A stretch of DNA of 64,000 nucleotides from an uncultured Elusimicrobia bacterium (GTDB lineage Bacteria; Elusimicrobiota; Elusimicrobia; Elusimicrobiales; UBA9959), in NCBI GenBank assembly GCA_903917735.1, contig CAIXBR010000117.1, positions 1 to 64,000 on the forward strand, written 5' to 3'. Below are positions 1-64,000 of the stretch, piece by piece. Each line of letters opens with the position of its first letter. Position 1 is the stretch's first letter. Both the position numbers and the translations under genes were made by a program. The notes beneath the pieces are model-generated. The model searched no databases and was not told the DNA's origin. It saw only the letters and a list, made by a program, of their open reading frames with translations.

Positions 1-1
1 G

Positions 2-147
2 CGAGGGTATGGGTTCGGCGGGACTTCTCGGAGGCCGACGCTTGCGTAAGCGCGGAGGCCGAGAGTATGAGGCGCGCGCACGGTGTGCGCGACGCCGGTC
101 CCGACGGGCCCATACCCTCGACAGGCCCCCGACTGCGTCTCGCGGAC
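2..147. repeat. Intergenic inverted-repeat element E1
   Basis: Arms at 2-24 and 98-120 are complementary over 20 of 23 positions, with two further G-U pairs. The enclosed stretch has its own near-palindromes around 41-54 and 70-90. A tail at 129-147 (CCGACTG..TCTCGCGGAC) recurs just outside element E2 at 7685-7705, and the internal block at 41-62 resembles 11602-11624 in element E3. It lies downstream of ribF, so it may also act as a terminator or RNA structure. No protein-coding content is convincing. Confidence 0.55.
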
Positions 148-161
148 CAATATCGAAGCTG

Positions 162-1046
162 TTATTTAAAGAATTTTCGCGCGACGGAGATGTCGGCGCG
201 GATGTGGGTTACCAGGGATTCGAGGGAGAGGAACTTGCGTTCGGGACGGAGGTGCTTCAGGAAGGTGACCTGCACCTGCTTGCCGTAGATCATCCTGGAG
301 AAATCCAGAATGTGGGCCTCCAGTATCATCTTGCCGCCAAGGGTATTTACTGTCGGGCGGCGGCCCACGCTCAGAACCGCGTTAAAAGTCTCATGCCCAA
401 CCTTCACCCGGGCCGCAAAAATGCCGGGGGGCAGTATCTTGGCCGCATCCACACCGATGTTAGCCGTAGGGAAACCCAGTTTACGCCCCAAACCCGCGCC
501 CTTGATCACCGGGCCGCAGGCACAGTACTCCCAGCCCAGACAGCGGTTCGCCTCTTCCACCGCCCCGGACCGCAGATGCGCGCGGATCAGGCTGGAGGAG
601 ATCTTATGCCCGCCACGGCGGGCGAACCCCACTTCCTTGAAAGCTATCCCGGCCGCGGCGCTAGCCTCGCGAAGGAAATCAATGTGGCCTTCCCGGCCCT
701 TCCCAACCGCAAAATCCGGTCCCACGCACAGCCCGCCGGCCGAGAAACGGCCAAGAACCAGTTTTGCGAAAAATTCATCCGCGCCCATGGCAGCCAATTT
801 TGCGTCGAAGGGCAAAGCCTCGGCACAGTCCGGGCGCAGCTCCAGAATAAGCCGCTCGCGCTCTTCGGGCAGCGTGATAAGACAATTCTCGCTCTCACAG
901 GAAAAAAAGAATTTAGGGGGGATAGGAAAATAAACCACGCGGCTCTTGAAGCCCCGCTTCAGGGCCTCTCGCATGGCGGCGCGGATTATCCTGCGGTGCC
1001 CCAGGTGCACCCCGTCGAAAGTCCCCATCGCCAGGAAATTCAGCAT
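162..1046 (-). CDS. ribF: Bifunctional riboflavin kinase / FAD synthetase RibF
   Basis: Makes FMN from riboflavin and then FAD from FMN in the cytoplasm. The N-terminal nucleotidyltransferase half shows GTFDGVHLGH (residues 8-17) and ISSSLIR (149-155). The C-terminal riboflavin-kinase half shows GRKLGFPTANI (187-197) and a PT motif near 230. At 294 residues it is close to the usual 300-315. Its start overlaps the truB stop by seven bases, so it is the last gene of the rimP-nusA-infB operon, and truB-ribF adjacency is common in bacteria. FMN/FAD supply is also relevant to the ApbE and Mo-hydroxylase FAD proteins elsewhere in the window. Confidence 0.96.
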   Translation of the reverse strand: MLNFLAMGTFDGVHLGHRRIIRAAMREALKRGFKSRVVYFPIPPKFFFSCESENCLITLPEERERLILELRPDCAEALPFDAKLAAMGADEFFAKLVLGRFSAGGLCVGPDFAVGKGREGHIDFLREASAAAGIAFKEVGFARRGGHKISSSLIRAHLRSGAVEEANRCLGWEYCACGPVIKGAGLGRKLGFPTANIGVDAAKILPPGIFAARVKVGHETFNAVLSVGRRPTVNTLGGKMILEAHILDFSRMIYGKQVQVTFLKHLRPERKFLSLESLVTHIRADISVARKFFK

Positions 1047-1744
1047 ACGGCGGGTGCCGGCACCAGCCTCGCCAGCGCCTCCACCCGTGTCATTTTCTGC
1101 AATTGTTCCGCGCTCACTGCCTCTTTGACATTGTAGACGCCTATACTTTCCCGCCGCAGGGCGGCCAGGTGGGCGCGCGATCCCATCAGACGGCCCATCT
1201 CATGAGCGATGGAGCGCACATAGGTGCCGCCGGAGCATTCTATCTCGAAATTCAGGACTGCCTGGCCTATGGACCAGGAGAGCCAGCGCACTTCAACTTC
1301 CCGCCGCACCTCCGGCATGGCCATGTTATGGCGGGCCAGTTTATACATATGTTTGCCGTTGACGCGCATAGCGGAATAGGGGGGCACCTGTTGCACTATT
1401 TTGCCGTTGAAAGCTTTTACCGCTTCCCCTACTGACTTTTCGTCCAGCGGGGGGGGCGGGGCCTCCGCCGTCACCTTGCCTTCGGCGTCCCAGGTGTCCG
1501 TCTCGGACCCGAAACATATTGTCCCGGAATAGATCTTGGCGGAGCCCTGCATGGCCGACTGGGCAGAGGTGGCACCCCCGACCAGCAGTATCAGCAGCCC
1601 GGTGGCCATAGGGTCCAGGGTGCCGCAATGGCCTATCCTGCGCAGGAAGAGTTTTCGGCGCAGCAGGTCCACCGCGTCGTGAGAGGTTATCCCCTTCGGC
1701 TTGTCGAAGAGGAGAAGACCGGAAGGCTGCTGGGGGGTGATCAT
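1040..1744 (-). CDS. truB: tRNA pseudouridine-55 synthase TruB
   Basis: Isomerises U55 of tRNA to pseudouridine in the T-loop. The catalytic motif GHCGTLDPMATG (38-49) places the nucleophilic aspartate at D44, and the N-terminal KPKGITSHD motif is also present. At 234 residues it is shorter than proteobacterial TruB (about 310) and appears to lack the C-terminal PUA-like domain, as in several other phyla. Its ATG overlaps the nrnA stop as ATGA, indicating translational coupling, and ribF follows with overlap. Confidence 0.96.
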   Translation of the reverse strand: MITPQQPSGLLLFDKPKGITSHDAVDLLRRKLFLRRIGHCGTLDPMATGLLILLVGGATSAQSAMQGSAKIYSGTICFGSETDTWDAEGKVTAEAPPPPLDEKSVGEAVKAFNGKIVQQVPPYSAMRVNGKHMYKLARHNMAMPEVRREVEVRWLSWSIGQAVLNFEIECSGGTYVRSIAHEMGRLMGSRAHLAALRRESIGVYNVKEAVSAEQLQKMTRVEALARLVPAPAVC

Positions 1745-2727
1745 GCCAGGAGGCGGGTAAGGACCGAAAGAACCTTTTCGCGCGCGGCTGGTAGCCCGCC
1801 CTTCATGCGGCAGCCGGAGGCGTTGCGGTGGCCGCCGCCGCCGAAAGACTTCGCCACCGCGCTGACATCCAGGTGGCCGCGCGAGCGGAAGGTCACGCTT
1901 ACGCGTTCGGCTTCCTCGCGGAACATCACGGCGGCTTTAACGCCGGGCGGCATAAGGCCGTAGTTTATCACGCTCTCGCTGTGCTCGGACCGGGCGCCAA
2001 AATCCTTAAAGTCGGAGGCCTTCAGCGTCATAACGGCCAGCTTTCCGCCGGCCTTCATTTCAAGGCTTTCCAGGGCGCGCCCCAGTATTTTAAGGGATTC
2101 GCTGGCCTTGGTGGAGTAAAGCAGGTCATTTATCCTGGAGAACTTGAAGCCGGTCTCGAGGAGGCGGGAGGCGATCTCAAGCGTGCGCGGACTGGTGGCG
2201 GGGAAATGGAAGCGGCCGGTGTCCGTGACTATGCCGGTGTAAAGGCAGGTGGCCTCACGGCGCGCCAGGTTCACGTTCATGTTGTAGAACAGGCGGTAGA
2301 CTATCTCGGCGGTGGAGGAGGAGTGCGGCTCCACTATGTTTATGTCACCGTAAAATTCGGAGGTCTTATGGTGATCGATATTGACCACCGTGCCTGACCT
2401 TTTAAGCACCGGCTCCAGGTTGCCGCCGCGCTCCGGGGTGGAGCACTCCAGCAGTATGGCCGCGTCGAAACTGCCCGACGGCAGGCGGGAACGTATACCG
2501 CGGACATGGGGGAGAAAAAGCAGGTTCCCCGGCACCGGGTCCTGGGAGAAAAGAAAGACCTTCTTGCCCAGGCGCTTCAGCACCGTGGCGATGGCGAGCA
2601 TGGAGCCGATAGTATCACCGTCCGGGTTCAAATGCCCGGCCAGAAAAAAAGTCTCGGATTTAGCTATCAGGTCCTCGAGCCGCTTGAACTCGGTCTCAAG
2701 ATCCAGGGTTCGCATCTGTTTTGTCAT
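1741..2727 (-). CDS. nrnA: DHH-family bifunctional oligoribonuclease / PAP phosphatase NrnA
   Basis: Predicted to degrade nanoRNAs and 3'-phosphoadenosine 5'-phosphate. The DHH domain has the metal motifs GHLNPDGDTIGS and NIDHHKTSEF, followed by a DHHA1 domain ending in GGGGHRNASGC. The usual first motif is SHxxPDGD; here the serine is glycine. The open frame begins at a TTG (2760), but its ribosome-binding site is poor; in-frame ATGs lie at 2727 and 2715, all overlapping the end of rbfA. I chose 2727 without strong evidence. It sits between rbfA and truB, as in many Gram-positive and deep-branching bacteria. A RecJ-like nuclease role is the less likely alternative. Confidence 0.9.
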   Translation of the reverse strand: MTKQMRTLDLETEFKRLEDLIAKSETFFLAGHLNPDGDTIGSMLAIATVLKRLGKKVFLFSQDPVPGNLLFLPHVRGIRSRLPSGSFDAAILLECSTPERGGNLEPVLKRSGTVVNIDHHKTSEFYGDINIVEPHSSSTAEIVYRLFYNMNVNLARREATCLYTGIVTDTGRFHFPATSPRTLEIASRLLETGFKFSRINDLLYSTKASESLKILGRALESLEMKAGGKLAVMTLKASDFKDFGARSEHSESVINYGLMPPGVKAAVMFREEAERVSVTFRSRGHLDVSAVAKSFGGGGHRNASGCRMKGGLPAAREKVLSVLTRLLA

Positions 2728-3070
2728 TTTCAGAGCGTATCTTTTTGAAAAGGCTTTCAATATGTGAAGCCTGCTCCGGGGTCTCGTCGTACTTGAAGAC
2801 TAGCTCCGGGACTATCTTAAGGCACAGGCGTTTGAACAGCGCCGTGCGGATCTCGCGCACGTTGGCGGCCAGTATCCCGGCCTTGCGCCTCCTGTCGTCC
2901 TCGGTGCCCAGCACCGAGTAGAACACGTACAGGACTTTTCCGTCCTTAGTGAGCTCGCCCCCGGTCAGCGTGAGGATACCATTGGCGTTTATGCCGTTGA
3001 TGTTCCTCAGCTGCAGGTTTATCTCCTGGATGAAAAGCTCCCTGAGCCTCTCGTTGCGTTTTGATGCCAT
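2696..3070 (-). CDS. rbfA: 30S ribosome-binding factor A RbfA
   Basis: A small KH-like protein (124 residues) that assists 16S rRNA 5'-end maturation and 30S assembly. It begins with the typical RNERLRELFIQEI helix, followed by the strand pattern LTLTGGELTKDGKVLYVFYSVLG and the C-terminal helix RTALFKRLCLKIVPELVFKYDET. It lies six bases after infB and its 3' end overlaps the start of nrnA, a standard infB-rbfA arrangement. Confidence 0.95.
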   Translation of the reverse strand: MASKRNERLRELFIQEINLQLRNINGINANGILTLTGGELTKDGKVLYVFYSVLGTEDDRRRKAGILAANVREIRTALFKRLCLKIVPELVFKYDETPEQASHIESLFKKIRSENDKTDANPGS

Positions 3071-3076
3071 AGGGGC

Positions 3077-5611
3077 TCAAGCGCCCGGCGCCGCAAGGCG
3101 CCGTATGCGCTCCTCTTTGGTTATGACCTCTATAACGTCGCCCACGCGGAAGTCCTTGAAGCCGTCGAGAAGGATACCGCACTCGATCCCCTTCTCCACT
3201 TCCTTCACGTCTTCCTTGAAGCGCTTGAGGCCGCTTATCTTGGCAGTGCCGGCCACATCTTTGCCGCGCATCACGCGGGCAACCTGGTTGCGGATCAGCT
3301 TGCCTTCGCGGACCAGGGAACCGGCCACACGGCCGGAGCTCAGGTCGAAGATCTGCTGTATCTCGGCGCGGCCGGCCACGGTCTCGATTATCTCGGGGGC
3401 CAGCAGGCCGCTCATCGCGGCGCGCACGTCTTCCAGCAGGTCGTATATTATCTTGTAGTCGCGTATTTCCACGTCGGCGTCCTTGGCGGCCTCGCGCACC
3501 TTGGTGTCGGCGTCCACATGGAAGCCGAGGATGACCGCGGAGGAGGCTTTGGCCAGCAGCACGTCGGATTCGGTAATGTTACCGATACCGGTGTGCAGCA
3601 TCTGTATGGCCACCTCGTTGGTGCTGAGCCTTTCAAGGGAGTCCTTTATGGCCTGCATGGAGCCGAACACATCGGCCTTGAGGACCACGTTGAGGTTCCT
3701 GAGCAGCTTCTGGTCCACCTGGGACTTGAGCGAGAGCAGCGTCACGTGCTTCTGGTGGGAGAGTGCTTCCTCGCGGCGGTTCAGCTTGCGCTTGTCGGCC
3801 ACGTGGCGCGCCTCTTTCTCGTTCTCCACTACTTTGAGCACGTCGCCGGCGGTGGGGACTTCGCCGCTGATGCCGAGCACCTCGGCGGGCATGCTGGGCT
3901 TCAGCTCAAGTATCCTTTCGCCGTGGTCGTCCAGCATGGCGCGGATCTTGCCGTGCGCCGCGCCTACGGTGAACGGGTCGCCTATGCGGATGGTACCGGT
4001 CACGTTGATGATGGTGGCCACTATACCTTTCTTGGAATCCAGCCGGGACTCGATGACTATGCCTTGGCCGGGCTTATCCGGGTTGGCCTTCAGTTCCATC
4101 AGTTCGGCCTGGATGCTGACTATTTCCAGAAGTTTATCGATGTTCATCCGCTTCTTGGCGGAAATTTCCACCATCGGCGTCTTGCCGCCCCAGTCTTCCG
4201 GCAGCAGGCCGTGGTTAGAGAGCTGCTGTTTTATCTGCTGGGAATTGGCCGTGGGGAGGTCTATCTTGTTTATCGCCACGATTATCGGGGCGTCGGCGGC
4301 CTTGGCGTGGTTGATGGCTTCGAGGGTCTGGGGCATCACGCCGTCGACCGCCGAGACTACCAGCACCACTATGTCCGTGATCTTCACGCCGTGGGCGCGC
4401 ATGGCCGTGAAGGCCTCGTGACCCGGGGTGTCCAGCACGGTTATGTTGCCGCGCGGGGTTTTCACCATGTAGGCGCCGATGTGCTGCGTTATCTGGCCGG
4501 CCTCGGTATCCACTACGTTGGATTCGCGCAGGGCGTCCAGCAGCGTGGTTTTACCGTGGTCGACGTGGCCCATGATGGTGATGATGGGGTAGCGGGGCTT
4601 GAGATTCTCGGAGCTCTCGTGCTCGATCTCTTCCTTAAGCTCTTCTTCGCCGTACATGGGGACCAGTTCCAGGTCGTAGCCGTAGTCGGCCGCTATCAGC
4701 ATGGCAGCGTCCTCGTCCAAGCGCTGGTTAATGGTGGCGAACACGCCCATCCCCATCAGCTTCTTGATGAGGTCGGTGGTCTTTATGCCCATCTTCTCAG
4801 CCAGCTCGCGCACTATCACGTTGGTAGAAACTTTAAGCTTAGGCAGCGCGGGCGTTTCTCCGGGCTGGGCCGGGGAGGCCGGTTCAGCGGCATTTACTGC
4901 CGGTTTAGCCGGCTGGGTAACCGGTTTCACAAAGGGCTTGGGAGGCAGCGGCCTCGCCGGAGCGGGTGAAGCCGGGCGGAGAACAGGTGCCTGGGGCCGC
5001 GGCGGCACGGAGCCGGGACGCAGAACCGGGGGCGCGGTCCTTATCAGCGGCGGAATTATAAGCCTGGGCGAACCGGGCCGGAGCGGAGGCATGCCGGGCC
5101 TGGACGCGGGAGGAGGGAAACCCGGCCTGGCTGCCGGAGATAATAAGGGTTTCGCAGGAGCCGCCCCGGGAACGGCCGGCTTTGCCGGCACGGCAGGGGG
5201 AACGGCGGGAGCTTTGGCCGCGGGAGGAGGCTCTACGGGTTTGGGGAGCTCAACGGGCTTGGGCTCTTCCTTCTGGCCCGTCGGACCGGCGGCAATCGTG
5301 CCTTCCGAGGTAGAATGCGAGAACATGAAGCGCTTCAGGTCGGGCTTCTTCGGGAGTTCCGGCTCGGGAGCCGGCTCTTCCGCCTTGGCTTTCTTGGCTT
5401 TGGCCGGGGCCTTGGGCGCCTTCTCGGCGGCGGGGACTTCCCCTTCCGCCTTTTTGGGCGCGGCTTTTTTGACAGGCGCTTTCTTTTCGCCGGCGGGTTT
5501 GGCGGCGGCCTTTTTCCTGGCCTCCGCGCTCGCATCTTCGGGCTGTTCAGCCCCGGGGGTTTTGGCCTCCGCGTCTAAATTCTCATTTGCCTTCTGTTTT
5601 TTCAGGCTCAT
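3077..5611 (-). CDS. infB: Translation initiation factor IF-2
   Basis: The GTPase that places initiator tRNA on the ribosome. The first 250 or so residues are a low-complexity Ala/Pro/Lys extension; an IF2N domain follows (VSTNVIVRELAEKMGIKTTDLIKKLM), then the G domain with GHVDHGKTT, DTPGHEAF and NKIDLP. Domains II, III and IV close the protein (844 residues). The start lies inside the end of nusA (29-base overlap) and is preceded by a GAGG ribosome-binding site. The proline-rich linker is GC-rich and creates long spurious frames on the opposite strand. Confidence 0.97.
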   Translation of the reverse strand: MSLKKQKANENLDAEAKTPGAEQPEDASAEARKKAAAKPAGEKKAPVKKAAPKKAEGEVPAAEKAPKAPAKAKKAKAEEPAPEPELPKKPDLKRFMFSHSTSEGTIAAGPTGQKEEPKPVELPKPVEPPPAAKAPAVPPAVPAKPAVPGAAPAKPLLSPAARPGFPPPASRPGMPPLRPGSPRLIIPPLIRTAPPVLRPGSVPPRPQAPVLRPASPAPARPLPPKPFVKPVTQPAKPAVNAAEPASPAQPGETPALPKLKVSTNVIVRELAEKMGIKTTDLIKKLMGMGVFATINQRLDEDAAMLIAADYGYDLELVPMYGEEELKEEIEHESSENLKPRYPIITIMGHVDHGKTTLLDALRESNVVDTEAGQITQHIGAYMVKTPRGNITVLDTPGHEAFTAMRAHGVKITDIVVLVVSAVDGVMPQTLEAINHAKAADAPIIVAINKIDLPTANSQQIKQQLSNHGLLPEDWGGKTPMVEISAKKRMNIDKLLEIVSIQAELMELKANPDKPGQGIVIESRLDSKKGIVATIINVTGTIRIGDPFTVGAAHGKIRAMLDDHGERILELKPSMPAEVLGISGEVPTAGDVLKVVENEKEARHVADKRKLNRREEALSHQKHVTLLSLKSQVDQKLLRNLNVVLKADVFGSMQAIKDSLERLSTNEVAIQMLHTGIGNITESDVLLAKASSAVILGFHVDADTKVREAAKDADVEIRDYKIIYDLLEDVRAAMSGLLAPEIIETVAGRAEIQQIFDLSSGRVAGSLVREGKLIRNQVARVMRGKDVAGTAKISGLKRFKEDVKEVEKGIECGILLDGFKDFRVGDVIEVITKEERIRRLAAPGA

Positions 5612-6944
5612 TTTTTACCTCTTCAGTCTTGGGAGCTTCTTCCTGCTCGGCCTGCTGCCCGTAGTTAGGGTTTTCCTCAATATATTTCTTAGCGCCGGCT
5701 ATGATCTTCTGCGCCGTCTTCTCGCCTATTCCCTCAAGGGAGCAGAGCTCCTCCTCGGTAAGGCCGGCCACGGTGCGGATATCCAGCACGTTCATGGTAA
5801 TAAGGGTTTCGGCTACCTTGGAGCCGATACCGTCGATCTTCAGCAGGTCCTGCATGGCCATGTCGGTTGTGCGCTTGTTTTCCTCGGTGCGCTGCCCCTC
5901 GGACTTCACCTCTATCTCCCAGCCGGTGAGGCGGCTGGCGAGACGGATATTCTGCCCCTCGCGGCCGATGGCCATGGCCAGCTGGTCGTCGGGGACTATG
6001 ATCTGGGCCCGCTTGGCTTCCTTGTCCAGCACCTTCACGGAGCTAACCGTGGCGGGGGAGAAGGCCTTGGCTATCATCGTAAGCGTGTCTTCGATATAGG
6101 GGATAAGGTCTATCTTCTCGTTGGCGAGCTCGCTCATGATGACGCGGATGCGCGAGCCGCGTATGCCGACGCAGGCGCCTACGGGATCAACCTTGGGGGA
6201 GTTGCTGCGCACCAACACCTTGGCGCGGAAGCCGGGGTCGCGGACCACGTCCACGATCTCAATGACCTTCTCGGCGATCTCGGGCACCTCGGCCTCGAAC
6301 AGCGCTTTAAGGAAGGCGCCGGAAGCGCGGGACAGGACTATCTGCAGGCCCTTGTTCTCTTTGTCCACGCGGTGGATGATGGCGCGCACGCGCTGGTTCA
6401 CGCTGTAATGCTCGCGGCGAATCTGCTCGGAGAAGGGGAGAATGGCCTCGGCCTTGCCCAGGTCCACGAAGATGTCGCGGCCGGCCACGTGGTGGACCAG
6501 GCCGGTGACGATCTCGCCCTCGCGGGGTTTGTACTCGTCGAAAATGCGGACCTTTTCGATCTCGCGGATCTTCTGTATCAACACCTGCTTAGCGGTCTGA
6601 GCCGCTATGCGGGAGAAATCCTGTATCGGCACGGGGATGTGCACGTCGTCGCCGAGCTTGGCGTCCGGCATATGTTTCTGCGCGTCGGCCAGGGTGATCT
6701 CAAGTTCGGGGGTGACCACGGGGTCCGCCACCTTCTTGACCAGGAAACCGGCCATTTCGCCGGTATCGGGGTCTATGCCGGCCATGATCTGGGCGGTCTT
6801 GCCGAAATATTTGCGCAGCGCGCTCACCAGCGAGTCAGTGATGGTCTTAAAAACGTCCTCGCGTTTTATGTTCTTTTCCCTTTCCAGCTGCTCGAGGGCC
6901 AGCAAAAGGTCCGATTTGTTCTTCTGTTCCTTGTTCGTAGTCAT
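5583..6944 (-). CDS. nusA: Transcription termination/antitermination factor NusA
   Basis: Binds RNA polymerase and nascent RNA, stimulating pausing and termination. It has the N-terminal RNAP-binding domain (1-130), an S1 domain (GEIVTGLVHHVAGRDIFVDLG), and two KH domains (GACVGIRGSRIRVIMSEL and AMAIGREGQNIRLASRLTGWEI). The C-terminal region has helix-hairpin-helix features (IDGIGSKVAETL, LEGIGEKTAQKII) before an acidic tail. At 453 residues it is intermediate between the short Bacillus and the long E. coli forms. It follows rimP closely and overlaps infB. NusA may influence the hairpin-T tract in its own operon leader at 7453-7477. Confidence 0.97.
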   Translation of the reverse strand: MTTNKEQKNKSDLLLALEQLEREKNIKREDVFKTITDSLVSALRKYFGKTAQIMAGIDPDTGEMAGFLVKKVADPVVTPELEITLADAQKHMPDAKLGDDVHIPVPIQDFSRIAAQTAKQVLIQKIREIEKVRIFDEYKPREGEIVTGLVHHVAGRDIFVDLGKAEAILPFSEQIRREHYSVNQRVRAIIHRVDKENKGLQIVLSRASGAFLKALFEAEVPEIAEKVIEIVDVVRDPGFRAKVLVRSNSPKVDPVGACVGIRGSRIRVIMSELANEKIDLIPYIEDTLTMIAKAFSPATVSSVKVLDKEAKRAQIIVPDDQLAMAIGREGQNIRLASRLTGWEIEVKSEGQRTEENKRTTDMAMQDLLKIDGIGSKVAETLITMNVLDIRTVAGLTEEELCSLEGIGEKTAQKIIAGAKKYIEENPNYGQQAEQEEAPKTEEVKNEPEKTEGK

Positions 6945-6962
6945 TTTTATCTTACCCCTGTG

Positions 6963-7427
6963 TTATTTTCCCTTGAGGATCTCGTCGTCGGTAGGATTAA
7001 GCCTGGCCTCGTCGATATCCTCAAGGCTGAATTTTAGATCGCCGGACAGAAGCACCTGCCCGTTTTCAAACCCGGAGATGGTCCCGTAATAAACCCTGGA
7101 CCCGTTCACCGGACGCTTCAGGCGCACCTTAACCTGCCGGCCCGCGAAGCGCTTGAAATCTTTTTCCTTCTTCACCACCCGGTCCACACCCGGAGAGGAA
7201 ACCTCCAGGAAGTACCCGTTCTCATAAAAATTGTTCGCGTCCAGACACTCTCCGATCTTCTCGCTCAAAGCGGTGCAGTCATCCAGCAGCACTCCGCCCT
7301 GCTCCCTGTCCACGAACACCTGCAGCAGCGGCTTGCCGTTGTGGCTGGCCATCTTCAGGTCCACCAGCTCGAAACCGCTAGGGTCCAGGACCTTCGCCAC
7401 TTCCGTCTCTATCTTGGAATTATCCAT
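6963..7427 (-). CDS. rimP: Ribosome maturation factor RimP
   Basis: Required for 30S subunit maturation. The 154-residue product has the RimP N-domain (FELVDLKMASHNGKPLLQVFVDREQGG) and the conserved YFLEVSSPGVDRVVKKEKDFKRFAGRQVKVRLKRPV block. The frame stays open for 71 more codons upstream, but that part lies in the promoter, attenuator and repeat element and has no homology look. ATG at 7427 has AAGGG five bases upstream and matches the family N-terminus. First gene of the seven-gene operon ending at ribF. Confidence 0.94.
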   Translation of the reverse strand: MDNSKIETEVAKVLDPSGFELVDLKMASHNGKPLLQVFVDREQGGVLLDDCTALSEKIGECLDANNFYENGYFLEVSSPGVDRVVKKEKDFKRFAGRQVKVRLKRPVNGSRVYYGTISGFENGQVLLSGDLKFSLEDIDEARLNPTDDEILKGK

Positions 7428-7452
7428 AAATCCCTTAAAGCGTGTCTGATAC

Positions 7453-7477
7453 AAAAAAAAGCGGCTGAACTTCAGCC
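7453..7477 (-). terminator. Attenuator-like hairpin in the rimP-nusA-infB leader
   Basis: Read on the minus strand, GGCTGA/TCAGCC forms a tight hairpin (7477-7463), followed after two bases by eight consecutive T residues (7460-7453). It lies about 25 bases before the rimP start and downstream of a candidate promoter. It has the form of a rho-independent terminator inside the operon leader. The upstream accessory gene ends 245 bases away, so the hairpin could also terminate read-through from that operon. Confidence 0.6.
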
Positions 7478-7491
7478 ACCTTCCATATACA

Positions 7492-7521
7492 ATAATAGCA
7501 ATTCCGATCAGGACAATACAA
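7492..7521 (-). promoter_or_regulatory. Candidate promoter of the rimP-nusA-infB operon
   Basis: On the minus strand, TTGTAT (7521-7516) and TATTAT (7497-7492) are separated by 18 bases, in an AT-rich island between the repeat element and the attenuator. The -35 match is weak. Transcription would start near 7485 and give a leader of roughly 58 bases containing the hairpin-T tract. Confidence 0.35.
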
Positions 7522-7559
7522 GTGGAATGGAAAGTTTGGAAATATTTAACCGGAGGGGT

Positions 7560-7705
7560 GGCCGGGGGTATACCCCTGAGCACCCGTTGCGGAAAGGGGG
7601 CCCCGCCGTAATTTCCCAAGGCGGGGGGAAACCGGCACAAGGGTTTCCTCGGCCCGGGTGAGCAGGGGTATACCCCCGGCCGCTCCGACTGGGCATCTCG
7701 CGGAC
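7560..7705. repeat. Intergenic inverted-repeat element E2
   Basis: A perfect 19-base inverted repeat (7560-7578 with 7663-7681) extends to 28 bases with two mismatches. Each arm contains a GGGGTATACCCC-type self-palindrome. Inside are GCCCCGCC...GGCGGGG pairings. The tail 7685-7705 matches the tail of E1 (129-147), and the core 7577-7611 closely matches 41140-41172 downstream of the single-chain GlyRS gene. It lies between the DUF1116 gene end and the rimP promoter. No transposase is present, so it resembles a non-autonomous or REP-like element; it could also terminate the accessory operon. Confidence 0.65.
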
Positions 7706-7721
7706 TTAAACCAAAAGCGCC

Positions 7722-9122
7722 CTACTTCAGGTTCCGCGCGAAATACTCGAAGGCTTTGGCAAAGGGCTCCGGCGGCGCGCTCAGCACACCTGCACCTACC
7801 TGGCCTACGCCGGCTTTCTTGTGCGCCACGCCGGTGTCGATGAACGGCAGGATACCGCTCTTCGCCACCTTAATAACGTCTATCCCGGTCGGCGTGCCCC
7901 GGAAGTTAAGGTACGGGATCTTGTAGATATTATTCTCGCCGATAGTAATCTCATACATCGCCAGCGTGTAGCTCACAGCGTCCGCCGCCGTACCGCCCAC
8001 GAACTGCACAATAGCCGGCGCCGCGGCAATAGCGAAACCGCCCAGGCTGTTAGTCTCGGTAATAGCCGAGTCACCTATATCCGGGTTCGCGTCAGCCTTG
8101 GTATAGCCCGGGAAATAAAGCGCGTCCGGCACCGGGGCCGGCCCTGTAAACCATTTCCCGCCCGTACCGGAAAGCTGCACGCCGAAATCCGTACCGTTCC
8201 TCGCCATCACCACCACCAGGCTGGAATCCTTCACCCCGCGCCCCGCGTCCAGCGAAGCCTTGGAAAGCGCCATCGACAGGTTCAGGAAGAAGTGGTCGTT
8301 GCCGTTTATAAATTCCAGCACATCCGCGGCGGTCTCCGGATCGCGCGCCGTCTTTATAACGGCGGGAGCTATAGCCCGGTAGAACAGTGAAGTGGCGGCG
8401 CGGTTGCGGTTGTGCACTTCGTCGCCCATGTGCAGAGCCTGCGCCACCATGGACTTAAGGTCCAGCCTGCCCAGGAGCTTAATAGCCGCCTTCAGCGTGG
8501 GGTAAAGCGTCTTCCCCATCCATTTAAGCCGCTCTATCACCTCCGGAGAATATGCGCCGTAGCGCAACACCTTGCCCAGTCCCTCGTTCTGCGTGGCGTA
8601 TGAATAGTTGCCGTCAGCCTCGTTCTTTACGATAAAGACCGGCATCGAGGCGGAAATTATACCGGCCATCGGCCCGACGCAGTTATGCTCGTGACAGGGG
8701 GAATATTTTATCTTACCCGAAGCGGCCAGCTTTTCCGCTTCTTTCGGGGCCTTAGCCATCCCTTCGTAGATAAGAGCGCCCATTACCGCGCCGCGCATGG
8801 GACCGCACATCCTGTCCCAGGTTATCGGCGGGCCGGCATGCAGAATAAGGTTCTTCTTCATACCGGGAATCACATCAAGCGCCACGCCCATGCCGACCAG
8901 CGCCGGCTTGGCCGCTAGTATTTTCGTGAGGGCCTTCTGATTGGCCTTATTTATGCGCGCTGATTTTTTACCGGCTTTCATGAATAGCCCCGTCTCGGAC
9001 GAGAGCGGCGGCTTGAACTGGACCTGCACGCTCCTGGTGCCGGTATCGTTAAGCCCCTGCCTGAAGGATTCCAGGCCGATATTCACTACTTTCAGTTCTG
9101 ATTCGAAAAGTTTCATGCTCAT
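7722..9122 (-). CDS. DUF1116 (YlbE/AllG-like) protein, putative carbamoyltransferase subunit
   Basis: Member of the DUF1116 family, whose E. coli member YlbE (AllG) works with FdrA (AllF) and YlbF (AllH) in oxamate carbamoyltransferase at the end of anaerobic allantoin breakdown. The 466 residues cover the whole family, with conserved blocks GPPITWDRMCGPMRGAV, SPCHEHNCVGPMAGIIS and the C-terminal GAGVLSAPPEPFAKAFEYF. Its ATG overlaps the fdrA stop by one base (TAATG) with GAGG upstream, so the two are translationally coupled. It is the last gene of the accessory operon. The family call is firm; the substrate here is inferred. Confidence 0.85.
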   Translation of the reverse strand: MSMKLFESELKVVNIGLESFRQGLNDTGTRSVQVQFKPPLSSETGLFMKAGKKSARINKANQKALTKILAAKPALVGMGVALDVIPGMKKNLILHAGPPITWDRMCGPMRGAVMGALIYEGMAKAPKEAEKLAASGKIKYSPCHEHNCVGPMAGIISASMPVFIVKNEADGNYSYATQNEGLGKVLRYGAYSPEVIERLKWMGKTLYPTLKAAIKLLGRLDLKSMVAQALHMGDEVHNRNRAATSLFYRAIAPAVIKTARDPETAADVLEFINGNDHFFLNLSMALSKASLDAGRGVKDSSLVVVMARNGTDFGVQLSGTGGKWFTGPAPVPDALYFPGYTKADANPDIGDSAITETNSLGGFAIAAAPAIVQFVGGTAADAVSYTLAMYEITIGENNIYKIPYLNFRGTPTGIDVIKVAKSGILPFIDTGVAHKKAGVGQVGAGVLSAPPEPFAKAFEYFARNLK

Positions 9123-10675
9123 TACCTCTTTTCCACAAGCCTGACTATCTCGCCGGCCAGCCGGCAGGCCCCGGCGTTGGACGGCATCACTATAACCCCG
9201 GCAGCCTCCAGGCCTTTAACTATTTTAAAGCGGGCCTGCGGGTCGGTCTCCGTTCCGGTCACGGAGGTCACTATGGACAATTCCCTGTTCTGGATGAAAG
9301 CTTCCACTATCGCCGGGAGGATATCTTCCAGCGGCTTAAGGTTGGCGCCGTAGCCCAGCACCAGGTCCAGCAGCAGCACTGAGACCTCGGGCTTCTTCGC
9401 CTCGGAAATTATCATTTTATTGCGCAGGGTGAAGTCTATCATCGGGTGCGGACGGCCGACGGTGAATTCGTCCTCTCCCAGATCGATCACGGCGTGGCCG
9501 TAAAGCTCCATAGAGTTCTTCAGCTTGAAGCGTTTGTCGAGCGGGGCGTTGGAGCGCACCTCCCCTATCAGCTCGGGCAGTATCAGCTGCGCCTCGCTGA
9601 CGAAAGTGCCGCCGGAGAAAAGGCCCCGCAGGCAGCGGCTCCTTCTCTTCTTCATGACCTCCTTCTTCGCCAGTTGCTCGGCCTTCAGGTTCATGTCGTA
9701 AACCATCTCCCGCGCCTTGCCCAGTTTCCAGCCCTTGCTCAGGCAGACGGTCTTGTAGCCGGCCTCTTCAAGGGTTTTAGCCGGATAAAAGTCCTCTTTG
9801 ATCTTTTCCTTTATCTCGCCGCCTAGGAAAACGGCCACCACCGGCTTGTCTATCTTCTTTATTTCCGCGGTTATCCTCTTAAGTATCGCCGGGTGGGGGG
9901 GCTTCGACACAAGGAGAATGACGCCGGTGCCGGGGTCGGCGGCGAGCATCCGCAGCGCCTGTATGAAGGTAAGAGCGCCGACCTCCAGTTTAACGTCGCG
10001 CCCGCCGGTCCCTATAGCCTGGGAAATACCGGCGCCCTCGTTGGAGATAAGCGTGGTCACTTCCTGCAGGCCGGTGCCGGAAGCGGCCACAACGCCGATA
10101 TTACCGCGCCGCACGGAATTTGCAAAAGCGATGGGCGCGCCGTTAATTATAGCTGTGCCGCAGTCCGGACCCATGACCAGTAGCCCTTTTTTTATGGCGG
10201 ACCGCTTCAACTCCACCTCGGTCTCCACCGGCACGTTGTCGGAGAATAGCATGACGTTCAGCCCCTTCTCAAGGCAGTCCGCGGCAAGGGCCCCGGCAAA
10301 GCGGCCCGCCACGGAGATGACGGCCAGGTTCGCCCCGTCCAGCATTTTGACGGCGTCGTCGAGACCCGCGGCTTTGCGGTCGGTCCCGGAGGATGGCTGC
10401 GCAGGTTTTTTATTAAGGAGCTCTTCAGCGGCGGCTAACGCGGCCTCGGCGGCTTCGGGCGTTTTCGCGCTGACGGCTATGGCCAGATCGCTGTCGCCGG
10501 CCTTTAGTATCTCCGGTGTCAGCAGGCCGGAGGCTTTTATGATCCCCTTGTTCTCTTTAGTGGCCATCACCACGGCCGAATCCATTACCCCCGCTACGGC
10601 GTTGAGTTTCTTCGCCACCTGCATTAGCGAGACGGAATCGAAATAAGCGCCTTTTTTTATCACGGTCTTTATCAT
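9122..10675 (-). CDS. fdrA: FdrA-like acyl-CoA synthetase-fold protein, putative carbamoyltransferase subunit
   Basis: A 517-residue FdrA-family protein related to the succinyl-CoA synthetase alpha fold. It has an N-terminal ACT-like region (to about 90), a linker, a Rossmann CoA-binding-like domain with GPDCGTAIING and AASGTGLQEVTTLISNEGAGISQAIGTGGRDV, and a second flavodoxin-like domain after about 380. E. coli FdrA (AllF) is a subunit of oxamate carbamoyltransferase, which transfers a carbamoyl group to phosphate. Here it sits between DUF2877 and DUF1116 genes, the same trio as in E. coli. No carbamate kinase gene (arcC/allK), the usual next step, occurs in the window. Confidence 0.87.
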   Translation of the reverse strand: MIKTVIKKGAYFDSVSLMQVAKKLNAVAGVMDSAVVMATKENKGIIKASGLLTPEILKAGDSDLAIAVSAKTPEAAEAALAAAEELLNKKPAQPSSGTDRKAAGLDDAVKMLDGANLAVISVAGRFAGALAADCLEKGLNVMLFSDNVPVETEVELKRSAIKKGLLVMGPDCGTAIINGAPIAFANSVRRGNIGVVAASGTGLQEVTTLISNEGAGISQAIGTGGRDVKLEVGALTFIQALRMLAADPGTGVILLVSKPPHPAILKRITAEIKKIDKPVVAVFLGGEIKEKIKEDFYPAKTLEEAGYKTVCLSKGWKLGKAREMVYDMNLKAEQLAKKEVMKKRRSRCLRGLFSGGTFVSEAQLILPELIGEVRSNAPLDKRFKLKNSMELYGHAVIDLGEDEFTVGRPHPMIDFTLRNKMIISEAKKPEVSVLLLDLVLGYGANLKPLEDILPAIVEAFIQNRELSIVTSVTGTETDPQARFKIVKGLEAAGVIVMPSNAGACRLAGEIVRLVEKR

Positions 10676-10692
10676 AGCTATATCCTCTTTAA

Positions 10693-11523
10693 CTACTTTA
10701 AGCCTTTAAGTTCCTCAAGCAGCGCAAAAGCCAGGCCCGCGCAGAAATCCGCTCCGGAAGTGTGCCCGCTTTCCAGCGCCGCTTTCGCCGCCGCCGCCAG
10801 TTCCATGCGGTCGCGCCGCCCCAGGGCCAGCATAAGGCGGCGCACCTTGGCGTTCACCTTGCCTTCATAAGAAGCGCGGAGGAAGGAGTTGGAAATAAGA
10901 TTATTGCCCTCGGAGTTAAGGAATACCAGTTCCATCTTCATAGTGGTCGCGAAACGCAGATTCACCTGTGAAAAGCGGTAGCCGGCAAGCAGGCCGCACA
11001 GGAAGTCGTCGCCTGACGGGGTGAGCCCCATGCCGAGCCCGCGCATGATCTTTGTGCCGCGCGCGTAATTGCCGGCCCTGAAATACCCCACGCCTTTTTT
11101 GAAGCGCGCCAGCATATGCCTGTCAAAAATGCGGGAGAAATCCTTTTCCAGTTCCGGGTCGAAAATAAAAGCCAGACTTTTAGGCGGCGCCAGGCGCGCG
11201 AGCTGCCGGGTGAATGCCAGGACGTTGCCCAGCACCGTTTCAGGCTCCGGCCCGGAAAGCAACGGCACGCTGGAGGAATAAAGCGCCTCCGGGTCCTTGC
11301 GCAAGCGGTTCTCGTCTATGTAGAAATAGAACCGCGAAGAACGAAGGCGCTTGGCGCCCGGCGGCAGCTGCTTCAGTACCAAGTTAAGCGGCCCGGCGCC
11401 GGTACGAGGGGGGACCAGCGAAACTATCAGTTTCCCTTTGCGGAAGTTTATGGCGTTGGCGAAAGCCGAGTGCAGGCGGTAATCGCCCTCGGGAATGCTG
11501 TCGCCGTAAGAGATTAAATCCAT
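10693..11523 (-). CDS. DUF2877 (YlbF/AllH-like) protein
   Basis: A 276-residue DUF2877 protein, the third partner of FdrA and YlbE in the oxamate carbamoyltransferase set. The signature GLTPSGDDFLCGLLAGYRF lies near residues 167-185, followed by the C-terminal SGADFCAGLAFALLEEL. There is no clear ribosome-binding site: the bases before the ATG are an arm of inverted-repeat element E3, suggesting that the element was inserted next to the start or that translation depends on the upstream gene. The next gene, fdrA, starts 17 bases downstream. Confidence 0.82.
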   Translation of the reverse strand: MDLISYGDSIPEGDYRLHSAFANAINFRKGKLIVSLVPPRTGAGPLNLVLKQLPPGAKRLRSSRFYFYIDENRLRKDPEALYSSSVPLLSGPEPETVLGNVLAFTRQLARLAPPKSLAFIFDPELEKDFSRIFDRHMLARFKKGVGYFRAGNYARGTKIMRGLGMGLTPSGDDFLCGLLAGYRFSQVNLRFATTMKMELVFLNSEGNNLISNSFLRASYEGKVNAKVRRLMLALGRRDRMELAAAAKAALESGHTSGADFCAGLAFALLEELKGLK

Positions 11524-11536
11524 ATTTTCACACTGC

Positions 11537-11709
11537 GTTCGGAGGTGACCGGGTTATAAAACCTTCATGCGTGGAGCGCAGCGACACTTCCCCGTGCGAG
11601 ACTTACGTAAGCGCCCGAGGCCGATTGGTGAACGAGGCCACGGTGGAATGGCCGCGTGGAGCGCAAACAACACTTTCTTGCGCGTTTTACGGTCCGGTCA
11701 CCTCCGAAC
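11537..11709. repeat. Inverted-repeat element E3 inside the accessory operon
   Basis: A 173-base element bounded by a perfect 16-base inverted repeat (11537-11552 with 11694-11709). Inside, GCGTGGAGCGCA occurs twice as a direct repeat (11569-11580 and 11654-11665), and 11602-11624 resembles the centre of E1 (41-62). It fills the whole gap between the carbon-nitrogen hydrolase stop and the DUF2877 start. It has the shape of a MITE-like insertion; an RNA role in differential expression of the two halves of the operon is also possible. Confidence 0.65.
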
Positions 11710-11712
11710 CCC

Positions 11713-12474
11713 TTACTGCCAGGGGAACTCTTTGCGCTCGGCAAGGAACGGAAAGCGCTCGCGGGTCTTGGCCACCAGGTCCCTGTCGAGCGGAGTTTCG
11801 GTTATAAATATGCCTTCCGTTGTGCCGGAGTCCAGTACAATTTTGCCGAGAGGGTCGAAGCACATGGAATTGCCCGAGTATTCCACCTTGCCCTCCATTC
11901 CTACGCGGTCCACTCCGACACAGTAAGCCTGATTTTCAACGGCCCGGGCGCGCAGCAGCGTCATCCACTGCTCGGCGCGGCGCATGGGCCAGGCGGCTAT
12001 GACCAGGTACAAGTCGACGCCGGGGGCCTTGTTCCAGAACAGGTAGGGGAAGCGCAGGTCGAAGCAGACGGCCGGCATCACGCGCAGCCCCTCCATACCG
12101 AAGAGCTCCTGCTTAGTGCCGGCCTTGTAATACTTGTCCTCCTGACCGAAGGCATAGAGGTGTATCTTCGAATAAGTGTTGATCCTGTTGCCGCGCCGGT
12201 CGACGGTTATAAGGTTGTTGTAGCCTTTCTCCACGCCACCGTAAGAGATATTGATGTTGTGCTCGGCGGCGAGACCGGAGAAAAAGGCCCTGTCCGAGTC
12301 GTCCAGCTCAGCGACCGCCGTATTCATGGTAAACCCGGAAAGCGTCATCTCCGAGAAGATCAGCCAGTCTATCTCGCTCTTGCGGGGATAGTTCTCAAGC
12401 AGATCCTCTATCTTGCTCTTGTTGGCTTCCTTGTCTTCCCATTTGATGTCGTACTGGCAGAGCGCGATCTTCAT
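11713..12474 (-). CDS. Carbon-nitrogen hydrolase, omega-amidase-like
   Basis: A nitrilase-superfamily amidase of 253 residues. The Glu-Lys-Cys triad is visible: E42 in FSEMTLSGF, K103 in YSKIHLYAF and C137 in AVCFDLRFPYLF. The CFDLRFP signature and length point to the YafV/Nit2-type omega-amidase branch, which hydrolyses small omega-amides of 2-oxo acids. It is co-directional with the Mo-hydroxylase subunit gene ten bases upstream and with the DUF2877-FdrA-DUF1116 genes after element E3. I infer that it releases ammonia or a carbamoyl-bearing acid from the ring-opened product; the true substrate is unknown. Confidence 0.88.
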   Translation of the reverse strand: MKIALCQYDIKWEDKEANKSKIEDLLENYPRKSEIDWLIFSEMTLSGFTMNTAVAELDDSDRAFFSGLAAEHNINISYGGVEKGYNNLITVDRRGNRINTYSKIHLYAFGQEDKYYKAGTKQELFGMEGLRVMPAVCFDLRFPYLFWNKAPGVDLYLVIAAWPMRRAEQWMTLLRARAVENQAYCVGVDRVGMEGKVEYSGNSMCFDPLGKIVLDSGTTEGIFITETPLDRDLVAKTRERFPFLAERKEFPWQ

Positions 12475-12484
12475 TTTGTTTTCC

Positions 12485-14887
12485 TCAATGCTTTTTTTGA
12501 GCTTTAACCGCCAGGGCCACTTTTTCTTTGGTGACCGGCATGGACTTTATGCGCACGCCCAAAGCGTCTTCCACCGCGTTGGCGATCAGCGGCGCGCACG
12601 GGATCATGGTGTGCTCGCCCACGCCGCGGGCGCCGAACGGGCCGTCGGGCTGCGCGACCTCGATGATGATCGGCACCACCACGTCGGGCATGTCCATCAC
12701 TGTAGGGATCTTATAGTCCGAGAAGTTGGGATTCAGCAGACGACCCTTCTCGTTATAGCGCATGTCCTCGTAAAGCACGGTAGCGAAGCCCTGCAGCAGG
12801 CCGCCCACTATCTGGCCTCTTACTAGGTCCGGGTTGATGGCCTTGCCGCAGTCCACGGCCAGCGCCACTTTCTTTATCTTCATCTTGCCGGTCTCGCGGT
12901 CCACTTCCAGGATGATGCCGGCCGAGCCCGTGGTGTAGTGCACGTTGGGGTGTCCGCCCTGGCCGGTCTCCGGGTCGCTGATGGCCGAGGCGAACTCGGG
13001 CATAAAAACGCCGGACCCCATTATCGGCCCGCCCTTAAAGGTATGGTCGTCGGCCTGGATGCCGTTGATGACGAAGTCGCTGAAGCGCAGCGCGAAGTCC
13101 GGCTTGGTGCGGCACTTCACGTGCTGGTCCTCGAGGTAAAGGGTGCTCTTATCCAGACAGTGCACGCGCTGCACCAGGTCCAGGATGCGCTCGCGAGCCT
13201 CGAGCGCGGCGCGCTTAACCGCGTTGCCGCAGCCCCAGGTCACGTGTGACCCTACTGTCTGCCACTCGTACGGGTTGCGGTCGGTGTCGGGGGTCTCAAC
13301 GCGGATCTTGCTGACCGGCACGGAAAGCACTTCGGAAGCTATCTGCGCCATCACCGTAAGCAGGCCCTGACCTATCTCCATACCCGAGACCAGGATATTG
13401 ATGCTGCCGTCCTCGTTGAACTTGAGGAAGGCGCTGGAGCTGGCGTTGGGCGGCATGGCGGGGGACTTCCAGAAACAGACCTGGGCCTTGCCGATGGCCT
13501 TTTTCGGATCCTTGGACTTTTCCTTCACGCCCCACTTTATTTCCTTCGCTACGCGGTCGATGGCGTCCCTGATGCCGGTGGGGTTCATGTGCGCGCCGTA
13601 GGGCAGGGTATCGCCCTCTTTAATAGCGTTCTTTCTGCGGAACTCAACGGGATCTATCCCCAACTCTTGCGCCATCCGGGTGATGTGGGACTCCAGGCCG
13701 AACAGGAACTCGGAATAGCCGAAACCGCGGTAGGCGCCGCAGGGCGGCAGGTTGGTATAGGTGCACATCGAATCAATGCTGAGGTTGTCCACCTTGTAGG
13801 GGCCGCTGGCCGACAGGCCGGCCGCGTTCACCACGTTGGCGCCGTATTCCACGTAAGCGCCCGAGTCCCAATGCAGCTTGAAGTCCAGCGCGGTGATCTT
13901 GCCGGCCTTCGAAACGCCCATTTTAATTTTTGCGGTGCAGCCCAGGCGCTGATAGGTGTTGTAGAACTCCTGCGCGCGGCTCCACAGCAGCTTCACCGGC
14001 CGGCCGGGCACGGCGATGGCGAGGGCCGCCGCGATGATCTCCATCGTGACGCCTGCCTTGCCGCCGAAACCGCCGCCGATGTAGGTGCTGATAACGCGCA
14101 CATCCTTGTGGCTCAAGCCGAAGGATTTAAGCGTTTCCGCGAACACGTGACGCTGCGTGAAGGGGGACTGCGACGAGGTCCACATCGTCAGCCGGCCGGA
14201 GGCGTCGTAGAGGCCGATGGCCGAGTGCGGCTCTATGGCGCAATGCGCGTAGCGCGGCACGGTGTAGGTATCCTCCATTACGAGGTCGGCGTCCCTGAAG
14301 CCCTTGGCCAGGTCGCCCTTGCGGATCTTACGCCAGTGGGCTATGTTGGTGCCCGGCTTGGGAAAGAACCAGGGTACGTGCGTGTAGCTTTTCAGATCGG
14401 GATGGACCAGCGGGGAATCTTTTTCCAGCGCCTTTACCGCGTCCATTACCGCCGGGAGTTCTTCATATTCGACCTTAACCAGCCCGGCGCCGCGCAGGGC
14501 TATCTTCGGATCGGTGGCCACCACGGCCGCCACCTGCTCGCCGATGAAGCGGACGGTATCCGTGGCGAAGACGTAGCGGTCGTTCATGTACAGGCCGAAC
14601 TTCTGCGTAAAGTTGCGGCCCGTAACCACTTTCACCACGCCGTGCAGCTTCTCCGCCTTCGTGATGTCTATGGCCTTTATCCTGGCGTGCGCAAAAGGAC
14701 TTTCCACCAGCGCCGCGTAGAGCAGGCCCGGGCCGAACTCAAGGTCGTCGGTATACTTGGCCGCGCCCTTGATCTTCTCCCAGCCGTCCACTCGCAGCAC
14801 GGACTTGCCGACCACTTCCAGCGTTTCGCCGGCTTTAGCGGACTTCACGCCCTTCTTCGGTTTGGTTATAAGTTTCTGAAGGTCCAT
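12485..14887 (-). CDS. Molybdenum hydroxylase large (Mo-pterin-binding) subunit
   Basis: An 800-residue subunit of the xanthine dehydrogenase / CO dehydrogenase family that hydroxylates an N-heterocycle or aldehyde at a Mo-MCD cofactor. Visible motifs are GGGFGGK (cofactor contact), GAYRGFGY, GMEIGQGLLTVMAQIASEVL and the C-terminal GARGVGEHT with the catalytic glutamate. The FAD and 2Fe-2S subunits are encoded upstream in the same operon, separated by two lipoprotein genes. GAGGTGACTT immediately before the ATG supports the start. Motifs do not fix the substrate; purine, nicotinate or another azaheterocycle are possible. No molybdenum-cofactor insertion chaperone is nearby. Confidence 0.93.
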   Translation of the reverse strand: MDLQKLITKPKKGVKSAKAGETLEVVGKSVLRVDGWEKIKGAAKYTDDLEFGPGLLYAALVESPFAHARIKAIDITKAEKLHGVVKVVTGRNFTQKFGLYMNDRYVFATDTVRFIGEQVAAVVATDPKIALRGAGLVKVEYEELPAVMDAVKALEKDSPLVHPDLKSYTHVPWFFPKPGTNIAHWRKIRKGDLAKGFRDADLVMEDTYTVPRYAHCAIEPHSAIGLYDASGRLTMWTSSQSPFTQRHVFAETLKSFGLSHKDVRVISTYIGGGFGGKAGVTMEIIAAALAIAVPGRPVKLLWSRAQEFYNTYQRLGCTAKIKMGVSKAGKITALDFKLHWDSGAYVEYGANVVNAAGLSASGPYKVDNLSIDSMCTYTNLPPCGAYRGFGYSEFLFGLESHITRMAQELGIDPVEFRRKNAIKEGDTLPYGAHMNPTGIRDAIDRVAKEIKWGVKEKSKDPKKAIGKAQVCFWKSPAMPPNASSSAFLKFNEDGSINILVSGMEIGQGLLTVMAQIASEVLSVPVSKIRVETPDTDRNPYEWQTVGSHVTWGCGNAVKRAALEARERILDLVQRVHCLDKSTLYLEDQHVKCRTKPDFALRFSDFVINGIQADDHTFKGGPIMGSGVFMPEFASAISDPETGQGGHPNVHYTTGSAGIILEVDRETGKMKIKKVALAVDCGKAINPDLVRGQIVGGLLQGFATVLYEDMRYNEKGRLLNPNFSDYKIPTVMDMPDVVVPIIIEVAQPDGPFGARGVGEHTMIPCAPLIANAVEDALGVRIKSMPVTKEKVALAVKAQKKH

Positions 14888-14909
14888 AAGTCACCTCTCG
14901 ATTTTACGC

Positions 14910-15326
14910 CTACTTCCGGCCGTTGTCCGGCTGCGCGGCTGAGCAGTCGGCCATGTTGAAACGCACCGGGGACGCCACCTTGCGCGAGCCCTCGCCGAAT
15001 ATCCCGGACTGCGCGCACTGGCCGGGACCCGTAGGGAGAGCTTCGATAGTAACTGTATCCAGGACCATCCGGCCCGGCTCGCCGCGCCACAGCCTGCGCA
15101 CGGGCACGCTCACCGGGGCATAACCCGCCGAAGAGCCGTTGACCTGTATCCTGGCCCCGGACGGCGCGGTGATCACATCCACCGTCTCGTCAACATAATT
15201 CCGGGATTGAGGCTGAGATTCTGCGGACCGCTTCTTTATAAGGCCGCCGCCCGGCTTAATACCGGCCTGCGGCATGGCGCAGCCGCAAAGAATTAACACA
15301 GCCGCCAGAATAAATATGTTTTTCAT
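14910..15326 (-). CDS. Small lipoprotein with PEGA-like segment
   Basis: A 138-residue predicted lipoprotein: the signal MKNIFILAAVLILCGC ends in a lipobox (L-C-G-C, Cys16). A PEGA-like beta segment, DVITAPSGARIQVNGSSAGYAPVSVPVRR, follows at about 50-80, then a region with two cysteines. PEGA repeats are extracytoplasmic beta modules of unclear binding role. It lies between the 2Fe-2S and Mo-binding subunit genes, 22 bases before the latter, which is unusual because the hydroxylase itself is cytoplasmic. Function unknown. Confidence 0.75.
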   Translation of the reverse strand: MKNIFILAAVLILCGCAMPQAGIKPGGGLIKKRSAESQPQSRNYVDETVDVITAPSGARIQVNGSSAGYAPVSVPVRRLWRGEPGRMVLDTVTIEALPTGPGQCAQSGIFGEGSRKVASPVRFNMADCSAAQPDNGRK

Positions 15327-15341
15327 AAAAAAACAACCCCT

Positions 15342-15698
15342 TTACCCGGCGAACTGCATTCCCGCCACATAGACGCCGTCGTCCTTCAGAACCTTAAGCA
15401 GGGCGGCCACCTGGGGGTCGCCGGGCTGATAGGTATCGTTGTCTATTCCAATAGTCCTAACCCCCTTGTCCGTAGCCCATTTAAGGCCTTCCGCCAAACC
15501 TAGGGGTTCATTCTTCCCTACCAGCCTGACCGCCACTTCCGAAGCCTTCAGCTCGGAATTCTGCGACTGCAGCGCAGTTATAAGCGACTGTGCCCTGGCT
15601 TTACTTGTGGCGATGACCACAGCCTTCGGCTGATTAATGAACCAGCAGCCGGAAAAAGAAACAGCGGCCGCTACTATCAGGAATATTTTATTCATCAT
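15342..15698 (-). CDS. Small predicted lipoprotein, unknown function
   Basis: A 118-residue protein with the signal MMNKIFLIVAAAVSFSGC and a lipobox at F-S-G-C (Cys18). The mature part reads like an alpha/beta fold (AVVIATSKARAQSLITALQSQ ... GVRTIGIDNDTYQPGDPQVAALLKVLKDDGVYVAG), a little like one lobe of a periplasmic-binding or Toprim-like domain, but too short to assign. Fifteen bases separate it from the PEGA lipoprotein and 22 from the 2Fe-2S subunit, so all are probably co-transcribed. No family recognised. Confidence 0.7.
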   Translation of the reverse strand: MMNKIFLIVAAAVSFSGCWFINQPKAVVIATSKARAQSLITALQSQNSELKASEVAVRLVGKNEPLGLAEGLKWATDKGVRTIGIDNDTYQPGDPQVAALLKVLKDDGVYVAGMQFAG

Positions 15699-15720
15699 TC
15701 GTCCTTAGCCTCGTCCGGCT

Positions 15721-16188
15721 TCATTTACCTTTAACCGTTTCCTCTATCGCCGCCACTATCGGCTCGTAGCCTGTGCAGCGGCAGAGGTTGCCGGCAATGG
15801 CTTCCTTGATGTCGTGCGCGGTGGGCTTGGAATTTTTCTCGAGCAGTTCGGTGGCGGAAAGTATAATTCCCGGCGCGCAGAAGCCGCACTGAAAGGCGTT
15901 CTTCTCATGGAACTTTTTCTGGAGCTTCTGCGTCCATTTGCGGCTGTTGGCCCCTTCGAGCGTGACCAGGTCGGCGCCGTCGGCCTCCACGGCCAGCGCC
16001 AGGCAGGAGCGCATGGTCTTCCCGTTCATCAATATGGTGCAGGTGCCGCAGTCGCCGCGGTCACAGCCCACCTTGGGGCTCTTAATGCCCAGCCTGCCGC
16101 GCAGCACGTCCAACAGCACGTCGCTGGGCTCGACTTCCAGGGCCACTTTCTCGCCGTTAAGACTGAATTCTATGTTATGTTTCTTCAT
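15721..16188 (-). CDS. Molybdenum hydroxylase 2Fe-2S subunit
   Basis: A 155-residue iron-sulfur subunit of the xanthine dehydrogenase / CoxS family that passes electrons from the Mo centre to FAD. The plant-ferredoxin-type cluster motif GCDRGDCGTCTILMNG and the C-terminal two-cysteine-pair motif QCGFCAPG ... GNLCRCTGY are both intact. It lies nine bases after the FAD subunit and is followed by the two lipoprotein genes rather than directly by the large subunit. Confidence 0.95.
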   Translation of the reverse strand: MKKHNIEFSLNGEKVALEVEPSDVLLDVLRGRLGIKSPKVGCDRGDCGTCTILMNGKTMRSCLALAVEADGADLVTLEGANSRKWTQKLQKKFHEKNAFQCGFCAPGIILSATELLEKNSKPTAHDIKEAIAGNLCRCTGYEPIVAAIEETVKGK

Positions 16189-16197
16189 GTATCCGCC

Positions 16198-17091
16198 TTA
16201 AACTATATTTTCCGTGCCGTACTTAGGGCCTTTGCCGAAAAGCCTGGAGACGGCTATTTCAAGCGCGCGCTCCAGCATTATCTGCGTCATATGCAGGCGG
16301 TACTCTTTTGAGGAGCGGATATCGCTGATGGGGAACACTTCCTGCAGGATAGCTTCTTTGGCCCTTGCCAGAACCTTCTCGCCCAGCTTGCTGCCGTTAA
16401 GCGCCGCCTCGGTCCCGGGACAGCGGGAGGGTTTAGGCCCCAGCGCGCAGACGGCCACGCGGTAAGTATTGTCGGAGAAGGCCAGCACGGCCACACCGCC
16501 CTGGGCCAGGTCCTCGCCGTCGTAGCGGGAAAGCTTCATATAGCAGCCGGCGTTTTTCCTGGAAGGGACCTTAAGCTCCACGGCGGTCACGATCTCCTCC
16601 GGCAGCAGAGCTGTTTTCTTTGGTCCGGTGAACCAGCCGCCTATGGGGATGCGGCGCTCGCCCTTTATGCCGCGGACTATAACCTCGGCTTCGTAGACGG
16701 CCAGCGCCGGCGCGGAGTCTGCCGACGGCACGGCGGAACAGATATTGCCGGCCACGGTGGCGCGGTTGCGCACCCCGACCGAGGCCACGGTAAGCGAGGC
16801 CTCCCAGAGCAGGGGAAACTTATTCTTTACTACGGGGGAAGCGATCAGGTCCGAGAACGTCACCAGCGCGCCCAGGCGCAGAGTGTCGCCTTTCATCTCG
16901 AAGACGGCGAGCTCCTCCAGGGCTTTCAGATCCACCACAACTTCGGGGCGGGCCAGGTTCTCCTTCAGGTGCACAACAAGGTCCGTGCCGCCCGCCAGCG
17001 CCCGGGCCTTCTCTCGGTAAAACGAAAAGACATGGAGGGCTTCGTCCATGTCTTTAGGTTTAACGTACTCGAATTCGGCGGTTATCGGCAT
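16198..17091 (-). CDS. Molybdenum hydroxylase FAD-binding subunit
   Basis: A 297-residue CoxM/XdhB-family subunit that accepts electrons on FAD. The N-terminal FAD-binding region shows ALAGGTDLVVHLKE and VGVRNRATVAGNICSAVPSADSAPAL, followed by the CO-dehydrogenase flavoprotein C-terminal domain (IRSSKEYRLHMTQIMLERAL). GGAGG six bases before the ATG sets the start. It is preceded by the cyclase gene and a stable intercistronic hairpin at 17110-17155. Confidence 0.94.
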   Translation of the reverse strand: MPITAEFEYVKPKDMDEALHVFSFYREKARALAGGTDLVVHLKENLARPEVVVDLKALEELAVFEMKGDTLRLGALVTFSDLIASPVVKNKFPLLWEASLTVASVGVRNRATVAGNICSAVPSADSAPALAVYEAEVIVRGIKGERRIPIGGWFTGPKKTALLPEEIVTAVELKVPSRKNAGCYMKLSRYDGEDLAQGGVAVLAFSDNTYRVAVCALGPKPSRCPGTEAALNGSKLGEKVLARAKEAILQEVFPISDIRSSKEYRLHMTQIMLERALEIAVSRLFGKGPKYGTENIV

Positions 17092-17109
17092 AATTTTCCT
17101 CCCGGAATT

Positions 17110-17155
17110 GGCCGGGGGCTGAGAGGCCGGTCCACGGCTCCCAGCCCCCGCGGCC
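17110..17155 (-). promoter_or_regulatory. Intercistronic hairpin between cyclase and FAD-subunit genes
   Basis: GGCCGGGGGCTG (17110-17121) pairs with 17142-17155 through a single bulged base, enclosing a 20-base loop. There is no T tract, so it is more likely an RNA stability or processing element than a terminator. It would separate the expression of the cyclase gene from that of the hydroxylase subunits. Confidence 0.45.
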
Positions 17156-17158
17156 GGA

Positions 17159-17974
17159 CTAAGCGGTCCAGGCCACCACGCGGCCCATGGCCGACTCGAG
17201 CTCCATGCCCTTGAGGGGGAAGAAGCCCAGCCAGCAGCGCTTGTTGGAAAGCTTGTCTATCTCACCGCCGATGTTCTCGGCGTGCACCAGGCGCTTGGGG
17301 AACAGCTTGAGGTGCATGACCTGGTAGTAGGTCTCCTGGGGGAACAGTTCGTCCCATTTCTTACCGTAGTTCTCAATGAGCTTGTTCTCGGCTTCCACGA
17401 AAAGCTTGGGATGCCAGTTGCGTATGATAGTGTTCATCGGGTGGTCGGCAGAGCCGCAGTCCACGCCTATCCACTTGAACTTCATGTCCAAAGCCCACTT
17501 ATGGAAGCGGGGCCCCGGGCCGGGATGCTTGCAGAAATAGCGCACCTCGTCGCAGACGTTCTTTTCATACCAGGCGTATTTGTGATAGCCGGTATTTATG
17601 ATCAAGATGTCGCCCTTGCGGATATCGGCGCGCTTCATCAGCAGTTCGGGTTCGTACAGGTCGTAGTCGCCGACATCTTTGGAGATGTCCACTACGACAG
17701 CGTTGCCGATCCATTCCTTCATGGGCACCTCGCCTATAGTGCGGCCGGCGCTGTAAAAATGGATCTCGCCGTCCATATGCGTCCCGACATGGTTGGAGGT
17801 GGTCATTATCTGGCCGTTGGCGCCCTGGCCCATATGGGCGCCGGCTATGCGCTTGAAATATTGCAGCCCGAGCGGCATATAGCTGGGCCACGGGGGAGTG
17901 TGGATGCTCAGCGGCTGGGTAAGGTCGTACATTTTGGCCTTCTCCATGAACTTCATAAAGTCGTTGGGTTTCAT
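17159..17974 (-). CDS. Cyclase-family metal-dependent hydrolase (kynurenine formamidase-like fold)
   Basis: A 271-residue member of the cyclase family, whose members include kynurenine formamidase and isatin hydrolase and open amide bonds in rings or formamides using a divalent metal. The metal motif HVGTHMDGEIHF (62-73) fits HxGTHxDxxxHF. A second conserved block is KWIGVDCGSADHP. ATG at 17974 has GGAGG eight bases upstream; the earlier ATG at 17989 overlaps that site and is unlikely to be used. First gene of the catabolic operon, consistent with opening a ring hydroxylated by the downstream Mo enzyme; the substrate is unknown. Confidence 0.85.
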   Translation of the reverse strand: MKPNDFMKFMEKAKMYDLTQPLSIHTPPWPSYMPLGLQYFKRIAGAHMGQGANGQIMTTSNHVGTHMDGEIHFYSAGRTIGEVPMKEWIGNAVVVDISKDVGDYDLYEPELLMKRADIRKGDILIINTGYHKYAWYEKNVCDEVRYFCKHPGPGPRFHKWALDMKFKWIGVDCGSADHPMNTIIRNWHPKLFVEAENKLIENYGKKWDELFPQETYYQVMHLKLFPKRLVHAENIGGEIDKLSNKRCWLGFFPLKGMELESAMGRVVAWTA

Positions 17975-18130
17975 GCGGGGAACCTCCATTGGAAGTAGGA
18001 ACTAGCTACTCTAAAATTCTAACAAATGCGGGGGGGTAAATAAAGTGAAAGATAAACAGTGAAAGATAAAGGTCAGGGATGAGCGGCAAAGTGAAAATCC
18101 GACCCTGGCTTAACCCGTTAAGGGCTTTGT
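17975..18130. other. Non-coding stretch upstream of the catabolic operon
   Basis: AT-rich by the standards of the window. On the minus strand a TAGAAT -10-like hexamer at about 18018-18023 could serve the catabolic operon, but no good -35 accompanies it. A 13-base direct repeat, AGTGAAAGATAAA, occurs at 18044-18056 and 18058-18070 (14-base period), a possible operator. No gene is seen. Confidence 0.4.
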
Positions 18131-18386
18131 CTAATCGGACTGCTGCGGATAGAGCTTATTGGCGCAGTGCTGACCGTGACCGCTGCCGGCCGGGGACTCA
18201 TCGGAGTGGACACAAGGCATCACGTCGCCGAGACAGTTGCCGTATATCTTTTCGGCCTTTAGCAGTTCGCGGGCGGCCCGGTTGCGGTAGAGTATCCGCA
18301 CGTCCTCGTCCGTAATGATGACTATGGACGGGATGGGCATCCAGGGCGTAGCGCATGAAAACCGCGTTGGCAAAAAGGCTGTCCAT
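18131..18386 (-). pseudogene. Frameshifted small PAS-domain protein
   Basis: Starting directly after the proS stop, one frame reads MDSLFANAVFMRYALDAHP, and the continuation SIVIITDEDVRILYRNRAARELL...MPCVHSDESPAGSGHGQHC is in another frame. Removing one base from the triplet of G at 18330-18332 would join them as ALDAHPSIVIITDEDV, a typical PAS-domain opening. The end (HCANKLYPQQSD) also looks abrupt for the H-x-C PAS sensors it resembles. Either a decayed gene or one sequence error; I favour decay because both ends look damaged. Confidence 0.55.
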
Positions 18387-20132
18387 CTATTTTATTTCGG
18401 CTTTCAGTTCCTTCAGTTTAGCCGGCACTTCCGCCAGCTTCCAGCGCACGGCGTCCTTGGAGGCGCGGCGCTTAAATTCGCATTCCCCGTCCTTAAGCGT
18501 CTTTGTGCTGACCACTATGCGCCAGGGCAGGCCTATCAGGTCCGCGTCCTTGAACTTCACGCCCGGACGTTCGTCGCGCTCGTCCCACAGGGCGTCCATC
18601 CCCTCGGCCTTTATGGCCTCGTAGACGGAAGCGGAAGCGTCGGCCACGGCTTTATCCGCGCTCTCGATGCTGACCAGCGAGAACTCGAACGGGGCTATGG
18701 ACGGGGGCCAGATGATGCCCCAGTCGTCGTGGCCCTGCTCTATGGCCGCAGCCACGGTGCGGGTTACGCCTATGCCGTAGCAGCCCATCACCATAGGAAC
18801 TTCCTTCTGGTGCTCGTCCAGAATATTGCATTTGAGCGACTTGGAATACTTCGTGCCCAGCTTGAAGGTCTGCCCGACCTCTATGCCGCGCTTGAAACCT
18901 AGAGGCTTGGCGCACTTCGGGCAGAGGTCGCCCTCCGCGGCCACGTGGATATCCGCGAAAGCGTCCGGGGTATAGTCGCGGCCCAGGTTGATGCCGGTGG
19001 TGTGCGTGTCGTTCTTGTTGGCGCCGGAGACGCCGTTAAAGATGTTCTTGACCGCGTTGTCCGCTATCACCCTGGCAAGGGGCAGCGTATCCTTCCCGGC
19101 CGCGTACTTATTCTTTATGTCCACCGGTCCGGCGAAACCGGCAGGGCAGCCGGCGATGGCCTCGTAGATGTGCTGCGGGGCTTTCTCCATGTCTTTCACA
19201 CCCAGGAAGCGGCGCAGCTTACCTTCGTTCAGCTCGTGATCGCCGCGCACCAGCGCCATCACGGGCTGACCGTCGGCAAGGAAGAACAGGGTCTTGATGA
19301 ACTGCTTCTTGTTCATCTTCAGGAATTTGGCCACGTCCTCCACGGTATAGAGCCCGGGGGTGGGAACGTCCGCCATGGCGTTAAGCTTGGACGGGTCCGC
19401 CGTGCGGCCGGGGGCCTCGGAGACCTCGGCCTTCTCGGTATTGGCGGCATAGCCGCAGGAACAAAGCGCGATCTCGGCCTCGCCGGTATCGGCTATGACC
19501 ATGAACTCGTGCGACTGGTCGCCGCCTATCGGGCCGCTGTCGGCCTCCACGGGCTTGAAGCTCAGGCCGCACCGCGTGAAGATCTTCTCGTAGGCGCCGT
19601 ATAGGATTCCGTACCATTTCTGCGCGTCTTCTTCGGTAGCGTGGAAGGAGTAACCGTCCTTCATCAGGAACTCGCGCGAACGCATCACGCCGAAGCGGGG
19701 ACGGATCTCGTCACGGAACTTAAGACCGAACTGGTAGAGCAGGATGGGCAGCTGCCGGTAAGAGCTCACGTCGCGGCGCACCATGTTGGTGATGACCTCT
19801 TCGGCGGTGGGAGCGAAGCAGAATTCCGAGTCCTTGCGGTCGGTGATGCGGAGCAGCTCCTTACCGTATACCTGCCAGCGGCCGGTCTCCATCCAGAGTT
19901 CTTTGGGCTGTATCACCGGCAGCCTCACTTCCATGCCGTCCACGCGGTTCAGCTCGTCGCGCACGATATTCTCTATCTTCTGCAGCACGCGCAGCCCGAG
20001 CGGCAGCCACTCATAAATGCCGCTTGCCAGCTTGCGTATTATGCCGGCGCGGAACATGAGCTTCACGGACACGTTGTCCGCGTCCTGGGGCGCCTCGCGC
20101 AGGGTGGGGAGAAAATATTTTGAGAGTTTCAT
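18387..20132 (-). CDS. proS: Prolyl-tRNA synthetase (bacterial type)
   Basis: Charges tRNA-Pro. The 581-residue protein is the bacterial class II form: motif 1 region GIYEWLPLGLRVLQKIENIVRDEL, motif 2 FRDEIRPRFGVMRSREFLMKDGYSFH, the inserted YbaK-like editing domain (about 220-400), motif 3 VTRTVAAAIEQ, and a C-terminal anticodon-binding domain. It follows ispG by 21 bases in the rpsB-to-proS run, and the damaged PAS gene abuts its stop codon. Confidence 0.97.
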   Translation of the reverse strand: MKLSKYFLPTLREAPQDADNVSVKLMFRAGIIRKLASGIYEWLPLGLRVLQKIENIVRDELNRVDGMEVRLPVIQPKELWMETGRWQVYGKELLRITDRKDSEFCFAPTAEEVITNMVRRDVSSYRQLPILLYQFGLKFRDEIRPRFGVMRSREFLMKDGYSFHATEEDAQKWYGILYGAYEKIFTRCGLSFKPVEADSGPIGGDQSHEFMVIADTGEAEIALCSCGYAANTEKAEVSEAPGRTADPSKLNAMADVPTPGLYTVEDVAKFLKMNKKQFIKTLFFLADGQPVMALVRGDHELNEGKLRRFLGVKDMEKAPQHIYEAIAGCPAGFAGPVDIKNKYAAGKDTLPLARVIADNAVKNIFNGVSGANKNDTHTTGINLGRDYTPDAFADIHVAAEGDLCPKCAKPLGFKRGIEVGQTFKLGTKYSKSLKCNILDEHQKEVPMVMGCYGIGVTRTVAAAIEQGHDDWGIIWPPSIAPFEFSLVSIESADKAVADASASVYEAIKAEGMDALWDERDERPGVKFKDADLIGLPWRIVVSTKTLKDGECEFKRRASKDAVRWKLAEVPAKLKELKAEIK

Positions 20133-20153
20133 GCGGATAATTCCTCTATTCCT

Positions 20154-21254
20154 TTATTTGAAGCTTCGGATCTTACGGATGATCTCGTTCACCCATTCCG
20201 ATTCCTTCACTACCTTGATCTGTTTCCCTTTTTCTATCCAGATGCCTTTGCCTTTGCCGCCGGCCACGCCGAAGTCGGCGGAGCGGGCCTCGCCGGGACC
20301 GTTGACCACGCAGCCCATCACGGCAATCTTGAGGCCCTCGGCTTTTTGCAGCAGCTGGCGGTCAGAATAGATACGGTCTTCCAGTTCGTGTATTACCTTC
20401 CCCACGTTTACCTGGCAGCGGCCGCAGGTGGGACAGGAGACCAGGTTCGGCCCGTAGCGCCGCAGGCCAAGGCTTTTAAGTATCTCGTAAGCCGCCCGCA
20501 CCTGTATTGCCGGGTCTTCGGTAAGCGAAACGCGTATAGTGTCGCCTATGCCCTGCGACAGCAGCAGCCCTATGCCCAGCGAGGATTTCACCGTGCCGGC
20601 GAGGAAGCTGCCGGCCTCCGTAACTCCAAGATGCAGCGGAATGTCGGACTTGGAAGCGAACAGCGTATTCGCCATCACGGTACGCTCTATGTCGTCGGCT
20701 TTCAGGGAAACCACGATATCATGGAAATCCAGGCGTTCGAGCGTGCGCACTTCGTCCAGCGCTTCTTTCACCATCTGCCTGGCCCAGTCGTAAGGCTGCC
20801 AGGCGGGCTTGGAAACGTCCTTCAGCGCCTTAAGGGAGCCCGCGTTCACCCCGATACGTATAGGGATCCCGGCTGACCTGCAGGCCTTAACTACTTCCCT
20901 GACCTTGTCCTTCTCTCCGATGTTGCCGGGGTTGATGCGCACCTTGTCGGCACCCTGCCGCACGGCCTCAACGGCCAGCTTCCAGTCGAAATGGATATCG
21001 GCCACCAGCGGGATGGAGATGGCGCGCTTTATGCGCCCCAGGTTGCGGGCCGCCTGTTCGTCGGGCACAGCCACGCGGATGATCTCGCAGCCGGCATCCT
21101 CCAGGCGGCGTATCTGGTCCACAGTGGCTTTCAGGTCGCGGGTGTCCGTGTTGCACATCGACTGCACCGACACGGGACTTGAACCGCCTATGGTGAAGCG
21201 CCCCACCTTCACCAGGCGGGTCTTGCACTTCTTGGCGTGACAGGAACAGGCCAT
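20154..21254 (-). CDS. ispG: 4-hydroxy-3-methylbut-2-en-1-yl diphosphate synthase IspG
   Basis: A 4Fe-4S enzyme converting MEcPP to HMBPP, the penultimate step of the MEP isoprenoid pathway. Seen are the TIM-barrel start VKVGRFTIGGSSPVSVQSMCNTDTRD, the cluster cysteines SCPTCGRCQVNV, and MGCVVNGPGEARSADFGVAGG. An in-frame extension upstream to 21344 overlaps rseP and is low-complexity; ATG at 21254 (MACSCHAKKCKTR) sits directly after the rseP stop and is preferred, giving 366 residues. Grouped with dxr, uppS and cdsA, so much of the lipid-carrier supply is in one operon. Confidence 0.95.
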   Translation of the reverse strand: MACSCHAKKCKTRLVKVGRFTIGGSSPVSVQSMCNTDTRDLKATVDQIRRLEDAGCEIIRVAVPDEQAARNLGRIKRAISIPLVADIHFDWKLAVEAVRQGADKVRINPGNIGEKDKVREVVKACRSAGIPIRIGVNAGSLKALKDVSKPAWQPYDWARQMVKEALDEVRTLERLDFHDIVVSLKADDIERTVMANTLFASKSDIPLHLGVTEAGSFLAGTVKSSLGIGLLLSQGIGDTIRVSLTEDPAIQVRAAYEILKSLGLRRYGPNLVSCPTCGRCQVNVGKVIHELEDRIYSDRQLLQKAEGLKIAVMGCVVNGPGEARSADFGVAGGKGKGIWIEKGKQIKVVKESEWVNEIIRKIRSFK

Positions 21255-21255
21255 G

Positions 21256-22341
21256 CTACTTCTCCTGCTGGACGGCCGTTTCGGCGGCGGCCTTCTTGGC
21301 GGCATGGGCGGAGACAATGCGCATGATGTCGCTATAGGTGGCAAAGAGCAGAATGGAGAGCAGAACGGCTATGCCCGCTCCGTTGACATATTTCATGATA
21401 TCCGGCGTAAGCTTGCGGCGCGAAATACCCTCAAAGATGTAAAGCACGGCGTGACCGCCGTCCAGCATCGGGATCGGCAGGATATTAAAGAAACCTACGG
21501 CCACCGAGATAAGCCCTATCAGGAAGAACAGGTCCGTCAGCCCCGTATGGGCGGCTTTGCTGACTATGTTCACTATGCCGATCGGCCCGGCGAGGTCGGG
21601 CTTTTCATGCTTGTGTATATTGGAGGCGATAGTTTTCACGGTGAAAGCCGTCCAGTACCAGCACTGGTTCGCGCCCATGGCGATGCCCTTGAAGAACGGC
21701 ACGCGGGTGTACGTCAGCAGCGGAGAAATGCCTATCACGCCGCGGCCTGAACCATCGGGCGCTTTGCGGGTCTTAAGTTTTACAGAAGCCTCCGCGCCGG
21801 CGCGGGCGTACACGACGGTTATCTCTTTTTCCGACTTGCCGTAGATACTGTCAGCCATGGCGGCCCAGCTGTCCACCGGTACTCCGTCTACCTTTATCAC
21901 CCTGTCTCCGGTCTTCAGGCCGGCGGCCTCCGCCGGATAGCCCTTGGAGAGATCTCCGATGAACGACTTGTCCGAGAACACCGGCTCGCCCACGAACAGG
22001 ATCACGCCGGTGAACAGCACGAAGGCCAGGATATAGTTCATGGTGGGCCCGGCCGCCACGACCGCGAGACGGATATACCAGGGTTTGGCGAAATATTCGT
22101 CGGGGGCGCCGGACACCTCGTCCATGTTCTCGCCAGCCGGCTTGACATAGCCGCCCAGCGGAATGGCCCTGAGAGAGTAGCGCGTAACGCCGCTGGTGCG
22201 CCCATAGATCTCCGGGCCGAAACCGAACGAGAAGGCCTCCACCTTTATGCCGGAGAGTTTGCAAACGGCGAAATGCCCGAACTCGTGCAGAAAGATCACC
22301 AGGCCGAAGGTAAACAGCACCGCTAGTATTGATATGATCAT
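21256..22341 (-). CDS. rseP: Site-2 intramembrane metalloprotease RseP
   Basis: A 361-residue M50-family membrane protease that cuts transmembrane anti-sigma factors and signal-peptide remnants. The zinc site HEFGH (19-23) lies in the first membrane segment. One PDZ domain is clear (KGYPAEAAGLKTGDRVIKVDGVPV), and the third metal ligand is in NILPIPMLDGGHAV near the C-terminus. Its ATG overlaps the dxr stop as ATGA. The dxr-rseP-ispG order is seen in many bacteria. Confidence 0.95.
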   Translation of the reverse strand: MIISILAVLFTFGLVIFLHEFGHFAVCKLSGIKVEAFSFGFGPEIYGRTSGVTRYSLRAIPLGGYVKPAGENMDEVSGAPDEYFAKPWYIRLAVVAAGPTMNYILAFVLFTGVILFVGEPVFSDKSFIGDLSKGYPAEAAGLKTGDRVIKVDGVPVDSWAAMADSIYGKSEKEITVVYARAGAEASVKLKTRKAPDGSGRGVIGISPLLTYTRVPFFKGIAMGANQCWYWTAFTVKTIASNIHKHEKPDLAGPIGIVNIVSKAAHTGLTDLFFLIGLISVAVGFFNILPIPMLDGGHAVLYIFEGISRRKLTPDIMKYVNGAGIAVLLSILLFATYSDIMRIVSAHAAKKAAAETAVQQEK

Positions 22342-23522
22342 TTTTTCCTCTTTTTAATTCCGTCCGCGGCGGCGGCCGCTCTCTGCCGCGCCCAGCCGTC
22401 GGCCTCTACGGCGTCGGACAGCGTCAGACGCGCGCCCGAGCCGCCCCGGCAGACCGCAAGCGTTTTTTCAACCACATCCGGGATATCGGTAAAGCGGATC
22501 CTGCCCGCCAAAAAATTCTCCACGGCCACCTCGTTTGAAGCGTTAAGCACAGCGGGGTAGATGCCGCCTTTTTTGGCCGCGTAGAAAGCCAGTTCAAGGC
22601 AGGGAAAGCGGCGGAAATCCGGCCGGGCGAAATACAGGCGGGCCAGTTTGAAAAAATCCAGCGGTTCGGCCAGAGACCTGGCGCGCTCCGGCCATGTGAG
22701 GGCGTATTGTATCGGCAGCGTCATATCCGGATTTGAGAGCTGGGCCAGCACGGAGCCGTCCTTGAACTCCACCCCGGAGTGCATCACCGACTGGGGATGG
22801 ATAACGACCTGTATCTTGGCTATCGGCAGAGAGAACAGGTTCTTTATCTCTATGGCTTCAAGCCCCTTGTTCATCAGCGTGGCGGAGTCCACGGTTATCT
22901 TGGGGCCCATCCTCCAGCGCGGATGCTTCAGGGCCTGCGCCGGGGTAACTCCGGACAGGGAACCCTTATGCGCGTAGAAAGGCCCGCCGGAAGCCGTAAG
23001 AAAAACGCGCGATAGCGCCGCGTCGTATTGGCCTGGCTTTACTCCGGCCAGGCATTGAAAAATGGCCGAAGGTTCCGAGTCCACCGGGATTATGCGCGCC
23101 TGCCAGCGCTGGGCCTCTCTCATCAGCAGCTCGCCGGCCATCACCATCGGCTCCTTGTTGGCCAGCGCTATATGTTTGGAGGCGCGGATGGCGGCCAGCA
23201 GCGGAGCAAAGCCCACCGCCCCCGTGACCGAATTAAGAACGATATCGGCATCCGCCAGCGAGGCCATCTCGGCCAGGCCTTCCACGCCGGGAGGAAGAAC
23301 TTTTACCCCGCGCGGCGCCGAAGCCTTCAGCTCCTTCCAGGCCGCATAGTCGAAAACGGAAACATAGGCCGGCCTGACCTCGCGCACCTGCGCGGCCAGC
23401 GCCTTCAGGTTGGAATTGACCGCCAGGCCGAGCACTTTCCAGCCTTTGCCGAGATTCTTAACGGACTTCACGGCATTAACGCCTATGGAGCCGGTCGAAC
23501 CTAGTATGACGATATTTTTCAT
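22338..23522 (-). CDS. dxr: 1-deoxy-D-xylulose 5-phosphate reductoisomerase
   Basis: The first committed step of the MEP pathway, NADPH-dependent. The N-terminal Rossmann motif is VILGSTGSIGVNAV. Substrate and metal motifs follow: LANKEPMVMAGELLM, PVDSEPSAIFQCL, LTASGGPF, and NKGLEAIEIKNLF with the metal-binding ALEAIE-type acid residues. Length of 394 residues is standard. Overlaps rseP by four bases and follows cdsA by 20 bases. Confidence 0.96.
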   Translation of the reverse strand: MKNIVILGSTGSIGVNAVKSVKNLGKGWKVLGLAVNSNLKALAAQVREVRPAYVSVFDYAAWKELKASAPRGVKVLPPGVEGLAEMASLADADIVLNSVTGAVGFAPLLAAIRASKHIALANKEPMVMAGELLMREAQRWQARIIPVDSEPSAIFQCLAGVKPGQYDAALSRVFLTASGGPFYAHKGSLSGVTPAQALKHPRWRMGPKITVDSATLMNKGLEAIEIKNLFSLPIAKIQVVIHPQSVMHSGVEFKDGSVLAQLSNPDMTLPIQYALTWPERARSLAEPLDFFKLARLYFARPDFRRFPCLELAFYAAKKGGIYPAVLNASNEVAVENFLAGRIRFTDIPDVVEKTLAVCRGGSGARLTLSDAVEADGWARQRAAAAADGIKKRKK

Positions 23523-23542
23523 TGCTTATGCGGCCTGTGCCG

Positions 23543-24352
23543 TCAGCGCGAGAAGACCGTGTAGTAATATATCACCGGGGCGAGAAAGATGTAAGAGTCG
23601 AACCGGTCCAGTATGCCGCCGTGGCCGGGCAGCAGGTTGGAGGAATCCTTGGCGCCGACGGCCCTTTTCAGCATGGACTCGGCTATGTCGGAGATCTGGC
23701 CGAATATTCCGATAAGTACGCCGGCGCCTGCCGCGAAGGCGGGGGAAACGGTGCCGTGCATCAGCCGCCCGATGACCAGCGCCGTGACGACCGCGGCTAT
23801 GAAGCCGGCGGCCGCGCCCTCCCAGGTCTTCTTGGGGCTGATGGTGGAAAGCTGCCTGCGCCCGAAGGACTTGCCGAGGAAATAGGCCGCGGTGTCCATT
23901 ATCCATACCGTAATGATAAGCATCAGGGTCAGGCCCATGCCGTCGGGCCGGATGTCGCGGATAGCGACCAGGTGGAAAAGGCACCAGGAGATCATGAAGA
24001 TGCCGAGCAGGGTGAGACCTATGCGCTCCAGGTATTTCTTCGGGGAGAACAACTCGTAGCTCATCACGCCTATTATCGTAAGCGCCAGCACGAAGCCGGT
24101 AAAATTATTACCGCCGGCCTGCGCCGCGCTGTAGCGGTCGAAGTAAAGCGCCGCCGGGATCAGCAGGCCGAAGACGTACAGCGTGGGCCCCTGCACCGGC
24201 TTCGAGCCCAGCTTCATCAGCGTGGCGAACTCGTAAAGCGACAGCGCGATGAGGGTGAGGACAAAAACCGCGTAAGCCTGGCCGCCGGAGCGTATTAAAA
24301 GCAGCACCACCGGTATGCCGAATAGCGCGGTAAGAATCCTTGGTAGCAGCAT
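23543..24352 (-). CDS. cdsA: Phosphatidate cytidylyltransferase CdsA
   Basis: Integral membrane enzyme making CDP-diacylglycerol from phosphatidate and CTP. Several hydrophobic segments run through its 269 residues, and the C-terminal CdsA signature is present (GVLIGIFGQISDIAESMLKRAVGAKDSSNLLPGHGGILDRFDS). It sits three bases after uppS, the common uppS-cdsA pair. Confidence 0.95.
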   Translation of the reverse strand: MLLPRILTALFGIPVVLLLIRSGGQAYAVFVLTLIALSLYEFATLMKLGSKPVQGPTLYVFGLLIPAALYFDRYSAAQAGGNNFTGFVLALTIIGVMSYELFSPKKYLERIGLTLLGIFMISWCLFHLVAIRDIRPDGMGLTLMLIITVWIMDTAAYFLGKSFGRRQLSTISPKKTWEGAAAGFIAAVVTALVIGRLMHGTVSPAFAAGAGVLIGIFGQISDIAESMLKRAVGAKDSSNLLPGHGGILDRFDSYIFLAPVIYYYTVFSR

Positions 24353-24355
24353 GGT

Positions 24356-25060
24356 TTATGTTCCTTTCCTTCTGTCGCGCGCCTGGTAATCCAGGATCGC
24401 GGCGATAAATTCCTTTTCGCGGAAGTCCGGCCAGAGAGTGCCGGTAACGTAGAACTCGCTGTAAGCCGTCTGCCACAGCAGGAAATTGGAGATCCGCATC
24501 TCGCCGGAGGTCCGTATCAGCAGGTCCGGGTCCGGCAGCTCCGGGGCATACAGAAGGGAGGAGAAGGAAGCCTCGTCCACGCTCTTGGCCCCTGAGGCCA
24601 GCGCCCTGTTCACGGCGTCGAGTATCTCCTGGCGCCCGCCGTAGTTCAGCGCAATATTGAGCACCATGCCCGGGTTGAGCTTCAGCCTTTCTTCGGCGTC
24701 CCGCAGCGCTTTCCTGGCCGGCTCCGGCAACTCGTCTATCCTGCCGCTGAGCCGCAGGCTCACGCGCTCTTCGTCCAGCTCGTCGGCGTAGGAAATTATC
24801 GTTTTCCGCAGCAGGAACATCAGCGCACTGACCTCCAGCTTGGAACGGCGCCAGTTCTCGGTGGAGAACGCATAGATGGTCAGGACCTTAATGCCGGCGC
24901 GGCTGGCGGCGCGCACCACCGCGTGCACCGAATCCACTCCCGCCTTGTGCCCGGCCACCGCCGGCAGACCGCGCTTTTTGGCCCAGCGCCTGTTGCCGTC
25001 CATGATTACCGCTACATGGGCTGGCAGGCGCGCTGGGTCTAGTTTGTCGGTTGTCGGCAT
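24356..25060 (-). CDS. uppS: Undecaprenyl diphosphate synthase UppS
   Basis: Cis-prenyltransferase extending FPP to the C55 carrier used for peptidoglycan and O-antigen. Motifs: VIMDGNRRWAKKRGLPAVAGHKAGVDSV (with the catalytic aspartate), TIYAFSTENWRRS, and the C-terminal DLLIRTSGEMRISNFLLWQTAYSEFYVTGTLWPDF. 234 residues. Follows frr and precedes cdsA in the operon. Confidence 0.96.
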   Translation of the reverse strand: MPTTDKLDPARLPAHVAVIMDGNRRWAKKRGLPAVAGHKAGVDSVHAVVRAASRAGIKVLTIYAFSTENWRRSKLEVSALMFLLRKTIISYADELDEERVSLRLSGRIDELPEPARKALRDAEERLKLNPGMVLNIALNYGGRQEILDAVNRALASGAKSVDEASFSSLLYAPELPDPDLLIRTSGEMRISNFLLWQTAYSEFYVTGTLWPDFREKEFIAAILDYQARDRRKGT

Positions 25061-25073
25061 CAGTACCGTAAGG

Positions 25074-25643
25074 TTAAATGGTAAGAAGTTCCTTTTCCTT
25101 GGCGGCTACTATGCCGTCAATGCCGCCGACGAAGGAATCGGTGAGTTTCTGCACCGCCTCTTCGTGCCGGGTGAGGTCATCCTCGGAGATCTCGCCGGCT
25201 TTCTGGGACTTCTTTATCTTTTCCAGCGCTTCGCGCCGCACGTTGCGCATCTGCACGCGGGAATCCTCGCCCATGCTGTGCACTACCTTCACCATCTTCT
25301 TGCGCTGGTCCTCGGTCATCGGGGGAAGATTTATGCGTATGACGTTGCCGTTGCGGGATGGGGAAGAACCGAAATCCATCTTCCTCAGCTCGGCTTCTAC
25401 CGCATCCGCCGCGCCGGCGTCCCAGGGGCGGACCTCGATGGTACGGGGCTCGGGGATCGAGACCGCGGCCACCTGCTTCAGCGGCACGCGCGTACCGTAA
25501 TACTCTACGTAAACGTTATCAAGCAGCTGTGGGTTGGCCCGGCCAGTGCGCAGCGAGGTAAGCTCGCGCTTGAATTTCTCTGTTTTCTCCATCATTTCCA
25601 TCTCGGCTTCGGAAATGACATCTTCAATGGAAGAACCTGCCAT
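25074..25643 (-). CDS. frr: Ribosome recycling factor
   Basis: Splits post-termination ribosomes together with EF-G. The 189-residue protein shows the conserved SLRTGRANPQLLDNVYVEYYGTRVPLKQVA and RPWDAGAADAVEAEL segments and the C-terminal three-helix region. An ideal AGGAGG precedes the ATG by eight bases. The 116-base gap upstream, the largest in this operon, contains a small hairpin and a TATAAT-like box. Confidence 0.96.
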   Translation of the reverse strand: MAGSSIEDVISEAEMEMMEKTEKFKRELTSLRTGRANPQLLDNVYVEYYGTRVPLKQVAAVSIPEPRTIEVRPWDAGAADAVEAELRKMDFGSSPSRNGNVIRINLPPMTEDQRKKMVKVVHSMGEDSRVQMRNVRREALEKIKKSQKAGEISEDDLTRHEEAVQKLTDSFVGGIDGIVAAKEKELLTI

Positions 25644-25759
25644 AATGCCGCCCTCCTATGCTTTCTGACGGGATTAATAATCTCCCGTTCCGCACAGCTA
25701 ATTATATTATATTTAAGAGAAGTGTTTGGAGCGAACCTAGGCAAAGGAAGCCGGCCGGG
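25644..25759 (-). promoter_or_regulatory. Possible internal promoter and hairpin before frr
   Basis: On the minus strand, TATAAT-like sequence occurs in the AT-rich run at about 25698-25713, without a good -35. A 6-base stem hairpin, ACGGGA/TCCCGT, follows at about 25667-25688 before the strong frr ribosome-binding site. This gap may let frr and the downstream lipid genes be transcribed apart from rpsB-tsf-pyrH-gmhA. Confidence 0.35.
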
Positions 25760-26332
25760 TTATTTCCCGGCGGCCAAAGCGTCCTCTGCCAGCTCGCAGA
25801 TTATGTGCGCGGCGAGGATGTGCATTTCCTGCACGCGGGGGGTATCCGTCTCGGGCGCCAGGAAAGCCAGGTCGCAATGGGGAAGGATGGCGCCGCCTTT
25901 CTTGCCGAAAAATCCGACCACGGTCAGACCGCACTCTTTAGCTTTAACGGCCGCCTTCAGCACGTTGGGGCTCGATCCCGAAGTGGAGATCGCTATCAGC
26001 AGGTCGCCTTTACGCCCCAAAGCCTCGACCTGCCGCTCGAAAATACTGTCAAAACCGTAATCGTTGCCGATGCTGGTAAGTATGGAAGTATCCGTGGTCA
26101 GCGCTACGGCTCCTATAGCCCGCCGTTCCTTCTTGAAGCGTCCGACCAGCTCGGCGGCGATGTGCTGGCTGTCGGCCGCGGAACCGCCGTTGCCGCAGAC
26201 CAGTATCTTACCTCCGGAAAGAACGGTTCCGGACACGGCTTCGGCTATCGCCCTGACCGCGGAGGTGTCGGCGGCCAGAGCGGAGGCCGCGGCTATATGA
26301 CGGGAGATGGCGGAGGAGATCTTGTCTTCCAT
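25760..26332 (-). CDS. gmhA: Sedoheptulose 7-phosphate isomerase GmhA-like SIS protein
   Basis: A SIS-domain isomerase of 190 residues, predicted to make D-glycero-D-manno-heptose 7-phosphate for LPS core. It has [50 protein letters not shown] and the C-terminal [17 protein letters not shown] typical of GmhA/DiaA. It starts two bases after the pyrH stop. Its position between pyrH and frr is unusual, since these two are normally adjacent. A DiaA-like role without catalysis is an alternative. Confidence 0.85.
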
Positions 26333-26333
26333 A

Positions 26334-27038
26334 TCAGTGTATCAGCGTGCCGGTCTGTTCTCCGGCCATGGCCCTGCGTATGTTGCCCGGGGTATGCAGG
26401 TTGAAAACAAGTATAGGGATGTGATTTTCCATGCAGAGCGTCAGCGCGCTCGCATCCATGAACTTAAGGCCTTTGCTTATGGCGGACATGTAGGTGATGT
26501 CCTTTATCAGCTTGGCCTTGGGGTCCTTCTTGGGGTCTCCTGTGTAGACGCCGTCCACCTGGGTGGCCTTGAAGATGATGTCGGCGTTCATTTCGGCCGC
26601 GCGCAGGGCGGCGGCGGTGTCCGTGGTGAAATAGGGGTTGCCGGTGCCGCCGGCGAAAATCACAACGCGGTCCTTCTCCAGGTGACGGAGCGCACGGCGG
26701 CGGATGAAGGGCTCGGCCAGCCGGGAGATCTCTATCGAAGTCTGCACGCGGGTGGAAACGCCCTCGTGCTCCAGCGCCGACTGCAGAGCCATCGCGTTTA
26801 TGATGGTGGCCAGCATTCCCATGTTGTCCGAGGTGACGCGGTCTATCATGCCGTTGCCGTCGCGGGCTCCGCGCCAGATATTGCCGCCGCCTATGACCAG
26901 CGCCAGGTGCGTGCCGCGCCTGAGGCCTTTGGCTATTTCTTTTGCGATGAAAGTGAGGGAGGGGGGGTTTATGGAACGGCTGTCGCCGGGGGAACCGAGG
27001 GCCTCGCCGGAAAGCTTGAGCAGTACGCGTTTGTACAT
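26334..27038 (-). CDS. pyrH: UMP kinase PyrH
   Basis: Phosphorylates UMP to UDP. The amino-acid-kinase fold is shown by [11 protein letters not shown] at the N-terminus, [10 protein letters not shown], the conserved [41 protein letters not shown], and [16 protein letters not shown]. 234 residues. Normally follows tsf, as here, with a hairpin in the gap. Confidence 0.96.
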
Positions 27039-27062
27039 AAACCTCCAGTGCAGCGGAAAGAT

Positions 27063-27092
27063 CGCCGCCGAGGCTTTACAACCCCGGCGGCG
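27063..27092 (-). promoter_or_regulatory. Intercistronic hairpin between tsf and pyrH
   Basis: CGCCGCCG (27063-27070) and CGGCGGCG (27085-27092) form a perfect 8-base stem with a 14-base loop, in the leader of pyrH. On the minus strand no T run follows, so it is more likely an mRNA stability or processing structure than a terminator. Confidence 0.4.
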
Positions 27093-27104
27093 TTTACAGC
27101 GGTA

Positions 27105-28010
27105 TTATTCTATTCCGACCAGATAACAGTTGAAGCGCGTCACGGCGACGTTGCCGCCGAGCTTGGTTCCCAGGTTCTTTACAACCTGGGTGACGCTCAG
27201 TTTGGAATCGCGGATGAAGGCCTGTTCGAGCAGGCAGTTTTCCTGGAAGAACTTGTTGACGCGGCCGTCCAGCATCTTCACAATGGTTTCAGGGGTCTTG
27301 GCCTTGAAGGGCTTGCTGCCCTCGGCGGCGATGGCCTTGGCGGTCTCTTCGTCCTTCTCCATCTTGGCCTTGTATATCTCGCGCTCGCTGGCCACAAGGT
27401 CGGCGGGCACGTCCTCGCGCTTGAGGTACTTGGGGCTCATGGCCACGCTCTGCATGGCCAGCTCCTTGGCCAGGGTTTCAAGTTCGGCCTTGGCGGCGGC
27501 CATGTTGCCGTCGAAGGAAACCTCCACGATGGCGCCTTTGCGGTTGTCGTTGTGGACGTAATAGTTGGCGGCGGTATTGGCTTCGGTCTTGTAGACCACG
27601 CCGCGGCGGATCTGCATGTTCTCACCCATCTTCATGGCCACGGCCTGCAGGCGCGCTTTGGCCGCTTCGCTCTCGGCCGGGTTGGCGAGCGCCGCGTCGG
27701 CGAGCATCTCGGCGGCCAGCGCGGCGGCGAAGGCGATCACGTCGGGGTTCTTCGCCACGAAGTCCGTCTCGCAATTGAGCTCAAGGAGGGAGCAGGCCTT
27801 GGCGTCGGCGGAGGTCTTGGCGACCACCACGCCTTCCTTCATGGCGCGGCCGGCGCGCTTGGCGAGGCCGGCCAGGCCTTTCTTGCGGAGGAGCTCCACC
27901 GCTTTCGCGATGTCGCCGCCGGATTCGTTAAGGGCGCCCTTGCAGTCCATTATGCCCGCGCCTGTCTGGGTCCTGAGTATCATTACCTGTTCGCTGGTGA
28001 TTGCTGCCAT
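27105..28010 (-). CDS. tsf: Elongation factor Ts
   Basis: GDP/GTP exchange factor for EF-Tu. The N-terminal UBA-like segment reads VMILRTQTGAGIMDCKGALNESGGDIAKAVELLRKKG, followed by the core motif LELNCETDFVAKNPD and the two dimerisation-type subdomains. 301 residues. It follows rpsB as in most bacteria, with a terminator-like hairpin in the gap. Confidence 0.97.
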   Translation of the reverse strand: MAAITSEQVMILRTQTGAGIMDCKGALNESGGDIAKAVELLRKKGLAGLAKRAGRAMKEGVVVAKTSADAKACSLLELNCETDFVAKNPDVIAFAAALAAEMLADAALANPAESEAAKARLQAVAMKMGENMQIRRGVVYKTEANTAANYYVHNDNRKGAIVEVSFDGNMAAAKAELETLAKELAMQSVAMSPKYLKREDVPADLVASEREIYKAKMEKDEETAKAIAAEGSKPFKAKTPETIVKMLDGRVNKFFQENCLLEQAFIRDSKLSVTQVVKNLGTKLGGNVAVTRFNCYLVGIE

Positions 28011-28033
28011 ATTCGTGTTCTCCTTGGTGTCTT

Positions 28034-28068
28034 AAAAAAAGGGGCGCCGGCATAATAGCCGCCGCCCC
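28034..28068 (-). terminator. Terminator/attenuator between rpsB and tsf
   Basis: On the minus strand, GGGGCGGCGGC (28068-28058) and GCCGGCGCCCC (28051-28041) form an 11-base stem with one mismatch and a TATTAT loop, followed by seven T residues (28040-28034). This is a strong rho-independent terminator by form. Because tsf follows with no other obvious promoter, partial termination setting the S2/EF-Ts ratio is the likely role. Confidence 0.65.
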
Positions 28069-28086
28069 CGTGGTCAAGAAAAAAGC

Positions 28087-28920
28087 TTATTCTTCGGTCC
28101 TGACGGGCTCTTCGGCGGAGGCCTCTACGGCTGCCTGCTCCTGCTGGGCGTAAGCATCGCCTTCGGGCTGGGCTTCCCCGGCTTCTACGGCGGCGGCTTC
28201 CTGGGCCTGCTGATGCGCGGCGGCTTTCTCAGCCTCGGCTTCGGCGCGGCCGTCTATCACGGCATCGGCCATAGTGGCGCAGAAAAGCCTTATCGAACGG
28301 GCGGCGTCGTCGTTACCCGGGATGGGCCAGTCGAGCTGGTCGGGGTCGCAGTTGGTGTCGCAGACGCCGACTACGGGGATGTGGAGCTTGTGGGCTTCCT
28401 TAAGAGCGTTGGCTTCGTTGACCGGGTCCACGATGAACATGATGTCCGGCAGGGCGCGGAGGTTGCGGATGCCGCTCAGCAGCTTCACCAGGCGGGCCTT
28501 CTCCTTGCTCAGGCGGGAAACCTCTTTCTTGGACATGACCTTGAACAGGCCGTCATTCTCGAACTTCTCGAGCTCTTCGAGGCGCTTGAGGGACTTCTTC
28601 AGGGTCTCGAAATTGGTAAGGGTGCCGCCCAGCCATTTTTCGTGCACGCAGGAGACTTCGGCGCGGACGGCTTCCTCGCGGATGATCTCTTTGGCCTGCT
28701 TCTTGGTGCCGACGAAAAGGAAAGTCTTGCCCTGTTTCGCGGCGTCTTTAGTGAAGGTATAGGCCTTCTTAATTTCTTTTACGGTTTTCTGTAAATCCAG
28801 GATGTGGATGCCGTTGCGCTCACCGAATATATACCGGGCCATCTTGGGGTTCCACCTGTAGGTCTGGTGGCCGAAATGAACACCTGCTTCAAGCATGCTC
28901 TTCATCGTTACGTTTAACAT
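28087..28920 (-). CDS. rpsB: 30S ribosomal protein S2
   Basis: The 277-residue S2 protein begins [41 protein letters not shown] and has [22 protein letters not shown] and [44 protein letters not shown]. The last 55 or so residues are an Ala/Glu/Gln-rich acidic tail beyond the normal end of S2. First gene of a long minus-strand operon; its promoter is at 28997-29026. Confidence 0.97.
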
Positions 28921-28996
28921 TGTTTTTGCCTATCCTCCGTTTGATTTGCTGTTCGTTTCTTTTCCCGCCCTCAGGGAGCAGGATTTCAACGTACTT

Positions 28997-29026
28997 ATAA
29001 TATCATATCAAGGCCGCCCCTTTCAA
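28997..29026 (-). promoter_or_regulatory. Promoter of the rpsB operon
   Basis: On the minus strand, TTGAAA (29026-29021) and TATTAT (29002-28997) are separated by 18 bases. A leader of about 70 bases then leads to a GGAGG upstream of rpsB. Confidence 0.6.
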
Positions 29027-29046
29027 TGAGAGCGGTCCCGTATATG

Positions 29047-29071
29047 AGGAAAAACCGCGCCAGAACGGTTT
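29047..29071 (-). terminator. Probable terminator after the TlpA gene
   Basis: On the minus strand AAACCG (29071-29066) and CGGTTT (29057-29052) enclose an 8-base loop, and the T run continues to 29051. The stem overlaps the TlpA stop codon. Short but suitably placed ahead of the rpsB promoter. Confidence 0.4.
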
Positions 29072-29525
29072 ATTTGGTGAAATCGAAGGTCTTGGGCGGC
29101 CTGGAGCCCCTAAAGACTATTTTTTTATCCTTCGATATGATGATAGTGACCGGCAAGCCCAGCACCCCGTATTTCTTAGCGACGGCCTTGTCCTTGTCAA
29201 GCACGACAAGGTATGGGTACTTGGTCTTCTTAACGAATTTGGAAGCTTTCTCCGCGTTATCGCCGACATTTACCCCTACGAACAGGACCTTGTCCGTGCC
29301 GGGCAGTTTTTTAAGCGCCGCCAGTTCGGGGACCTCCTCTTCGCAGGAAGTGCACCAGCGGGCCCAGAAGTTGAGCACCACGTACCCCCTGCCCAGGTTC
29401 TCCTCCAGCTTGAACTGCTTGCCGTCCAGCTGGGGCAGGGAGAAGTTCTCCACGGCGTCCTGCGCGGCATAAAGCAGGCAGCCGGCCGCAACCGCCGCGA
29501 ACACCGCAACAATTATCTTTTTCAT
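29070..29525 (-). CDS. TlpA/ResA-like thioredoxin-fold thiol oxidoreductase
   Basis: An exported 151-residue thioredoxin-like protein: an N-terminal signal or anchor (1-20; a weak lipobox at V-A-A-G-C), then LNFWARWCTSCEEEVPEL with the active-site pair C58/C61 and the cis-proline region GVLGLPVTII. It is predicted to keep periplasmic cysteines reduced, fed by the CcdA protein encoded 14 bases upstream. The context suggests the cysteine-rich end of the DUF4266 lipoprotein as one client; this is inference. Confidence 0.9.
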   Translation of the reverse strand: MKKIIVAVFAAVAAGCLLYAAQDAVENFSLPQLDGKQFKLEENLGRGYVVLNFWARWCTSCEEEVPELAALKKLPGTDKVLFVGVNVGDNAEKASKFVKKTKYPYLVVLDKDKAVAKKYGVLGLPVTIIISKDKKIVFRGSRPPKTFDFTK

Positions 29526-29539
29526 TATGCCTCCTTGAA

Positions 29540-30217
29540 CTAAGCCAGTTTTCCGGCAGCGTAAATAAAATAGATACCGGCGCCTATTATCAGGAACGCC
29601 AGCCCCTTCTTAACCTTCATCATCCACGCCCCTGACTTCGGGATGAAGCTGCCGGCGAAAAAGCCTATAACGAGCAGCGTACTACTCAGGCCCATCGAGA
29701 AAGTAAACAACAGCATGGTGCCGGTGAAGACAGCTTTTTTGGCGGCTACGTACACCAGCAGGGTCGCCAGCACCGGGGCTGTGCACGGGGAAGCCACCAG
29801 GCCGGAGGTCAGCCCCATCACGAAAGGCCCGGCGAACGGAGACTTTTTTACGGACTCGGAAGCGAGCCCGGGAAGGTTCGGCATCGGTATGTAGTACCAC
29901 TCCATCATACTGCCGCCGAGATAAAGGAGCAGCACGCCGAAAGCCAGGTAGACGTAGGTATTGGTGGTCAGTGAGCCGAACAGCGAGCCGGTCAGGGCCG
30001 CGGCCATACCGAGCGCGGAATAGACCAGCGCCATGCCCAGAACATACGCCAGGCTGGCCGCCAGGCGGCTGGAGACGCCGCCTTCGCGCGACCCCAGGTA
30101 CCCTACGACTATCGGCAGTATCGGGTATACGCAGGGCGTAAGCGACGTGAGCAGGCCGGAAACGTAGACGGCCAGGAAAGTGCCGATGGAAATTGTTTCA
30201 AGATTTATCTGCGGCAT
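29540..30217 (-). CDS. ccdA: CcdA-like transmembrane electron carrier
   Basis: A six-helix membrane protein (225 residues) that moves electrons from cytoplasmic thioredoxin to periplasmic thiol proteins. The two redox cysteines are visible in the conserved contexts LTPCVYP (C29) and ASPCTAP (C145). Its start overlaps the ApbE gene by 20 bases and the TlpA gene follows, making a complete reductant-delivery pair. Confidence 0.93.
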   Translation of the reverse strand: MPQINLETISIGTFLAVYVSGLLTSLTPCVYPILPIVVGYLGSREGGVSSRLAASLAYVLGMALVYSALGMAAALTGSLFGSLTTNTYVYLAFGVLLLYLGGSMMEWYYIPMPNLPGLASESVKKSPFAGPFVMGLTSGLVASPCTAPVLATLLVYVAAKKAVFTGTMLLFTFSMGLSSTLLVIGFFAGSFIPKSGAWMMKVKKGLAFLIIGAGIYFIYAAGKLA

Positions 30218-31169
30218 AAGAGGGAACTCCTATATATTCTGCGGTCTTCAGGTTACAGTTTATGACCGCCCCCGAAGAGGCGATTATGACCCCGGAGGCG
30301 TCGCGGCGCCGGTGCAGAAATTCCGCGCCTTCCTCCGGGCCCAGCGCCATCGCCGAGATCGTATAGGAGTTGGCTAGCGCGGCGGTGGAGGCCAGGACCG
30401 TAACGCTGGCTATGTCCTCCCGGACGCCACCGGTGCGCGCGTCGATTATATGATGGTACTTTTTTCCGCGGTGTATAAAATAGCGCGCGTAGTCCCCGGA
30501 AGTTACGAGCGCGCCGCGCTTCAGCTCCATAAAACCGGCCGCCCTGTCGTCGCCGGAAAAAGGGTTCTTCACGGCCACGCGCCAGGGGCGCGGGGCTGAG
30601 GGGGAGGACGAGACGCGCAGGTCCCCGGCCCCGTTTACGCAGAAGCTCTCCACCCCCAAGTCCGCCAGCACGCGGCAGGCCCTGTCCACGCCGTAGCCCT
30701 TCCCGATGGAACCCAGCCCTATGCGCATGCCTTTTTCCGGCAGGCGTATCGCGCAGGCAGCGTGGTTCATCTCAACCTTGGAATGGTCCACCAGCCGCAG
30801 CGCCTTCGCTATAGCCGCCTCGGCGGGGGGAACTTCGGTACGGAAAGCCTCACGCCACAGCAGGCCGACCGCGCCAAAGGTTATGTCGAACGCGCCGCCG
30901 GCTTGGCGGCATATGCCGAGGGAAAAATCGATAAGGTCGAATAATTCCGGGGTCACCGCCACGGGAGCACCGCCGGCAGACGCGTTAAGGGCGTTAAGAG
31001 GGCTGTCACGGAAATCGGTGAGCAGGTTTTCTACCCGCTCCACCTCGGCGTAAGCCGTAAGCACGGCGGTCTCCAGCGCCGAAGCGCCGGCGCGCGAGCC
31101 GCCCGGATAGGCGCTTATCTCGAAGGGGGACCCCATACAGGTCCTGGCTATAACTAAAGGTCCGGTCAT
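30198..31169 (-). CDS. apbE: ApbE-family FAD:protein FMN transferase, divergent, no signal peptide
   Basis: ApbE proteins attach FMN covalently to Thr/Ser of extracytoplasmic proteins. Family motifs are clear: GGAFDITFGAV (91-101), GLGSIGKGYGVD (151-162), NGAGDLRVS (179-187) and DARTGG (243-248). Two deviations stand out. There is no signal peptide or lipobox at the N-terminus (MTGPLVIARTCMGSPFEIS). The usual metal-binding A-D-x-x-x-T motif reads ALANSYT, so the aspartate is N267, with T270 kept. It overlaps both the DUF3570 stop (one base) and the ccdA start. Transfer activity is therefore probable but not certain. Confidence 0.88.
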   Translation of the reverse strand: MTGPLVIARTCMGSPFEISAYPGGSRAGASALETAVLTAYAEVERVENLLTDFRDSPLNALNASAGGAPVAVTPELFDLIDFSLGICRQAGGAFDITFGAVGLLWREAFRTEVPPAEAAIAKALRLVDHSKVEMNHAACAIRLPEKGMRIGLGSIGKGYGVDRACRVLADLGVESFCVNGAGDLRVSSSPSAPRPWRVAVKNPFSGDDRAAGFMELKRGALVTSGDYARYFIHRGKKYHHIIDARTGGVREDIASVTVLASTAALANSYTISAMALGPEEGAEFLHRRRDASGVIIASSGAVINCNLKTAEYIGVPSYAADKS

Positions 31170-32338
31170 CAGAATTTAGCGGTCAGCGAGGCCTGTAAGA
31201 CCAGCGCCTGCAGGCCGTTGGAGCGCTTGTAATATATCGCGGTGCCGCCCAGTTCCCAGGCGGCCTCGTCCGCGGCCGGCTCCCAGGTGTAGCTGAACTG
31301 GACGCCACCCTCGTTGGCTGTGAACCTGGAGAGGTCCGAATCCGAGGTCATGTTAGGCTGCATCACGAAGAAAGAATCCGCGTAATATTTGGCCGGCGTC
31401 TGCGAGTAGTGCCGGTAAAGCGCGCGAAAGACGCCTTTCTCGTCGGAGAAAGCAAGCGCCAGCGAGGGCTCCCAGGTATTCGAGCGTATAGCCCAGCTGT
31501 CCGTGTAATAGCGGTAGTCAAGGTGGAAGGCGAGGTTCCCGCTGAGGCTGCGCACGTAGCGCGCGTTGGCCGTCCACTTGTTCCTGCTCTGCGGCAGCAC
31601 TTCTTCGGCGCGGTCGGTAACGGCCGTGCCGGTGCTTACGGTATTGCGCGACCCCTCCAGGTAGCCTCCCTGTCGGGTATAGCTGATCCCGCCCAGGACC
31701 ATATCCCGTTCACTAAGCAGCTGGGTAGCGCTGACGTTCACCGAATTGGTGGTCTTGGACTTGAAGCCGGCGAACTCTCCCTTTGCAATATCCCAGGGGT
31801 CTGCGGCATCCGAGAAATGAAAGACCCCGGCCGAAAGCACGAAGTTATCCTCGGCGAAGAATTTCTGCACGTTCAGCCCGCCGTGGATTGACCGGTAGGA
31901 AAGCTCGCCGGAATAGCCGGCGGTCGGAGTGAAAGCCCACGAGCCTATCCTCTTGGAATAGCCCGCATCCGCGCCTACGCGGGTCTGCCAGCCTCCGCCC
32001 CCGCCGCCTTCGTCCCCGCTGCCGTCGCCGCTTTTTTTGTGCACCGAGGCGGAAGCTCCCGTCCCGGTGTCGAAAGCCTTGTTGGAGGCGGAGCTTAAAG
32101 CGTCTGCTACCACGCTGCCGAAGACGCTGGTATCATGGTCTATCTGGGAATTTATATAAAGTACGGGCTCGTAAAGGGACAGGGCCTGGTCGCCGGAGCC
32201 GTCGTAGGACTGCCTGCCTCCGTGACCGCTCTGGTACATGGAGTTGACCACGAAATCCAGGTCCGTCTTGGCAAAAGCCGTTCTTTCCAGGCAGACGGCA
32301 AGCGCGGCTGTAAGAAGATATTTTCTAATTGCAGCCAC
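31169..32338 (-). CDS. DUF3570 outer-membrane beta-barrel protein
   Basis: A 389-residue DUF3570 protein with a signal peptide (MAAIRKYLLTAALAVCLERTAFA) and a mature region of alternating amphipathic strands rich in Tyr, Ser and Gly, ending in the aromatic/charged pattern LVLQASLTAKF typical of a barrel terminus. A glycine-rich loop (SGDGSGDEGGGGGG) lies near residues 102-115. It overlaps the DUF4266 stop by 14 bases and the ApbE start by one. DUF3570 has no assigned function that I know; linkage with DUF4266, ApbE and TlpA recurs in other bacteria to my recollection. Confidence 0.88.
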   Translation of the reverse strand: MAAIRKYLLTAALAVCLERTAFAKTDLDFVVNSMYQSGHGGRQSYDGSGDQALSLYEPVLYINSQIDHDTSVFGSVVADALSSASNKAFDTGTGASASVHKKSGDGSGDEGGGGGGWQTRVGADAGYSKRIGSWAFTPTAGYSGELSYRSIHGGLNVQKFFAEDNFVLSAGVFHFSDAADPWDIAKGEFAGFKSKTTNSVNVSATQLLSERDMVLGGISYTRQGGYLEGSRNTVSTGTAVTDRAEEVLPQSRNKWTANARYVRSLSGNLAFHLDYRYYTDSWAIRSNTWEPSLALAFSDEKGVFRALYRHYSQTPAKYYADSFFVMQPNMTSDSDLSRFTANEGGVQFSYTWEPAADEAAWELGGTAIYYKRSNGLQALVLQASLTAKF

Positions 32339-32543
32339 AGCCGCCTCCCGCGCTCTGGCCTACGCCGCCGGAGGAGCCTTCACGTATGGAATGGAAATCG
32401 TTCAGGAAAGCCTGGCGGTTCCCCATCGGCTCGAACTGCATGATCTGCTTTGAAAGGGTTTCCCGGTCCACCTGGTGCACCATCGTACACCCGCAAGCCA
32501 GCGCGGAGAGCGCGGCCAAAAGCAACACTTTAATATCAAGCAC
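32325..32543 (-). CDS. DUF4266 small lipoprotein with GGGCGCN C-terminus
   Basis: A 72-residue DUF4266-type lipoprotein. The signal MLDIKVLLLAALSALACGC ends in a lipobox (A-C-G-C). The mature part includes the conserved ETLSKQIMQFEP...FHSIREGSSGG stretch and ends in GQSAGGGCGCN. It starts with GTG, with GGAGG six bases upstream. The Gly/Cys tail looks like a modification or metal site. As first gene of the overlapping DUF4266-DUF3570-ApbE-CcdA-TlpA set it may be the substrate of the other products; no function is established. Confidence 0.85.
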   Translation of the reverse strand: MLDIKVLLLAALSALACGCTMVHQVDRETLSKQIMQFEPMGNRQAFLNDFHSIREGSSGGVGQSAGGGCGCN

Positions 32544-32587
32544 CCTGAACCTCCAAACCGGTATTTTTATTTTATAGAAAGTAGTTT

Positions 32588-32593
32588 ATTATA
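32588..32593 (-). promoter_or_regulatory. Candidate -10 box for the DUF4266 operon
   Basis: A perfect TATAAT on the minus strand about 45 bases before the GTG start, in the divergent gap shared with nadE. No convincing -35 hexamer accompanies it. Confidence 0.4.
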
Positions 32594-32616
32594 GTACATT
32601 CGACTCCCTGCAGCTT

Positions 32617-32646
32617 TTTACACTGTAACCTCTTATTTTCTATACT
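32617..32646 (+). promoter_or_regulatory. Promoter of nadE
   Basis: TTTACA (32617-32622) and TATACT (32641-32646) are separated by 18 bases. The start site would fall near 32653, giving a leader of about 18 bases before the nadE ATG. Confidence 0.6.
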
Positions 32647-32670
32647 TGTATTCAGCGAAAGCCGAAAATT

Positions 32671-34314
32671 ATGAAAATAGCCATCGCCCAGATAAACCCG
32701 AAAGTGGGGGACATCGCAGGGAACGCCGCCTTGGTGGAAGCTTTCGCGCGCCGGGCCGAGGCCGCCGGCGCGGACCTAGCCGTCTTCCCGGAACTGGCGC
32801 TGACCGGCTACCCGCCGCTGGACCTGGTAGAAAAAAAAGATTTTATAGAAGACAACCTGCGCGCCCTGAAGCATCTGGCCGGGCTTAAGCTTAAAACCGC
32901 GCTGGCGGTCGGCTTCGTGGACCGGAACCCGGCTAAAAAGGGTAAGGCGCTGCTCAACTCCGTGGCCCTGCTGCACTCCGGCCGGATAGCCGCTAAAAGA
33001 GCGAAATCCCTGCTGCCCACCTACGACATTTTCGACGAGGCGCGCTACTTCGAACCCGCGTCGGAGAACAAGCCGGTAAAATTCGGCGGCGCCACGCTGG
33101 GCTTGACCATATGCGAGGACATCTGGGCCGGGACCACCCTCCTTCCCAGCCGCCTGCTCTACCGGAACAACCCGGCAAGAACTCTTTGCGCGGCAAAGGC
33201 CTCCGTGGTCATAAACGTCTCGGCCTCCCCTTTTTACAGGGGGAAGAGCGAAAGACGCCTGAAGATACTTTCCAGGCTGGCGCGCAAGATGAACGCCTTC
33301 ATAATTTACGCCAACCAGGTTGGCGCGAACGACGAGCTGATCTTCGACGGCAACAGCTTCGCGCTTTCGCCCTCCGGCAAAGTTCTGGCGAGGGCGAAAA
33401 GTTTTGAGGAAGACCTGCTGCTGATCGATACCGGGGCGGCGCCGGTCCGCGCGGCCGCCGGCAAGGACGCCGACGGGGAGATCTGCGCGGCATTGACGCT
33501 CGGACTCAGGGATTATTTCGGGAAAATGGGCTTTAAAAAAGCCGTGCTTGGCCTGAGCGGGGGGATAGATTCCGCGGTCGTGGCCGCCCTGGCGGCCAGG
33601 GCGCTGGGCCCGGAAAACGTGACCGGCGTACTGATGCCCTCGGAATATACTTCCGGCCGGAGCTGCGACGACGCGCTGGCTATAGCCCGCAACCTCGGCA
33701 TCAAGACCATGACCGTGCCGATAAAGAACATTTACCGGGCCTTCCTTAAAGAGCTGTCAGCCGGACAGCCCGGTGGGGAAGTTTCGCTTACCATGCAGAA
33801 CCTGCAGGCCCGCTCCAGGGGCAGCATACTTATGGCCCTAGCCAACGCCAACAACTGGCTGGCCCTGACCACGGGCAACAAGTCGGAGATAGCGGTAGGC
33901 TACTGCACCCTCTACGGGGACACCGCCGGCGCCATAGCGCCGATAACCGACCTGCTGAAGACCGAGGTCTACAGGCTGGCGGCCTACCTGAACAGGGGAG
34001 GGGTGATCATCCCCCGGGCCGTCATAAAGCGGCCGCCCACGGCCGAGCTCAAACCCGGTCAGAAAGACCAGGACGACCTGCCTCCTTACAAGACGCTGGA
34101 CGAGATAATACGTCTCTACATGGAGGAGAACCGCTCTCCGCGCGAAATAATAAACCGCGGCTTCAAAAGGGAACTGGTACTTTCCATACTAAAGCGCGTA
34201 GAGGCCAACGAGTACAAGCGCAAGCAGCTCCCGATAGGCCTTAAGGTCACTGAGAAGTCCTTCGGCTACGGCAGAAAAATGCCCATAGTAAAATCAGTAG
34301 CCTTCATAGAGTAG
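32671..34314 (+). CDS. nadE: Glutamine-dependent NAD+ synthetase NadE
   Basis: Amidates nicotinate adenine dinucleotide to NAD+. The N-terminal glutaminase is nitrilase-like with E41 (FPELALTGY), the lysine in AKSLLPTYDIFDEARYFEP and the cysteine in GLTICEDIWAG. The C-terminal synthetase half has the ATP motif LGLSGGIDSAVVAALAARALG and TTGNKSEIAVGYCTLYGDTAG. 547 residues, full length for the two-domain form. Divergent from the DUF4266 operon; the barrel gene follows seven bases downstream. Confidence 0.96.
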   Translation: MKIAIAQINPKVGDIAGNAALVEAFARRAEAAGADLAVFPELALTGYPPLDLVEKKDFIEDNLRALKHLAGLKLKTALAVGFVDRNPAKKGKALLNSVALLHSGRIAAKRAKSLLPTYDIFDEARYFEPASENKPVKFGGATLGLTICEDIWAGTTLLPSRLLYRNNPARTLCAAKASVVINVSASPFYRGKSERRLKILSRLARKMNAFIIYANQVGANDELIFDGNSFALSPSGKVLARAKSFEEDLLLIDTGAAPVRAAAGKDADGEICAALTLGLRDYFGKMGFKKAVLGLSGGIDSAVVAALAARALGPENVTGVLMPSEYTSGRSCDDALAIARNLGIKTMTVPIKNIYRAFLKELSAGQPGGEVSLTMQNLQARSRGSILMALANANNWLALTTGNKSEIAVGYCTLYGDTAGAIAPITDLLKTEVYRLAAYLNRGGVIIPRAVIKRPPTAELKPGQKDQDDLPPYKTLDEIIRLYMEENRSPREIINRGFKRELVLSILKRVEANEYKRKQLPIGLKVTEKSFGYGRKMPIVKSVAFIE

Positions 34315-34321
34315 TTCCTAA

Positions 34322-35776
34322 ATGCTAAAGCACCTCACCACGATTTTTTCCACCCTTATCCTATTCGGCGCGACGGCGGCGGCGCAGACTCCTGCGCCGG
34401 CCCAGACGCAGACCCCGACTCAGACGCAGGCGCAAGCCCAGACAACACCCCCGAAAGCACAGGCGCGGAAAAAGAAAAAGATCCTGAAACCTAGTCCGAA
34501 ACCGCGTCCGAAAGCCAAGGAAGAGATAATAAAGACGCAGGAACCCGCCACCAAGGAAGATATCCTTAAGGCCGTAGAGCAATCCACAACGCCGTTAAAG
34601 GAGGGCCTGCTTTCCCGGACCCTGAACGCTATAACCATAAACACCGCCAACGGCCCCATCATCCCTTTCCCGGTGGTGGACTCCAGCAAGGACCTCGGCC
34701 CGAGCTACGGTTTTATGCCGGTAATAGCCATAAGGGACAAGAAGACCAACGACATCAAATCCGTCATCGTTCCGTCGGTGAACTACAACGAGAATTTAGG
34801 CACCACGCTCACCTATCGGCATTATATTTTCCCCGACGATAAACGTTATTTTATACTGCGCGCGTCCAGGTCGGAGCACGTGGAACGGGAGCTGATGACG
34901 TATTACTATACGCCGAGCGTGTTCGATTCCGGGTTCCGCCTGAGTGTAGAGGCTAAGCACTGGATAACCGGCAAGCCCTCGTTCTACGGCATCGGCATCA
35001 ACACCAAGCCCGGCGACAGGGCTAACTACGCGCTCAAAATGACGGGGGAAGAGGTCATCCTGGACATCCCGCTGATAAAAAAGGTGTTCATCAATGTCGA
35101 CCACTCATTCTACGCCAAGGAAATAGTCCCCGGCCCGGTGGACGACGAGGGGCAGGTCAAGGGAAAGTTCCCGGCCTACTACCCGGACGCCTCGGCCCTG
35201 CATGACTTCCTGACCAACCGTTTCTCGCTGGTTTATGACGATACCGACCACCCGTCCCTGCCCAAGATAGGAACTTACGCCAGCGCCTCGGTGCTCTACT
35301 CCGCCAAAAGGCTTGGCTCGGACTACAACTACCGCACTTATTCGTTCCAGCTGAAGAACTACTTTAACTATAAGGAAGAAGGCCATTTTGTTACAGCCGT
35401 GCATTACCTGCTGCAATTCCAGAAAGGGGACGCTCTTCCATTTTACGCCATGCCGCAGCTCGGCGAAAGCACAGGCCTGCGGATGGCCGGCGACGGCCGC
35501 TTTACAGACCGGGGCAAATTCGTTTTCAATATAGAGGAAAGGATAACCCTCTCGAAAACTCCATTCTACAAGTTCATCAGCGAGACCGAGATAGCCCCGT
35601 TCCTGGACGTGGGCACGGTGTTCCCCAAGGTTTCGGCTTTCAGGGCCCGCAACCTTAAGTACGGCCCCGGCATTTCGGCCAGGCTGGTCATCAGACCTCA
35701 GCTGGTGGCCACGGTGGACCTGGCCTACGGCTCCGAAGGCACCAACGCCATAATCCGCATAGGCTATCCGTTCTAA
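34322..35776 (+). CDS. Omp85/D15-type outer-membrane beta-barrel protein
   Basis: A 484-residue exported protein: signal peptide (1-21), then a linker of Gln/Thr/Pro/Ala and Lys/Pro repeats (22-70), then a barrel ending in LRMAGDGRFTDRGKFVFNIEERITLS...ATVDLAYGSEGTNAIIRIGYPF. The last segment matches the surface-antigen (D15) domain and ends in the barrel-terminal phenylalanine recognised by BAM. No POTRA domains are seen, so it is not BamA itself; it is nearer to short Omp85-like or patatin-associated barrels. Function unknown. Confidence 0.75.
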   Translation: MLKHLTTIFSTLILFGATAAAQTPAPAQTQTPTQTQAQAQTTPPKAQARKKKKILKPSPKPRPKAKEEIIKTQEPATKEDILKAVEQSTTPLKEGLLSRTLNAITINTANGPIIPFPVVDSSKDLGPSYGFMPVIAIRDKKTNDIKSVIVPSVNYNENLGTTLTYRHYIFPDDKRYFILRASRSEHVERELMTYYYTPSVFDSGFRLSVEAKHWITGKPSFYGIGINTKPGDRANYALKMTGEEVILDIPLIKKVFINVDHSFYAKEIVPGPVDDEGQVKGKFPAYYPDASALHDFLTNRFSLVYDDTDHPSLPKIGTYASASVLYSAKRLGSDYNYRTYSFQLKNYFNYKEEGHFVTAVHYLLQFQKGDALPFYAMPQLGESTGLRMAGDGRFTDRGKFVFNIEERITLSKTPFYKFISETEIAPFLDVGTVFPKVSAFRARNLKYGPGISARLVIRPQLVATVDLAYGSEGTNAIIRIGYPF

Positions 35777-35790
35777 AAGCCGTCAGAAAA

Positions 35791-35830
35791 AGCGAACGCC
35801 CGCTTCCCGGAAGGGAAACGGGCGTTCGCT
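35791..35830. terminator. Bidirectional terminator between barrel gene and glyS
   Basis: AGCGAACGCCCG (35791-35802) and CGGGCGTTCGCT (35819-35830) form a perfect 12-base stem with a further small stem in the loop. It lies between two convergent genes, with short A and T runs on its flanks, and can serve both. Confidence 0.75.
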
Positions 35831-35843
35831 TGCATACGGCACT

Positions 35844-37925
35844 TTACTGCAGCTGCGACAGGTCGGCTACTCCCTCGAAAAGATTCACAAGGGACTTTAT
35901 AAGGTTAAGACGGTTTACCCGCACCTTCGGGTCCTCGGCCATCACCATTACCTTATCGAAGAAACTATCCAGGCTGCCTTTAATGGAAAGCAGCTCGGAA
36001 AGCCCTTTGGCATAATCGCGGGCGGCAACGTGGGAGGCCAGCCTCCCCGACAGCGCCTTAATGCCGGCGTAAAGGGCCCGCTCCTCGTCCTCCTCGAAAT
36101 AATTCTCGTCGGGAACGCCGCTTAGCGGGGCCTTGGCCTGGCGCAGGATATTCTTGGCGCGCTTGAAAGCCATGGCTATGCCGGCGAAGTCGGGGTTGCC
36201 GCGCAGGGAGTGTATGTCCTTCACGCGGTCGCGGCAGTCCGGCAGGTCCCCGCCGGACATGAAGAACTCTCTAACGGCCTTTACCTCGTCGAAGCGGTAG
36301 CCGGCTTCCGTAAAGAGCGCCTCGGCGCGCTGCCAGACGAAGTCCAGCAGCGGATCGCTGGTCTTGGCGGACCCGCCGCCGGGCAGGGCGGAAAAAGCGT
36401 TAGAGGCGGCTTCGTTCAGGTTCAGCCTGAAGCTGTTCTCCAGTATTATGCGGACCAGGCCCAGGGCCTGGCGGCGCAGGCCGTGCGGATCCTCGCTGCC
36501 CGAAGGGATAAGGCCGAGAAAAAAATCCGAGGCCAGGGTGTCCAACTTGCCTGCCAGCGACACCAGCGCGCCCTCTTTGGAGGAAGGAAGGGGTGACTTG
36601 GCCGACATGGGCCAGTAGAATTCCCCTACGGCCCGCGAAACGTTCTCGCTCATCCCCGCGTTCTTCGCGTAATAGTAGCCCATCACTCCCTGCAGTTCGG
36701 TGAATTCCTTAACCAGGTTGCTGGTCAGGTCGGAGTAGCCGTTGAAGGCAGCGGCCGCGACATCGCCGCTATTGACCGGCTGGCCGCAATTACCGCAAAG
36801 CCAGGCCGCCAGCTTTTCAACGCGGGCGGCCTTGTCGGCCATCGTGCCGAGTTTTTCCTGGAAGGTTATGGCCGCAAGCTTGTCCTTGAACTCGGCCAGC
36901 GGGCGGGCCAGGTCGCGGGTGTAGAAGAAGATAGCGTCGCGGAAGCGGGCTTCCAGCACGTTCATGAAGCCTTCCTCCACGTTGCGCTGCCCTTTGGATA
37001 CGCCGTCGCGTATGCCCACGAAGTAAGGCTGCAGTTCGCCCTTCGCGTTCGCCACGGTGAAGAACTTCAGCTGCTTCTTCATCACCAGGTGCACCAGCTC
37101 CGCCGGCAGCTTCAGGAAATCCTGCGAGTAGCCGGACATCACGCAGACCGGATACTCCGCCAGGTAGAGGTTCTCGCCTAGCAGTTCGGGGTCGGCCTCC
37201 ACCACCAGCTTCATGCGCTTAGCCAGGTGTTCTATCTCCCGGCGCAGCGTCGCCAGCCGTTCCGCGTCCTTCACTATGACGTTGGCGTGCTCCAGCGCCT
37301 TGAAATATTTTTCCGCGGCGCCTATCTTTATCTGGCGCGACCCCTTGGCGCTCAAGCCCACGGTGATACGGCCCGACTTTATGCCCGCCACGCTGAAAAA
37401 CACCGGCTTGTCCCCGTAAAGGGCAAGCAGGCTGCGTATCGGCCGGGCAAAACGGAAACGGGTGGCCTCCCAAACCATGTTCTTAGGGAACTGCAGCCCG
37501 GAGATGATCTGCGGGAAGATCTCCGCCAGCGCCTTCACCGAAGAACGCCCGGGGAGCTTCGTTTCGAAAACAAGGACCTCGCCTTTGTTAGGCACGGTTT
37601 CCACGCCCAGCTTGTCCGGAGTGGTGCCCCGCGCGCGGGCGAAGCCGGCGGCCTGCGGCGTGAAATTCCCGGCGGCGTCCTTAAGCAGGCGGACGGAGGG
37701 GCCGTACGCTTTCTGCGTTTTCTCTTCGGTCTTGGCCGGGACGCCGGAAATATAAAGGACCAGGCGCTTATAGGTGCCATAGGCCTCTATGGAGTCGCAG
37801 GCCAGGTTGGCTTCGGCCAGCAGTTCGGCCGCGCGCTTCTTCATCTGCTCCTCGGCCGAGGTCACGAAGCGGGCCGGGATGTTCTCAATGCGTATCTCAA
37901 GCAGAGCATCACTCTTAGAGGTCAT
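35844..37925 (-). CDS. glyS: Glycyl-tRNA synthetase beta subunit
   Basis: The 693-residue tRNA-binding subunit of the alpha2-beta2 GlyRS. Typical beta-subunit features: LLEIRIENIPARF at the start, the GTTPDKLGVETVPNKGEVLVFE and FPKNMVWEATRFRFARPIRSLLALYGD blocks, the HD-like central region, and a C-terminal DALR-type anticodon-binding domain (VMAEDPKVRVNRLNLIKSL). The start ATG sits inside one arm of an inverted repeat, with AGGATGG as a weak ribosome-binding site. It follows glyQ after 153 bases. Full length and intact, so the tetrameric enzyme should be made in addition to the single-chain GlyRS encoded nearby. Confidence 0.95.
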   Translation of the reverse strand: MTSKSDALLEIRIENIPARFVTSAEEQMKKRAAELLAEANLACDSIEAYGTYKRLVLYISGVPAKTEEKTQKAYGPSVRLLKDAAGNFTPQAAGFARARGTTPDKLGVETVPNKGEVLVFETKLPGRSSVKALAEIFPQIISGLQFPKNMVWEATRFRFARPIRSLLALYGDKPVFFSVAGIKSGRITVGLSAKGSRQIKIGAAEKYFKALEHANVIVKDAERLATLRREIEHLAKRMKLVVEADPELLGENLYLAEYPVCVMSGYSQDFLKLPAELVHLVMKKQLKFFTVANAKGELQPYFVGIRDGVSKGQRNVEEGFMNVLEARFRDAIFFYTRDLARPLAEFKDKLAAITFQEKLGTMADKAARVEKLAAWLCGNCGQPVNSGDVAAAAFNGYSDLTSNLVKEFTELQGVMGYYYAKNAGMSENVSRAVGEFYWPMSAKSPLPSSKEGALVSLAGKLDTLASDFFLGLIPSGSEDPHGLRRQALGLVRIILENSFRLNLNEAASNAFSALPGGGSAKTSDPLLDFVWQRAEALFTEAGYRFDEVKAVREFFMSGGDLPDCRDRVKDIHSLRGNPDFAGIAMAFKRAKNILRQAKAPLSGVPDENYFEEDEERALYAGIKALSGRLASHVAARDYAKGLSELLSIKGSLDSFFDKVMVMAEDPKVRVNRLNLIKSLVNLFEGVADLSQLQ

Positions 37926-38074
37926 CAGGAAACCATCCTTTGTAGCGAAAACGTGTATTTTGAAGCCGAGTCGAAGTGGCGCGAGACGAGCAGGCTCGCA
38001 TGAGCCTGTGGGTTGAGCGGCGCAAAGGCCCAGGCAAAAAGCCGAGTTTGCAGTAAAAGCAGGGTTTCCTGATG
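37923..38074. repeat. Inverted-repeat element E4 between glyQ and glyS
   Basis: CATCAGGAAACC (37923-37934) and GGTTTCCTGATG (38063-38074) form a perfect 12-base inverted repeat spanning the whole glyQ-glyS gap, with weaker pairing further in and an internal AGGCTC/GAGCCT hairpin near 38000. The glyS start codon is part of the left arm, so pairing in the mRNA would hide it. May be a MITE-like insertion or a translational control structure. Confidence 0.6.
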
Positions 38075-38078
38075 CCCT

Positions 38079-38951
38079 CTACGCATTGGCTTTCTCCTTC
38101 TTTTCGGAAGGCTCGTTGAGCTCCACACAGGCTGCGGCGCAGGCCTTGGCCATGTCGCGGATGCGCTTTATCAGCACCGCGCGCTCGGAGACGGAAATGG
38201 CGCCGCGGGCGTCGAGCAGGTTGAAATTGTGGGAACACTTCATCACCAGGTCGAAGGCCGGCAGATAATAGCCTTTGGCGGCCAGGCCGCGGACCTCCCT
38301 CCCCCAACGGTCGAAATTAAAGCGCAGGTTCTCTATATCCGCTTCTTCGAAATTGTAATGGGAGAACTGCTCCTCGACCCCCTTGTGCACCTCGCCGTAG
38401 GTCAGCCGGTCCGTCCACATGATGTCGGAGATCCGCTTCTTCTTCTGCACGAACATGGCCAGGCGCTCAAGGCCGTAGGTTATCTCCACGCTTATCGGGT
38501 TCAGCTCGTACGAAGCCATCTGCTGGAAATAGGTGAACTGCGTCACTTCCATCCCGTCCAGCCAGACCTCCCAGCCCACACCCGAGGCGCCCAGGGTGGG
38601 GGATTCCCAGTCATCCTCTATCCAGCGTATGTCGTGCTCCGTGTGGTCGATGCCGACCGCCTTAAGCGAATCCAGATAGATCTGCTGTATGTTCTCCAGC
38701 GGCGGCTTTATTATAACCTGGTACTGGTAATATTTCCCGTTGCGGTTGGGGTTCTGGCCGAAGCGGCCGTCGCCCGGGCGGCGGCACGGCTCGACGTAAG
38801 CCACGCTGTTGGGTTTGGAGGTAAGCGAGCCGAAGAAGGTGGCGGGGTTGAAGGTGCCCGCGCCTTTTTCAAGATCATAAGGCTGTATCAGGGCGCAACC
38901 CTGCCTGGCCCAGTACTGGTTAAGCTTTAAAATGAAATCCTGAAAATTCAC
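38079..38951 (-). CDS. glyQ: Glycyl-tRNA synthetase alpha subunit
   Basis: The catalytic class II subunit of tetrameric GlyRS. Highly conserved family text: FQDFILKLNQYWARQGCALIQPYDLEKGAGTFNPATFFGSL, YVEPCRRPGDGRFGQNPNRNGKYYQYQVIIKP and GWEVWLDGMEVTQFTYFQQMA. The frame is open upstream to 38990, but GTG at 38951 (V-N-F-Q-D-F) has GGAGG five bases before it and matches the family N-terminus, giving 290 residues. Lies 61 bases after recO. Confidence 0.96.
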   Translation of the reverse strand: MNFQDFILKLNQYWARQGCALIQPYDLEKGAGTFNPATFFGSLTSKPNSVAYVEPCRRPGDGRFGQNPNRNGKYYQYQVIIKPPLENIQQIYLDSLKAVGIDHTEHDIRWIEDDWESPTLGASGVGWEVWLDGMEVTQFTYFQQMASYELNPISVEITYGLERLAMFVQKKKRISDIMWTDRLTYGEVHKGVEEQFSHYNFEEADIENLRFNFDRWGREVRGLAAKGYYLPAFDLVMKCSHNFNLLDARGAISVSERAVLIKRIRDMAKACAAACVELNEPSEKKEKANA

Positions 38952-39012
38952 TGTAACCTCCGGCGGGCCCAAAGGCCCGGATATTTGCAAGTATTATACC
39001 TATTGGGGGGGC

Positions 39013-39639
39013 CTACTTCACGAACGCCAGCGTCCGCAGGTCCACGCCGATGTTCTCCTGAAAGAAGCGGGCGAAGAGCTCGTCTATAAAAGCCGCCAGC
39101 GCCGCGTCTTCTTTAAGCTCGCGGATCTCCGCCCAGGTTCCCGCGTGCAGCGCGTCCCAGAAGGCCGCTTCCGGCCCCGCCGCCGTCTCCCTGAAGCCGA
39201 ACCCCGCCAGCTCAAGCGCGCGCAGCGTAAAAGCCCGGCGAAGCCAGAAAGCCGTTCCAAAGCAGTCCAGGTCAAGCAGCGCCCCCAGCAGCAGGTCGTA
39301 CTTCTCCGGGGAAGGGTTCTGCGCCGCCGTCAGCTTGTTGACCACCTCGCAGTAATGCATCGCAAGGTAAAGACTCTCAAGGTCCTTTCTGATATTACCG
39401 AAAACGCCTAGCGTCTGGCCGCCGGTACAGACCGGAAAATTGGACCCCTTCTTCAAAAAGAAACGGTAATCGCCCCAGGTAACGGCCTCGCTCAGCGCGC
39501 GCAGCTTCCCCTTGGCCAGCCGTACGCCCTTGAAGTTCACCTCTAACTTCCCGTGCTCCAAAGTAAAGACCGTCACGATCCTGTCGCTCTCGCGCAGGGG
39601 CCTGCGCTGCAGCACTATCCCGTAATCGCAGAAGATCAT
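39013..39639 (-). CDS. recO: DNA repair protein RecO
   Basis: Mediates RecA loading in the RecFOR pathway. The N-terminal OB fold is clear (YGIVLQRRPLRESDRIVTVFTLEHGKLEVNFKGVRLAKGKLRALSEAVTWGDYRFF); the C-terminal helical part keeps the general pattern but lacks an obvious zinc-binding cysteine set. ATG at 39639 begins the conserved region (208 residues); the upstream in-frame 15 residues are not family-like. Divergent from the single-chain GlyRS gene and upstream of glyQ-glyS. Confidence 0.88.
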   Translation of the reverse strand: MIFCDYGIVLQRRPLRESDRIVTVFTLEHGKLEVNFKGVRLAKGKLRALSEAVTWGDYRFFLKKGSNFPVCTGGQTLGVFGNIRKDLESLYLAMHYCEVVNKLTAAQNPSPEKYDLLLGALLDLDCFGTAFWLRRAFTLRALELAGFGFRETAAGPEAAFWDALHAGTWAEIRELKEDAALAAFIDELFARFFQENIGVDLRTLAFVK

Positions 39640-39686
39640 TACAGCTATTCTACAAATTTGCACTCCGGGCCGCCCGCCCGCCAATA

Positions 39687-39695
39687 TGGTAAAAT
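39687..39695 (+). promoter_or_regulatory. Extended -10 promoter of the single-chain GlyRS gene
   Basis: TGGTAAAAT fits an extended -10 (TGn plus TAAAAT). A CGTTA/TAACG mini-hairpin lies just downstream at 39696-39707, then AGGGAG before the ATG. No T-box leader or tRNA-like specifier structure is visible in this short upstream region. Confidence 0.45.
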
Positions 39696-39725
39696 CGTTA
39701 AATAACGGTTTACAGGGAGATCAAC

Positions 39726-41117
39726 ATGCCGGCTAATACCATGGAGTCGCTAGTAAGTCTCTGCAAAAGGCGGGGGTTCATCTTTCAGGGTTCCGACATC
39801 TACGGCGGGCTCCAGGGCGTCTACGATTATGGCCCGCTCGGCGTGGAACTGAAGAACAACCTAAAGTCCGCCTGGTGGCGGGCCATGGTCTACGAGCGCG
39901 ACGACATCGAAGGGCTCGACGCCGCCATCCTCACACACAGGTCCGTGCTGAAGCATTCCGGCCACGAGAACACCTTCTCCGACCCGATGGTGGACTGCCG
40001 CAAGTGCAAGAGCCGTTGGCGCGCCGACCAGATCAAGAACGGCAAATGCGAGAAGTGCGGGTCCGCTGACCTGACCGAGCCGAGGCCGTTCAACCTGATG
40101 TTCAAGACCACCGTGGGCCCGGTGGCCGACGACGAGCATTTCGCCTACCTGCGCCCGGAGACAGCGCAGGGCATTTTCTGCAATTTCAAGAACGTGATGG
40201 ACTCCACCTCGAACAAGCTGCCGTTCGGCATAGCACAGATCGGCAAGTCTTTCCGCAACGAGATCACGCCGAAGAACTTCATCTTCCGTGTGCGCGAGTT
40301 CGAGCAGATGGAGCTGGAGTTTTTCGTGCTGCCCGGCACCGACGAGGACTGGCACGCGAAGTGGGTGGAGGCGCGCGTGGCCTGGTGGAAGGCCCAGGGC
40401 CTGGAGAGCGAGAACCTGCAGCAGTTCCACCAGCCCAAGGAAGAGCTGGCTCACTATTCCAAGGCCACCGTGGATATCCTCTACAGGTTCCCGCATGGCA
40501 TGGAGGAACTTGAGGGCGTGGCCAACAGGATGGACTTCGACCTGGGCTCCCATTCCAAGGATCCCCAGGAGCTGGGGCTCAAGGCGCGCGTGGAGGAGAA
40601 TCAGGATTCGGTGGTAAGGCTTACCGCGCCGGACCCGGTCACGCAGAAGCCTCTGGTCCCGTTCGTCATTGAGCCTTCCGCGGGCGTGGACCGCGGCGTG
40701 CTCGCGCTGCTGACCGAAGCCTACACCGAGGAGAAGCTGGAGAACGGCACGGAGCGCATCGTGCTCAAGCTGAAGCCTCACCTGTCACCAATCAAAGTGG
40801 CTGTGATACCGCTGGCGCGCAACAAGCCGGAGATAGTAGCGAAGGCTAAAGAAATAAAGGACGCGCTGCTTAAGCTCGGCATAGGCCGCATCTATTACGA
40901 GAACGGCGGGAACATCGGCAAAGCCTACCGCAGGCACGACGAGGTAGGAACCCCGCTTTGCGTGACCGTCGACTTCGACACGATAGGGAAAGGCGAGAAT
41001 AAGGAACTGGAAGGGATGGTCACCATCCGCGACCGCGACTCGATGAAGCAGATCCGCGTCCACACGTCCAAACTGGCCGAACATATCGCGGAATACTTCA
41101 GGAGCACGAAAGCCTAG
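39726..41117 (+). CDS. glyQS: Glycyl-tRNA synthetase, single-chain (eukaryote/archaeal-like) type
   Basis: A complete alpha2-type class II GlyRS of 463 residues, unrelated in sequence to glyQ/glyS. Motifs: the N-terminal [25 protein letters not shown], a zinc-ribbon-like C-x2-C ... C-x2-C (about 94-116), [13 protein letters not shown], the motif 2 loop [25 protein letters not shown], motif 3 [13 protein letters not shown], and a C-terminal anticodon-binding domain. AGGGAG precedes the ATG. It starts 86 bases from recO on the other strand, which in turn leads into glyQ-glyS, so the window encodes two GlyRS systems within 5.3 kb. Confidence 0.96.
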
Positions 41118-41129
41118 GCGGCTGCCGCG

Positions 41130-41172
41130 GCGGGGATCTGAGCAACCGTTACGGAAGGGGGCCCCGCCTTAA
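41130..41172 (+). terminator. Hairpin with repeat core after the single-chain GlyRS gene
   Basis: GGCGGGG (41130-41136) and CCCCGCC (41162-41168) can pair around a loop whose sequence (41140-41172) closely matches the core of element E2 at 7577-7611. A T run follows some 15 bases later (41183-41188). Either a terminator or a partial copy of the repeat family. Confidence 0.4.
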
Positions 41173-41186
41173 CGACACCCTGTTTT

Positions 41187-41215
41187 TTGCTTTTCCGGCT
41201 CTTTATTTATATAAT
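41187..41215 (+). promoter_or_regulatory. Promoter of rpmH, possibly leaderless transcript
   Basis: TTGCTT (41187-41192), 17-base spacer, then a perfect TATAAT (41210-41215). Only nine bases separate the -10 box from the rpmH ATG, so transcription should begin at or within about three bases of the start codon. No ribosome-binding site is present. Confidence 0.6.
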
Positions 41216-41224
41216 AAATACACT

Positions 41225-41380
41225 ATGCTACCTACATACAGACCTAATGTTCGCAAACGCAAGAAGCACCTTGGCTTCAGGGCCAAAATGAAAACCGCCG
41301 GCGGCAGAAAAACTCTCGCCCGCAGGCGCGCCAAGGGCCGCTGGGAACTCATCCCCGACATTCCGACGACACCGAAGTAG
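41225..41380 (+). CDS. rpmH: 50S ribosomal protein L34
   Basis: The 51-residue L34 protein reads [18 protein letters not shown], then [22 protein letters not shown] and a short acidic/proline tail. The order rpmH-rnpA-yidD-yidC-jag-mnmE-mnmG-rsmG is the conserved origin-associated set. No Shine-Dalgarno sequence precedes it (see promoter). Confidence 0.96.
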
Positions 41381-41398
41381 TAAGCCCGTCGGCACGAA

Positions 41399-41758
41399 GT
41401 GAAAGAGTTCGCCTTTTCAAGAGCTTCACGATTGCGCCTCAAAAAAGAATTTGAGGCGGTTTTCGCGGCCGGGAGAAGAACAGTCACCAGGGACCTTGTG
41501 GCCTGGGACGCTCCCGGAGGGGGAAAAGGGAAAAAGATCGGCCTCATGGTCTCTAAAAAGACCGGGAACGCCGTACACAGAAACAGGTTAAAGAGGCTTC
41601 TAAGGGAAGCTTTCAGGGCAAGCAGTAATGAGTTAAAGGAAGGCACGCGCCTCATCATCTATCCGAAGGCGGGCTGCGCCATGGAAAACATGGCTCAGGC
41701 CCGGCAAGCGCTGGATACACTCCGGCAAAAGGCGCGCCTTAACGATGACGGTAAATAA
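41399..41758 (+). CDS. rnpA: Ribonuclease P protein component
   Basis: The protein subunit of RNase P, assisting tRNA 5' maturation. The 119-residue product has [22 protein letters not shown] and the RNR motif region [28 protein letters not shown]. It starts with GTG, 18 bases after rpmH, and overlaps the start of yidD by 14 bases. Confidence 0.93.
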
Positions 41759-41987
41759 AACCGGCACAAAAAATCTTAAATCACTGGCGCTGCTCACGCT
41801 GCGCTCGGCATACAGGACTTTCAGGCCGGCCCTAGGGCCAGGCACCTGCAGGTTCCAACCATCCTGTTCCGAGTACGCGTTCCTGGCGCTGGATAAACAC
41901 GGGATTTTAAAAGGGTCGAGGCTGGCCGCAAGCCGCCTCGCCCGCTGTCGTCCTTTCTCTCCTGGCGGTTTCGACCCGGTGCCCTGA
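41745..41987 (+). CDS. yidD: Membrane protein insertion efficiency factor YidD
   Basis: An 80-residue YidD protein with the family signature [51 protein letters not shown], including its three conserved cysteines. It probably aids YidC at the inner membrane. Overlaps rnpA and precedes yidC. Confidence 0.95.
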
Positions 41988-42025
41988 AACACCCCTGGAA
42001 GCCCTCCGCGGTCGCGGGAGGCTAA

Positions 42026-43561
42026 ATGCAGAAGAATCTTATACTCGCGGTGGTTCTCTCCTCACTGGTCTACATAGGCTGGTACTCCGTCATGGAGAAG
42101 AGAATACAGCCGCAGAAAACTCAGGACCAGCAGTCCCAGTCCGCGGCACAGCCGGTTGCGGGACAAGCAAGCCCGGGACTGACCTCCCAGGCCGCCCCGG
42201 CCGCGCTCCCCGAAAACTGGAAAAAAGACGCCGTCACCCTTAAGGCCGGCAAAGCAGAATACTACTTCCACCCCGGCGCCGCGGCTCTCGCCAGCGCCGT
42301 CTACGAAGGCCCCGTGGCCCCCGTGGAACTTGTCCCCGACCCCTCGCGCGGCTTCTTCGCCGCCACCCTGCCCGGAGTTTTCAAGCTGAAGGCGCAAACC
42401 TCCGACTCGGTGGAATTCTCCGCTCAGGCCGGAACGGTGCAGTTAACCAAGAAATTCATCTTCTCGCCAGACAACGGCCTGAACACCCTCCAAATCACCG
42501 CCGTCAACGCCTCCGCTAAAACGCAGACTCTCGGAGCGTGGGAACTCACCATCGGCCCCGGGCTGGGCACCGTGAAGAGCGAGGAAAAAGAGAACGCCAA
42601 GCTGTGCAAGGCGGACTATACTTTCAGCGAAACCGGCCGCAAATATCCCACTCTCAAAGAACTCAAGGATGAACCAGCCCAGTCGGACTGGGTCTGGACC
42701 GGTCTGAACAACCGCTATTTTCTAGCTGCCCTCGTCGGCGGCAACTTCCAGGGCACGCGCCCGGTCAGGCGCCTTGAAAAAGTAGGAGAGAACTCCAAAA
42801 CCCCGGAACTGGTGCTGCCGGTTCCCGCGGCGGAACTGAAGCCCGGAGAGAAACGGACCTGGGAGACACAATTTTACTTAGGCCCCAAAGACTACACCCG
42901 CCTGCAGCAGCTGGGCAACGGCCTGGACCGCGCGGTGGATTTCGGCTTCTTCTCCCCGCTGGCGAAGCTGGCCGACTCCTCGCTGGGATATTTCTACAAG
43001 CTGACCGGCAACTACGGAGCGGCCATCATCATCCTCAGCCTCATCATACAGCTGATGCTCACCCCGCTCAGCTTCAAGAGCTACAAGGCCATGGCGGTGA
43101 TGAAGAAGATACAGCCGGAGATGAAGTCCCTGCAGGACCGGTATAAGGACGACCCGAAGCGCATGAACCAGGAGATAATGGACCTGTACAAGCGCCACGG
43201 CACCAACCCGCTCGGCGGCTGCCTGCCCATGGTCCTGCAGATCCCGGTCTTCTTCTCGCTGTTCACCGCGCTCAGGAACTCGTGGCACCTGCACGGCGCG
43301 CATTTCATTTTCTGGATAAAGGACCTCTCCGCGAAAGATCCGTACTACGTACTGCCGCTGATAATGGGAGCCGTCATGTTCCTTCAGCAGCACATGAACC
43401 CGCAGACCTCGGACCCCTCGCAGGCGGCCATGATGAAGTGGATGCCCGTCATCTTCACCTTCATGTTCCTGACCTTCCCGTCGGGCCTGGTGCTGTACTG
43501 GCTCATCAACAGCACGTGGGGCTTCGCCCAGAGCATGTACCTGCAGAAAAAAACGGCGTAA
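42026..43561 (+). CDS. yidC: Membrane protein insertase YidC
   Basis: A 511-residue Gram-negative-type YidC: an N-terminal membrane anchor, a Pro/Gln-rich linker, a large periplasmic beta-supersandwich domain (about 65-290), then the conserved insertase core GNYGAAIIILSLIIQLMLTPLSFKSYKAMAVMKKIQPEMKSLQDRYKDD and the last transmembrane helices. The periplasmic P1 domain supports a diderm envelope. Confidence 0.96.
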   Translation: MQKNLILAVVLSSLVYIGWYSVMEKRIQPQKTQDQQSQSAAQPVAGQASPGLTSQAAPAALPENWKKDAVTLKAGKAEYYFHPGAAALASAVYEGPVAPVELVPDPSRGFFAATLPGVFKLKAQTSDSVEFSAQAGTVQLTKKFIFSPDNGLNTLQITAVNASAKTQTLGAWELTIGPGLGTVKSEEKENAKLCKADYTFSETGRKYPTLKELKDEPAQSDWVWTGLNNRYFLAALVGGNFQGTRPVRRLEKVGENSKTPELVLPVPAAELKPGEKRTWETQFYLGPKDYTRLQQLGNGLDRAVDFGFFSPLAKLADSSLGYFYKLTGNYGAAIIILSLIIQLMLTPLSFKSYKAMAVMKKIQPEMKSLQDRYKDDPKRMNQEIMDLYKRHGTNPLGGCLPMVLQIPVFFSLFTALRNSWHLHGAHFIFWIKDLSAKDPYYVLPLIMGAVMFLQQHMNPQTSDPSQAAMMKWMPVIFTFMFLTFPSGLVLYWLINSTWGFAQSMYLQKKTA

Positions 43562-43592
43562 TATTCTTTACGCACGCAGAAGGAGAAAAAAA

Positions 43593-44726
43593 ATGAGAGA
43601 GACAAAGACAGAAGCTAAAACTATACAGGACGCCGTAGAAAAAGGCCTGACCGAAATGGGCCTGCGGCGCGACCAGGTTGAAGTGGTTGTGGTCAGCGAG
43701 GGAAAAAGCGGCTTCCTCGGCATAGGCTCAAAGAAAGCCTGCGTTATTTTAAGGGAAAAGCACTGGCCCGGCGGCCGCGGCGAGGAGCAGCCCCGCGAAT
43801 CCCGCGGCGGCGGACGCGGCGACAGCCGCGGACGCGGAGGCAGCCGCGGGGGCGGAGGCAGCCGCGGAGGAGCAAGCAGCCGCGACAGCCGCGGAGGCGG
43901 ACGTTCCTCTTCGCCAGCGCCCCGGCGCCCCGGCCGTTACGGCTACGAGGACGCCAGGCTCCCGCCGCCCGAAGAGAGCCGCGAAGGGTCCGACTCACAA
44001 TACAGCGAGAACAGGCGCCCGCAGCGCGAAGACCACCGCTCCAGGGTAGAGCGCGTCTACAAAGAGGAAGCCCTCGGCGCGGAATACCTCGCGATACAGC
44101 CGGCCCAGGACCCGGTAGAGCACGCTAAAGCCGTCCTCCTCAAACTGGTCTCGCTGATGGGCATGGAAGCCACCGTGACCGAAGCCAGGCTGGAGACCGC
44201 GGAGAACCTGCTGTTCATACGGTTCGACTGCGCCGACTCGGCCGCCTTCACGGCGGAGAACGGGCGCGGCCTGCAGTCCCTGCAGTTCGTCCTTAACTCC
44301 ATAGTCAGCCGCAAGCGCGAGCCGCACCTGGCGCTGCGCCTGGACACCGGCGGCTACTGGGACAGTAAGGAAAAAGAGATAGCCACCCGCGTGGAAGAGG
44401 CCGTCAACGACATAAAGGCCACGGACAAGCCGCACCGGCTTGACCCTATGCCCGCCTCAATGCGCAAGATAGTGCACAACCTTGTAAAGACCAAGTATCC
44501 CGGCATGGAAACCGCGTCGGAAGGCGAAGGCCGCTGGCGCAAGGTCGTGATCCACAAGCTGGAAACCAGCCAGCCGGAAGCGCAGACCCCCGCGCAGCAG
44601 CCGGAGGCGCAGGCCCCAGCGCAGCAGCCGGAAGCGCAGGTTGCCGCAGAGCAGCCCGCCGCTGAGCAGGCGCAGCCCGCCGAAGCCGGCGCCCACCCGG
44701 AAGCGCAGACGACCGAGCCGAAGTAA
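43593..44726 (+). CDS. jag: Jag/KhpB RNA-binding protein with RGG-like linker
   Basis: A 377-residue Jag protein. The Jag-N domain (1-60, ending GFLGIGSKKACVILREK) is followed by a Gly/Arg/Ser-rich linker (about 68-110) resembling an RGG box, a KH domain (about 170-250) and an R3H domain (about 250-325, SMRKIVHNLVKTKYPGMETASEGEGRWRKVVIHKL). The last 50 residues contain nine-residue repeats QPEAQxPAQ. Jag binds small RNAs and mRNAs and links to envelope synthesis in other bacteria. Terminator hairpin follows. Confidence 0.93.
   Translation: MRETKTEAKTIQDAVEKGLTEMGLRRDQVEVVVVSEGKSGFLGIGSKKACVILREKHWPGGRGEEQPRESRGGGRGDSRGRGGSRGGGGSRGGASSRDSRGGGRSSSPAPRRPGRYGYEDARLPPPEESREGSDSQYSENRRPQREDHRSRVERVYKEEALGAEYLAIQPAQDPVEHAKAVLLKLVSLMGMEATVTEARLETAENLLFIRFDCADSAAFTAENGRGLQSLQFVLNSIVSRKREPHLALRLDTGGYWDSKEKEIATRVEEAVNDIKATDKPHRLDPMPASMRKIVHNLVKTKYPGMETASEGEGRWRKVVIHKLETSQPEAQTPAQQPEAQAPAQQPEAQVAAEQPAAEQAQPAEAGAHPEAQTTEPK
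44571..44651 (+). repeat. Three 27-base tandem repeats in the jag 3' end
   Basis: Units at 44571-44597, 44598-44624 and 44625-44651 each encode QPEAQ followed by four Ala/Pro/Gln/Val/Glu-type residues. They preserve the reading frame and extend the disordered tail. Copy number is likely variable between strains. Confidence 0.8.
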
Positions 44727-44742
44727 AGCTTCACGGTTAAAC

Positions 44743-44780
44743 CGGCGTGACGGCGCTTGCGCTGTCACGCCGTTCGTTTT
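44743..44780 (+). terminator. Rho-independent terminator after jag
   Basis: CGGCGTGAC (44743-44751) pairs perfectly with GTCACGCCG (44764-44772), extended inward by a GCGC stem with one G-U pair, and is followed by TTCGTTTT. A second inverted repeat, CCGAATTC/GAATTCGG (44786-44793 with 44802-44809), lies just before mnmE. Confidence 0.75.
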
Positions 44781-44819
44781 ATATCCCGAATTCAGTTCCC
44801 GGAATTCGGATAAGGATAA

Positions 44820-46187
44820 ATGAAACTGCCAGATACCAGCGAGACAATAGCCGCCCAGGCCACCCCGCCCGGGGCCGGGGCTATTGCCGTAATAAGGCTG
44901 TCCGGCCCGTCCGCCTTCGCCGCGGCCGCCGCCTTCCTTTCCCCGCCGCCGGCCGCCCCGGCCCACCGCATGGCCTATCTGCTGGCGGCGAAGGACGGGA
45001 CTAAGCTGGTGGACAGGGTTGTAACGCTCTTCTACCGCGGCCCGGCCAGCTACACCGGTGAAGATACCGTGGAAATTTCCTGCCACGGCTCGCCCTATAT
45101 CATCCGCACCATACTTAATTTGGCGGTGAAGAACGGCGCGCGCATAGCCGCCCCGGGGGAATTCACGCTCCGCGCTTTCCTCAACGGCAAGCTGGACCTG
45201 GCGCAGGCCGAGGCCGTAGGGGAGCTGATCGCTTCCGCCTCGGCCGGCGCGCACCGCGCCGCCATCACGCAGGCTGAAGGCGCTATTTCCGGCGAAGTAC
45301 GCTCCCTCAGGACCGGCCTCGTGGCCCTGCTCGCGGAAATAGAGGCGCGGCTGGACGACTCTTACGGAGATATTCCGGCTCTCGAGAAGCGCGCCTTCCT
45401 CCGCAGGGCCGCCGTTGCGCGTAAAAAAGCCCAGGCCCTGGCCGCCGGCTTCGAAGCCGGCAGGGGAATACGGGAAGGCGTGAAAGTAGTTATAACAGGC
45501 GCCCCCAATTCCGGCAAATCCTCGCTTTTAAACTCCCTGCTCGGCTATGACCGCGCCCTGGTGTCGCGGGAGGCCGGTACCACCCGGGACACCCTGGAAG
45601 CCGAGCTGGATATCGACGGCTTTCTTGTGCGTTTCACCGACACCGCCGGGCTTAACGCCCGCCCTGCCACGCAATTGGAAAAGGCGGGAATGCGCCGGGC
45701 CTCTTCGGCGATGGCCCGGGCGGACACCGTACTTCTGGTCAAGGACGCTTCCATAGCGGAAACCCCCAGCGACCGCCGCGCCGAAAAAGAGGTAGCGGCT
45801 TCGGCCGCGGCCGCCGAAACAATACGGATATTCAACAAGGCCGACCTTCCGGTCAAAAGGCGCTCTACCGCCGGCGCAGAAACCATTTCCTGCAGGACCG
45901 GTAAAGGTCTGGCGCGCCTGCGGGGGCGGCTGGTAGCGCGCCAGAAAAACATCTTCGCCGAAGGGGCCCAGGCCATTGTCACTTCGGCCAGGCATTTCGA
46001 GGCGTTTTTCGAAGCGGCCCGGGAGCTTTCCGCCCTGGAAGAGATAATTAAAAATAAGACGCCCGGGCTTGAACTAGCCGCCGAACATCTCCGCGGAGCG
46101 CTTGGCGCACTGGCCTCCATACTGGGAGAAACCACCCCCGAGGACGTGCTGGCGGATATTTTTAAAAATTTCTGCGTAGGAAAATAG
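44820..46187 (+). CDS. mnmE: tRNA modification GTPase MnmE
   Basis: With MnmG forms the cmnm5U34 modification on tRNA wobble uridines. It has the N-terminal folate-binding domain (to about 118), a helical domain, the inserted G domain with GAPNSGKSS (227-235) and DTAGLNARP, and the C-terminal FCVGK, which provides the conserved cysteine. 455 residues. A membrane protein gene separates it from its partner mnmG. Confidence 0.96.
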   Translation: MKLPDTSETIAAQATPPGAGAIAVIRLSGPSAFAAAAAFLSPPPAAPAHRMAYLLAAKDGTKLVDRVVTLFYRGPASYTGEDTVEISCHGSPYIIRTILNLAVKNGARIAAPGEFTLRAFLNGKLDLAQAEAVGELIASASAGAHRAAITQAEGAISGEVRSLRTGLVALLAEIEARLDDSYGDIPALEKRAFLRRAAVARKKAQALAAGFEAGRGIREGVKVVITGAPNSGKSSLLNSLLGYDRALVSREAGTTRDTLEAELDIDGFLVRFTDTAGLNARPATQLEKAGMRRASSAMARADTVLLVKDASIAETPSDRRAEKEVAASAAAAETIRIFNKADLPVKRRSTAGAETISCRTGKGLARLRGRLVARQKNIFAEGAQAIVTSARHFEAFFEAARELSALEEIIKNKTPGLELAAEHLRGALGALASILGETTPEDVLADIFKNFCVGK

Positions 46188-46199
46188 AAGGAAACCGCT

Positions 46200-46964
46200 A
46201 TGTTCAACGATAGTTTTCCTGTGAAATTCATAACCAGCCCTTCCGCGACCTTCGCCGGGATAGCGGGGGGGAAGACCGGCTGGGCCTGGCCGCTCGCCAT
46301 CTTTGCGGCTTCCATAATTTCCTCAGCCCTGCTGCTGAGTTCTGTGCCGGCCGAATTTCTGGCAAGAGCCTCCACCGACTTGCCCTATACCGGCGGGCTC
46401 GGCCTGACCGCGTGCGTGGCCGCCGGCCTGCCGGGCGGGCTTCTGTTCAACGCTTTTTTCTGCGCCCTCATCTCCGCCTTCACGCCATTCCTCAGGTCCG
46501 GGCGGCTTATGCTTAGGCTGCCGGTCCCGCTCGCCGGGGTCGGGGCTTACGCGCTGTTCTTCATATTCCGCCTGAACGCCGCCGGAGGCGGGGCCGCGGG
46601 CTGGCTGGCCGCGGCCGCGGTGCTGGCTTTCGGGACCTGGGCTGCGCTTCGGGACCGGCCCGTCTACGCGGCCCTGCTTAAGGTCCTGCTGGCCATCTGT
46701 ATCTTTGCGCTGGCCTCCGACCTGGCCTGCGCGGCGGCGGTCCTTGCGGACGCCCCGCGCGCTTATAAGGCGTCGGAATATCTGTTCGCTTTTATTTCGA
46801 TAGGCTGGCTTATAAAAGGCACGTCCGCGGTATGCGGACTGCCAGACGCGAAGGCTTTTGCCGCGGTCCTGCCCGCGCTGCTGGGCGCGGCCGCTTTCGC
46901 ATTCTCGCTGCTTACGCTGGGCCTGCTCAGCCCGGAAATTTTCCAGATGCTGATCCTGATCTGA
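46200..46964 (+). CDS. YIP1-family-like integral membrane protein
   Basis: A 254-residue hydrophobic protein with about six membrane spans, Ala/Leu/Gly-rich, starting with a short cytoplasmic segment FITSPSATFAGI like the opening of YIP1-domain proteins. It sits 12 bases after mnmE and one base before mnmG, so it is co-expressed with both. Function unknown; no catalytic residues are evident. Confidence 0.7.
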   Translation: MFNDSFPVKFITSPSATFAGIAGGKTGWAWPLAIFAASIISSALLLSSVPAEFLARASTDLPYTGGLGLTACVAAGLPGGLLFNAFFCALISAFTPFLRSGRLMLRLPVPLAGVGAYALFFIFRLNAAGGGAAGWLAAAAVLAFGTWAALRDRPVYAALLKVLLAICIFALASDLACAAAVLADAPRAYKASEYLFAFISIGWLIKGTSAVCGLPDAKAFAAVLPALLGAAAFAFSLLTLGLLSPEIFQMLILI

Positions 46965-46965
46965 C

Positions 46966-48729
46966 ATGACGGCCTTCAACTACCCTGACATTTTCGACGT
47001 GGCGGTCATAGGGGCCGGCCACGCCGGCTGCGAGGCCGCGCTGTCCGCGGCGCGCCTGGGCGCGAAGACCCTGCTGCTCACTCAGGACCTGGACACCATC
47101 GCGGCCATGTCCTGCAATCCGTCCATCGGCGGCGTGGGCAAAGGGCAGCTGGTGCGCGAGATCGACGCGCTGGGCGGGGAAATGGCCAAAATAGCCGACC
47201 TGTCCATGCTCTGCGGCCACATGCTCAACACCTCCAAGGGCGCCGCGGTGCGCTCCCCGCGGGCGCAGTGCGACAAGAAGATGTACCAATTGGCCATGAA
47301 GCAGGTCCTCGAGCGGCAGCCCGGCCTGCTGATAGTGCAGGGCGAGGCGGCCTCTATCCTGACCAGGGCCGGCAGAGTGGCCGGCGTAATGACCGTCCGC
47401 CACACCCGCTACCGGGCGAAGACCGTGATAATAACGGCGGGGACTTTCCTCCGGGGGATAATACACGTAGGACTGGATTCCTTCCCCGGCGGCCGCTATA
47501 ACCACCCGCCCAGTTCGCACCTCTCCGCCAGCCTGAAGGAACTGGGGTTCAAACTGGGCCGGCTGAAGACCGGCACGCCCATGCGCCTGAACGGGAGGAG
47601 CATAGATTTTTCAAAATGCGAGCGGCAGGACGCGGACTCGCCGCCGGCCCCGTTCTCCCATTTCACCGGCGGGATAAAGAACCCGCAGCTGCCGTGCTGG
47701 CTGACGCGGACCACGGCTAAGACCGCCGCCGTGATAAGGGCGGGCCTGCACAACTCCCCGCTCTACAGCGGCAAGATAAAATCCATCGGCCCCAGGTACT
47801 GCCCGTCGATAGAGGACAAGGTGGTCAAGTTCCCGCACCACGGAGAGCACCACCTCTTCCTGGAGCCGGAGGGGTTCAACACGGCGGAATATTACGTGAA
47901 CGGCCTCTCCACCAGCCTGCCGGAAGAAACTCAGGCGGAAATAGTCCGCTCGGTGCCGGGGCTGGAGAAAGCCGAGATCATGCGCGCAGCCTACGCCATA
48001 GAGTACGACTATTCGGACCCCGGCCAGCTGGACTACACGCTGGAGACAAGGCTGGTGCCCGGCCTCTTCACCGCGGGGCAGGTCAACGGCACCACCGGTT
48101 ACGAGGAAGCCGCCGCGCAGGGGCTTATAGCCGGCATAAACGCCGCGCGCTGGGCGCTTGGCGGCGGACAGCTGATACTGCGCCGGGACGAAGCTTATAT
48201 AGGCGTGATGATAGACGACCTGGTCTCCAAGGGCGTGGACGAGCCGTACCGCATTTTCACCTCCAGGGCCGAATACCGTCTGCTTCTCAGGGCTGACAAC
48301 GCCGACCTGCGCCTGGCGCCGCACGGCTTCGCGCTGGGCCTGCTGGACCCGGCGCTTAAAGAGAACTTCGAGGCCTACCGCGGGGCCGTAGAGGAACACA
48401 AGTCCGACAAGCGCCCCGCCCGCGCGCTGGGGCGCGGCCCGTGGACTACGGAGAACGCGCGCGTCGAAGCCGCCATCGAAAAGACCTACGCTATCTACAT
48501 CGAGCGGAACCGGAAACAAGCGGAGAGGATGAAGAAATTCGAAGGGCTGCGCATACCGGCGGACCTTAATTACTCCGGGCTCAAAGCCCTGCCCAACGAA
48601 GCCCGGCACAAGCTGGAGAAGAACCGGCCGCTCACGCTGGCGCAGGCGGGCAGGCTGCCGGGAGTCACCCCGGCCGACATACAGCTGCTGTGGGTGCTGC
48701 TGGAGCAGCGCAGAAAAGCGCGTGAATAA
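46966..48729 (+). CDS. mnmG: tRNA uridine-34 5-carboxymethylaminomethyl synthesis enzyme MnmG
   Basis: FAD-dependent partner of MnmE. The N-terminal dinucleotide-binding motif is VAVIGAGHAGCEAAL (12-26), followed by CNPSIGGVGKGQLVREIDALGG, GTFLRGIIHVG and GQVNGTTGYEEAAAQGLIAGINAA. At 587 residues it is slightly shorter than the usual 620-630, mostly at the C-terminal helical domain. rsmG follows by 26 bases. Confidence 0.96.
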   Translation: MTAFNYPDIFDVAVIGAGHAGCEAALSAARLGAKTLLLTQDLDTIAAMSCNPSIGGVGKGQLVREIDALGGEMAKIADLSMLCGHMLNTSKGAAVRSPRAQCDKKMYQLAMKQVLERQPGLLIVQGEAASILTRAGRVAGVMTVRHTRYRAKTVIITAGTFLRGIIHVGLDSFPGGRYNHPPSSHLSASLKELGFKLGRLKTGTPMRLNGRSIDFSKCERQDADSPPAPFSHFTGGIKNPQLPCWLTRTTAKTAAVIRAGLHNSPLYSGKIKSIGPRYCPSIEDKVVKFPHHGEHHLFLEPEGFNTAEYYVNGLSTSLPEETQAEIVRSVPGLEKAEIMRAAYAIEYDYSDPGQLDYTLETRLVPGLFTAGQVNGTTGYEEAAAQGLIAGINAARWALGGGQLILRRDEAYIGVMIDDLVSKGVDEPYRIFTSRAEYRLLLRADNADLRLAPHGFALGLLDPALKENFEAYRGAVEEHKSDKRPARALGRGPWTTENARVEAAIEKTYAIYIERNRKQAERMKKFEGLRIPADLNYSGLKALPNEARHKLEKNRPLTLAQAGRLPGVTPADIQLLWVLLEQRRKARE

Positions 48730-48755
48730 ACCGCAAAGGAACGCAAAAGGCGCAA

Positions 48756-49415
48756 ATGAACGATTCAATAAAAAACACTTTGTCGGCCTGGGAGCTGCGG
48801 CTTACGGACGAGAACCTGCGCAAGCTGGAAGTTTTTTCCGCCGGGCTTAAAGAAAAGAACGCCGTGCAGAATCTCGTATCCGAAAAAGACATCCCGCAGC
48901 TCTGGGAACGCCATTTGCTGGATTCGCTGGCAGCGGCCCCGCTGCTGCGCCGGCATCTGAAGCCCGGTGCGCTTATAGCCGACGCCGGTTCAGGGGCGGG
49001 CTTTCCGGGCCTGGTGCTGGCGGCGGCGCTGGAAGAATTCAATTTCCAGCTGCTCGATTCGCGCGTCAGGCGCTGCGACTTCCTCACCGAAGCCGCCGCC
49101 GCGATGGGCGCCCGCAACGTCTCGGTCTTCAACAGGCGGGTAGGCGAGGGCGGCGCCGGAAGCGACCAGCGCTACGCTGCCGTGACCGAGCGCGCGATGG
49201 GACAGCTTGAAAACATACTGCCTCAATGCTTAAATATACTGGTTAAGGGCGGTATCTTCCTGGCCTGGCAGACCGCGGCCCAGCTGGCGCAGCCGCGGCC
49301 GGCGGTAGAAGCCGCCAGGCGCAAGGCGCGGGCGGAGGTAGCGGAAACCCGCGCTTACCGCCTGCCGGGGGAAAGCGCGGACCGTTTTATAGTGGTTTTC
49401 AGGAAGGCCGGTTAA
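48756..49415 (+). CDS. rsmG: 16S rRNA m7G527 methyltransferase RsmG
   Basis: Methylates G527 of 16S rRNA using S-adenosylmethionine. The 219-residue protein has FERxHL-type lead-in (PQLWERHLLDSLAA), the SAM motif IADAGSGAGFPGLVLAAAL, and the C-terminal KGGIFLAWQ and AYRLPGESADRFIVVFRK strands. Last gene of the origin-type set. Confidence 0.93.
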   Translation: MNDSIKNTLSAWELRLTDENLRKLEVFSAGLKEKNAVQNLVSEKDIPQLWERHLLDSLAAAPLLRRHLKPGALIADAGSGAGFPGLVLAAALEEFNFQLLDSRVRRCDFLTEAAAAMGARNVSVFNRRVGEGGAGSDQRYAAVTERAMGQLENILPQCLNILVKGGIFLAWQTAAQLAQPRPAVEAARRKARAEVAETRAYRLPGESADRFIVVFRKAG

Positions 49416-49434
49416 TCATGCAGGCAGGAGAACT

Positions 49435-49953
49435 ATGCACATCCTAAATTATTATTTCACGCCGTTCGCCGTAGTGCTCATACTGTTCGCCATATTTTTT
49501 TCCGAGCCGGAGCCCGCAGTCACCTATGCCTCCTTCGCCATACTCGCGGCGGCCTTTATAACCAACTACTGGCTGGGGAAGAACATCTACCGCTTTCTGC
49601 GCTGGAGCCGGCACATACGCGCCCTCACCGTCTGGGTAAACCTGGCAGTAAGCGCGGCCCTCTTCTACCTGCTGTCCGCCTACTGGGCGCCGGTGTGGCT
49701 GCTGTTCCTCACCGCGCCCTCGGCCAGCGCGATGTTTATGAAAAAATGGCAGGTCTTCCTGATCGCGCTCGCCTCTTCGGTCATAATGGTTTTCCTCTAC
49801 TACGTGCGCAGCCTGGCCTACGGAGAAGGCGGCGGCATGGGCGCCCAGCTCTGGGGGATGGCCTTATCCCAGGCCGTCTTCATAATGTTCTTCTCTATGT
49901 TCACGGCCGCGATGGCCGAGATGATAGTGAAAGTGAGGGACTCGCAAAGGTAA
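49435..49953 (+). CDS. Small integral membrane protein, unknown function
   Basis: A 172-residue hydrophobic protein with roughly five or six membrane spans and few charged residues; its last segment ends MAEMIVKVRDSQR. The pattern is reminiscent of the membrane part of MASE-like or stage-II-like sensors, but no conserved motif is seen. It follows rsmG by 19 bases and precedes a palindromic T-rich gap. Confidence 0.6.
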   Translation: MHILNYYFTPFAVVLILFAIFFSEPEPAVTYASFAILAAAFITNYWLGKNIYRFLRWSRHIRALTVWVNLAVSAALFYLLSAYWAPVWLLFLTAPSASAMFMKKWQVFLIALASSVIMVFLYYVRSLAYGEGGGMGAQLWGMALSQAVFIMFFSMFTAAMAEMIVKVRDSQR

Positions 49954-49978
49954 TCGGGAAGTAATTTGCGATTGTGAG

Positions 49979-50052
49979 CGGTAATTAGTGCCGGAACAAA
50001 AAGAACACTGATTTCTTCTCCAATTACCGGTTACTAATTACCGATTATTTTT
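49979..50052 (+). terminator. Palindromic, T-rich gap before the peptidase gene
   Basis: CGGTAATTAGT (49979-49989) and ACTAATTACCG (50033-50043) form a perfect 11-base inverted repeat with a long loop. ATTATTTTTTT follows immediately. It has terminator form but ends only about six bases before the next ATG, so it may act as an attenuator or reduce translation of the peptidase gene. Several partial TAATTACCGG copies are nested inside. Confidence 0.45.
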
Positions 50053-50057
50053 TTCGA

Positions 50058-51158
50058 ATGGATATTCTTTCCAAGCTGCGTATACTCTTCTGGGGCCTGG
50101 TCATAGGGCTCTGGGGGCTTTTTATGTACCAGTACGTAAGCGACGACATGTCTATTCTGAAAAGGTTTAAAATAGGCAACAGCCCCTTCATTTCTAAAAC
50201 ATCTGAAACCCCGATAACTAAAAAGACCGCGCCGCTGGCCTACCCGCCGGCTAATCCGACGCAGCCGGACGTGATCACACAGATGCCCCCCGGGCAGAAC
50301 GGCCTGAACCTGCTAAAGACCGGGGACATCAAGGACGTCGCCCCCACCGGCATGATGCCGGAGCACACAACGGCGGACAAGACCGCCATCGTGACCGGCG
50401 GGGAAGAACTGGCCGACCAGAAGGCCCCTGACGGGTTTGCGATGAAGGTCACGCAGCACTTCGTCCTGTACGAGGAAGGGACCGAGGTCTCCGCAGAGCT
50501 GTCGGATACGCTGGAGGCGCTGCACGGCAATATAATGCTGGACCTGGTGGCCTTCTCCCCCTGGACGCGCGAAAAGAAAGTTTTCATCTACTACGCCGCC
50601 ACTCCGGAAACCTACCGCCGGCTCACTGGCAGGCCTTCCTGGTCGGGGGGGGCGGCGTCGCTCAACGAGCGCAAGATCTTCGTCTATAAAAGCGACGAGG
50701 CTTTCGGCATACTCGCGCATGAGCTGACACATATCTATTTCGACAGCTTCTTCCCGTCCTCAAATCCGAGTCCGCTGTGGCTCAGCGAAGGCCTAGCCAC
50801 CTACATCCAGTCGGAACGCGGCAACTCCACGCCCAACTGGCTGGCGCAGAACCTGAAGCTGCTGGAAGGCGGCAACGGCTTCAAGCTTGCGGACCTGGTC
50901 CGCATACAGGACCTGCAGGGCGCGGACGAAGACAACGTCCGCCTCTGGTACGCGCAGTCCTACAGCGTTGTGCGCTTCCTGATGAAGATCAAGACCGGCG
51001 ACGCTTTCTACATTTTCTGCAAGGACCTGAGCGAAGGCAAGCTGCCGGCCCAATCCCTGTACCAGGCCTACGGCATGCCGTATAACAAGCTCTCATCCCT
51101 TGAATACGCCTGGCGCTACGACCTGAAGACAGGCAAGATCTCCGGTGTGAACCAGTAG
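50058..51158 (+). CDS. Membrane-anchored gluzincin peptidase (peptidase MA-like)
   Basis: A 366-residue protein with one N-terminal membrane segment (about 8-27), a proline-rich linker to about 130, then a zinc-peptidase domain. The site is HELTH (H221, E222, H225), with a third ligand E244 in PLWLSEGLATYIQSE, the gluzincin arrangement of the peptidase MA family. Orientation suggests a periplasmic active site. It lies just upstream of the division cluster and ends at its own terminator. Substrate unknown. Confidence 0.82.
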   Translation: MDILSKLRILFWGLVIGLWGLFMYQYVSDDMSILKRFKIGNSPFISKTSETPITKKTAPLAYPPANPTQPDVITQMPPGQNGLNLLKTGDIKDVAPTGMMPEHTTADKTAIVTGGEELADQKAPDGFAMKVTQHFVLYEEGTEVSAELSDTLEALHGNIMLDLVAFSPWTREKKVFIYYAATPETYRRLTGRPSWSGGAASLNERKIFVYKSDEAFGILAHELTHIYFDSFFPSSNPSPLWLSEGLATYIQSERGNSTPNWLAQNLKLLEGGNGFKLADLVRIQDLQGADEDNVRLWYAQSYSVVRFLMKIKTGDAFYIFCKDLSEGKLPAQSLYQAYGMPYNKLSSLEYAWRYDLKTGKISGVNQ

Positions 51159-51190
51159 CCGGCAGCTATTATATATACCCTTATTATATA

Positions 51191-51216
51191 GGGGGTTGAC
51201 AGGAATCAACCCCCTT
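51191..51216 (+). terminator. Terminator after the peptidase gene
   Basis: GGGGGTTGA (51191-51199) pairs perfectly with TCAACCCCC (51206-51214) around a 6-base loop, followed by TT and a pyrimidine-rich run. Confidence 0.65.
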
Positions 51217-51284
51217 CCTCATATTTTTCTCATTTTTTAAAAACGAAAATATACAGTTAATATAAGCGTTTTTTACCACAGGTG

Positions 51285-51313
51285 TTGACAAGGCGGGAGG
51301 CATGCTGTATACT
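51285..51313 (+). promoter_or_regulatory. Promoter of the mraZ/division cluster
   Basis: A consensus TTGACA (51285-51290), exactly 17 bases, then TATACT (51308-51313). Transcription should start near 51320, at the upstream edge of the MraZ-type repeats, with a leader of about 88 bases to mraZ. Confidence 0.85.
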
Positions 51314-51323
51314 TTGATTCCAG

Positions 51324-51368
51324 TGGTGGAAAGTGGGGAACAATGTTTTTTTGTGGTTAGGAATGTTG
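51324..51368 (+). promoter_or_regulatory. MraZ operator: five pentamers at 10-base spacing
   Basis: TGGTG (51324), TGGGG (51334), TGTTT (51344), TGGTT (51354) and TGTTG (51364) begin exactly ten bases apart. MraZ proteins of other bacteria bind three or four TGGGN pentamers with 5-base spacers upstream of their own gene and repress or modulate the cluster. Position just after the promoter fits autorepression. Five units are more than the usual three or four, and the last three are degenerate. Confidence 0.75.
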
Positions 51369-51407
51369 TAAACTGTGTAAGCGCTAAGTTCAGGTTTAAT
51401 TAAGGTT

Positions 51408-51857
51408 ATGAGCTCACTTTACGGAGAATATTCATACGTGATGGACGCGAAAGGCCGCGTCTTCGTCCCATCCCGTTTCCGCGACGAGCTCCGCAAGGAA
51501 GACAAGAACTATTTCATGCTCAGCATCGGCCTGGACCGCTGCCTCTACATTTTTCTGCCGTCGAAGTGGGAAGAGCTACTGGCCAACAACATGGCGATCT
51601 TCAAATCCGAGAACAAGGAAGAGGAACGGGCCTTCAAACGCTTTTTCTTCAGCAACGCGTCTGAAGCCCGCGTGGACGAGCAGGGCAGGATCTTAGTGCC
51701 GCAAAATCAGAAAGCGTACGCTTCCTTGAAGAAGGACATCCTGATAAACGGCGTGGGGAATAAGGCTGAAATATGGGATGCGCAGGCTTGGAAAAAATAC
51801 AAAAAAGACGTAATGGAACCCTCGTTCGAAAAGTTCAGCAAGATAGTAGACCTATGA
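51408..51857 (+). CDS. mraZ: Transcriptional regulator MraZ
   Basis: A 149-residue AbrB-fold DNA-binding protein with two MraZ repeats: GEYSYVMDAKGRVFVPSRFRDEL (1-75) and FFSNASEARVDEQGRILVPQNQKAYASLKKDILINGVGNKAEIWD (78-130). First gene of the division and cell-wall cluster; its probable operator lies just upstream. Its stop overlaps the rsmH start as ATGA. Confidence 0.95.
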   Translation: MSSLYGEYSYVMDAKGRVFVPSRFRDELRKEDKNYFMLSIGLDRCLYIFLPSKWEELLANNMAIFKSENKEEERAFKRFFFSNASEARVDEQGRILVPQNQKAYASLKKDILINGVGNKAEIWDAQAWKKYKKDVMEPSFEKFSKIVDL

Positions 51858-52738
51858 CCGAATATACTCACATATCGGTCCTGGCCGAAGAAGTGCTGAA
51901 CCTGCTGATCACGGAGAAGAAGGGGACCTACGTGGACGCCACGCTGGGGCTGGGCGGACACACCGCGTGCCTGCTCAACGCGCTGCCTCCCGAAGCGAAC
52001 GTGCTCGGCATCGACTGGGACCCGGAGATGGCCGGCCTTGCCGCTGAGAACCTTAAATCTTTCGGCGGGCGCGTAAAGATAGCCCAGGGCAATTTCGCCA
52101 ACATAGACGAGATAGTGGCGCGCGAGGGCGTGCGCTCACTGTCCGGCGTCCTGTTCGACCTCGGCATCTCCTCGCTGCATTTCGACAAGCCGTCCCGCGG
52201 CTTCAGCCTGAAGCACGACGGCCCGCTGGACATGCGCATCAACCCGGACAACCCTTTGACCGCCTATACGATCATCAACCAGTGGCCTTACGAGCAGATA
52301 GAGCACCTGATCCGCGTCTGCGGCGAGCGGCATTCCGGCCGCATCACCCGCGCGGTGCTGGAAGCACGCCGCACCAAGCCACTGGAGACCACGGCGGAGC
52401 TGAGCGCGCTGATAGAGCGCGTGGCCCCGGCCCGGGGGGAGAAAACGCACCCCGCCACCAAGACCTTCCTGGCGCTGCGGGTGGCGGTGAACTATGAATT
52501 CGACAACCTGACGCGCGGCATACAGAAAGTGATGCCGCTGCTCAAGCCCGGGGCGCGGATGGGAATAATAACCTTCCACTCCCTGGAGGACCGCATAGTC
52601 AAGGAAACGTTCCGCATCATGGCTAAAATGGGCGGGTGGGAACTGGTAACGAGAAAGCCGGTAAAGCCCTCTGAGACCGAAGTACTGGCCAACAAGAGGG
52701 CGCGCAGCGCGAAACTGAGGGTAATAGAGAAGCTGTAA
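51854..52738 (+). CDS. rsmH: 16S rRNA m4C1402 methyltransferase RsmH
   Basis: N4-methylates C1402 in the 30S decoding centre. ATG at 51854 (MTEYTHISVLAEEVLNLL) overlaps the mraZ stop; the 27 codons open upstream read through mraZ in another frame and are not used. SAM motif YVDATLGLGGHTACLL, then LFDLGISSLHFDKPSRGFSLKHDGPLDMRIN and FHSLEDRIVKETFR. 294 residues. Confidence 0.96.
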   Translation: MTEYTHISVLAEEVLNLLITEKKGTYVDATLGLGGHTACLLNALPPEANVLGIDWDPEMAGLAAENLKSFGGRVKIAQGNFANIDEIVAREGVRSLSGVLFDLGISSLHFDKPSRGFSLKHDGPLDMRINPDNPLTAYTIINQWPYEQIEHLIRVCGERHSGRITRAVLEARRTKPLETTAELSALIERVAPARGEKTHPATKTFLALRVAVNYEFDNLTRGIQKVMPLLKPGARMGIITFHSLEDRIVKETFRIMAKMGGWELVTRKPVKPSETEVLANKRARSAKLRVIEKL

Positions 52739-52753
52739 AGCCAAGGGGGGAAT

Positions 52754-52924
52754 ATGTATCCGGAAAACATCCTTAAGGTCGGCGCGAAGTTCAATAAACT
52801 GCTTCATGGCAGGGCAGCCAGAACGAAGTTCAACGGACTTAAAGCTTCCATGTCGCCCACCAAGATCTTCTACCTCTGGGAGAAGCACGGCATCAAGAGA
52901 ATAGAACTTTTCAGCATGGAATAA
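52754..52924 (+). CDS. Small conserved-looking ORF between rsmH and ftsL (56 aa)
   Basis: A 56-residue basic protein (MYPENILKVGAKFNKLLHG ... WEKHGIKRIELFSME) with a strong AAGGGGGG ribosome-binding site five bases before the ATG. Spacing to rsmH (15 bases) and ftsL (21 bases) is typical of an operon. Good coding features (Lys/Arg and hydrophobic alternation, sensible codon use) make it likely real. No membrane segment; no family recognised. Confidence 0.65.
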   Translation: MYPENILKVGAKFNKLLHGRAARTKFNGLKASMSPTKIFYLWEKHGIKRIELFSME

Positions 52925-52945
52925 CGGAAAGAAGGGAAATTTAAA

Positions 52946-53281
52946 ATGCTTAAGAAGACAAGGAATTACAGACTGGCGGCGCTGGGCGGCTTATGCGCGG
53001 TATTCTTCCTGTTCGCGTGGGAAAACGTGCAGGCCGTGAAGCTGGGCTACAACATAGAAAAACTCCGGCACGAGATAAAAGACCTGGAAAGCGCAAACAC
53101 CTACCTAAAAAAAGAAATTCAAGCCTCCTTGTCTCCGGAGAAACTGGAAGCCGAGGCCACAAAACTCGGCATGGTTTACCCGGAACCAGGCGCGATCGTC
53201 ATGCTAGACGGCGCGCCCGCGCCTAAAACCGCGGGCAGGGGCTGGCTGGCAAAGCTGTTCAGGCTGAACAAGGCCTCGTAA
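52946..53281 (+). CDS. ftsL: FtsL-like cell division protein
   Basis: A 111-residue bitopic protein: a basic N-terminus (MLKKTRNYRL), one membrane segment (about 11-29), and a heptad-like periplasmic helix (NIEKLRHEIKDLESANTYLKKEIQASLSPEKLEAEATKLGM). Position between rsmH and ftsI and the coiled-coil layout identify FtsL, a scaffold that recruits and activates FtsI/FtsW. A small C-terminal basic tail is extra. Confidence 0.85.
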   Translation: MLKKTRNYRLAALGGLCAVFFLFAWENVQAVKLGYNIEKLRHEIKDLESANTYLKKEIQASLSPEKLEAEATKLGMVYPEPGAIVMLDGAPAPKTAGRGWLAKLFRLNKAS

Positions 53282-53410
53282 CCGGACTCTCCGCCGGGCC
53301 GCCGCGCGCGGCCCAGGGGAGCCAGATGCCAGAAATACACAACGTCAGAGCGCTGTTCGACAGGATCCCCGTCCACGGGGAAAACGGCTTCGCCGCGATC
53401 GCGGCCGCAC

Positions 53411-55102
53411 ATGATAGCCAAAACCTTAACAACAAGAATAAACACCTGCGCCGTCTTAGCCGGCCTTCCGGCTTTGATGATAGGCTGCCGGCTTTTCTGG
53501 CTGCAGACCGTGCGCCACGAAAATCTTTCGGAGACCGCTTCTAAGGAATTCAACCGCACCGTTTCGGAGATCGGCCCCAGGGGCCGCGTCTTCGGCGCCG
53601 GAGGGGAACTTCTGGCGCAATCGATAGTGGCGTGGGACGCCGGGCTCTTCAAAAAAGACCTTGAAGACCAGGACCGCGCCGTGGCCGCGCTGACCCGCAC
53701 CCTGGCGCTCCCGCCCTCCTTCCGCGACAAAGTCCGCCATGCTAAAAATTTCGTTCCCATAAAAAAGAGCCTCGACAGGACCGCCTGCGAGCAGGTAAAG
53801 GCGCTTGAGCTCAAAGGAGTGGCACTGGAGCCGGTGCAGAACCGCTACTATCCCGCCGGCGACATAGCGCGCGATATCATCGGCGTGACGGGGGAGCAGA
53901 AAGGCCTTACCGGGGTGGAGCTGCTCTACGACAAGGTCCTGAGCGGCAATATAAGCAAACGTGACGTGGTGCGCGACGCCGGCGGCCGGGTAATATTCGA
54001 GAACCGCCTGCAGAAAGAGTCGCGGCCCAGGGACCTCCACCTCACCATAGACAAGGACATTCAGTTCTTCGCGCAGGAGGCGGTACGCAAAGCCGTTGAA
54101 AAAAGCCGGGCGGACCTGGGCATGGCGCTGGTGCAGGACCCCCAGAGCGGCAGGATTCTGGCCATGGCGTCCTGGCCGCTCAACGTAGAGAAGATAGCGC
54201 CGGTGGAATGGGTTTACGAGCCGGGCTCTACCTTTAAATCCATTACGCTGGCCGCCGCGCTCGACAAAGGGATAGTAAGCGAGAAGGACACTTTCTTCTG
54301 CGAGAACGGCGCCTGGGCGTTCAACCCCAAGGTCACCCTGCACGACCACGAACCCGAGGGCACGCTTACGCTCTCCGGAGTGATAGAGCGCTCCTCCAAT
54401 ATAGGCGCGGCCAAGATCGGCCTCAAGCTGGGGGTCAAGGATTTTTATCTCTACACCAAGGCCTTCGGCTTCGGCTCCAAATCCGGGCTGGGCTTCCACG
54501 GCGAATCGGCCGGGCTGCTGCGCCCCCTGGAGAACTTCAAGCAGATAGACCTGGCGGTAGGTTCCTACGGGCACGGCATAGCGGCCACCCCGCTGCAGGT
54601 CATAAACGCCTACTCCGCCCTGGCTAACGGCGGGAAGCTTTACGAGCCGCGCCTTGTGGAACGGGTAACCGAATTTGAGGGAGAGGAAGTTTTCAGCAAC
54701 AAACCGGCCGTAATACGCCAGGCCATACCTCCAGGCATAGCCGGGCGGGTGAAGGCGATACTGCGCAACGTGGTGATAAACGGTACAGGCAAACCCGCCG
54801 GTATCCCCGGCTACTCCATAGCCGGCAAGACCGGCACCTCCGAGAAAATAGACCCGAGGACGGGTAAATACCAGAAAGGGAGAAGCGTGGCCTCCTTCGC
54901 CGGTTTCTTCCCCGTGGCCGAGCCGCGCTACACCATACTTGTGGTGCTGGACAACCCGAAGGGCCTCACTTACGGCGGAGAAACGGCCGCCCCGGCTTTC
55001 CGCGAAATAGCGAAGAAGATCATTACCCTCAAGGGCATAAAGCCCGACGTGGACCTGCCAGGCAAGAACAGCGAGCAGCCCGCCAGGCCCGCTTCAGACT
55101 GA
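53411..55102 (+). CDS. ftsI: Division-specific peptidoglycan transpeptidase FtsI (PBP3-like)
   Basis: A 563-residue class B penicillin-binding protein: N-terminal anchor (about 10-31), a pedestal domain with RTVSEIGPRGRVFGAGGELLAQS, and a transpeptidase domain with S273-x-x-K276 (GSTFKSIT), S328-S-N330 and KTG (473-475). It cross-links septal peptidoglycan. No clear ribosome-binding site precedes the ATG; an overlapping 72-codon frame with a good site begins at 53326 and might couple its translation. No PASTA domain. Confidence 0.94.
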   Translation: MIAKTLTTRINTCAVLAGLPALMIGCRLFWLQTVRHENLSETASKEFNRTVSEIGPRGRVFGAGGELLAQSIVAWDAGLFKKDLEDQDRAVAALTRTLALPPSFRDKVRHAKNFVPIKKSLDRTACEQVKALELKGVALEPVQNRYYPAGDIARDIIGVTGEQKGLTGVELLYDKVLSGNISKRDVVRDAGGRVIFENRLQKESRPRDLHLTIDKDIQFFAQEAVRKAVEKSRADLGMALVQDPQSGRILAMASWPLNVEKIAPVEWVYEPGSTFKSITLAAALDKGIVSEKDTFFCENGAWAFNPKVTLHDHEPEGTLTLSGVIERSSNIGAAKIGLKLGVKDFYLYTKAFGFGSKSGLGFHGESAGLLRPLENFKQIDLAVGSYGHGIAATPLQVINAYSALANGGKLYEPRLVERVTEFEGEEVFSNKPAVIRQAIPPGIAGRVKAILRNVVINGTGKPAGIPGYSIAGKTGTSEKIDPRTGKYQKGRSVASFAGFFPVAEPRYTILVVLDNPKGLTYGGETAAPAFREIAKKIITLKGIKPDVDLPGKNSEQPARPASD

Positions 55103-55193
55103 CTGCCGGCAGTTGCAGACCGCCTCCTAAAATTTACTATCATCTATATTATCCGGCCTTTAGAACGGCCGGCAGGGATTTAATGGAGGTCTC

Positions 55194-57305
55194 ATGAAAA
55201 AGACACTGCTACTGGCCGCAATGCTGGTGCCGGCTTTATGCCGGGCAGAGACGCTGAAGCTCCGTTCCGGGCCCGATATCGAAGCCAAGATCCTGTCTAT
55301 GGACGCCGACACCGTTAAGCTGGAAGGGGAAAAGGTCCTGCCGCGCAAGACCGTCTCCGAGATACAGTTTACCGCCGCCGCGGCAGCGAAGCCCCAGGAA
55401 GCCGCCGCAGCCGCCTCACCGGAGGACGCCGCCGCCGCTAAAGCGGCCTTCGCCAAGGCCGGCGAGCTTGCCCGCAAATACACCGGTGTGAACGGCCTGG
55501 TGCTGCTGGACTCGGGCACGGAGATCCTGAACCCGGATGGCACGACCATCGACCGCAACCACCAGATCAGACAGATCCTCAAGGAAACGCTTAAACAGAG
55601 CTGGGGCCAGATAATCGCCTGCGCCGAGGAAGGGCGCGACCGGGTAAAGATACTGAAGGCGAACGTCTACAATCCCGACGGCCACATCTACACGCTGGAC
55701 CCGTCGCAGATAAAGACCTCCAAGCCGCAGGAAGAGGGCGGGGATTTCTTCACCAGCGGCAATGTCTGCACACAGTACGTCATGCCAAACGTGCAGGTGG
55801 GCTCCATAGTAGACTACGAGACCGAGACCGAAACCTATAACCCTTTCCGCAAGGATTTCTTCTTTCCGCAATGGGGCTTCCAGGACGACCAGGGCCCGGT
55901 GGCCAGGTCTGAAATAACCGTCACGGTGCCTGAAAATATCCCGCTTTTCTACTCAGTAAAGAATTTTGCCGGGTTGGGCGAAGAAAAGCCGGCCATCTCC
56001 TCCGCCGCCGGCACGAAAACCTACGTCTGGGCGCTGGAGAACGTGCCGCCAATGGTGGGTGAGCCTTCCATGCCCTCATACAAAGACGTCGCCCCTTACC
56101 TCCGCACGTCTATTTTGAAGGACTGGTCCCCGATCTTCGACTGGCTGGACCAGATGTACAAGGAGCGCACCAAGCCCTCCGAAGAGCTGACCAGGTTCAC
56201 GCTGGACCTGATAAAGAACTCCAGGACCGACGAGGAAAAGGCCGCAAAGATCTACCACTATGTGCAGAAAGAGATCCGCTACATAGCCCTTAAAGTAGGA
56301 GTCGCTTCCGGGTCGGGCGGCTACGACGCCAACCTCACCTGGAAGCGCCGCTACGGCTGCTGCGTGGACAAGGCGCTGCTGCTTACCACAATGCTGGAGG
56401 TGGCCGGCATACAGGCTTCGCCCATAGTGATCAACACCAACAACCAGGCCGAAGTGGACTTCACGGTACCACACCTGGAATACGACCACGCTATAACCGT
56501 GGCCGAAATCGGCGGCCGCCACGTCTTCCTGGACTCCACCAACTACGACTACCGTTACCCGGAGATAGCCAGCTTCGACTACGGCGTGCACGTAATGAAC
56601 ATCTTCGACAAGAAGATAGACTACGTCCCCGTGCCGATGCCAAAAGAGAACGGGAGCTTCTACGACTACACCATGAAATTCTCACCGTCCGGAGCCTCAG
56701 AGATAACGGAGAAAATGCATTACAGCGGCTCGCGCGAGGGCGGCCTGCGCAGCTACTACCGTTCCATAAAGAAAGAGGAACAGAAACAGAACTTCCAGAG
56801 CTTCGCCAAAGGCGTAGCGCCCTCGGCCGAACTGGTCTCATACGAGGTGAACAACGCGGAGAAGATAGAGGACCCTTTCTCAATAGGCCTGAAATACACG
56901 GCGGCCGACTACCCGCAGAGGGCCGGCAGCATAATGATAATCAAGCTGCCCGACTTCGAGATGGAACCTTACCGGATAAACGAGATCTCGCTGGACCAAA
57001 GGCGCTATCCCATAGAATACGAAGCCTCGATGGGCAGGTACCAGCATTACGAGCTGGCCATCCCGGAGAACTTCGAGGTGGTCTCGCTGCCCGGCAAGAT
57101 AGACCTCTCCAACAAGTACTCCTCCTTCAAGGCCGAATGCGCGAAGACCTCGAAGACAGCCATAACCTGCTCCGTAGCCTGGGAGCGCCCGGAACGCGTG
57201 ATCCCGCCGGCTGACTACGCGGAGTACAAGGCTTTCATAGAGAAGGCGGCCAGCTACACCAAGAGCCAGATCTTCCTGCGCGACATGACGTCGAAGGAGA
57301 AATAA
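55194..57305 (+). CDS. Secreted DUF3857/transglutaminase-like protein, catalytic triad intact
   Basis: A 703-residue exported protein: signal peptide (1-18), a short N-terminal beta segment (LKLRSGPDIEAKILSMDADTVKLEGEKV), an Ala-rich linker, a DUF3857 domain (about 100-300) and a transglutaminase-like core. The expected Cys-His-Asp triad is present as C390 (GCCVDKALLL), H432 (EYDHAITV) and D447 (HVFLDSTN). A C-terminal beta region follows. GGAGG precedes the ATG. It lies between ftsI and murE, one base from a paralogue. Probably a periplasmic peptidase, ligase or binding protein; substrate unknown. Confidence 0.85.
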   Translation: MKKTLLLAAMLVPALCRAETLKLRSGPDIEAKILSMDADTVKLEGEKVLPRKTVSEIQFTAAAAAKPQEAAAAASPEDAAAAKAAFAKAGELARKYTGVNGLVLLDSGTEILNPDGTTIDRNHQIRQILKETLKQSWGQIIACAEEGRDRVKILKANVYNPDGHIYTLDPSQIKTSKPQEEGGDFFTSGNVCTQYVMPNVQVGSIVDYETETETYNPFRKDFFFPQWGFQDDQGPVARSEITVTVPENIPLFYSVKNFAGLGEEKPAISSAAGTKTYVWALENVPPMVGEPSMPSYKDVAPYLRTSILKDWSPIFDWLDQMYKERTKPSEELTRFTLDLIKNSRTDEEKAAKIYHYVQKEIRYIALKVGVASGSGGYDANLTWKRRYGCCVDKALLLTTMLEVAGIQASPIVINTNNQAEVDFTVPHLEYDHAITVAEIGGRHVFLDSTNYDYRYPEIASFDYGVHVMNIFDKKIDYVPVPMPKENGSFYDYTMKFSPSGASEITEKMHYSGSREGGLRSYYRSIKKEEQKQNFQSFAKGVAPSAELVSYEVNNAEKIEDPFSIGLKYTAADYPQRAGSIMIIKLPDFEMEPYRINEISLDQRRYPIEYEASMGRYQHYELAIPENFEVVSLPGKIDLSNKYSSFKAECAKTSKTAITCSVAWERPERVIPPADYAEYKAFIEKAASYTKSQIFLRDMTSKEK

Positions 57306-57306
57306 C

Positions 57307-59361
57307 ATGAACAGACTTTCATTCCTGCTTACCCTGCTGCTGGCCGCCGCTCCCGCCCGGGCTGACATCGTCTACCTGAACAAGGGCGACGAGATAAACG
57401 GCGCCGTAACCGCCATGGACGCCGCCAACGTCACAATAAACGCCGCCGGCAAGGAGCAGTCCTACCCCCGCGCCGACGTGATGAAGATCCAGTTCGTGAA
57501 GGAATACAACTCCGGAGCCGCCGAGCCCCAGAAGGACCCGGAGATAACGGGCCTGCTGGCCGCCCCGCCCAACCCGGCGTCCTATCCCAACGACGGCTAC
57601 CTCACCTGGCTTAACGACGTGAATATAGTGATAAACGCCGACAAGAGCTGGACGGTGACCCGCCGCGGAATACGCGTGATACTGCGCGAGAGGGGAAAAA
57701 GCCCGGCCGCCTACCTGTCGCACAACTACCTGCCGGGGATACAGACGGCTGACATAGACTACGCCTATTCCCTTACGGACTCCACCGTAAGCTATCTAAA
57801 CGACATCTCGCTGATGGAAGGCTCTCCGTACATGGGCTACCCGTCGTACGACAAGCTGAAGCTGGTCAAGTACGCCATCCCCAACGTCCAGGTGGCCTCG
57901 GTGCTGGGCTACCAGTCGCACTCTTACACCGCCTACGCCTCCACCTACCCGTTCTTCACCGACATGGCGTTCCGCTTTTATGAGCCGGTGAAGACCGCGC
58001 GCCTTACCGTAACCGTACCGGACTCCCTGAGGCTGTCCTATACCGAGTTCAACCTGCCCAAAGGCCTGGTGTTCTCCAAAACGGCCAAAGACGGGAAGTC
58101 CGTCTATATCTGGGAGGCCTCGGACCTGCCTTCCTACCGCCGCGAGTCGGACAGCCCGCCCTTCATGCGCTACACGCCGCACGTGGCGCTGTCCCTGGAC
58201 GGTTCCTGGGAGGACCTGCGCGCGGCACTGGCCCCGCTGCTGAAGGAACGCGTTGTTATCACCCCCGCGATGAAGAACAAAGCAGACGAGCTGACCGCTG
58301 GAAAGACTTCGGACCTGGAAAAGGCAGAAGCGCTCTATAACTGGACCGCCAAAGAAATAAAGTACCAGTCGGTGGACCTGGACGATTACTCCTACCTGCC
58401 CAAGCCCGCTGACGAAACCTTCAGCAACAAAGGCGGCAACGCGCTGGACAAACCTTTCCTGCTTTATGCACTGCTTCAGGCGGCGGGCTTTAATCCCGAA
58501 TTCGCCTATGCGCGCGGCAAGTCCGCGCCTTTGGCCGAGAACCTGGCCAACATACGCCAGTTCGACTACGCCGAATGCCTTGTGAACGCCGGCGGCAAAC
58601 AGCTGGTGCTGGCGCCCCTCGGCGACAAACGGCGCTACACCGAACTCTACTCGCAGCTGCAGGGTGCCAGGGCTTTCAAGGCGCTCGGCACGGGCGGGCC
58701 GCTGTTCACCAACCCGGACCACTCGGCGGACCAGGAGAGTGAGGCTACCACCGCGGACTACGCGCTGGACAAGGACGGCAACCTGTCTGGTTCATACACC
58801 AGCCGCCCGACGGGTGAGAAGCAGGCCTCTATGCGCGGCTACAAGGACTACAAGAAAGAAGACTTGGACCGGGATATGGAGAAGTTCGTGCATTCCATAC
58901 ACCCCCAGGCCAGGCTAAAGGGATATAAACTGGAGAACCTCTCCGACCTTTCAAAGGACCTGGAGTTCAGCATCTCCCTGGAAGCCGCCGGCTACGCCAT
59001 GAAGGCCGGAAAATACATGATACTTAAGGTGCCCGGTCTGGACTATTCCGCGGCGGACGCGGCGCAGACCGAGCGGGAACTGCCGCTGTTCTGGTACGCG
59101 CGCGATCTGAACACCCGCACCCTGAAGCTCAGGCTTCCGCAAGGCTACAAGCTGTACCACGCGCCCAGGAACGTGGATATACAACAGGCCGGACAGAGCT
59201 ACAAGGCCGCGTTCAATGCCTCGCCGGGCCTGCTCACGTTCACGGAGGAGTTCAGGCTGGACAACACCTGGGTGGATCCCCCGGACTACCCCAAGTACAA
59301 GGCTTTGAAGGAAGCCATGGCGCAGTTCTCCGAGAACTGGATAGTGCTGGAAAAGAAGTAA
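57307..59361 (+). CDS. Paralogous DUF3857 protein with degenerate transglutaminase triad
   Basis: A 684-residue exported paralogue of the preceding protein with the same layout: signal peptide (MNRLSFLLTLLLAAAPARA), N-terminal IVYLNKGDEINGAVTAMDAANVTI segment, DUF3857 domain and transglutaminase-like fold. Aligning GNALDKPFLLYALLQAAGF, FDYAECLV and QLVLAPLGDKRRY with the first protein places A379, Y421 and A436 where Cys, His and Asp should be. All three catalytic residues are lost although the fold and length are kept, so it is probably a binding pseudoenzyme. Starts one base after its partner and ends at a terminator. Confidence 0.82.
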   Translation: MNRLSFLLTLLLAAAPARADIVYLNKGDEINGAVTAMDAANVTINAAGKEQSYPRADVMKIQFVKEYNSGAAEPQKDPEITGLLAAPPNPASYPNDGYLTWLNDVNIVINADKSWTVTRRGIRVILRERGKSPAAYLSHNYLPGIQTADIDYAYSLTDSTVSYLNDISLMEGSPYMGYPSYDKLKLVKYAIPNVQVASVLGYQSHSYTAYASTYPFFTDMAFRFYEPVKTARLTVTVPDSLRLSYTEFNLPKGLVFSKTAKDGKSVYIWEASDLPSYRRESDSPPFMRYTPHVALSLDGSWEDLRAALAPLLKERVVITPAMKNKADELTAGKTSDLEKAEALYNWTAKEIKYQSVDLDDYSYLPKPADETFSNKGGNALDKPFLLYALLQAAGFNPEFAYARGKSAPLAENLANIRQFDYAECLVNAGGKQLVLAPLGDKRRYTELYSQLQGARAFKALGTGGPLFTNPDHSADQESEATTADYALDKDGNLSGSYTSRPTGEKQASMRGYKDYKKEDLDRDMEKFVHSIHPQARLKGYKLENLSDLSKDLEFSISLEAAGYAMKAGKYMILKVPGLDYSAADAAQTERELPLFWYARDLNTRTLKLRLPQGYKLYHAPRNVDIQQAGQSYKAAFNASPGLLTFTEEFRLDNTWVDPPDYPKYKALKEAMAQFSENWIVLEKK

Positions 59362-59381
59362 GCCTCCCGGCATAAATTAAG

Positions 59382-59411
59382 GGCGGGGCCGCGCGGTCCC
59401 GCCTTTTTTTA
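59382..59411 (+). terminator. Rho-independent terminator before murE
   Basis: GGCGGGGCC (59382-59390) and GGTCCCGCC (59395-59403) form a 9-base stem (one G-U pair) with a GCGC loop, then seven T residues. It separates the ftsI/DUF3857 part from murE-murF. Confidence 0.8.
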
Positions 59412-59440
59412 TTTATCAATGCCCGCAAATTTTCTATTAT
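59412..59440 (+). promoter_or_regulatory. Candidate promoter of murE, possibly leaderless
   Basis: TTTATC (59412-59417), 17-base spacer, TATTAT (59435-59440). Only six bases separate the -10 box from the murE ATG and no ribosome-binding site is seen, so the transcript may start on the initiation codon. The -35 match is weak. Confidence 0.45.
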
Positions 59441-59446
59441 TTACTA

Positions 59447-60961
59447 ATGAAACTTTCATTCGTGCTTAACAACTCCGGCATACGGCCCGAATCCGCCGAC
59501 CCCGATATAACTTCCATAACCAACGATTCCCGGACCGCCGCGGCCGGGGCGCTGTTCTTCGCCATGCCGGGCGCCAAGACCGACGGAAGCCTTTTCATAC
59601 GCCAGGCGCTGGAGAAAGGCGCCGCCGCGGTCATCTCGGCCGACGAGCCCCCGGCGCAGCTGCGCGCGCAGTTCCCTGCGGCGGTCTTCCTAGCCGCCCC
59701 GGACCTGCAGAGGGCTCTTTCCAGTACGGCTTCCAACTTCTACGGCTCTCCGTCGAAAAGACTGAAAGTTTTCGGCCTGACCGGCACCAAGGGGAAAACC
59801 ACCACGGCCTATTTGCTGGAAAGCATCCTGCTGCATAGCGGGGCCCGCCCCGGTGTGATCGGCACCATAGACTACCGCGTGGACGGCCGCGTGCTTTCCG
59901 CCGCCGCCAATACAACCCCTTTCGCGCACACGCTGCAGGAGCTGCTCTCGAAGATGGTGGCGGCGGACGCGCTGACCGCCGTGGTGGAGGTCTCGTCCCA
60001 CGCGCTGGCGCTGGGACGCGTGGAGGACGTGGAGTTCGACGTGGCCGCCTTCACCAACCTGCAGCGCGACCACCTGGATTTCCACAAGGACAGGGAGAGC
60101 TATTTCCTGGCCAAAGCCCGGCTTTTCGACCTGCTGGCCAGGTCCTCCAAGAAGGACAAATGCGCCGTGATAAACACGGACGACGAGCGCGCCGCCGCCC
60201 TGCTGAAGCAGGTGAAGAGTAAAGTCCGCGCGCTTACCTTCGGCATAGACAAGTCCGCGGACTTCAGGGCCGGGGATGTGGTAGTGCTGGAGAACATGAC
60301 CCGCTTCACGCTGAAAACCGGCTCGAAAGCGATCCCCGTGAAGCTTAACCTGCTGGGACGGCATAACATCTACAACGCGCTTGCGGCCATAGCCTCCGCC
60401 GCGGCGGGGGGCATCTCCGTGCGCGCCGCTGTGGACGGGGTGGAAGCCCTGGCCAACGTGCCGGGCCGCCTGGAGCGGGTGAACCTTGGGCAGGACTTCA
60501 CCGTTTTTGTGGATTACGCCCACACAGACGCCGCGCTGGAGAACGTGCTTTCCAATTTAAAACTTATGCCGCACGCAAGGATAATAACCGTATTCGGCTG
60601 CGGAGGGGACAGGGACCGCACCAAGCGCGCCCCGATGGGGAATGTTTCCTGCTCCCTGAGCGACCTGGCCATAGTCACCAGCGACAATCCCCGCACCGAG
60701 AACCCGGCGCAGATCTTCGCCGACATAGAACTGGGGATAAAGGGCAAGTTCAGCAATTATGAGGTAATACCCGACCGCGGCGCGGCGATAAAAAAAGCCG
60801 TGGAGCAGGCCGCGAAAGGGGATATAATACTCATAGCCGGCAAGGGGCACGAGACTTACCAGATACTTAAGGACCGTACCATACATTTCAGCGACGTGGA
60901 AGCCGCGGCGCAAGCCATAAAGGGGAAGGGCGCGGGGAAAAGCCCGCGGGGGAACACATGA
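59447..60961 (+). CDS. murE: UDP-MurNAc-tripeptide synthetase MurE (meso-DAP type)
   Basis: Adds the third stem amino acid to UDP-MurNAc-L-Ala-D-Glu. ATP motif GTKGKTTT (113-120), VEVSSHALALGRV, HNIYNALAAIA, and SDNPRTENPAQI near the C-terminus; the DNPR sequence is the recognised signature for meso-diaminopimelate rather than lysine. 504 residues. Its stop overlaps the murF start as ATGA. Unlike typical clusters it has its own promoter region after a terminator. Confidence 0.95.
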   Translation: MKLSFVLNNSGIRPESADPDITSITNDSRTAAAGALFFAMPGAKTDGSLFIRQALEKGAAAVISADEPPAQLRAQFPAAVFLAAPDLQRALSSTASNFYGSPSKRLKVFGLTGTKGKTTTAYLLESILLHSGARPGVIGTIDYRVDGRVLSAAANTTPFAHTLQELLSKMVAADALTAVVEVSSHALALGRVEDVEFDVAAFTNLQRDHLDFHKDRESYFLAKARLFDLLARSSKKDKCAVINTDDERAAALLKQVKSKVRALTFGIDKSADFRAGDVVVLENMTRFTLKTGSKAIPVKLNLLGRHNIYNALAAIASAAAGGISVRAAVDGVEALANVPGRLERVNLGQDFTVFVDYAHTDAALENVLSNLKLMPHARIITVFGCGGDRDRTKRAPMGNVSCSLSDLAIVTSDNPRTENPAQIFADIELGIKGKFSNYEVIPDRGAAIKKAVEQAAKGDIILIAGKGHETYQILKDRTIHFSDVEAAAQAIKGKGAGKSPRGNT

Positions 60962-62307
60962 AACTAGAAATCGACCTTGGAACGCTGGCAAAAGCGGTCA
61001 ACGGGAAGCTGGTAAAAGGAAAGCCGGAGACATCGTTCAACTCCTTCGTAACCGACACCCGCAAACTTAAAGCGGGGGATTTTTTCTGGGCGCTGAAGGG
61101 CGTCTCTTACGACGCTCACGCCTTCCTGCCGCACGCTCTACCCTGCATAAGCGGCTGCCTGGCGCGCGGTGACGCCCTGTCCGGCATGTCAGAACTCCCG
61201 GCTTCGGTAGTGGCCGTAAAGGACACGCTGAAAGCCCTGCAGGACCTGGCCGCCTGGCACCGGCGCCGCTTCCGGATACCTCTTGTAGCCATAACCGGCT
61301 CCAACGGAAAGAGCACAACCAAGGAAATGCTGAAGAGCATTTTCTGCGCGGCGGGGGAAACCTGCTCCAACTCCGGGAACCTCAACAACCAGTTCGGCCT
61401 GCCGCTCTCGCTGCTTGAACTGGGCCCATCGCACAAGTTCGGCGTTTTCGAGCTGGGCGCCGCGCACCGCGGGGACATAAAGGAGATCGGCGAAGTGGCC
61501 AGACCCACAGCCGGGATAATCACCAACATCGGCCCCTCGCACCTTGAGCACTTCGGCGACCTGGAGACGGTATACTGCACCAAGACCGAACTGGCCGACT
61601 GCCTGGCACCTGGCGGCGTGCTGGTCTACAACTACGACGACCACCACCTTTCCCGCCTTAACGGCAGGAAATTTCCCAAGCTCACTTTCGGCAGGGACCC
61701 GGAGGCGGACCTGCGGATACTGGAAGGCACAAAGCTGCGCCTGGAATACAAAGGCGACATAATCGAGATAAACCTGCCCCACGCCGGCGGGCATAACTAC
61801 TACAACGCCGCGGCGGCAGCCGGAGCCGCGCTTGTCTCCGGCCTGGATTTCCGCACTATCAAAATGGGCCTGGAGCATTACACCCCGCCGCCCATGCGCC
61901 TGCAGGAACTAACTATAGGCGGAGCCTTGGTTATACTGGACGCCTATAACGCCAACCCGCAGTCCATGGCCTCGGCCCTCAAAGAGATGTCGGATAAACC
62001 GAGACCGCTTTACCTGATGCTGGGCGACATGAAGGAACTTGGGAAACATTCCGAACACTACCACACGGACCTGGGCGCCGCGCTTGCCCACATGGGCGCG
62101 GAAAAGATCTTCCTTGCAGGCCCCGAAATGCAGGCCGCTGCTAACGCCTACCTGAGGGCCGGGGGCAAGCACCTGGCCTACGCCGAGTCCCAGGACGCCT
62201 GGCTCCAGGAAGCCCGCACCCTGATCTCCGCCGGCAAAGGCTCTTTCCTCATCAAAGCCTCCCGCTCCATGAAATTCGAGCGGATAATAGAGGGATTGGG
62301 TTCTTAG
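60958..62307 (+). CDS. murF: UDP-MurNAc-tripeptide:D-Ala-D-Ala ligase MurF
   Basis: Adds D-Ala-D-Ala to complete the UDP-MurNAc-pentapeptide. Mur ligase motifs: ITGSNGKSTTKEMLKSIF, FELGAAHRGDIKEIGEVARPTAGIITNIGPSHLEHFGD, and ILDAYNANPQSMASAL. 449 residues. Followed by a strong hairpin terminator; the remaining mur/fts genes are not in this window. Confidence 0.95.
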   Translation: MKLEIDLGTLAKAVNGKLVKGKPETSFNSFVTDTRKLKAGDFFWALKGVSYDAHAFLPHALPCISGCLARGDALSGMSELPASVVAVKDTLKALQDLAAWHRRRFRIPLVAITGSNGKSTTKEMLKSIFCAAGETCSNSGNLNNQFGLPLSLLELGPSHKFGVFELGAAHRGDIKEIGEVARPTAGIITNIGPSHLEHFGDLETVYCTKTELADCLAPGGVLVYNYDDHHLSRLNGRKFPKLTFGRDPEADLRILEGTKLRLEYKGDIIEINLPHAGGHNYYNAAAAAGAALVSGLDFRTIKMGLEHYTPPPMRLQELTIGGALVILDAYNANPQSMASALKEMSDKPRPLYLMLGDMKELGKHSEHYHTDLGAALAHMGAEKIFLAGPEMQAAANAYLRAGGKHLAYAESQDAWLQEARTLISAGKGSFLIKASRSMKFERIIEGLGS

Positions 62308-62340
62308 CCTGCGCCAACCTGGCACGGGCAAGTGGATTAG

Positions 62341-62371
62341 AACCGCCGGGAAACCGGCGGTTTTGTTGTTT
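62341..62371 (+). terminator. Rho-independent terminator after murF
   Basis: AACCGCCGG, GAAA loop, CCGGCGGTT, then TTGTTGTTT. A perfect 9-base stem closed by a GNRA tetraloop. Confidence 0.85.
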
Positions 62372-62628
62372 GGCGGTCAAGGCCGGCAAAGGCTCCCTCT
62401 ATCTTAAGCTAGAACTAGTAACTGAGCGTATTACTACGTATGGCTGCCAAAGGCGTGGAATAGTAAGATATATATATTTATGAATATCCTACTGGCGAAC
62501 GTGCCCGGCATACATTTAAAGCTATGAAAGATTAACGCCAAAGGAAAAGACTATACTCAGAGGTATTGAGGCCCTTCGCTTTAAAATATGAACAGTTGCA
62601 AGTTGTTAAAATAATCCCTGGAGGAACT
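62372..62628. other. Non-coding gap between murF and the YHS protein gene
   Basis: AT-richer than the rest of the window. A 15-codon frame (MNILLANVPGIHLKL, 62480-62527) looks like the start of a longer protein but stops at once. A TATACT box lies at about 62551-62556 and a TTTAAAATAT run just downstream, either of which could serve the YHS gene. No other gene or RNA is evident. Confidence 0.5.
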
Positions 62629-63126
62629 ATGAATAGAAACCTGTCAGCAGCATGCGCTTTCGCCCTGATCTTCGCCTGTTCCGCGGCTTTTGCCGGAGCA
62701 CCTCCTAATACCGGAGAAAACCCTAATAAGGCAGATAAACCTGTCCGGCAGATCAAGACCGGGGAACTGTATAGCCCAAGTACGGCTACGGTGAAAGAAG
62801 TTGAACCGGTCAAAAAGGTTAAGACGGCAAAAGCGGTCGCGCGCAAGGTGACGAAAGAGGAAGTGGGAAAGGCTGCCGTTTGTCCCGTAACCGGGGAGAA
62901 ATTTAAGGTAACCGCCGAAACGGGTTCAGCTTCCTACAAGGGCAAGATATATTATTTCTGCTGTTCCGCTTGCGACAAGCCCTTCCTGGAAGATCCGGAA
63001 AAGTATGCGGCTAAAAAAAGGCAGGCGGCGCAGGGGAAAATATATGTCTGCCCTATGGGCGACTACCAGGGGAGCAAACCCGGCAAGTGTCCCAAATGCG
63101 GGATGACCCTGATAGAAAAGAAGTGA
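62629..63126 (+). CDS. Secreted YHS / heavy-metal-binding-domain protein
   Basis: A 165-residue exported protein: signal peptide (about 1-22), a basic linker, a YHS-type domain (CPVTGEKFKV...YKGKIYYFCCSACDKPF, with paired cysteines), and a C-terminal heavy-metal-binding module (YVCPMGDYQGSKPGKCPKCGMTLI). Such domains bind copper, silver or other soft metals in efflux systems. ATG at 62629 has GGAGG four bases upstream; the earlier in-frame ATG at 62566 is unlikely. Monocistronic, with a terminator on both sides. Confidence 0.88.
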   Translation: MNRNLSAACAFALIFACSAAFAGAPPNTGENPNKADKPVRQIKTGELYSPSTATVKEVEPVKKVKTAKAVARKVTKEEVGKAAVCPVTGEKFKVTAETGSASYKGKIYYFCCSACDKPFLEDPEKYAAKKRQAAQGKIYVCPMGDYQGSKPGKCPKCGMTLIEKK

Positions 63127-63148
63127 TATCGTAAGCCAACGGGGTCCG

Positions 63149-63178
63149 AACCGCCGGGGAACCGGCGGTTTTTGTTTT
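63149..63178. terminator. Bidirectional terminator between YHS gene and kinase gene
   Basis: AACCGCCGG, GGAA loop, CCGGCGGTT, then TTTGTTTT. Almost identical in stem to the murF terminator at 62341-62371. It lies between convergent genes. Confidence 0.85.
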
Positions 63179-63180
63179 AA

Positions 63181-64000
63181 CTACAGGTTCTTCAGCGCGG
63201 ACCAGAAATCGAGGGCATCGGCGAAACGCTGCGAGGGCTCCGGCTCCAGGGCGCGGCTTATTACCTCGTCCACTCCTACCGGAAAGAAGGGGGCGAGCGC
63301 GGTGGCTTCACGGTAGGTCTTAGACCGCTTCTGCGCCAGAATATCGAAACCGTCGAACGGGCGCACTCCCGTTACCAGTTCATACAGACACACGCCCATG
63401 GCGTAAATATCCGACTCGCGCTTTACTATCCCGGCGTGCTGTTCCGGAGCCATATAAACAGGCGTCCCGGACAGCGTCTGGTGGGTAACGCGCGTCAGGC
63501 CTTCGCGCAATTCGCTGGCCAGGCCGAAATCCATCACCATGGCACGGGCAGCGCCGGCAAGCATGATGTTCGCCGGTTTCAGATCCCTGTGTATCACGTT
63601 ATTTTTATGCGCGTAATGCACCGCATCGCACACTCCGTTAAAGATGTCTTTGCATTCCTTCAGCGGGAGCTGCTTCCTTTCTTTAAGGACCTCTGCCAAT
63701 GTCTTGCCGGCCACGTAATCGAATACCAGGTATATCTCTCCGCCCTGCTCTATCAACCCGTGAATGCCCACGATATTGGGATGTTTCAGTTTCCCGACGA
63801 TCTCGGCCTCTTTCCTGAAACGGCCGTATTCCTCCGGGTATTCCTTTAAATAGGCGTGCATGCGCTTCACAGCCACCTGTCTGGCATCCTTCCGGTCCCA
63901 GGCCTCGTAGACCACGCCCATGGCGCCTTCGCCGAGGCCTCCGCGCAGCTCGTACCGGCCGTCAAGCACCGTTCCGGAAACGGAAACGCCGGTTTTAAGC
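63181..64000 (-). CDS. Ser/Thr protein kinase domain (PknB-like), 5' end outside window
   Basis: A Hanks-type kinase domain: glycine loop LGEGAMGVVYEA, lysine in VAVKRM, HRDLKPANIML, MDFGLA, GTPVYMAPEQ and SDIYAMGVCLYELVTG, ending soon after the last kinase helices. A GTG at 63969 could start a 262-residue domain-only protein, but the frame is open to the window edge and the preceding residues (LKTGVSVSGTV) read like a linker, so the kinase probably forms the C-terminal end of a longer protein. No membrane segment follows the kinase domain. Confidence 0.88.
   Translation of the reverse strand, partial: LKTGVSVSGTVLDGRYELRGGLGEGAMGVVYEAWDRKDARQVAVKRMHAYLKEYPEEYGRFRKEAEIVGKLKHPNIVGIHGLIEQGGEIYLVFDYVAGKTLAEVLKERKQLPLKECKDIFNGVCDAVHYAHKNNVIHRDLKPANIMLAGAARAMVMDFGLASELREGLTRVTHQTLSGTPVYMAPEQHAGIVKRESDIYAMGVCLYELVTGVRPFDGFDILAQKRSKTYREATALAPFFPVGVDEVISRALEPEPSQRFADALDFWSALKNL

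Follow-up and report, generated by a model that had tools for sequence, protein, structure and literature searches.

A dedicated route for the breakdown of an N-heterocycle, in which energy would be gained as carbamoyl phosphate, appears to be encoded by one operon of an uncultured Elusimicrobia bacterium. This assignment is well supported because of the directly observed genes with their intact motifs and active sites, the conserved gene linkage, the common clade of the molybdenum (Mo) hydroxylase large subunits and the co-occurring spread of carbamate kinase. The route had originally been described as stand-alone. Linkage, clade and motifs bore out the route and its carbamoyl phosphate product, but the term stand-alone had to be given up, since the module is widespread. 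As to what is degraded, we consider it an even question whether the operon serves to degrade a cyclic ureide without oxygen and with conservation of energy, uracil or a close pyrimidine being the most likely substrate. No description of the cyclase/Mo-hydroxylase/AllFGH module was found in a literature search that covered mainly open-access journal papers.

Organization of the operon

The window, i.e. the whole stretch of 64,000 nucleotides that was analyzed, carries the operon as a run on the minus strand (7722-17989). The original prediction listed a cyclase-family hydrolase, three Mo-hydroxylase subunits, an omega-amidase-like hydrolase and a DUF2877-FdrA-DUF1116 set in one co-directional run. 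All of these genes were found intact and co-directional, and their families were confirmed by Pfam and NCBIfam. The features are as follows:

17159..17989, minus strand: metal-dependent hydrolase of the cyclase family (PF04199), predicted to open the ring (Pfam, motif, fold)
16198..17091, minus strand: Mo-hydroxylase FAD subunit (FAD_binding_5 and CO_deh_flav_C)
15721..16188, minus strand: Mo-hydroxylase 2x[2Fe-2S] subunit (Fer2 and Fer2_2, eight Cys)
15342..15698, minus strand: small predicted lipoprotein, 118 aa, without Pfam match
14910..15326, minus strand: small predicted lipoprotein, 138 aa, without Pfam match
12485..14887, minus strand: large (molybdopterin) subunit of the Mo-hydroxylase, putative uracil-type hydroxylase (Ald_Xan_dh_C and MoCoBD_1/2)
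11713..12474, minus strand: CN hydrolase (CNH), omega-amidase YafV-like, proposed monoamide amidase (CN_hydrolase; PRK10438 below cut-off)
11537..11709, minus strand: repeat element separating CNH from AllH, with inverted arms of 26 nt
10693..11523, minus strand: AllH (DUF2877), AllFGH-type transcarbamoylase subunit (AllH PF11392)
9122..10675, minus strand: AllF (FdrA), AllFGH-type transcarbamoylase subunit (FdrA NF004760 above cut-off)
7722..9122, minus strand: AllG (DUF1116), AllFGH-type transcarbamoylase subunit (AllG PF06545)

Neighbouring genes were spaced by -1 to 67 nt, with the exception of CNH and AllH (189 nt). The repeat element between these two genes was absent from the original prediction and plays no part in the mechanism. 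The two lipoprotein ORFs, which separate the gene for the FeS subunit from that for the Mo subunit, were likewise absent from it; among operon relatives, this insert was observed in Elusimicrobiota only. Promoter scanning gave only slightly more sites than shuffled sequences, and terminator scanning gave fewer sites than the shuffles. No recurring functional partner was found among the other flanking genes, which include histidine kinase, TPR, methyltransferase and ABC-2 exporter genes.

The Mo-hydroxylase and its conserved neighbourhood

Two Mo-cofactor domains, the catalytic Glu and the accompanying FAD and 2x2Fe-2S subunits place the Mo enzyme in the xanthine-oxidase family. All eight cysteines of the two 2Fe-2S sites are intact in the FeS subunit, and the FAD subunit has intact AGGTDL and TVAGN motifs. 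The large subunit carries the GARGxGEH signature and a second signature of 13 residues. Scores towards the NCBIfam models for the Mo enzyme were below cut-off in every case. In the phylogenetic tree, the AllFGH-linked large subunits formed one clade (54/54, SH-aLRT 99). CODH/CoxL, aldehyde oxidoreductase, QorL, 4-HBCR and E. coli XdhA and XdhD all lay outside it. The position corresponding to Glu802 of XOR, assigned from what is generally known of XOR and not from an aligned bovine sequence, was Ala in all 54 linked large subunits. The catalytic Glu did not vary, nor did the residue at the Arg880 position. Assignment as a xanthine dehydrogenase proper was rejected on the separate clade and on Ala at the Glu802 position. 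CO dehydrogenase and aldehyde oxidoreductase were rejected on tree and active site; the large subunit neither clustered with CoxL or Aor in the tree nor had the AYRCSFR loop of CODH in the alignment.

The neighbourhoods of 80 AllG relatives were surveyed for FdrA, DUF1116, Mo-hydroxylase and cyclase genes, as the original prediction had proposed, and the linkage was found to be conserved. Mo-hydroxylase genes were observed near 65/80 and cyclase genes near 62/80 of the relatives, and both near 57/80. The association of AllFGH, Mo-hydroxylase and cyclase is far beyond chance, as it recurs across 13 named phyla, in two gene orders. Clustering of the large subunit with CO dehydrogenases or aldehyde oxidoreductases, together with an unconserved neighbourhood, had been named in advance as evidence against the pathway. 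Neither was observed; the linkage is widespread and the large subunits form a separate clade.

Other genes also recur in the clusters. Amide-hydrolysing enzymes of unrelated folds were found repeatedly, namely CN hydrolase and amidase, and isochorismatase in three loci. One neighbour (c6) has a GNAT fold. A thiolase/OB-fold/GNAT trio that is linked at some ten loci is hard to place in the pyrimidine scheme described below and counts against it. Some loci with AllFGH and cyclase have no adjoining Mo genes, and the Mo step may therefore be less essential than drawn here.

Proposed pathway for a cyclic ureide

The metal motif of the cyclase, HVGTHMDGEIHF, is intact. HxGTHxDxxxHF was invariant in 25 sequences from several phyla, with 66-87% identity to the Elusimicrobiota protein. 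The cyclase fold resembles kynurenine formamidase and isatin hydrolase, the latter being among its closest whole-length matches. The cyclase is proposed to be the ring opener, with a barbiturase-like activity. AtzD/Bar proteins (PF09663) were found in 0/26 operon genomes in a search with a positive control. Membership of the ring opener itself in the AtzD/barbiturase family was rejected, its domain being PF04199 and not PF09663. Cyclase relatives with 36-45% identity occur on haloarchaeal and Rhodococcus plasmids; AllFGH or Mo-hydroxylase genes were found beside none of them in the three stretches read. In the CN hydrolase, the Glu, Lys and Cys motifs are intact, and the nearest model was the omega-amidase YafV-type PRK10438, with a score below cut-off.

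The identification of DUF2877, FdrA and DUF1116 as AllH, AllF and AllG was upheld. The three are encoded together and at the family level constitute an AllFGH-type transcarbamoylase, though one distant from that of E. coli (40% identity for AllF, 44% for AllG and 35% over part of AllH), and AllG falls in a separate, remote clade. In E. coli, AllFGH forms oxamate and carbamoyl phosphate from oxalurate and phosphate (PMC11326118). Because of the distant relationship, this substrate cannot simply be transferred. Carbamate kinase had originally been stated to be lacking. This is correct for the window, but not for the genome, where a match of 244 bits, under the strict cut-off of 358, was found elsewhere. 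Matches were present in 24/25 other operon genomes, and 18/25 operon genomes compared to 2/14 controls were over the strict cut-off. In the Bacteroidota genome L219, carbamate kinase lies directly 3' of the Mo genes. The kinase needed for ATP-yielding catabolism of carbamoyl phosphate is thus at hand.

In the proposed scheme, the heterotrimeric Mo-hydroxylase would convert uracil to barbiturate at an sp2 C-H, with water as the oxygen source. The cyclase-family hydrolase would open barbiturate to ureidomalonate, in place of the unrelated AtzD/Bar-type barbiturase. Ureidomalonate, an acylurea, and phosphate would then be converted to malonamate and carbamoyl phosphate by the AllFGH-like complex, and malonamate to malonate and ammonia by the omega-amidase-like CN hydrolase. 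In other loci, an enzyme of the amidase-signature type may carry out the latter step, or perhaps an isochorismatase does. Finally, the carbamate kinase encoded elsewhere would yield ATP from carbamoyl phosphate. All substrates and the order of the steps are inferred. Since enzymes of the xanthine-oxidase family attack sp2 C-H, C6 of uracil is a more suitable site for them than C5 of hydantoin, which is sp3.

Oxidative pyrimidine degradation proceeds via barbiturate and ureidomalonate (PMC3758960), and the proposed route shares these intermediates, and malonate as product, with the system of uracil/thymine dehydrogenase, barbiturase and ureidomalonase. It differs in its cyclase-family opener, in forming carbamoyl phosphate rather than urea and in its occurrence in genomes of many phyla. 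At slightly below even confidence, we suggest an undescribed anaerobic oxidative pyrimidine pathway over about 12 phyla, with a new clade of Mo uracil hydroxylases, a cyclase-family barbiturase and AllFGH as ureidomalonate transcarbamoylase. The energy of the ureide bond would then be saved as carbamoyl phosphate and not lost as urea.

With E. coli oxamic transcarbamylase AllFGH and AllK, the operon shares the three subunit families, the expected carbamoyl phosphate product and a genomic carbamate kinase. In contrast to the E. coli system, it contains Mo-hydroxylase and cyclase genes and no allantoinase, and ureidoglycolate dehydrogenase or allantoin genes were found neither in the operon nor in the clusters inspected. 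The original view that the substrate is probably not simply allantoin fits these results, and the choice can now be restricted to cyclic ureides that yield an acylurea on opening, with uracil, via barbiturate, as the most likely one. Plasmid clusters with AtzD cyanurate hydrolase (Citrobacter, Aminobacter) also combine a ring-opening hydrolase with AllF, AllG, a DUF2877 gene and carbamate kinase, and the Citrobacter cluster holds a nucleobase permease of xanthine type. Their opener is unrelated, their AllG lies outside the clade and no Mo-hydroxylase was present in the stretches seen. Opening of a cyclic ureide followed by transcarbamoylation is thus a recurring combination.

Substrate clues and alternative explanations

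NCS2 permease genes accompany the cluster in four loci belonging to two lineages, Cloacimonadota (L154, L159, L160) and Acidobacteriota (L153). The two that were scanned scored 358-362 bits as uracil permease or 389 as RutG, compared to 213-221 as xanthine permease. One linked permease matched UraA at 1e-73 and a purine permease at 1e-17 in a comparison with structures. The Elusimicrobia genome encodes an unlinked permease with 71% identity to the L153 protein. Any match to the L153 type was found in 11/25 operon genomes and none in 14/25; uracil uptake is therefore not universal. Among relatives, nucleobase permeases gave no clear contrast between operon-bearing and operon-free genomes. No malonate-specific enzymes were found in the clusters, which speaks against the uracil scheme.

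Oxidation and opening of another N-heterocycle, with AllFGH using some other acylurea or a ureido acid, is unlikely, as is a reductive, XdhD-like Mo enzyme. The ring could be a purine breakdown product, an N-methylated or aminated pyrimidine, a pyridine or an isatin-like compound. E. coli XdhD works reductively on uric acid (PMC12507026), and plasmid AllFGH relatives lie beside cyanurate or biuret enzymes, so that the AllFGH family is broad. The E. coli uric acid cluster (ygeW-ygeX-xdhD-ygfK-ssnA) also has an XDH-family enzyme, a carbamoyltransferase and a carbamate-kinase-like gene. The operon differs from it in the clade of its large subunit and in having AllFGH instead of a YgeW-type transcarbamoylase. 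A separate uric-acid-type set, comprising a YgeW gene and a closely XdhD-related Mo subunit, seems to be present elsewhere in the Elusimicrobia genome. This, the uracil type of the linked permeases, and the large-subunit clade with its Ala, which disfavour xanthine dehydrogenase proper, argue against such a substrate.

Conversion of a five-membered ureide to parabanate (Mo enzyme), oxalurate (cyclase), oxamate and carbamoyl phosphate (AllFGH) and finally oxalate and ammonia (amidase) is improbable, and this hydantoin/parabanate/oxalurate route is weaker than the uracil route. Oxalurate is the E. coli AllFGH substrate, and parabanate is similar to isatin, on which the enzymes with the whole-length folds closest to the cyclase act. 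A linked type III CoA-transferase, scoring best as CoA:oxalate CoA-transferase but below cut-off, would suit oxalate as product. However, oxalyl-CoA decarboxylase was over cut-off in 0/26 operon genomes, and 3/4 searched genomes with the linked CoA-transferase gave no match whatever. An oxalate end product metabolized via oxalyl-CoA was rejected on the 0/26 result. The uracil-type permeases and the distance of the clade AllG from E. coli AllG also speak against oxalurate. In general, an sp3 carbon such as C5 of hydantoin is not normally oxidised by the xanthine-oxidase family.

A mere sharing of one transcription unit by functionally separate Mo/cyclase and AllFGH halves would fit the gene order in Elusimicrobiales, unlike that in other phyla, and the repeat-bearing CNH-AllH gap, but is strongly disfavoured and very improbable given the linkage held over the 13 phyla in both gene orders and the Mo orthologue (65-73% identity) kept elsewhere in 7/9 genomes without Mo genes beside AllG.

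If the uracil pathway is correct, genes would be supplied for the poorly known anaerobic and oxidative degradation of pyrimidines, among them a second type of barbiturase unrelated to the known one. AllFGH-type enzymes would phosphorolyse acylureas besides oxalurate. A possible gain of nitrogen and ATP from nucleobases in many uncultured anaerobes would also be explained. For annotation, cyclase, AllFGH and the linked Mo clade should be read as one pathway, and not as "xanthine dehydrogenase" and "acyl-CoA synthetase FdrA".

Organization of the operon

The window lies on contig C117 of a 3.59-Mb genome assembly from the Elusimicrobiota (order Elusimicrobiales). The operon is located on the minus strand at 7722-17989, with proS-ispG-rseP-dxr upstream and rimP-nusA-infB downstream. 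The order of transcription is cyclase-family hydrolase (Cyc), FAD subunit, 2x[2Fe-2S] subunit (FeS), two small lipoproteins, Mo-binding large subunit (MoL), omega-amidase-like CN hydrolase (CNH), AllH, AllF and AllG. The co-directional run of cyclase, Mo-hydroxylase, amidase-like and AllFGH genes in the original prediction was confirmed; the genes are present and the catalytic motifs of their products are intact. Intergenic spacing ranges from -1 to 67 nt, with a gap of 189 nt upstream of AllH as the sole exception. Two insertions were observed:

11537-11709: repeat element with inverted arms of 26 nt, between CNH and AllH, in the 189-nt gap
14910-15698, minus strand: genes for two small predicted lipoproteins (118 and 138 aa), between that of the FeS subunit and that of MoL

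Two more copies of the repeat, each longer than 100 bases, and eight short matches were found elsewhere in the genome, and the sequence resembles a small mobile or repeat element. Among the AllG loci compared, the two lipoproteins were seen in Elusimicrobiota relatives only. The insertion site holds similar or different small genes in some relatives.

Conservation of the gene set and its Mo-hydroxylase

Relatives were collected by an AllG search of genome contigs, resulting in 80 loci. Mo-hydroxylase subunits were present in 65 of these, the cyclase in 62 and both in 57, and this association extends over 13 named phyla. Outside the Elusimicrobiota, both were found in 34 of 43 loci. The majority of the incomplete loci are truncated by a contig edge, and where the Mo genes did not adjoin AllG, an orthologue (65-73% identity) was located elsewhere in seven of nine such genomes. 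The commonest gene order is AllH-AllF-AllG-Cyc-FAD-FeS-MoL, and the order in Elusimicrobiales is Cyc-FAD-FeS-MoL-CNH-AllH-AllF-AllG. AllG was found in 69 of 341 Elusimicrobiota genomes. Three loci from other families of this phylum (L084, L085 and L086) carry a phosphoribosyltransferase-like gene flanked by AllF and AllG, with no Mo-hydroxylase near these two genes, and represent a different AllFGH context. At about ten loci (L151, L157, L172 and others) the cluster is adjoined by a trio of thiolase, OB-fold/zinc-ribbon protein and GNAT-fold protein, presumably for CoA chemistry.

The AllFGH-linked large subunits (n=54) formed a single clade (SH-aLRT 99) in a tree that includes several long reference branches and, being sampled via AllG, under-represents unlinked orthologues. 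The clade is separate from 4-HBCR, CODH/CoxL, aldehyde oxidoreductase, the quinoline and 6-hydroxypseudooxynicotine enzymes, and E. coli XdhA and XdhD. The arginine of the YRGFG motif and the catalytic glutamate in GARGxGEH are kept in all 54 sequences. All 54 have alanine at what we take to be the xanthine dehydrogenase Glu802 position, presuming the bovine residue numbering for an alignment made without the bovine sequence. A second Mo-hydroxylase large subunit from the window's own genome (L200, contig C77) groups with E. coli XdhD in the tree and may take part in reductive uric acid degradation.

Conservation of the cyclase is unusually high: relatives from several phyla are 66-87% identical to the protein encoded in the window, and the HxGTHxDxxxHF motif is invariant. 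Its predicted model is nearest to kynurenine formamidase and isatin hydrolase, a likeness at the level of the fold only because the mean pLDDT is 74.

Carbamate kinase

A match to the carbamate kinase profile was found in 24 of the 25 other operon genomes. Matches above the strict cut-off (358 bits) were present in 18 of these 25 genomes versus 2 of 14 control genomes, and several of the matches below it are of the same divergent type as the enzyme in the genome of the window. The latter (366 aa, 244 bits) is itself under the strict cut-off and is encoded near a YgeW gene. In one Bacteroidota genome (L219) the carbamate kinase gene follows MoL after 13 bases. At positions 1839-6242 of locus L196 (contig C34) in the window's own genome, genes for a YgeW-type knotted carbamoyltransferase, a threonine-synthase-like PLP enzyme and carbamate kinase lie together, which suggests a second carbamoyl-phosphate-yielding route of the uric-acid type.

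Substrate of the operon and contexts of AllFGH

E. coli AllFGH converts oxalurate to oxamate and carbamoyl phosphate (PMC11326118), and oxalurate is the assumed substrate in nitrifiers, where AllFGH also occurs (PMC12625717). AllG of the operon clade forms a separate group (support 100/99), distant from E. coli AllG. On conjugative plasmids of Aminobacter (L213) and Citrobacter freundii (L214), AllF, AllG, DUF2877 and carbamate kinase adjoin an AtzD-type cyanuric acid hydrolase, a ring-opening enzyme; these sets are a possible energy-conserving cyanurate route. On a Peptoclostridium plasmid, AllFGH relatives and carbamate kinase adjoin a biuret-amidohydrolase-like protein. The AllFGH family is therefore not confined to oxalurate contexts. 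The literature searched contained no description of a module of Mo-hydroxylase, cyclase and AllFGH.

AllFGH would be expected to act on an acylurea. Such a compound arises when the ring of barbiturate or parabanate is opened; plain hydantoin and dihydrouracil do not yield one. Conversion of uracil to barbiturate oxidises an sp2 carbon, a reaction typical for Mo-hydroxylases of the xanthine oxidase family. Oxidative pyrimidine degradation is known to pass through barbiturate and ureidomalonate (PMC3758960). Permeases of the uracil type are linked to the cluster in Cloacimonadota and Acidobacteriota, and an unlinked permease in the genome of the window is 71% identical to the linked Acidobacteriota protein. 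This linkage is thin, comprising four loci, with any match in 11 of 25 operon genomes. Amide hydrolases of unrelated fold recurrently adjoin the cluster, which would fit a monoamide product. An ending in oxalate is weakened, since no oxalyl-CoA decarboxylase over the cut-off was found in the 26 genomes searched. However, the closest match of the cluster-linked CoA-transferase is an oxalate enzyme; this and the thin permease linkage count against a uracil-type substrate. On balance, we give about even chances to a uracil-type pyrimidine being degraded via barbiturate and ureidomalonate. The original prediction was a stand-alone N-heterocycle route with carbamoyl phosphate as energy product. The uracil-type substrate is still a testable proposal, but the pathway idea itself is largely supported by the conserved linkage, the single Mo-hydroxylase clade and the carbamate kinase in the genomes.
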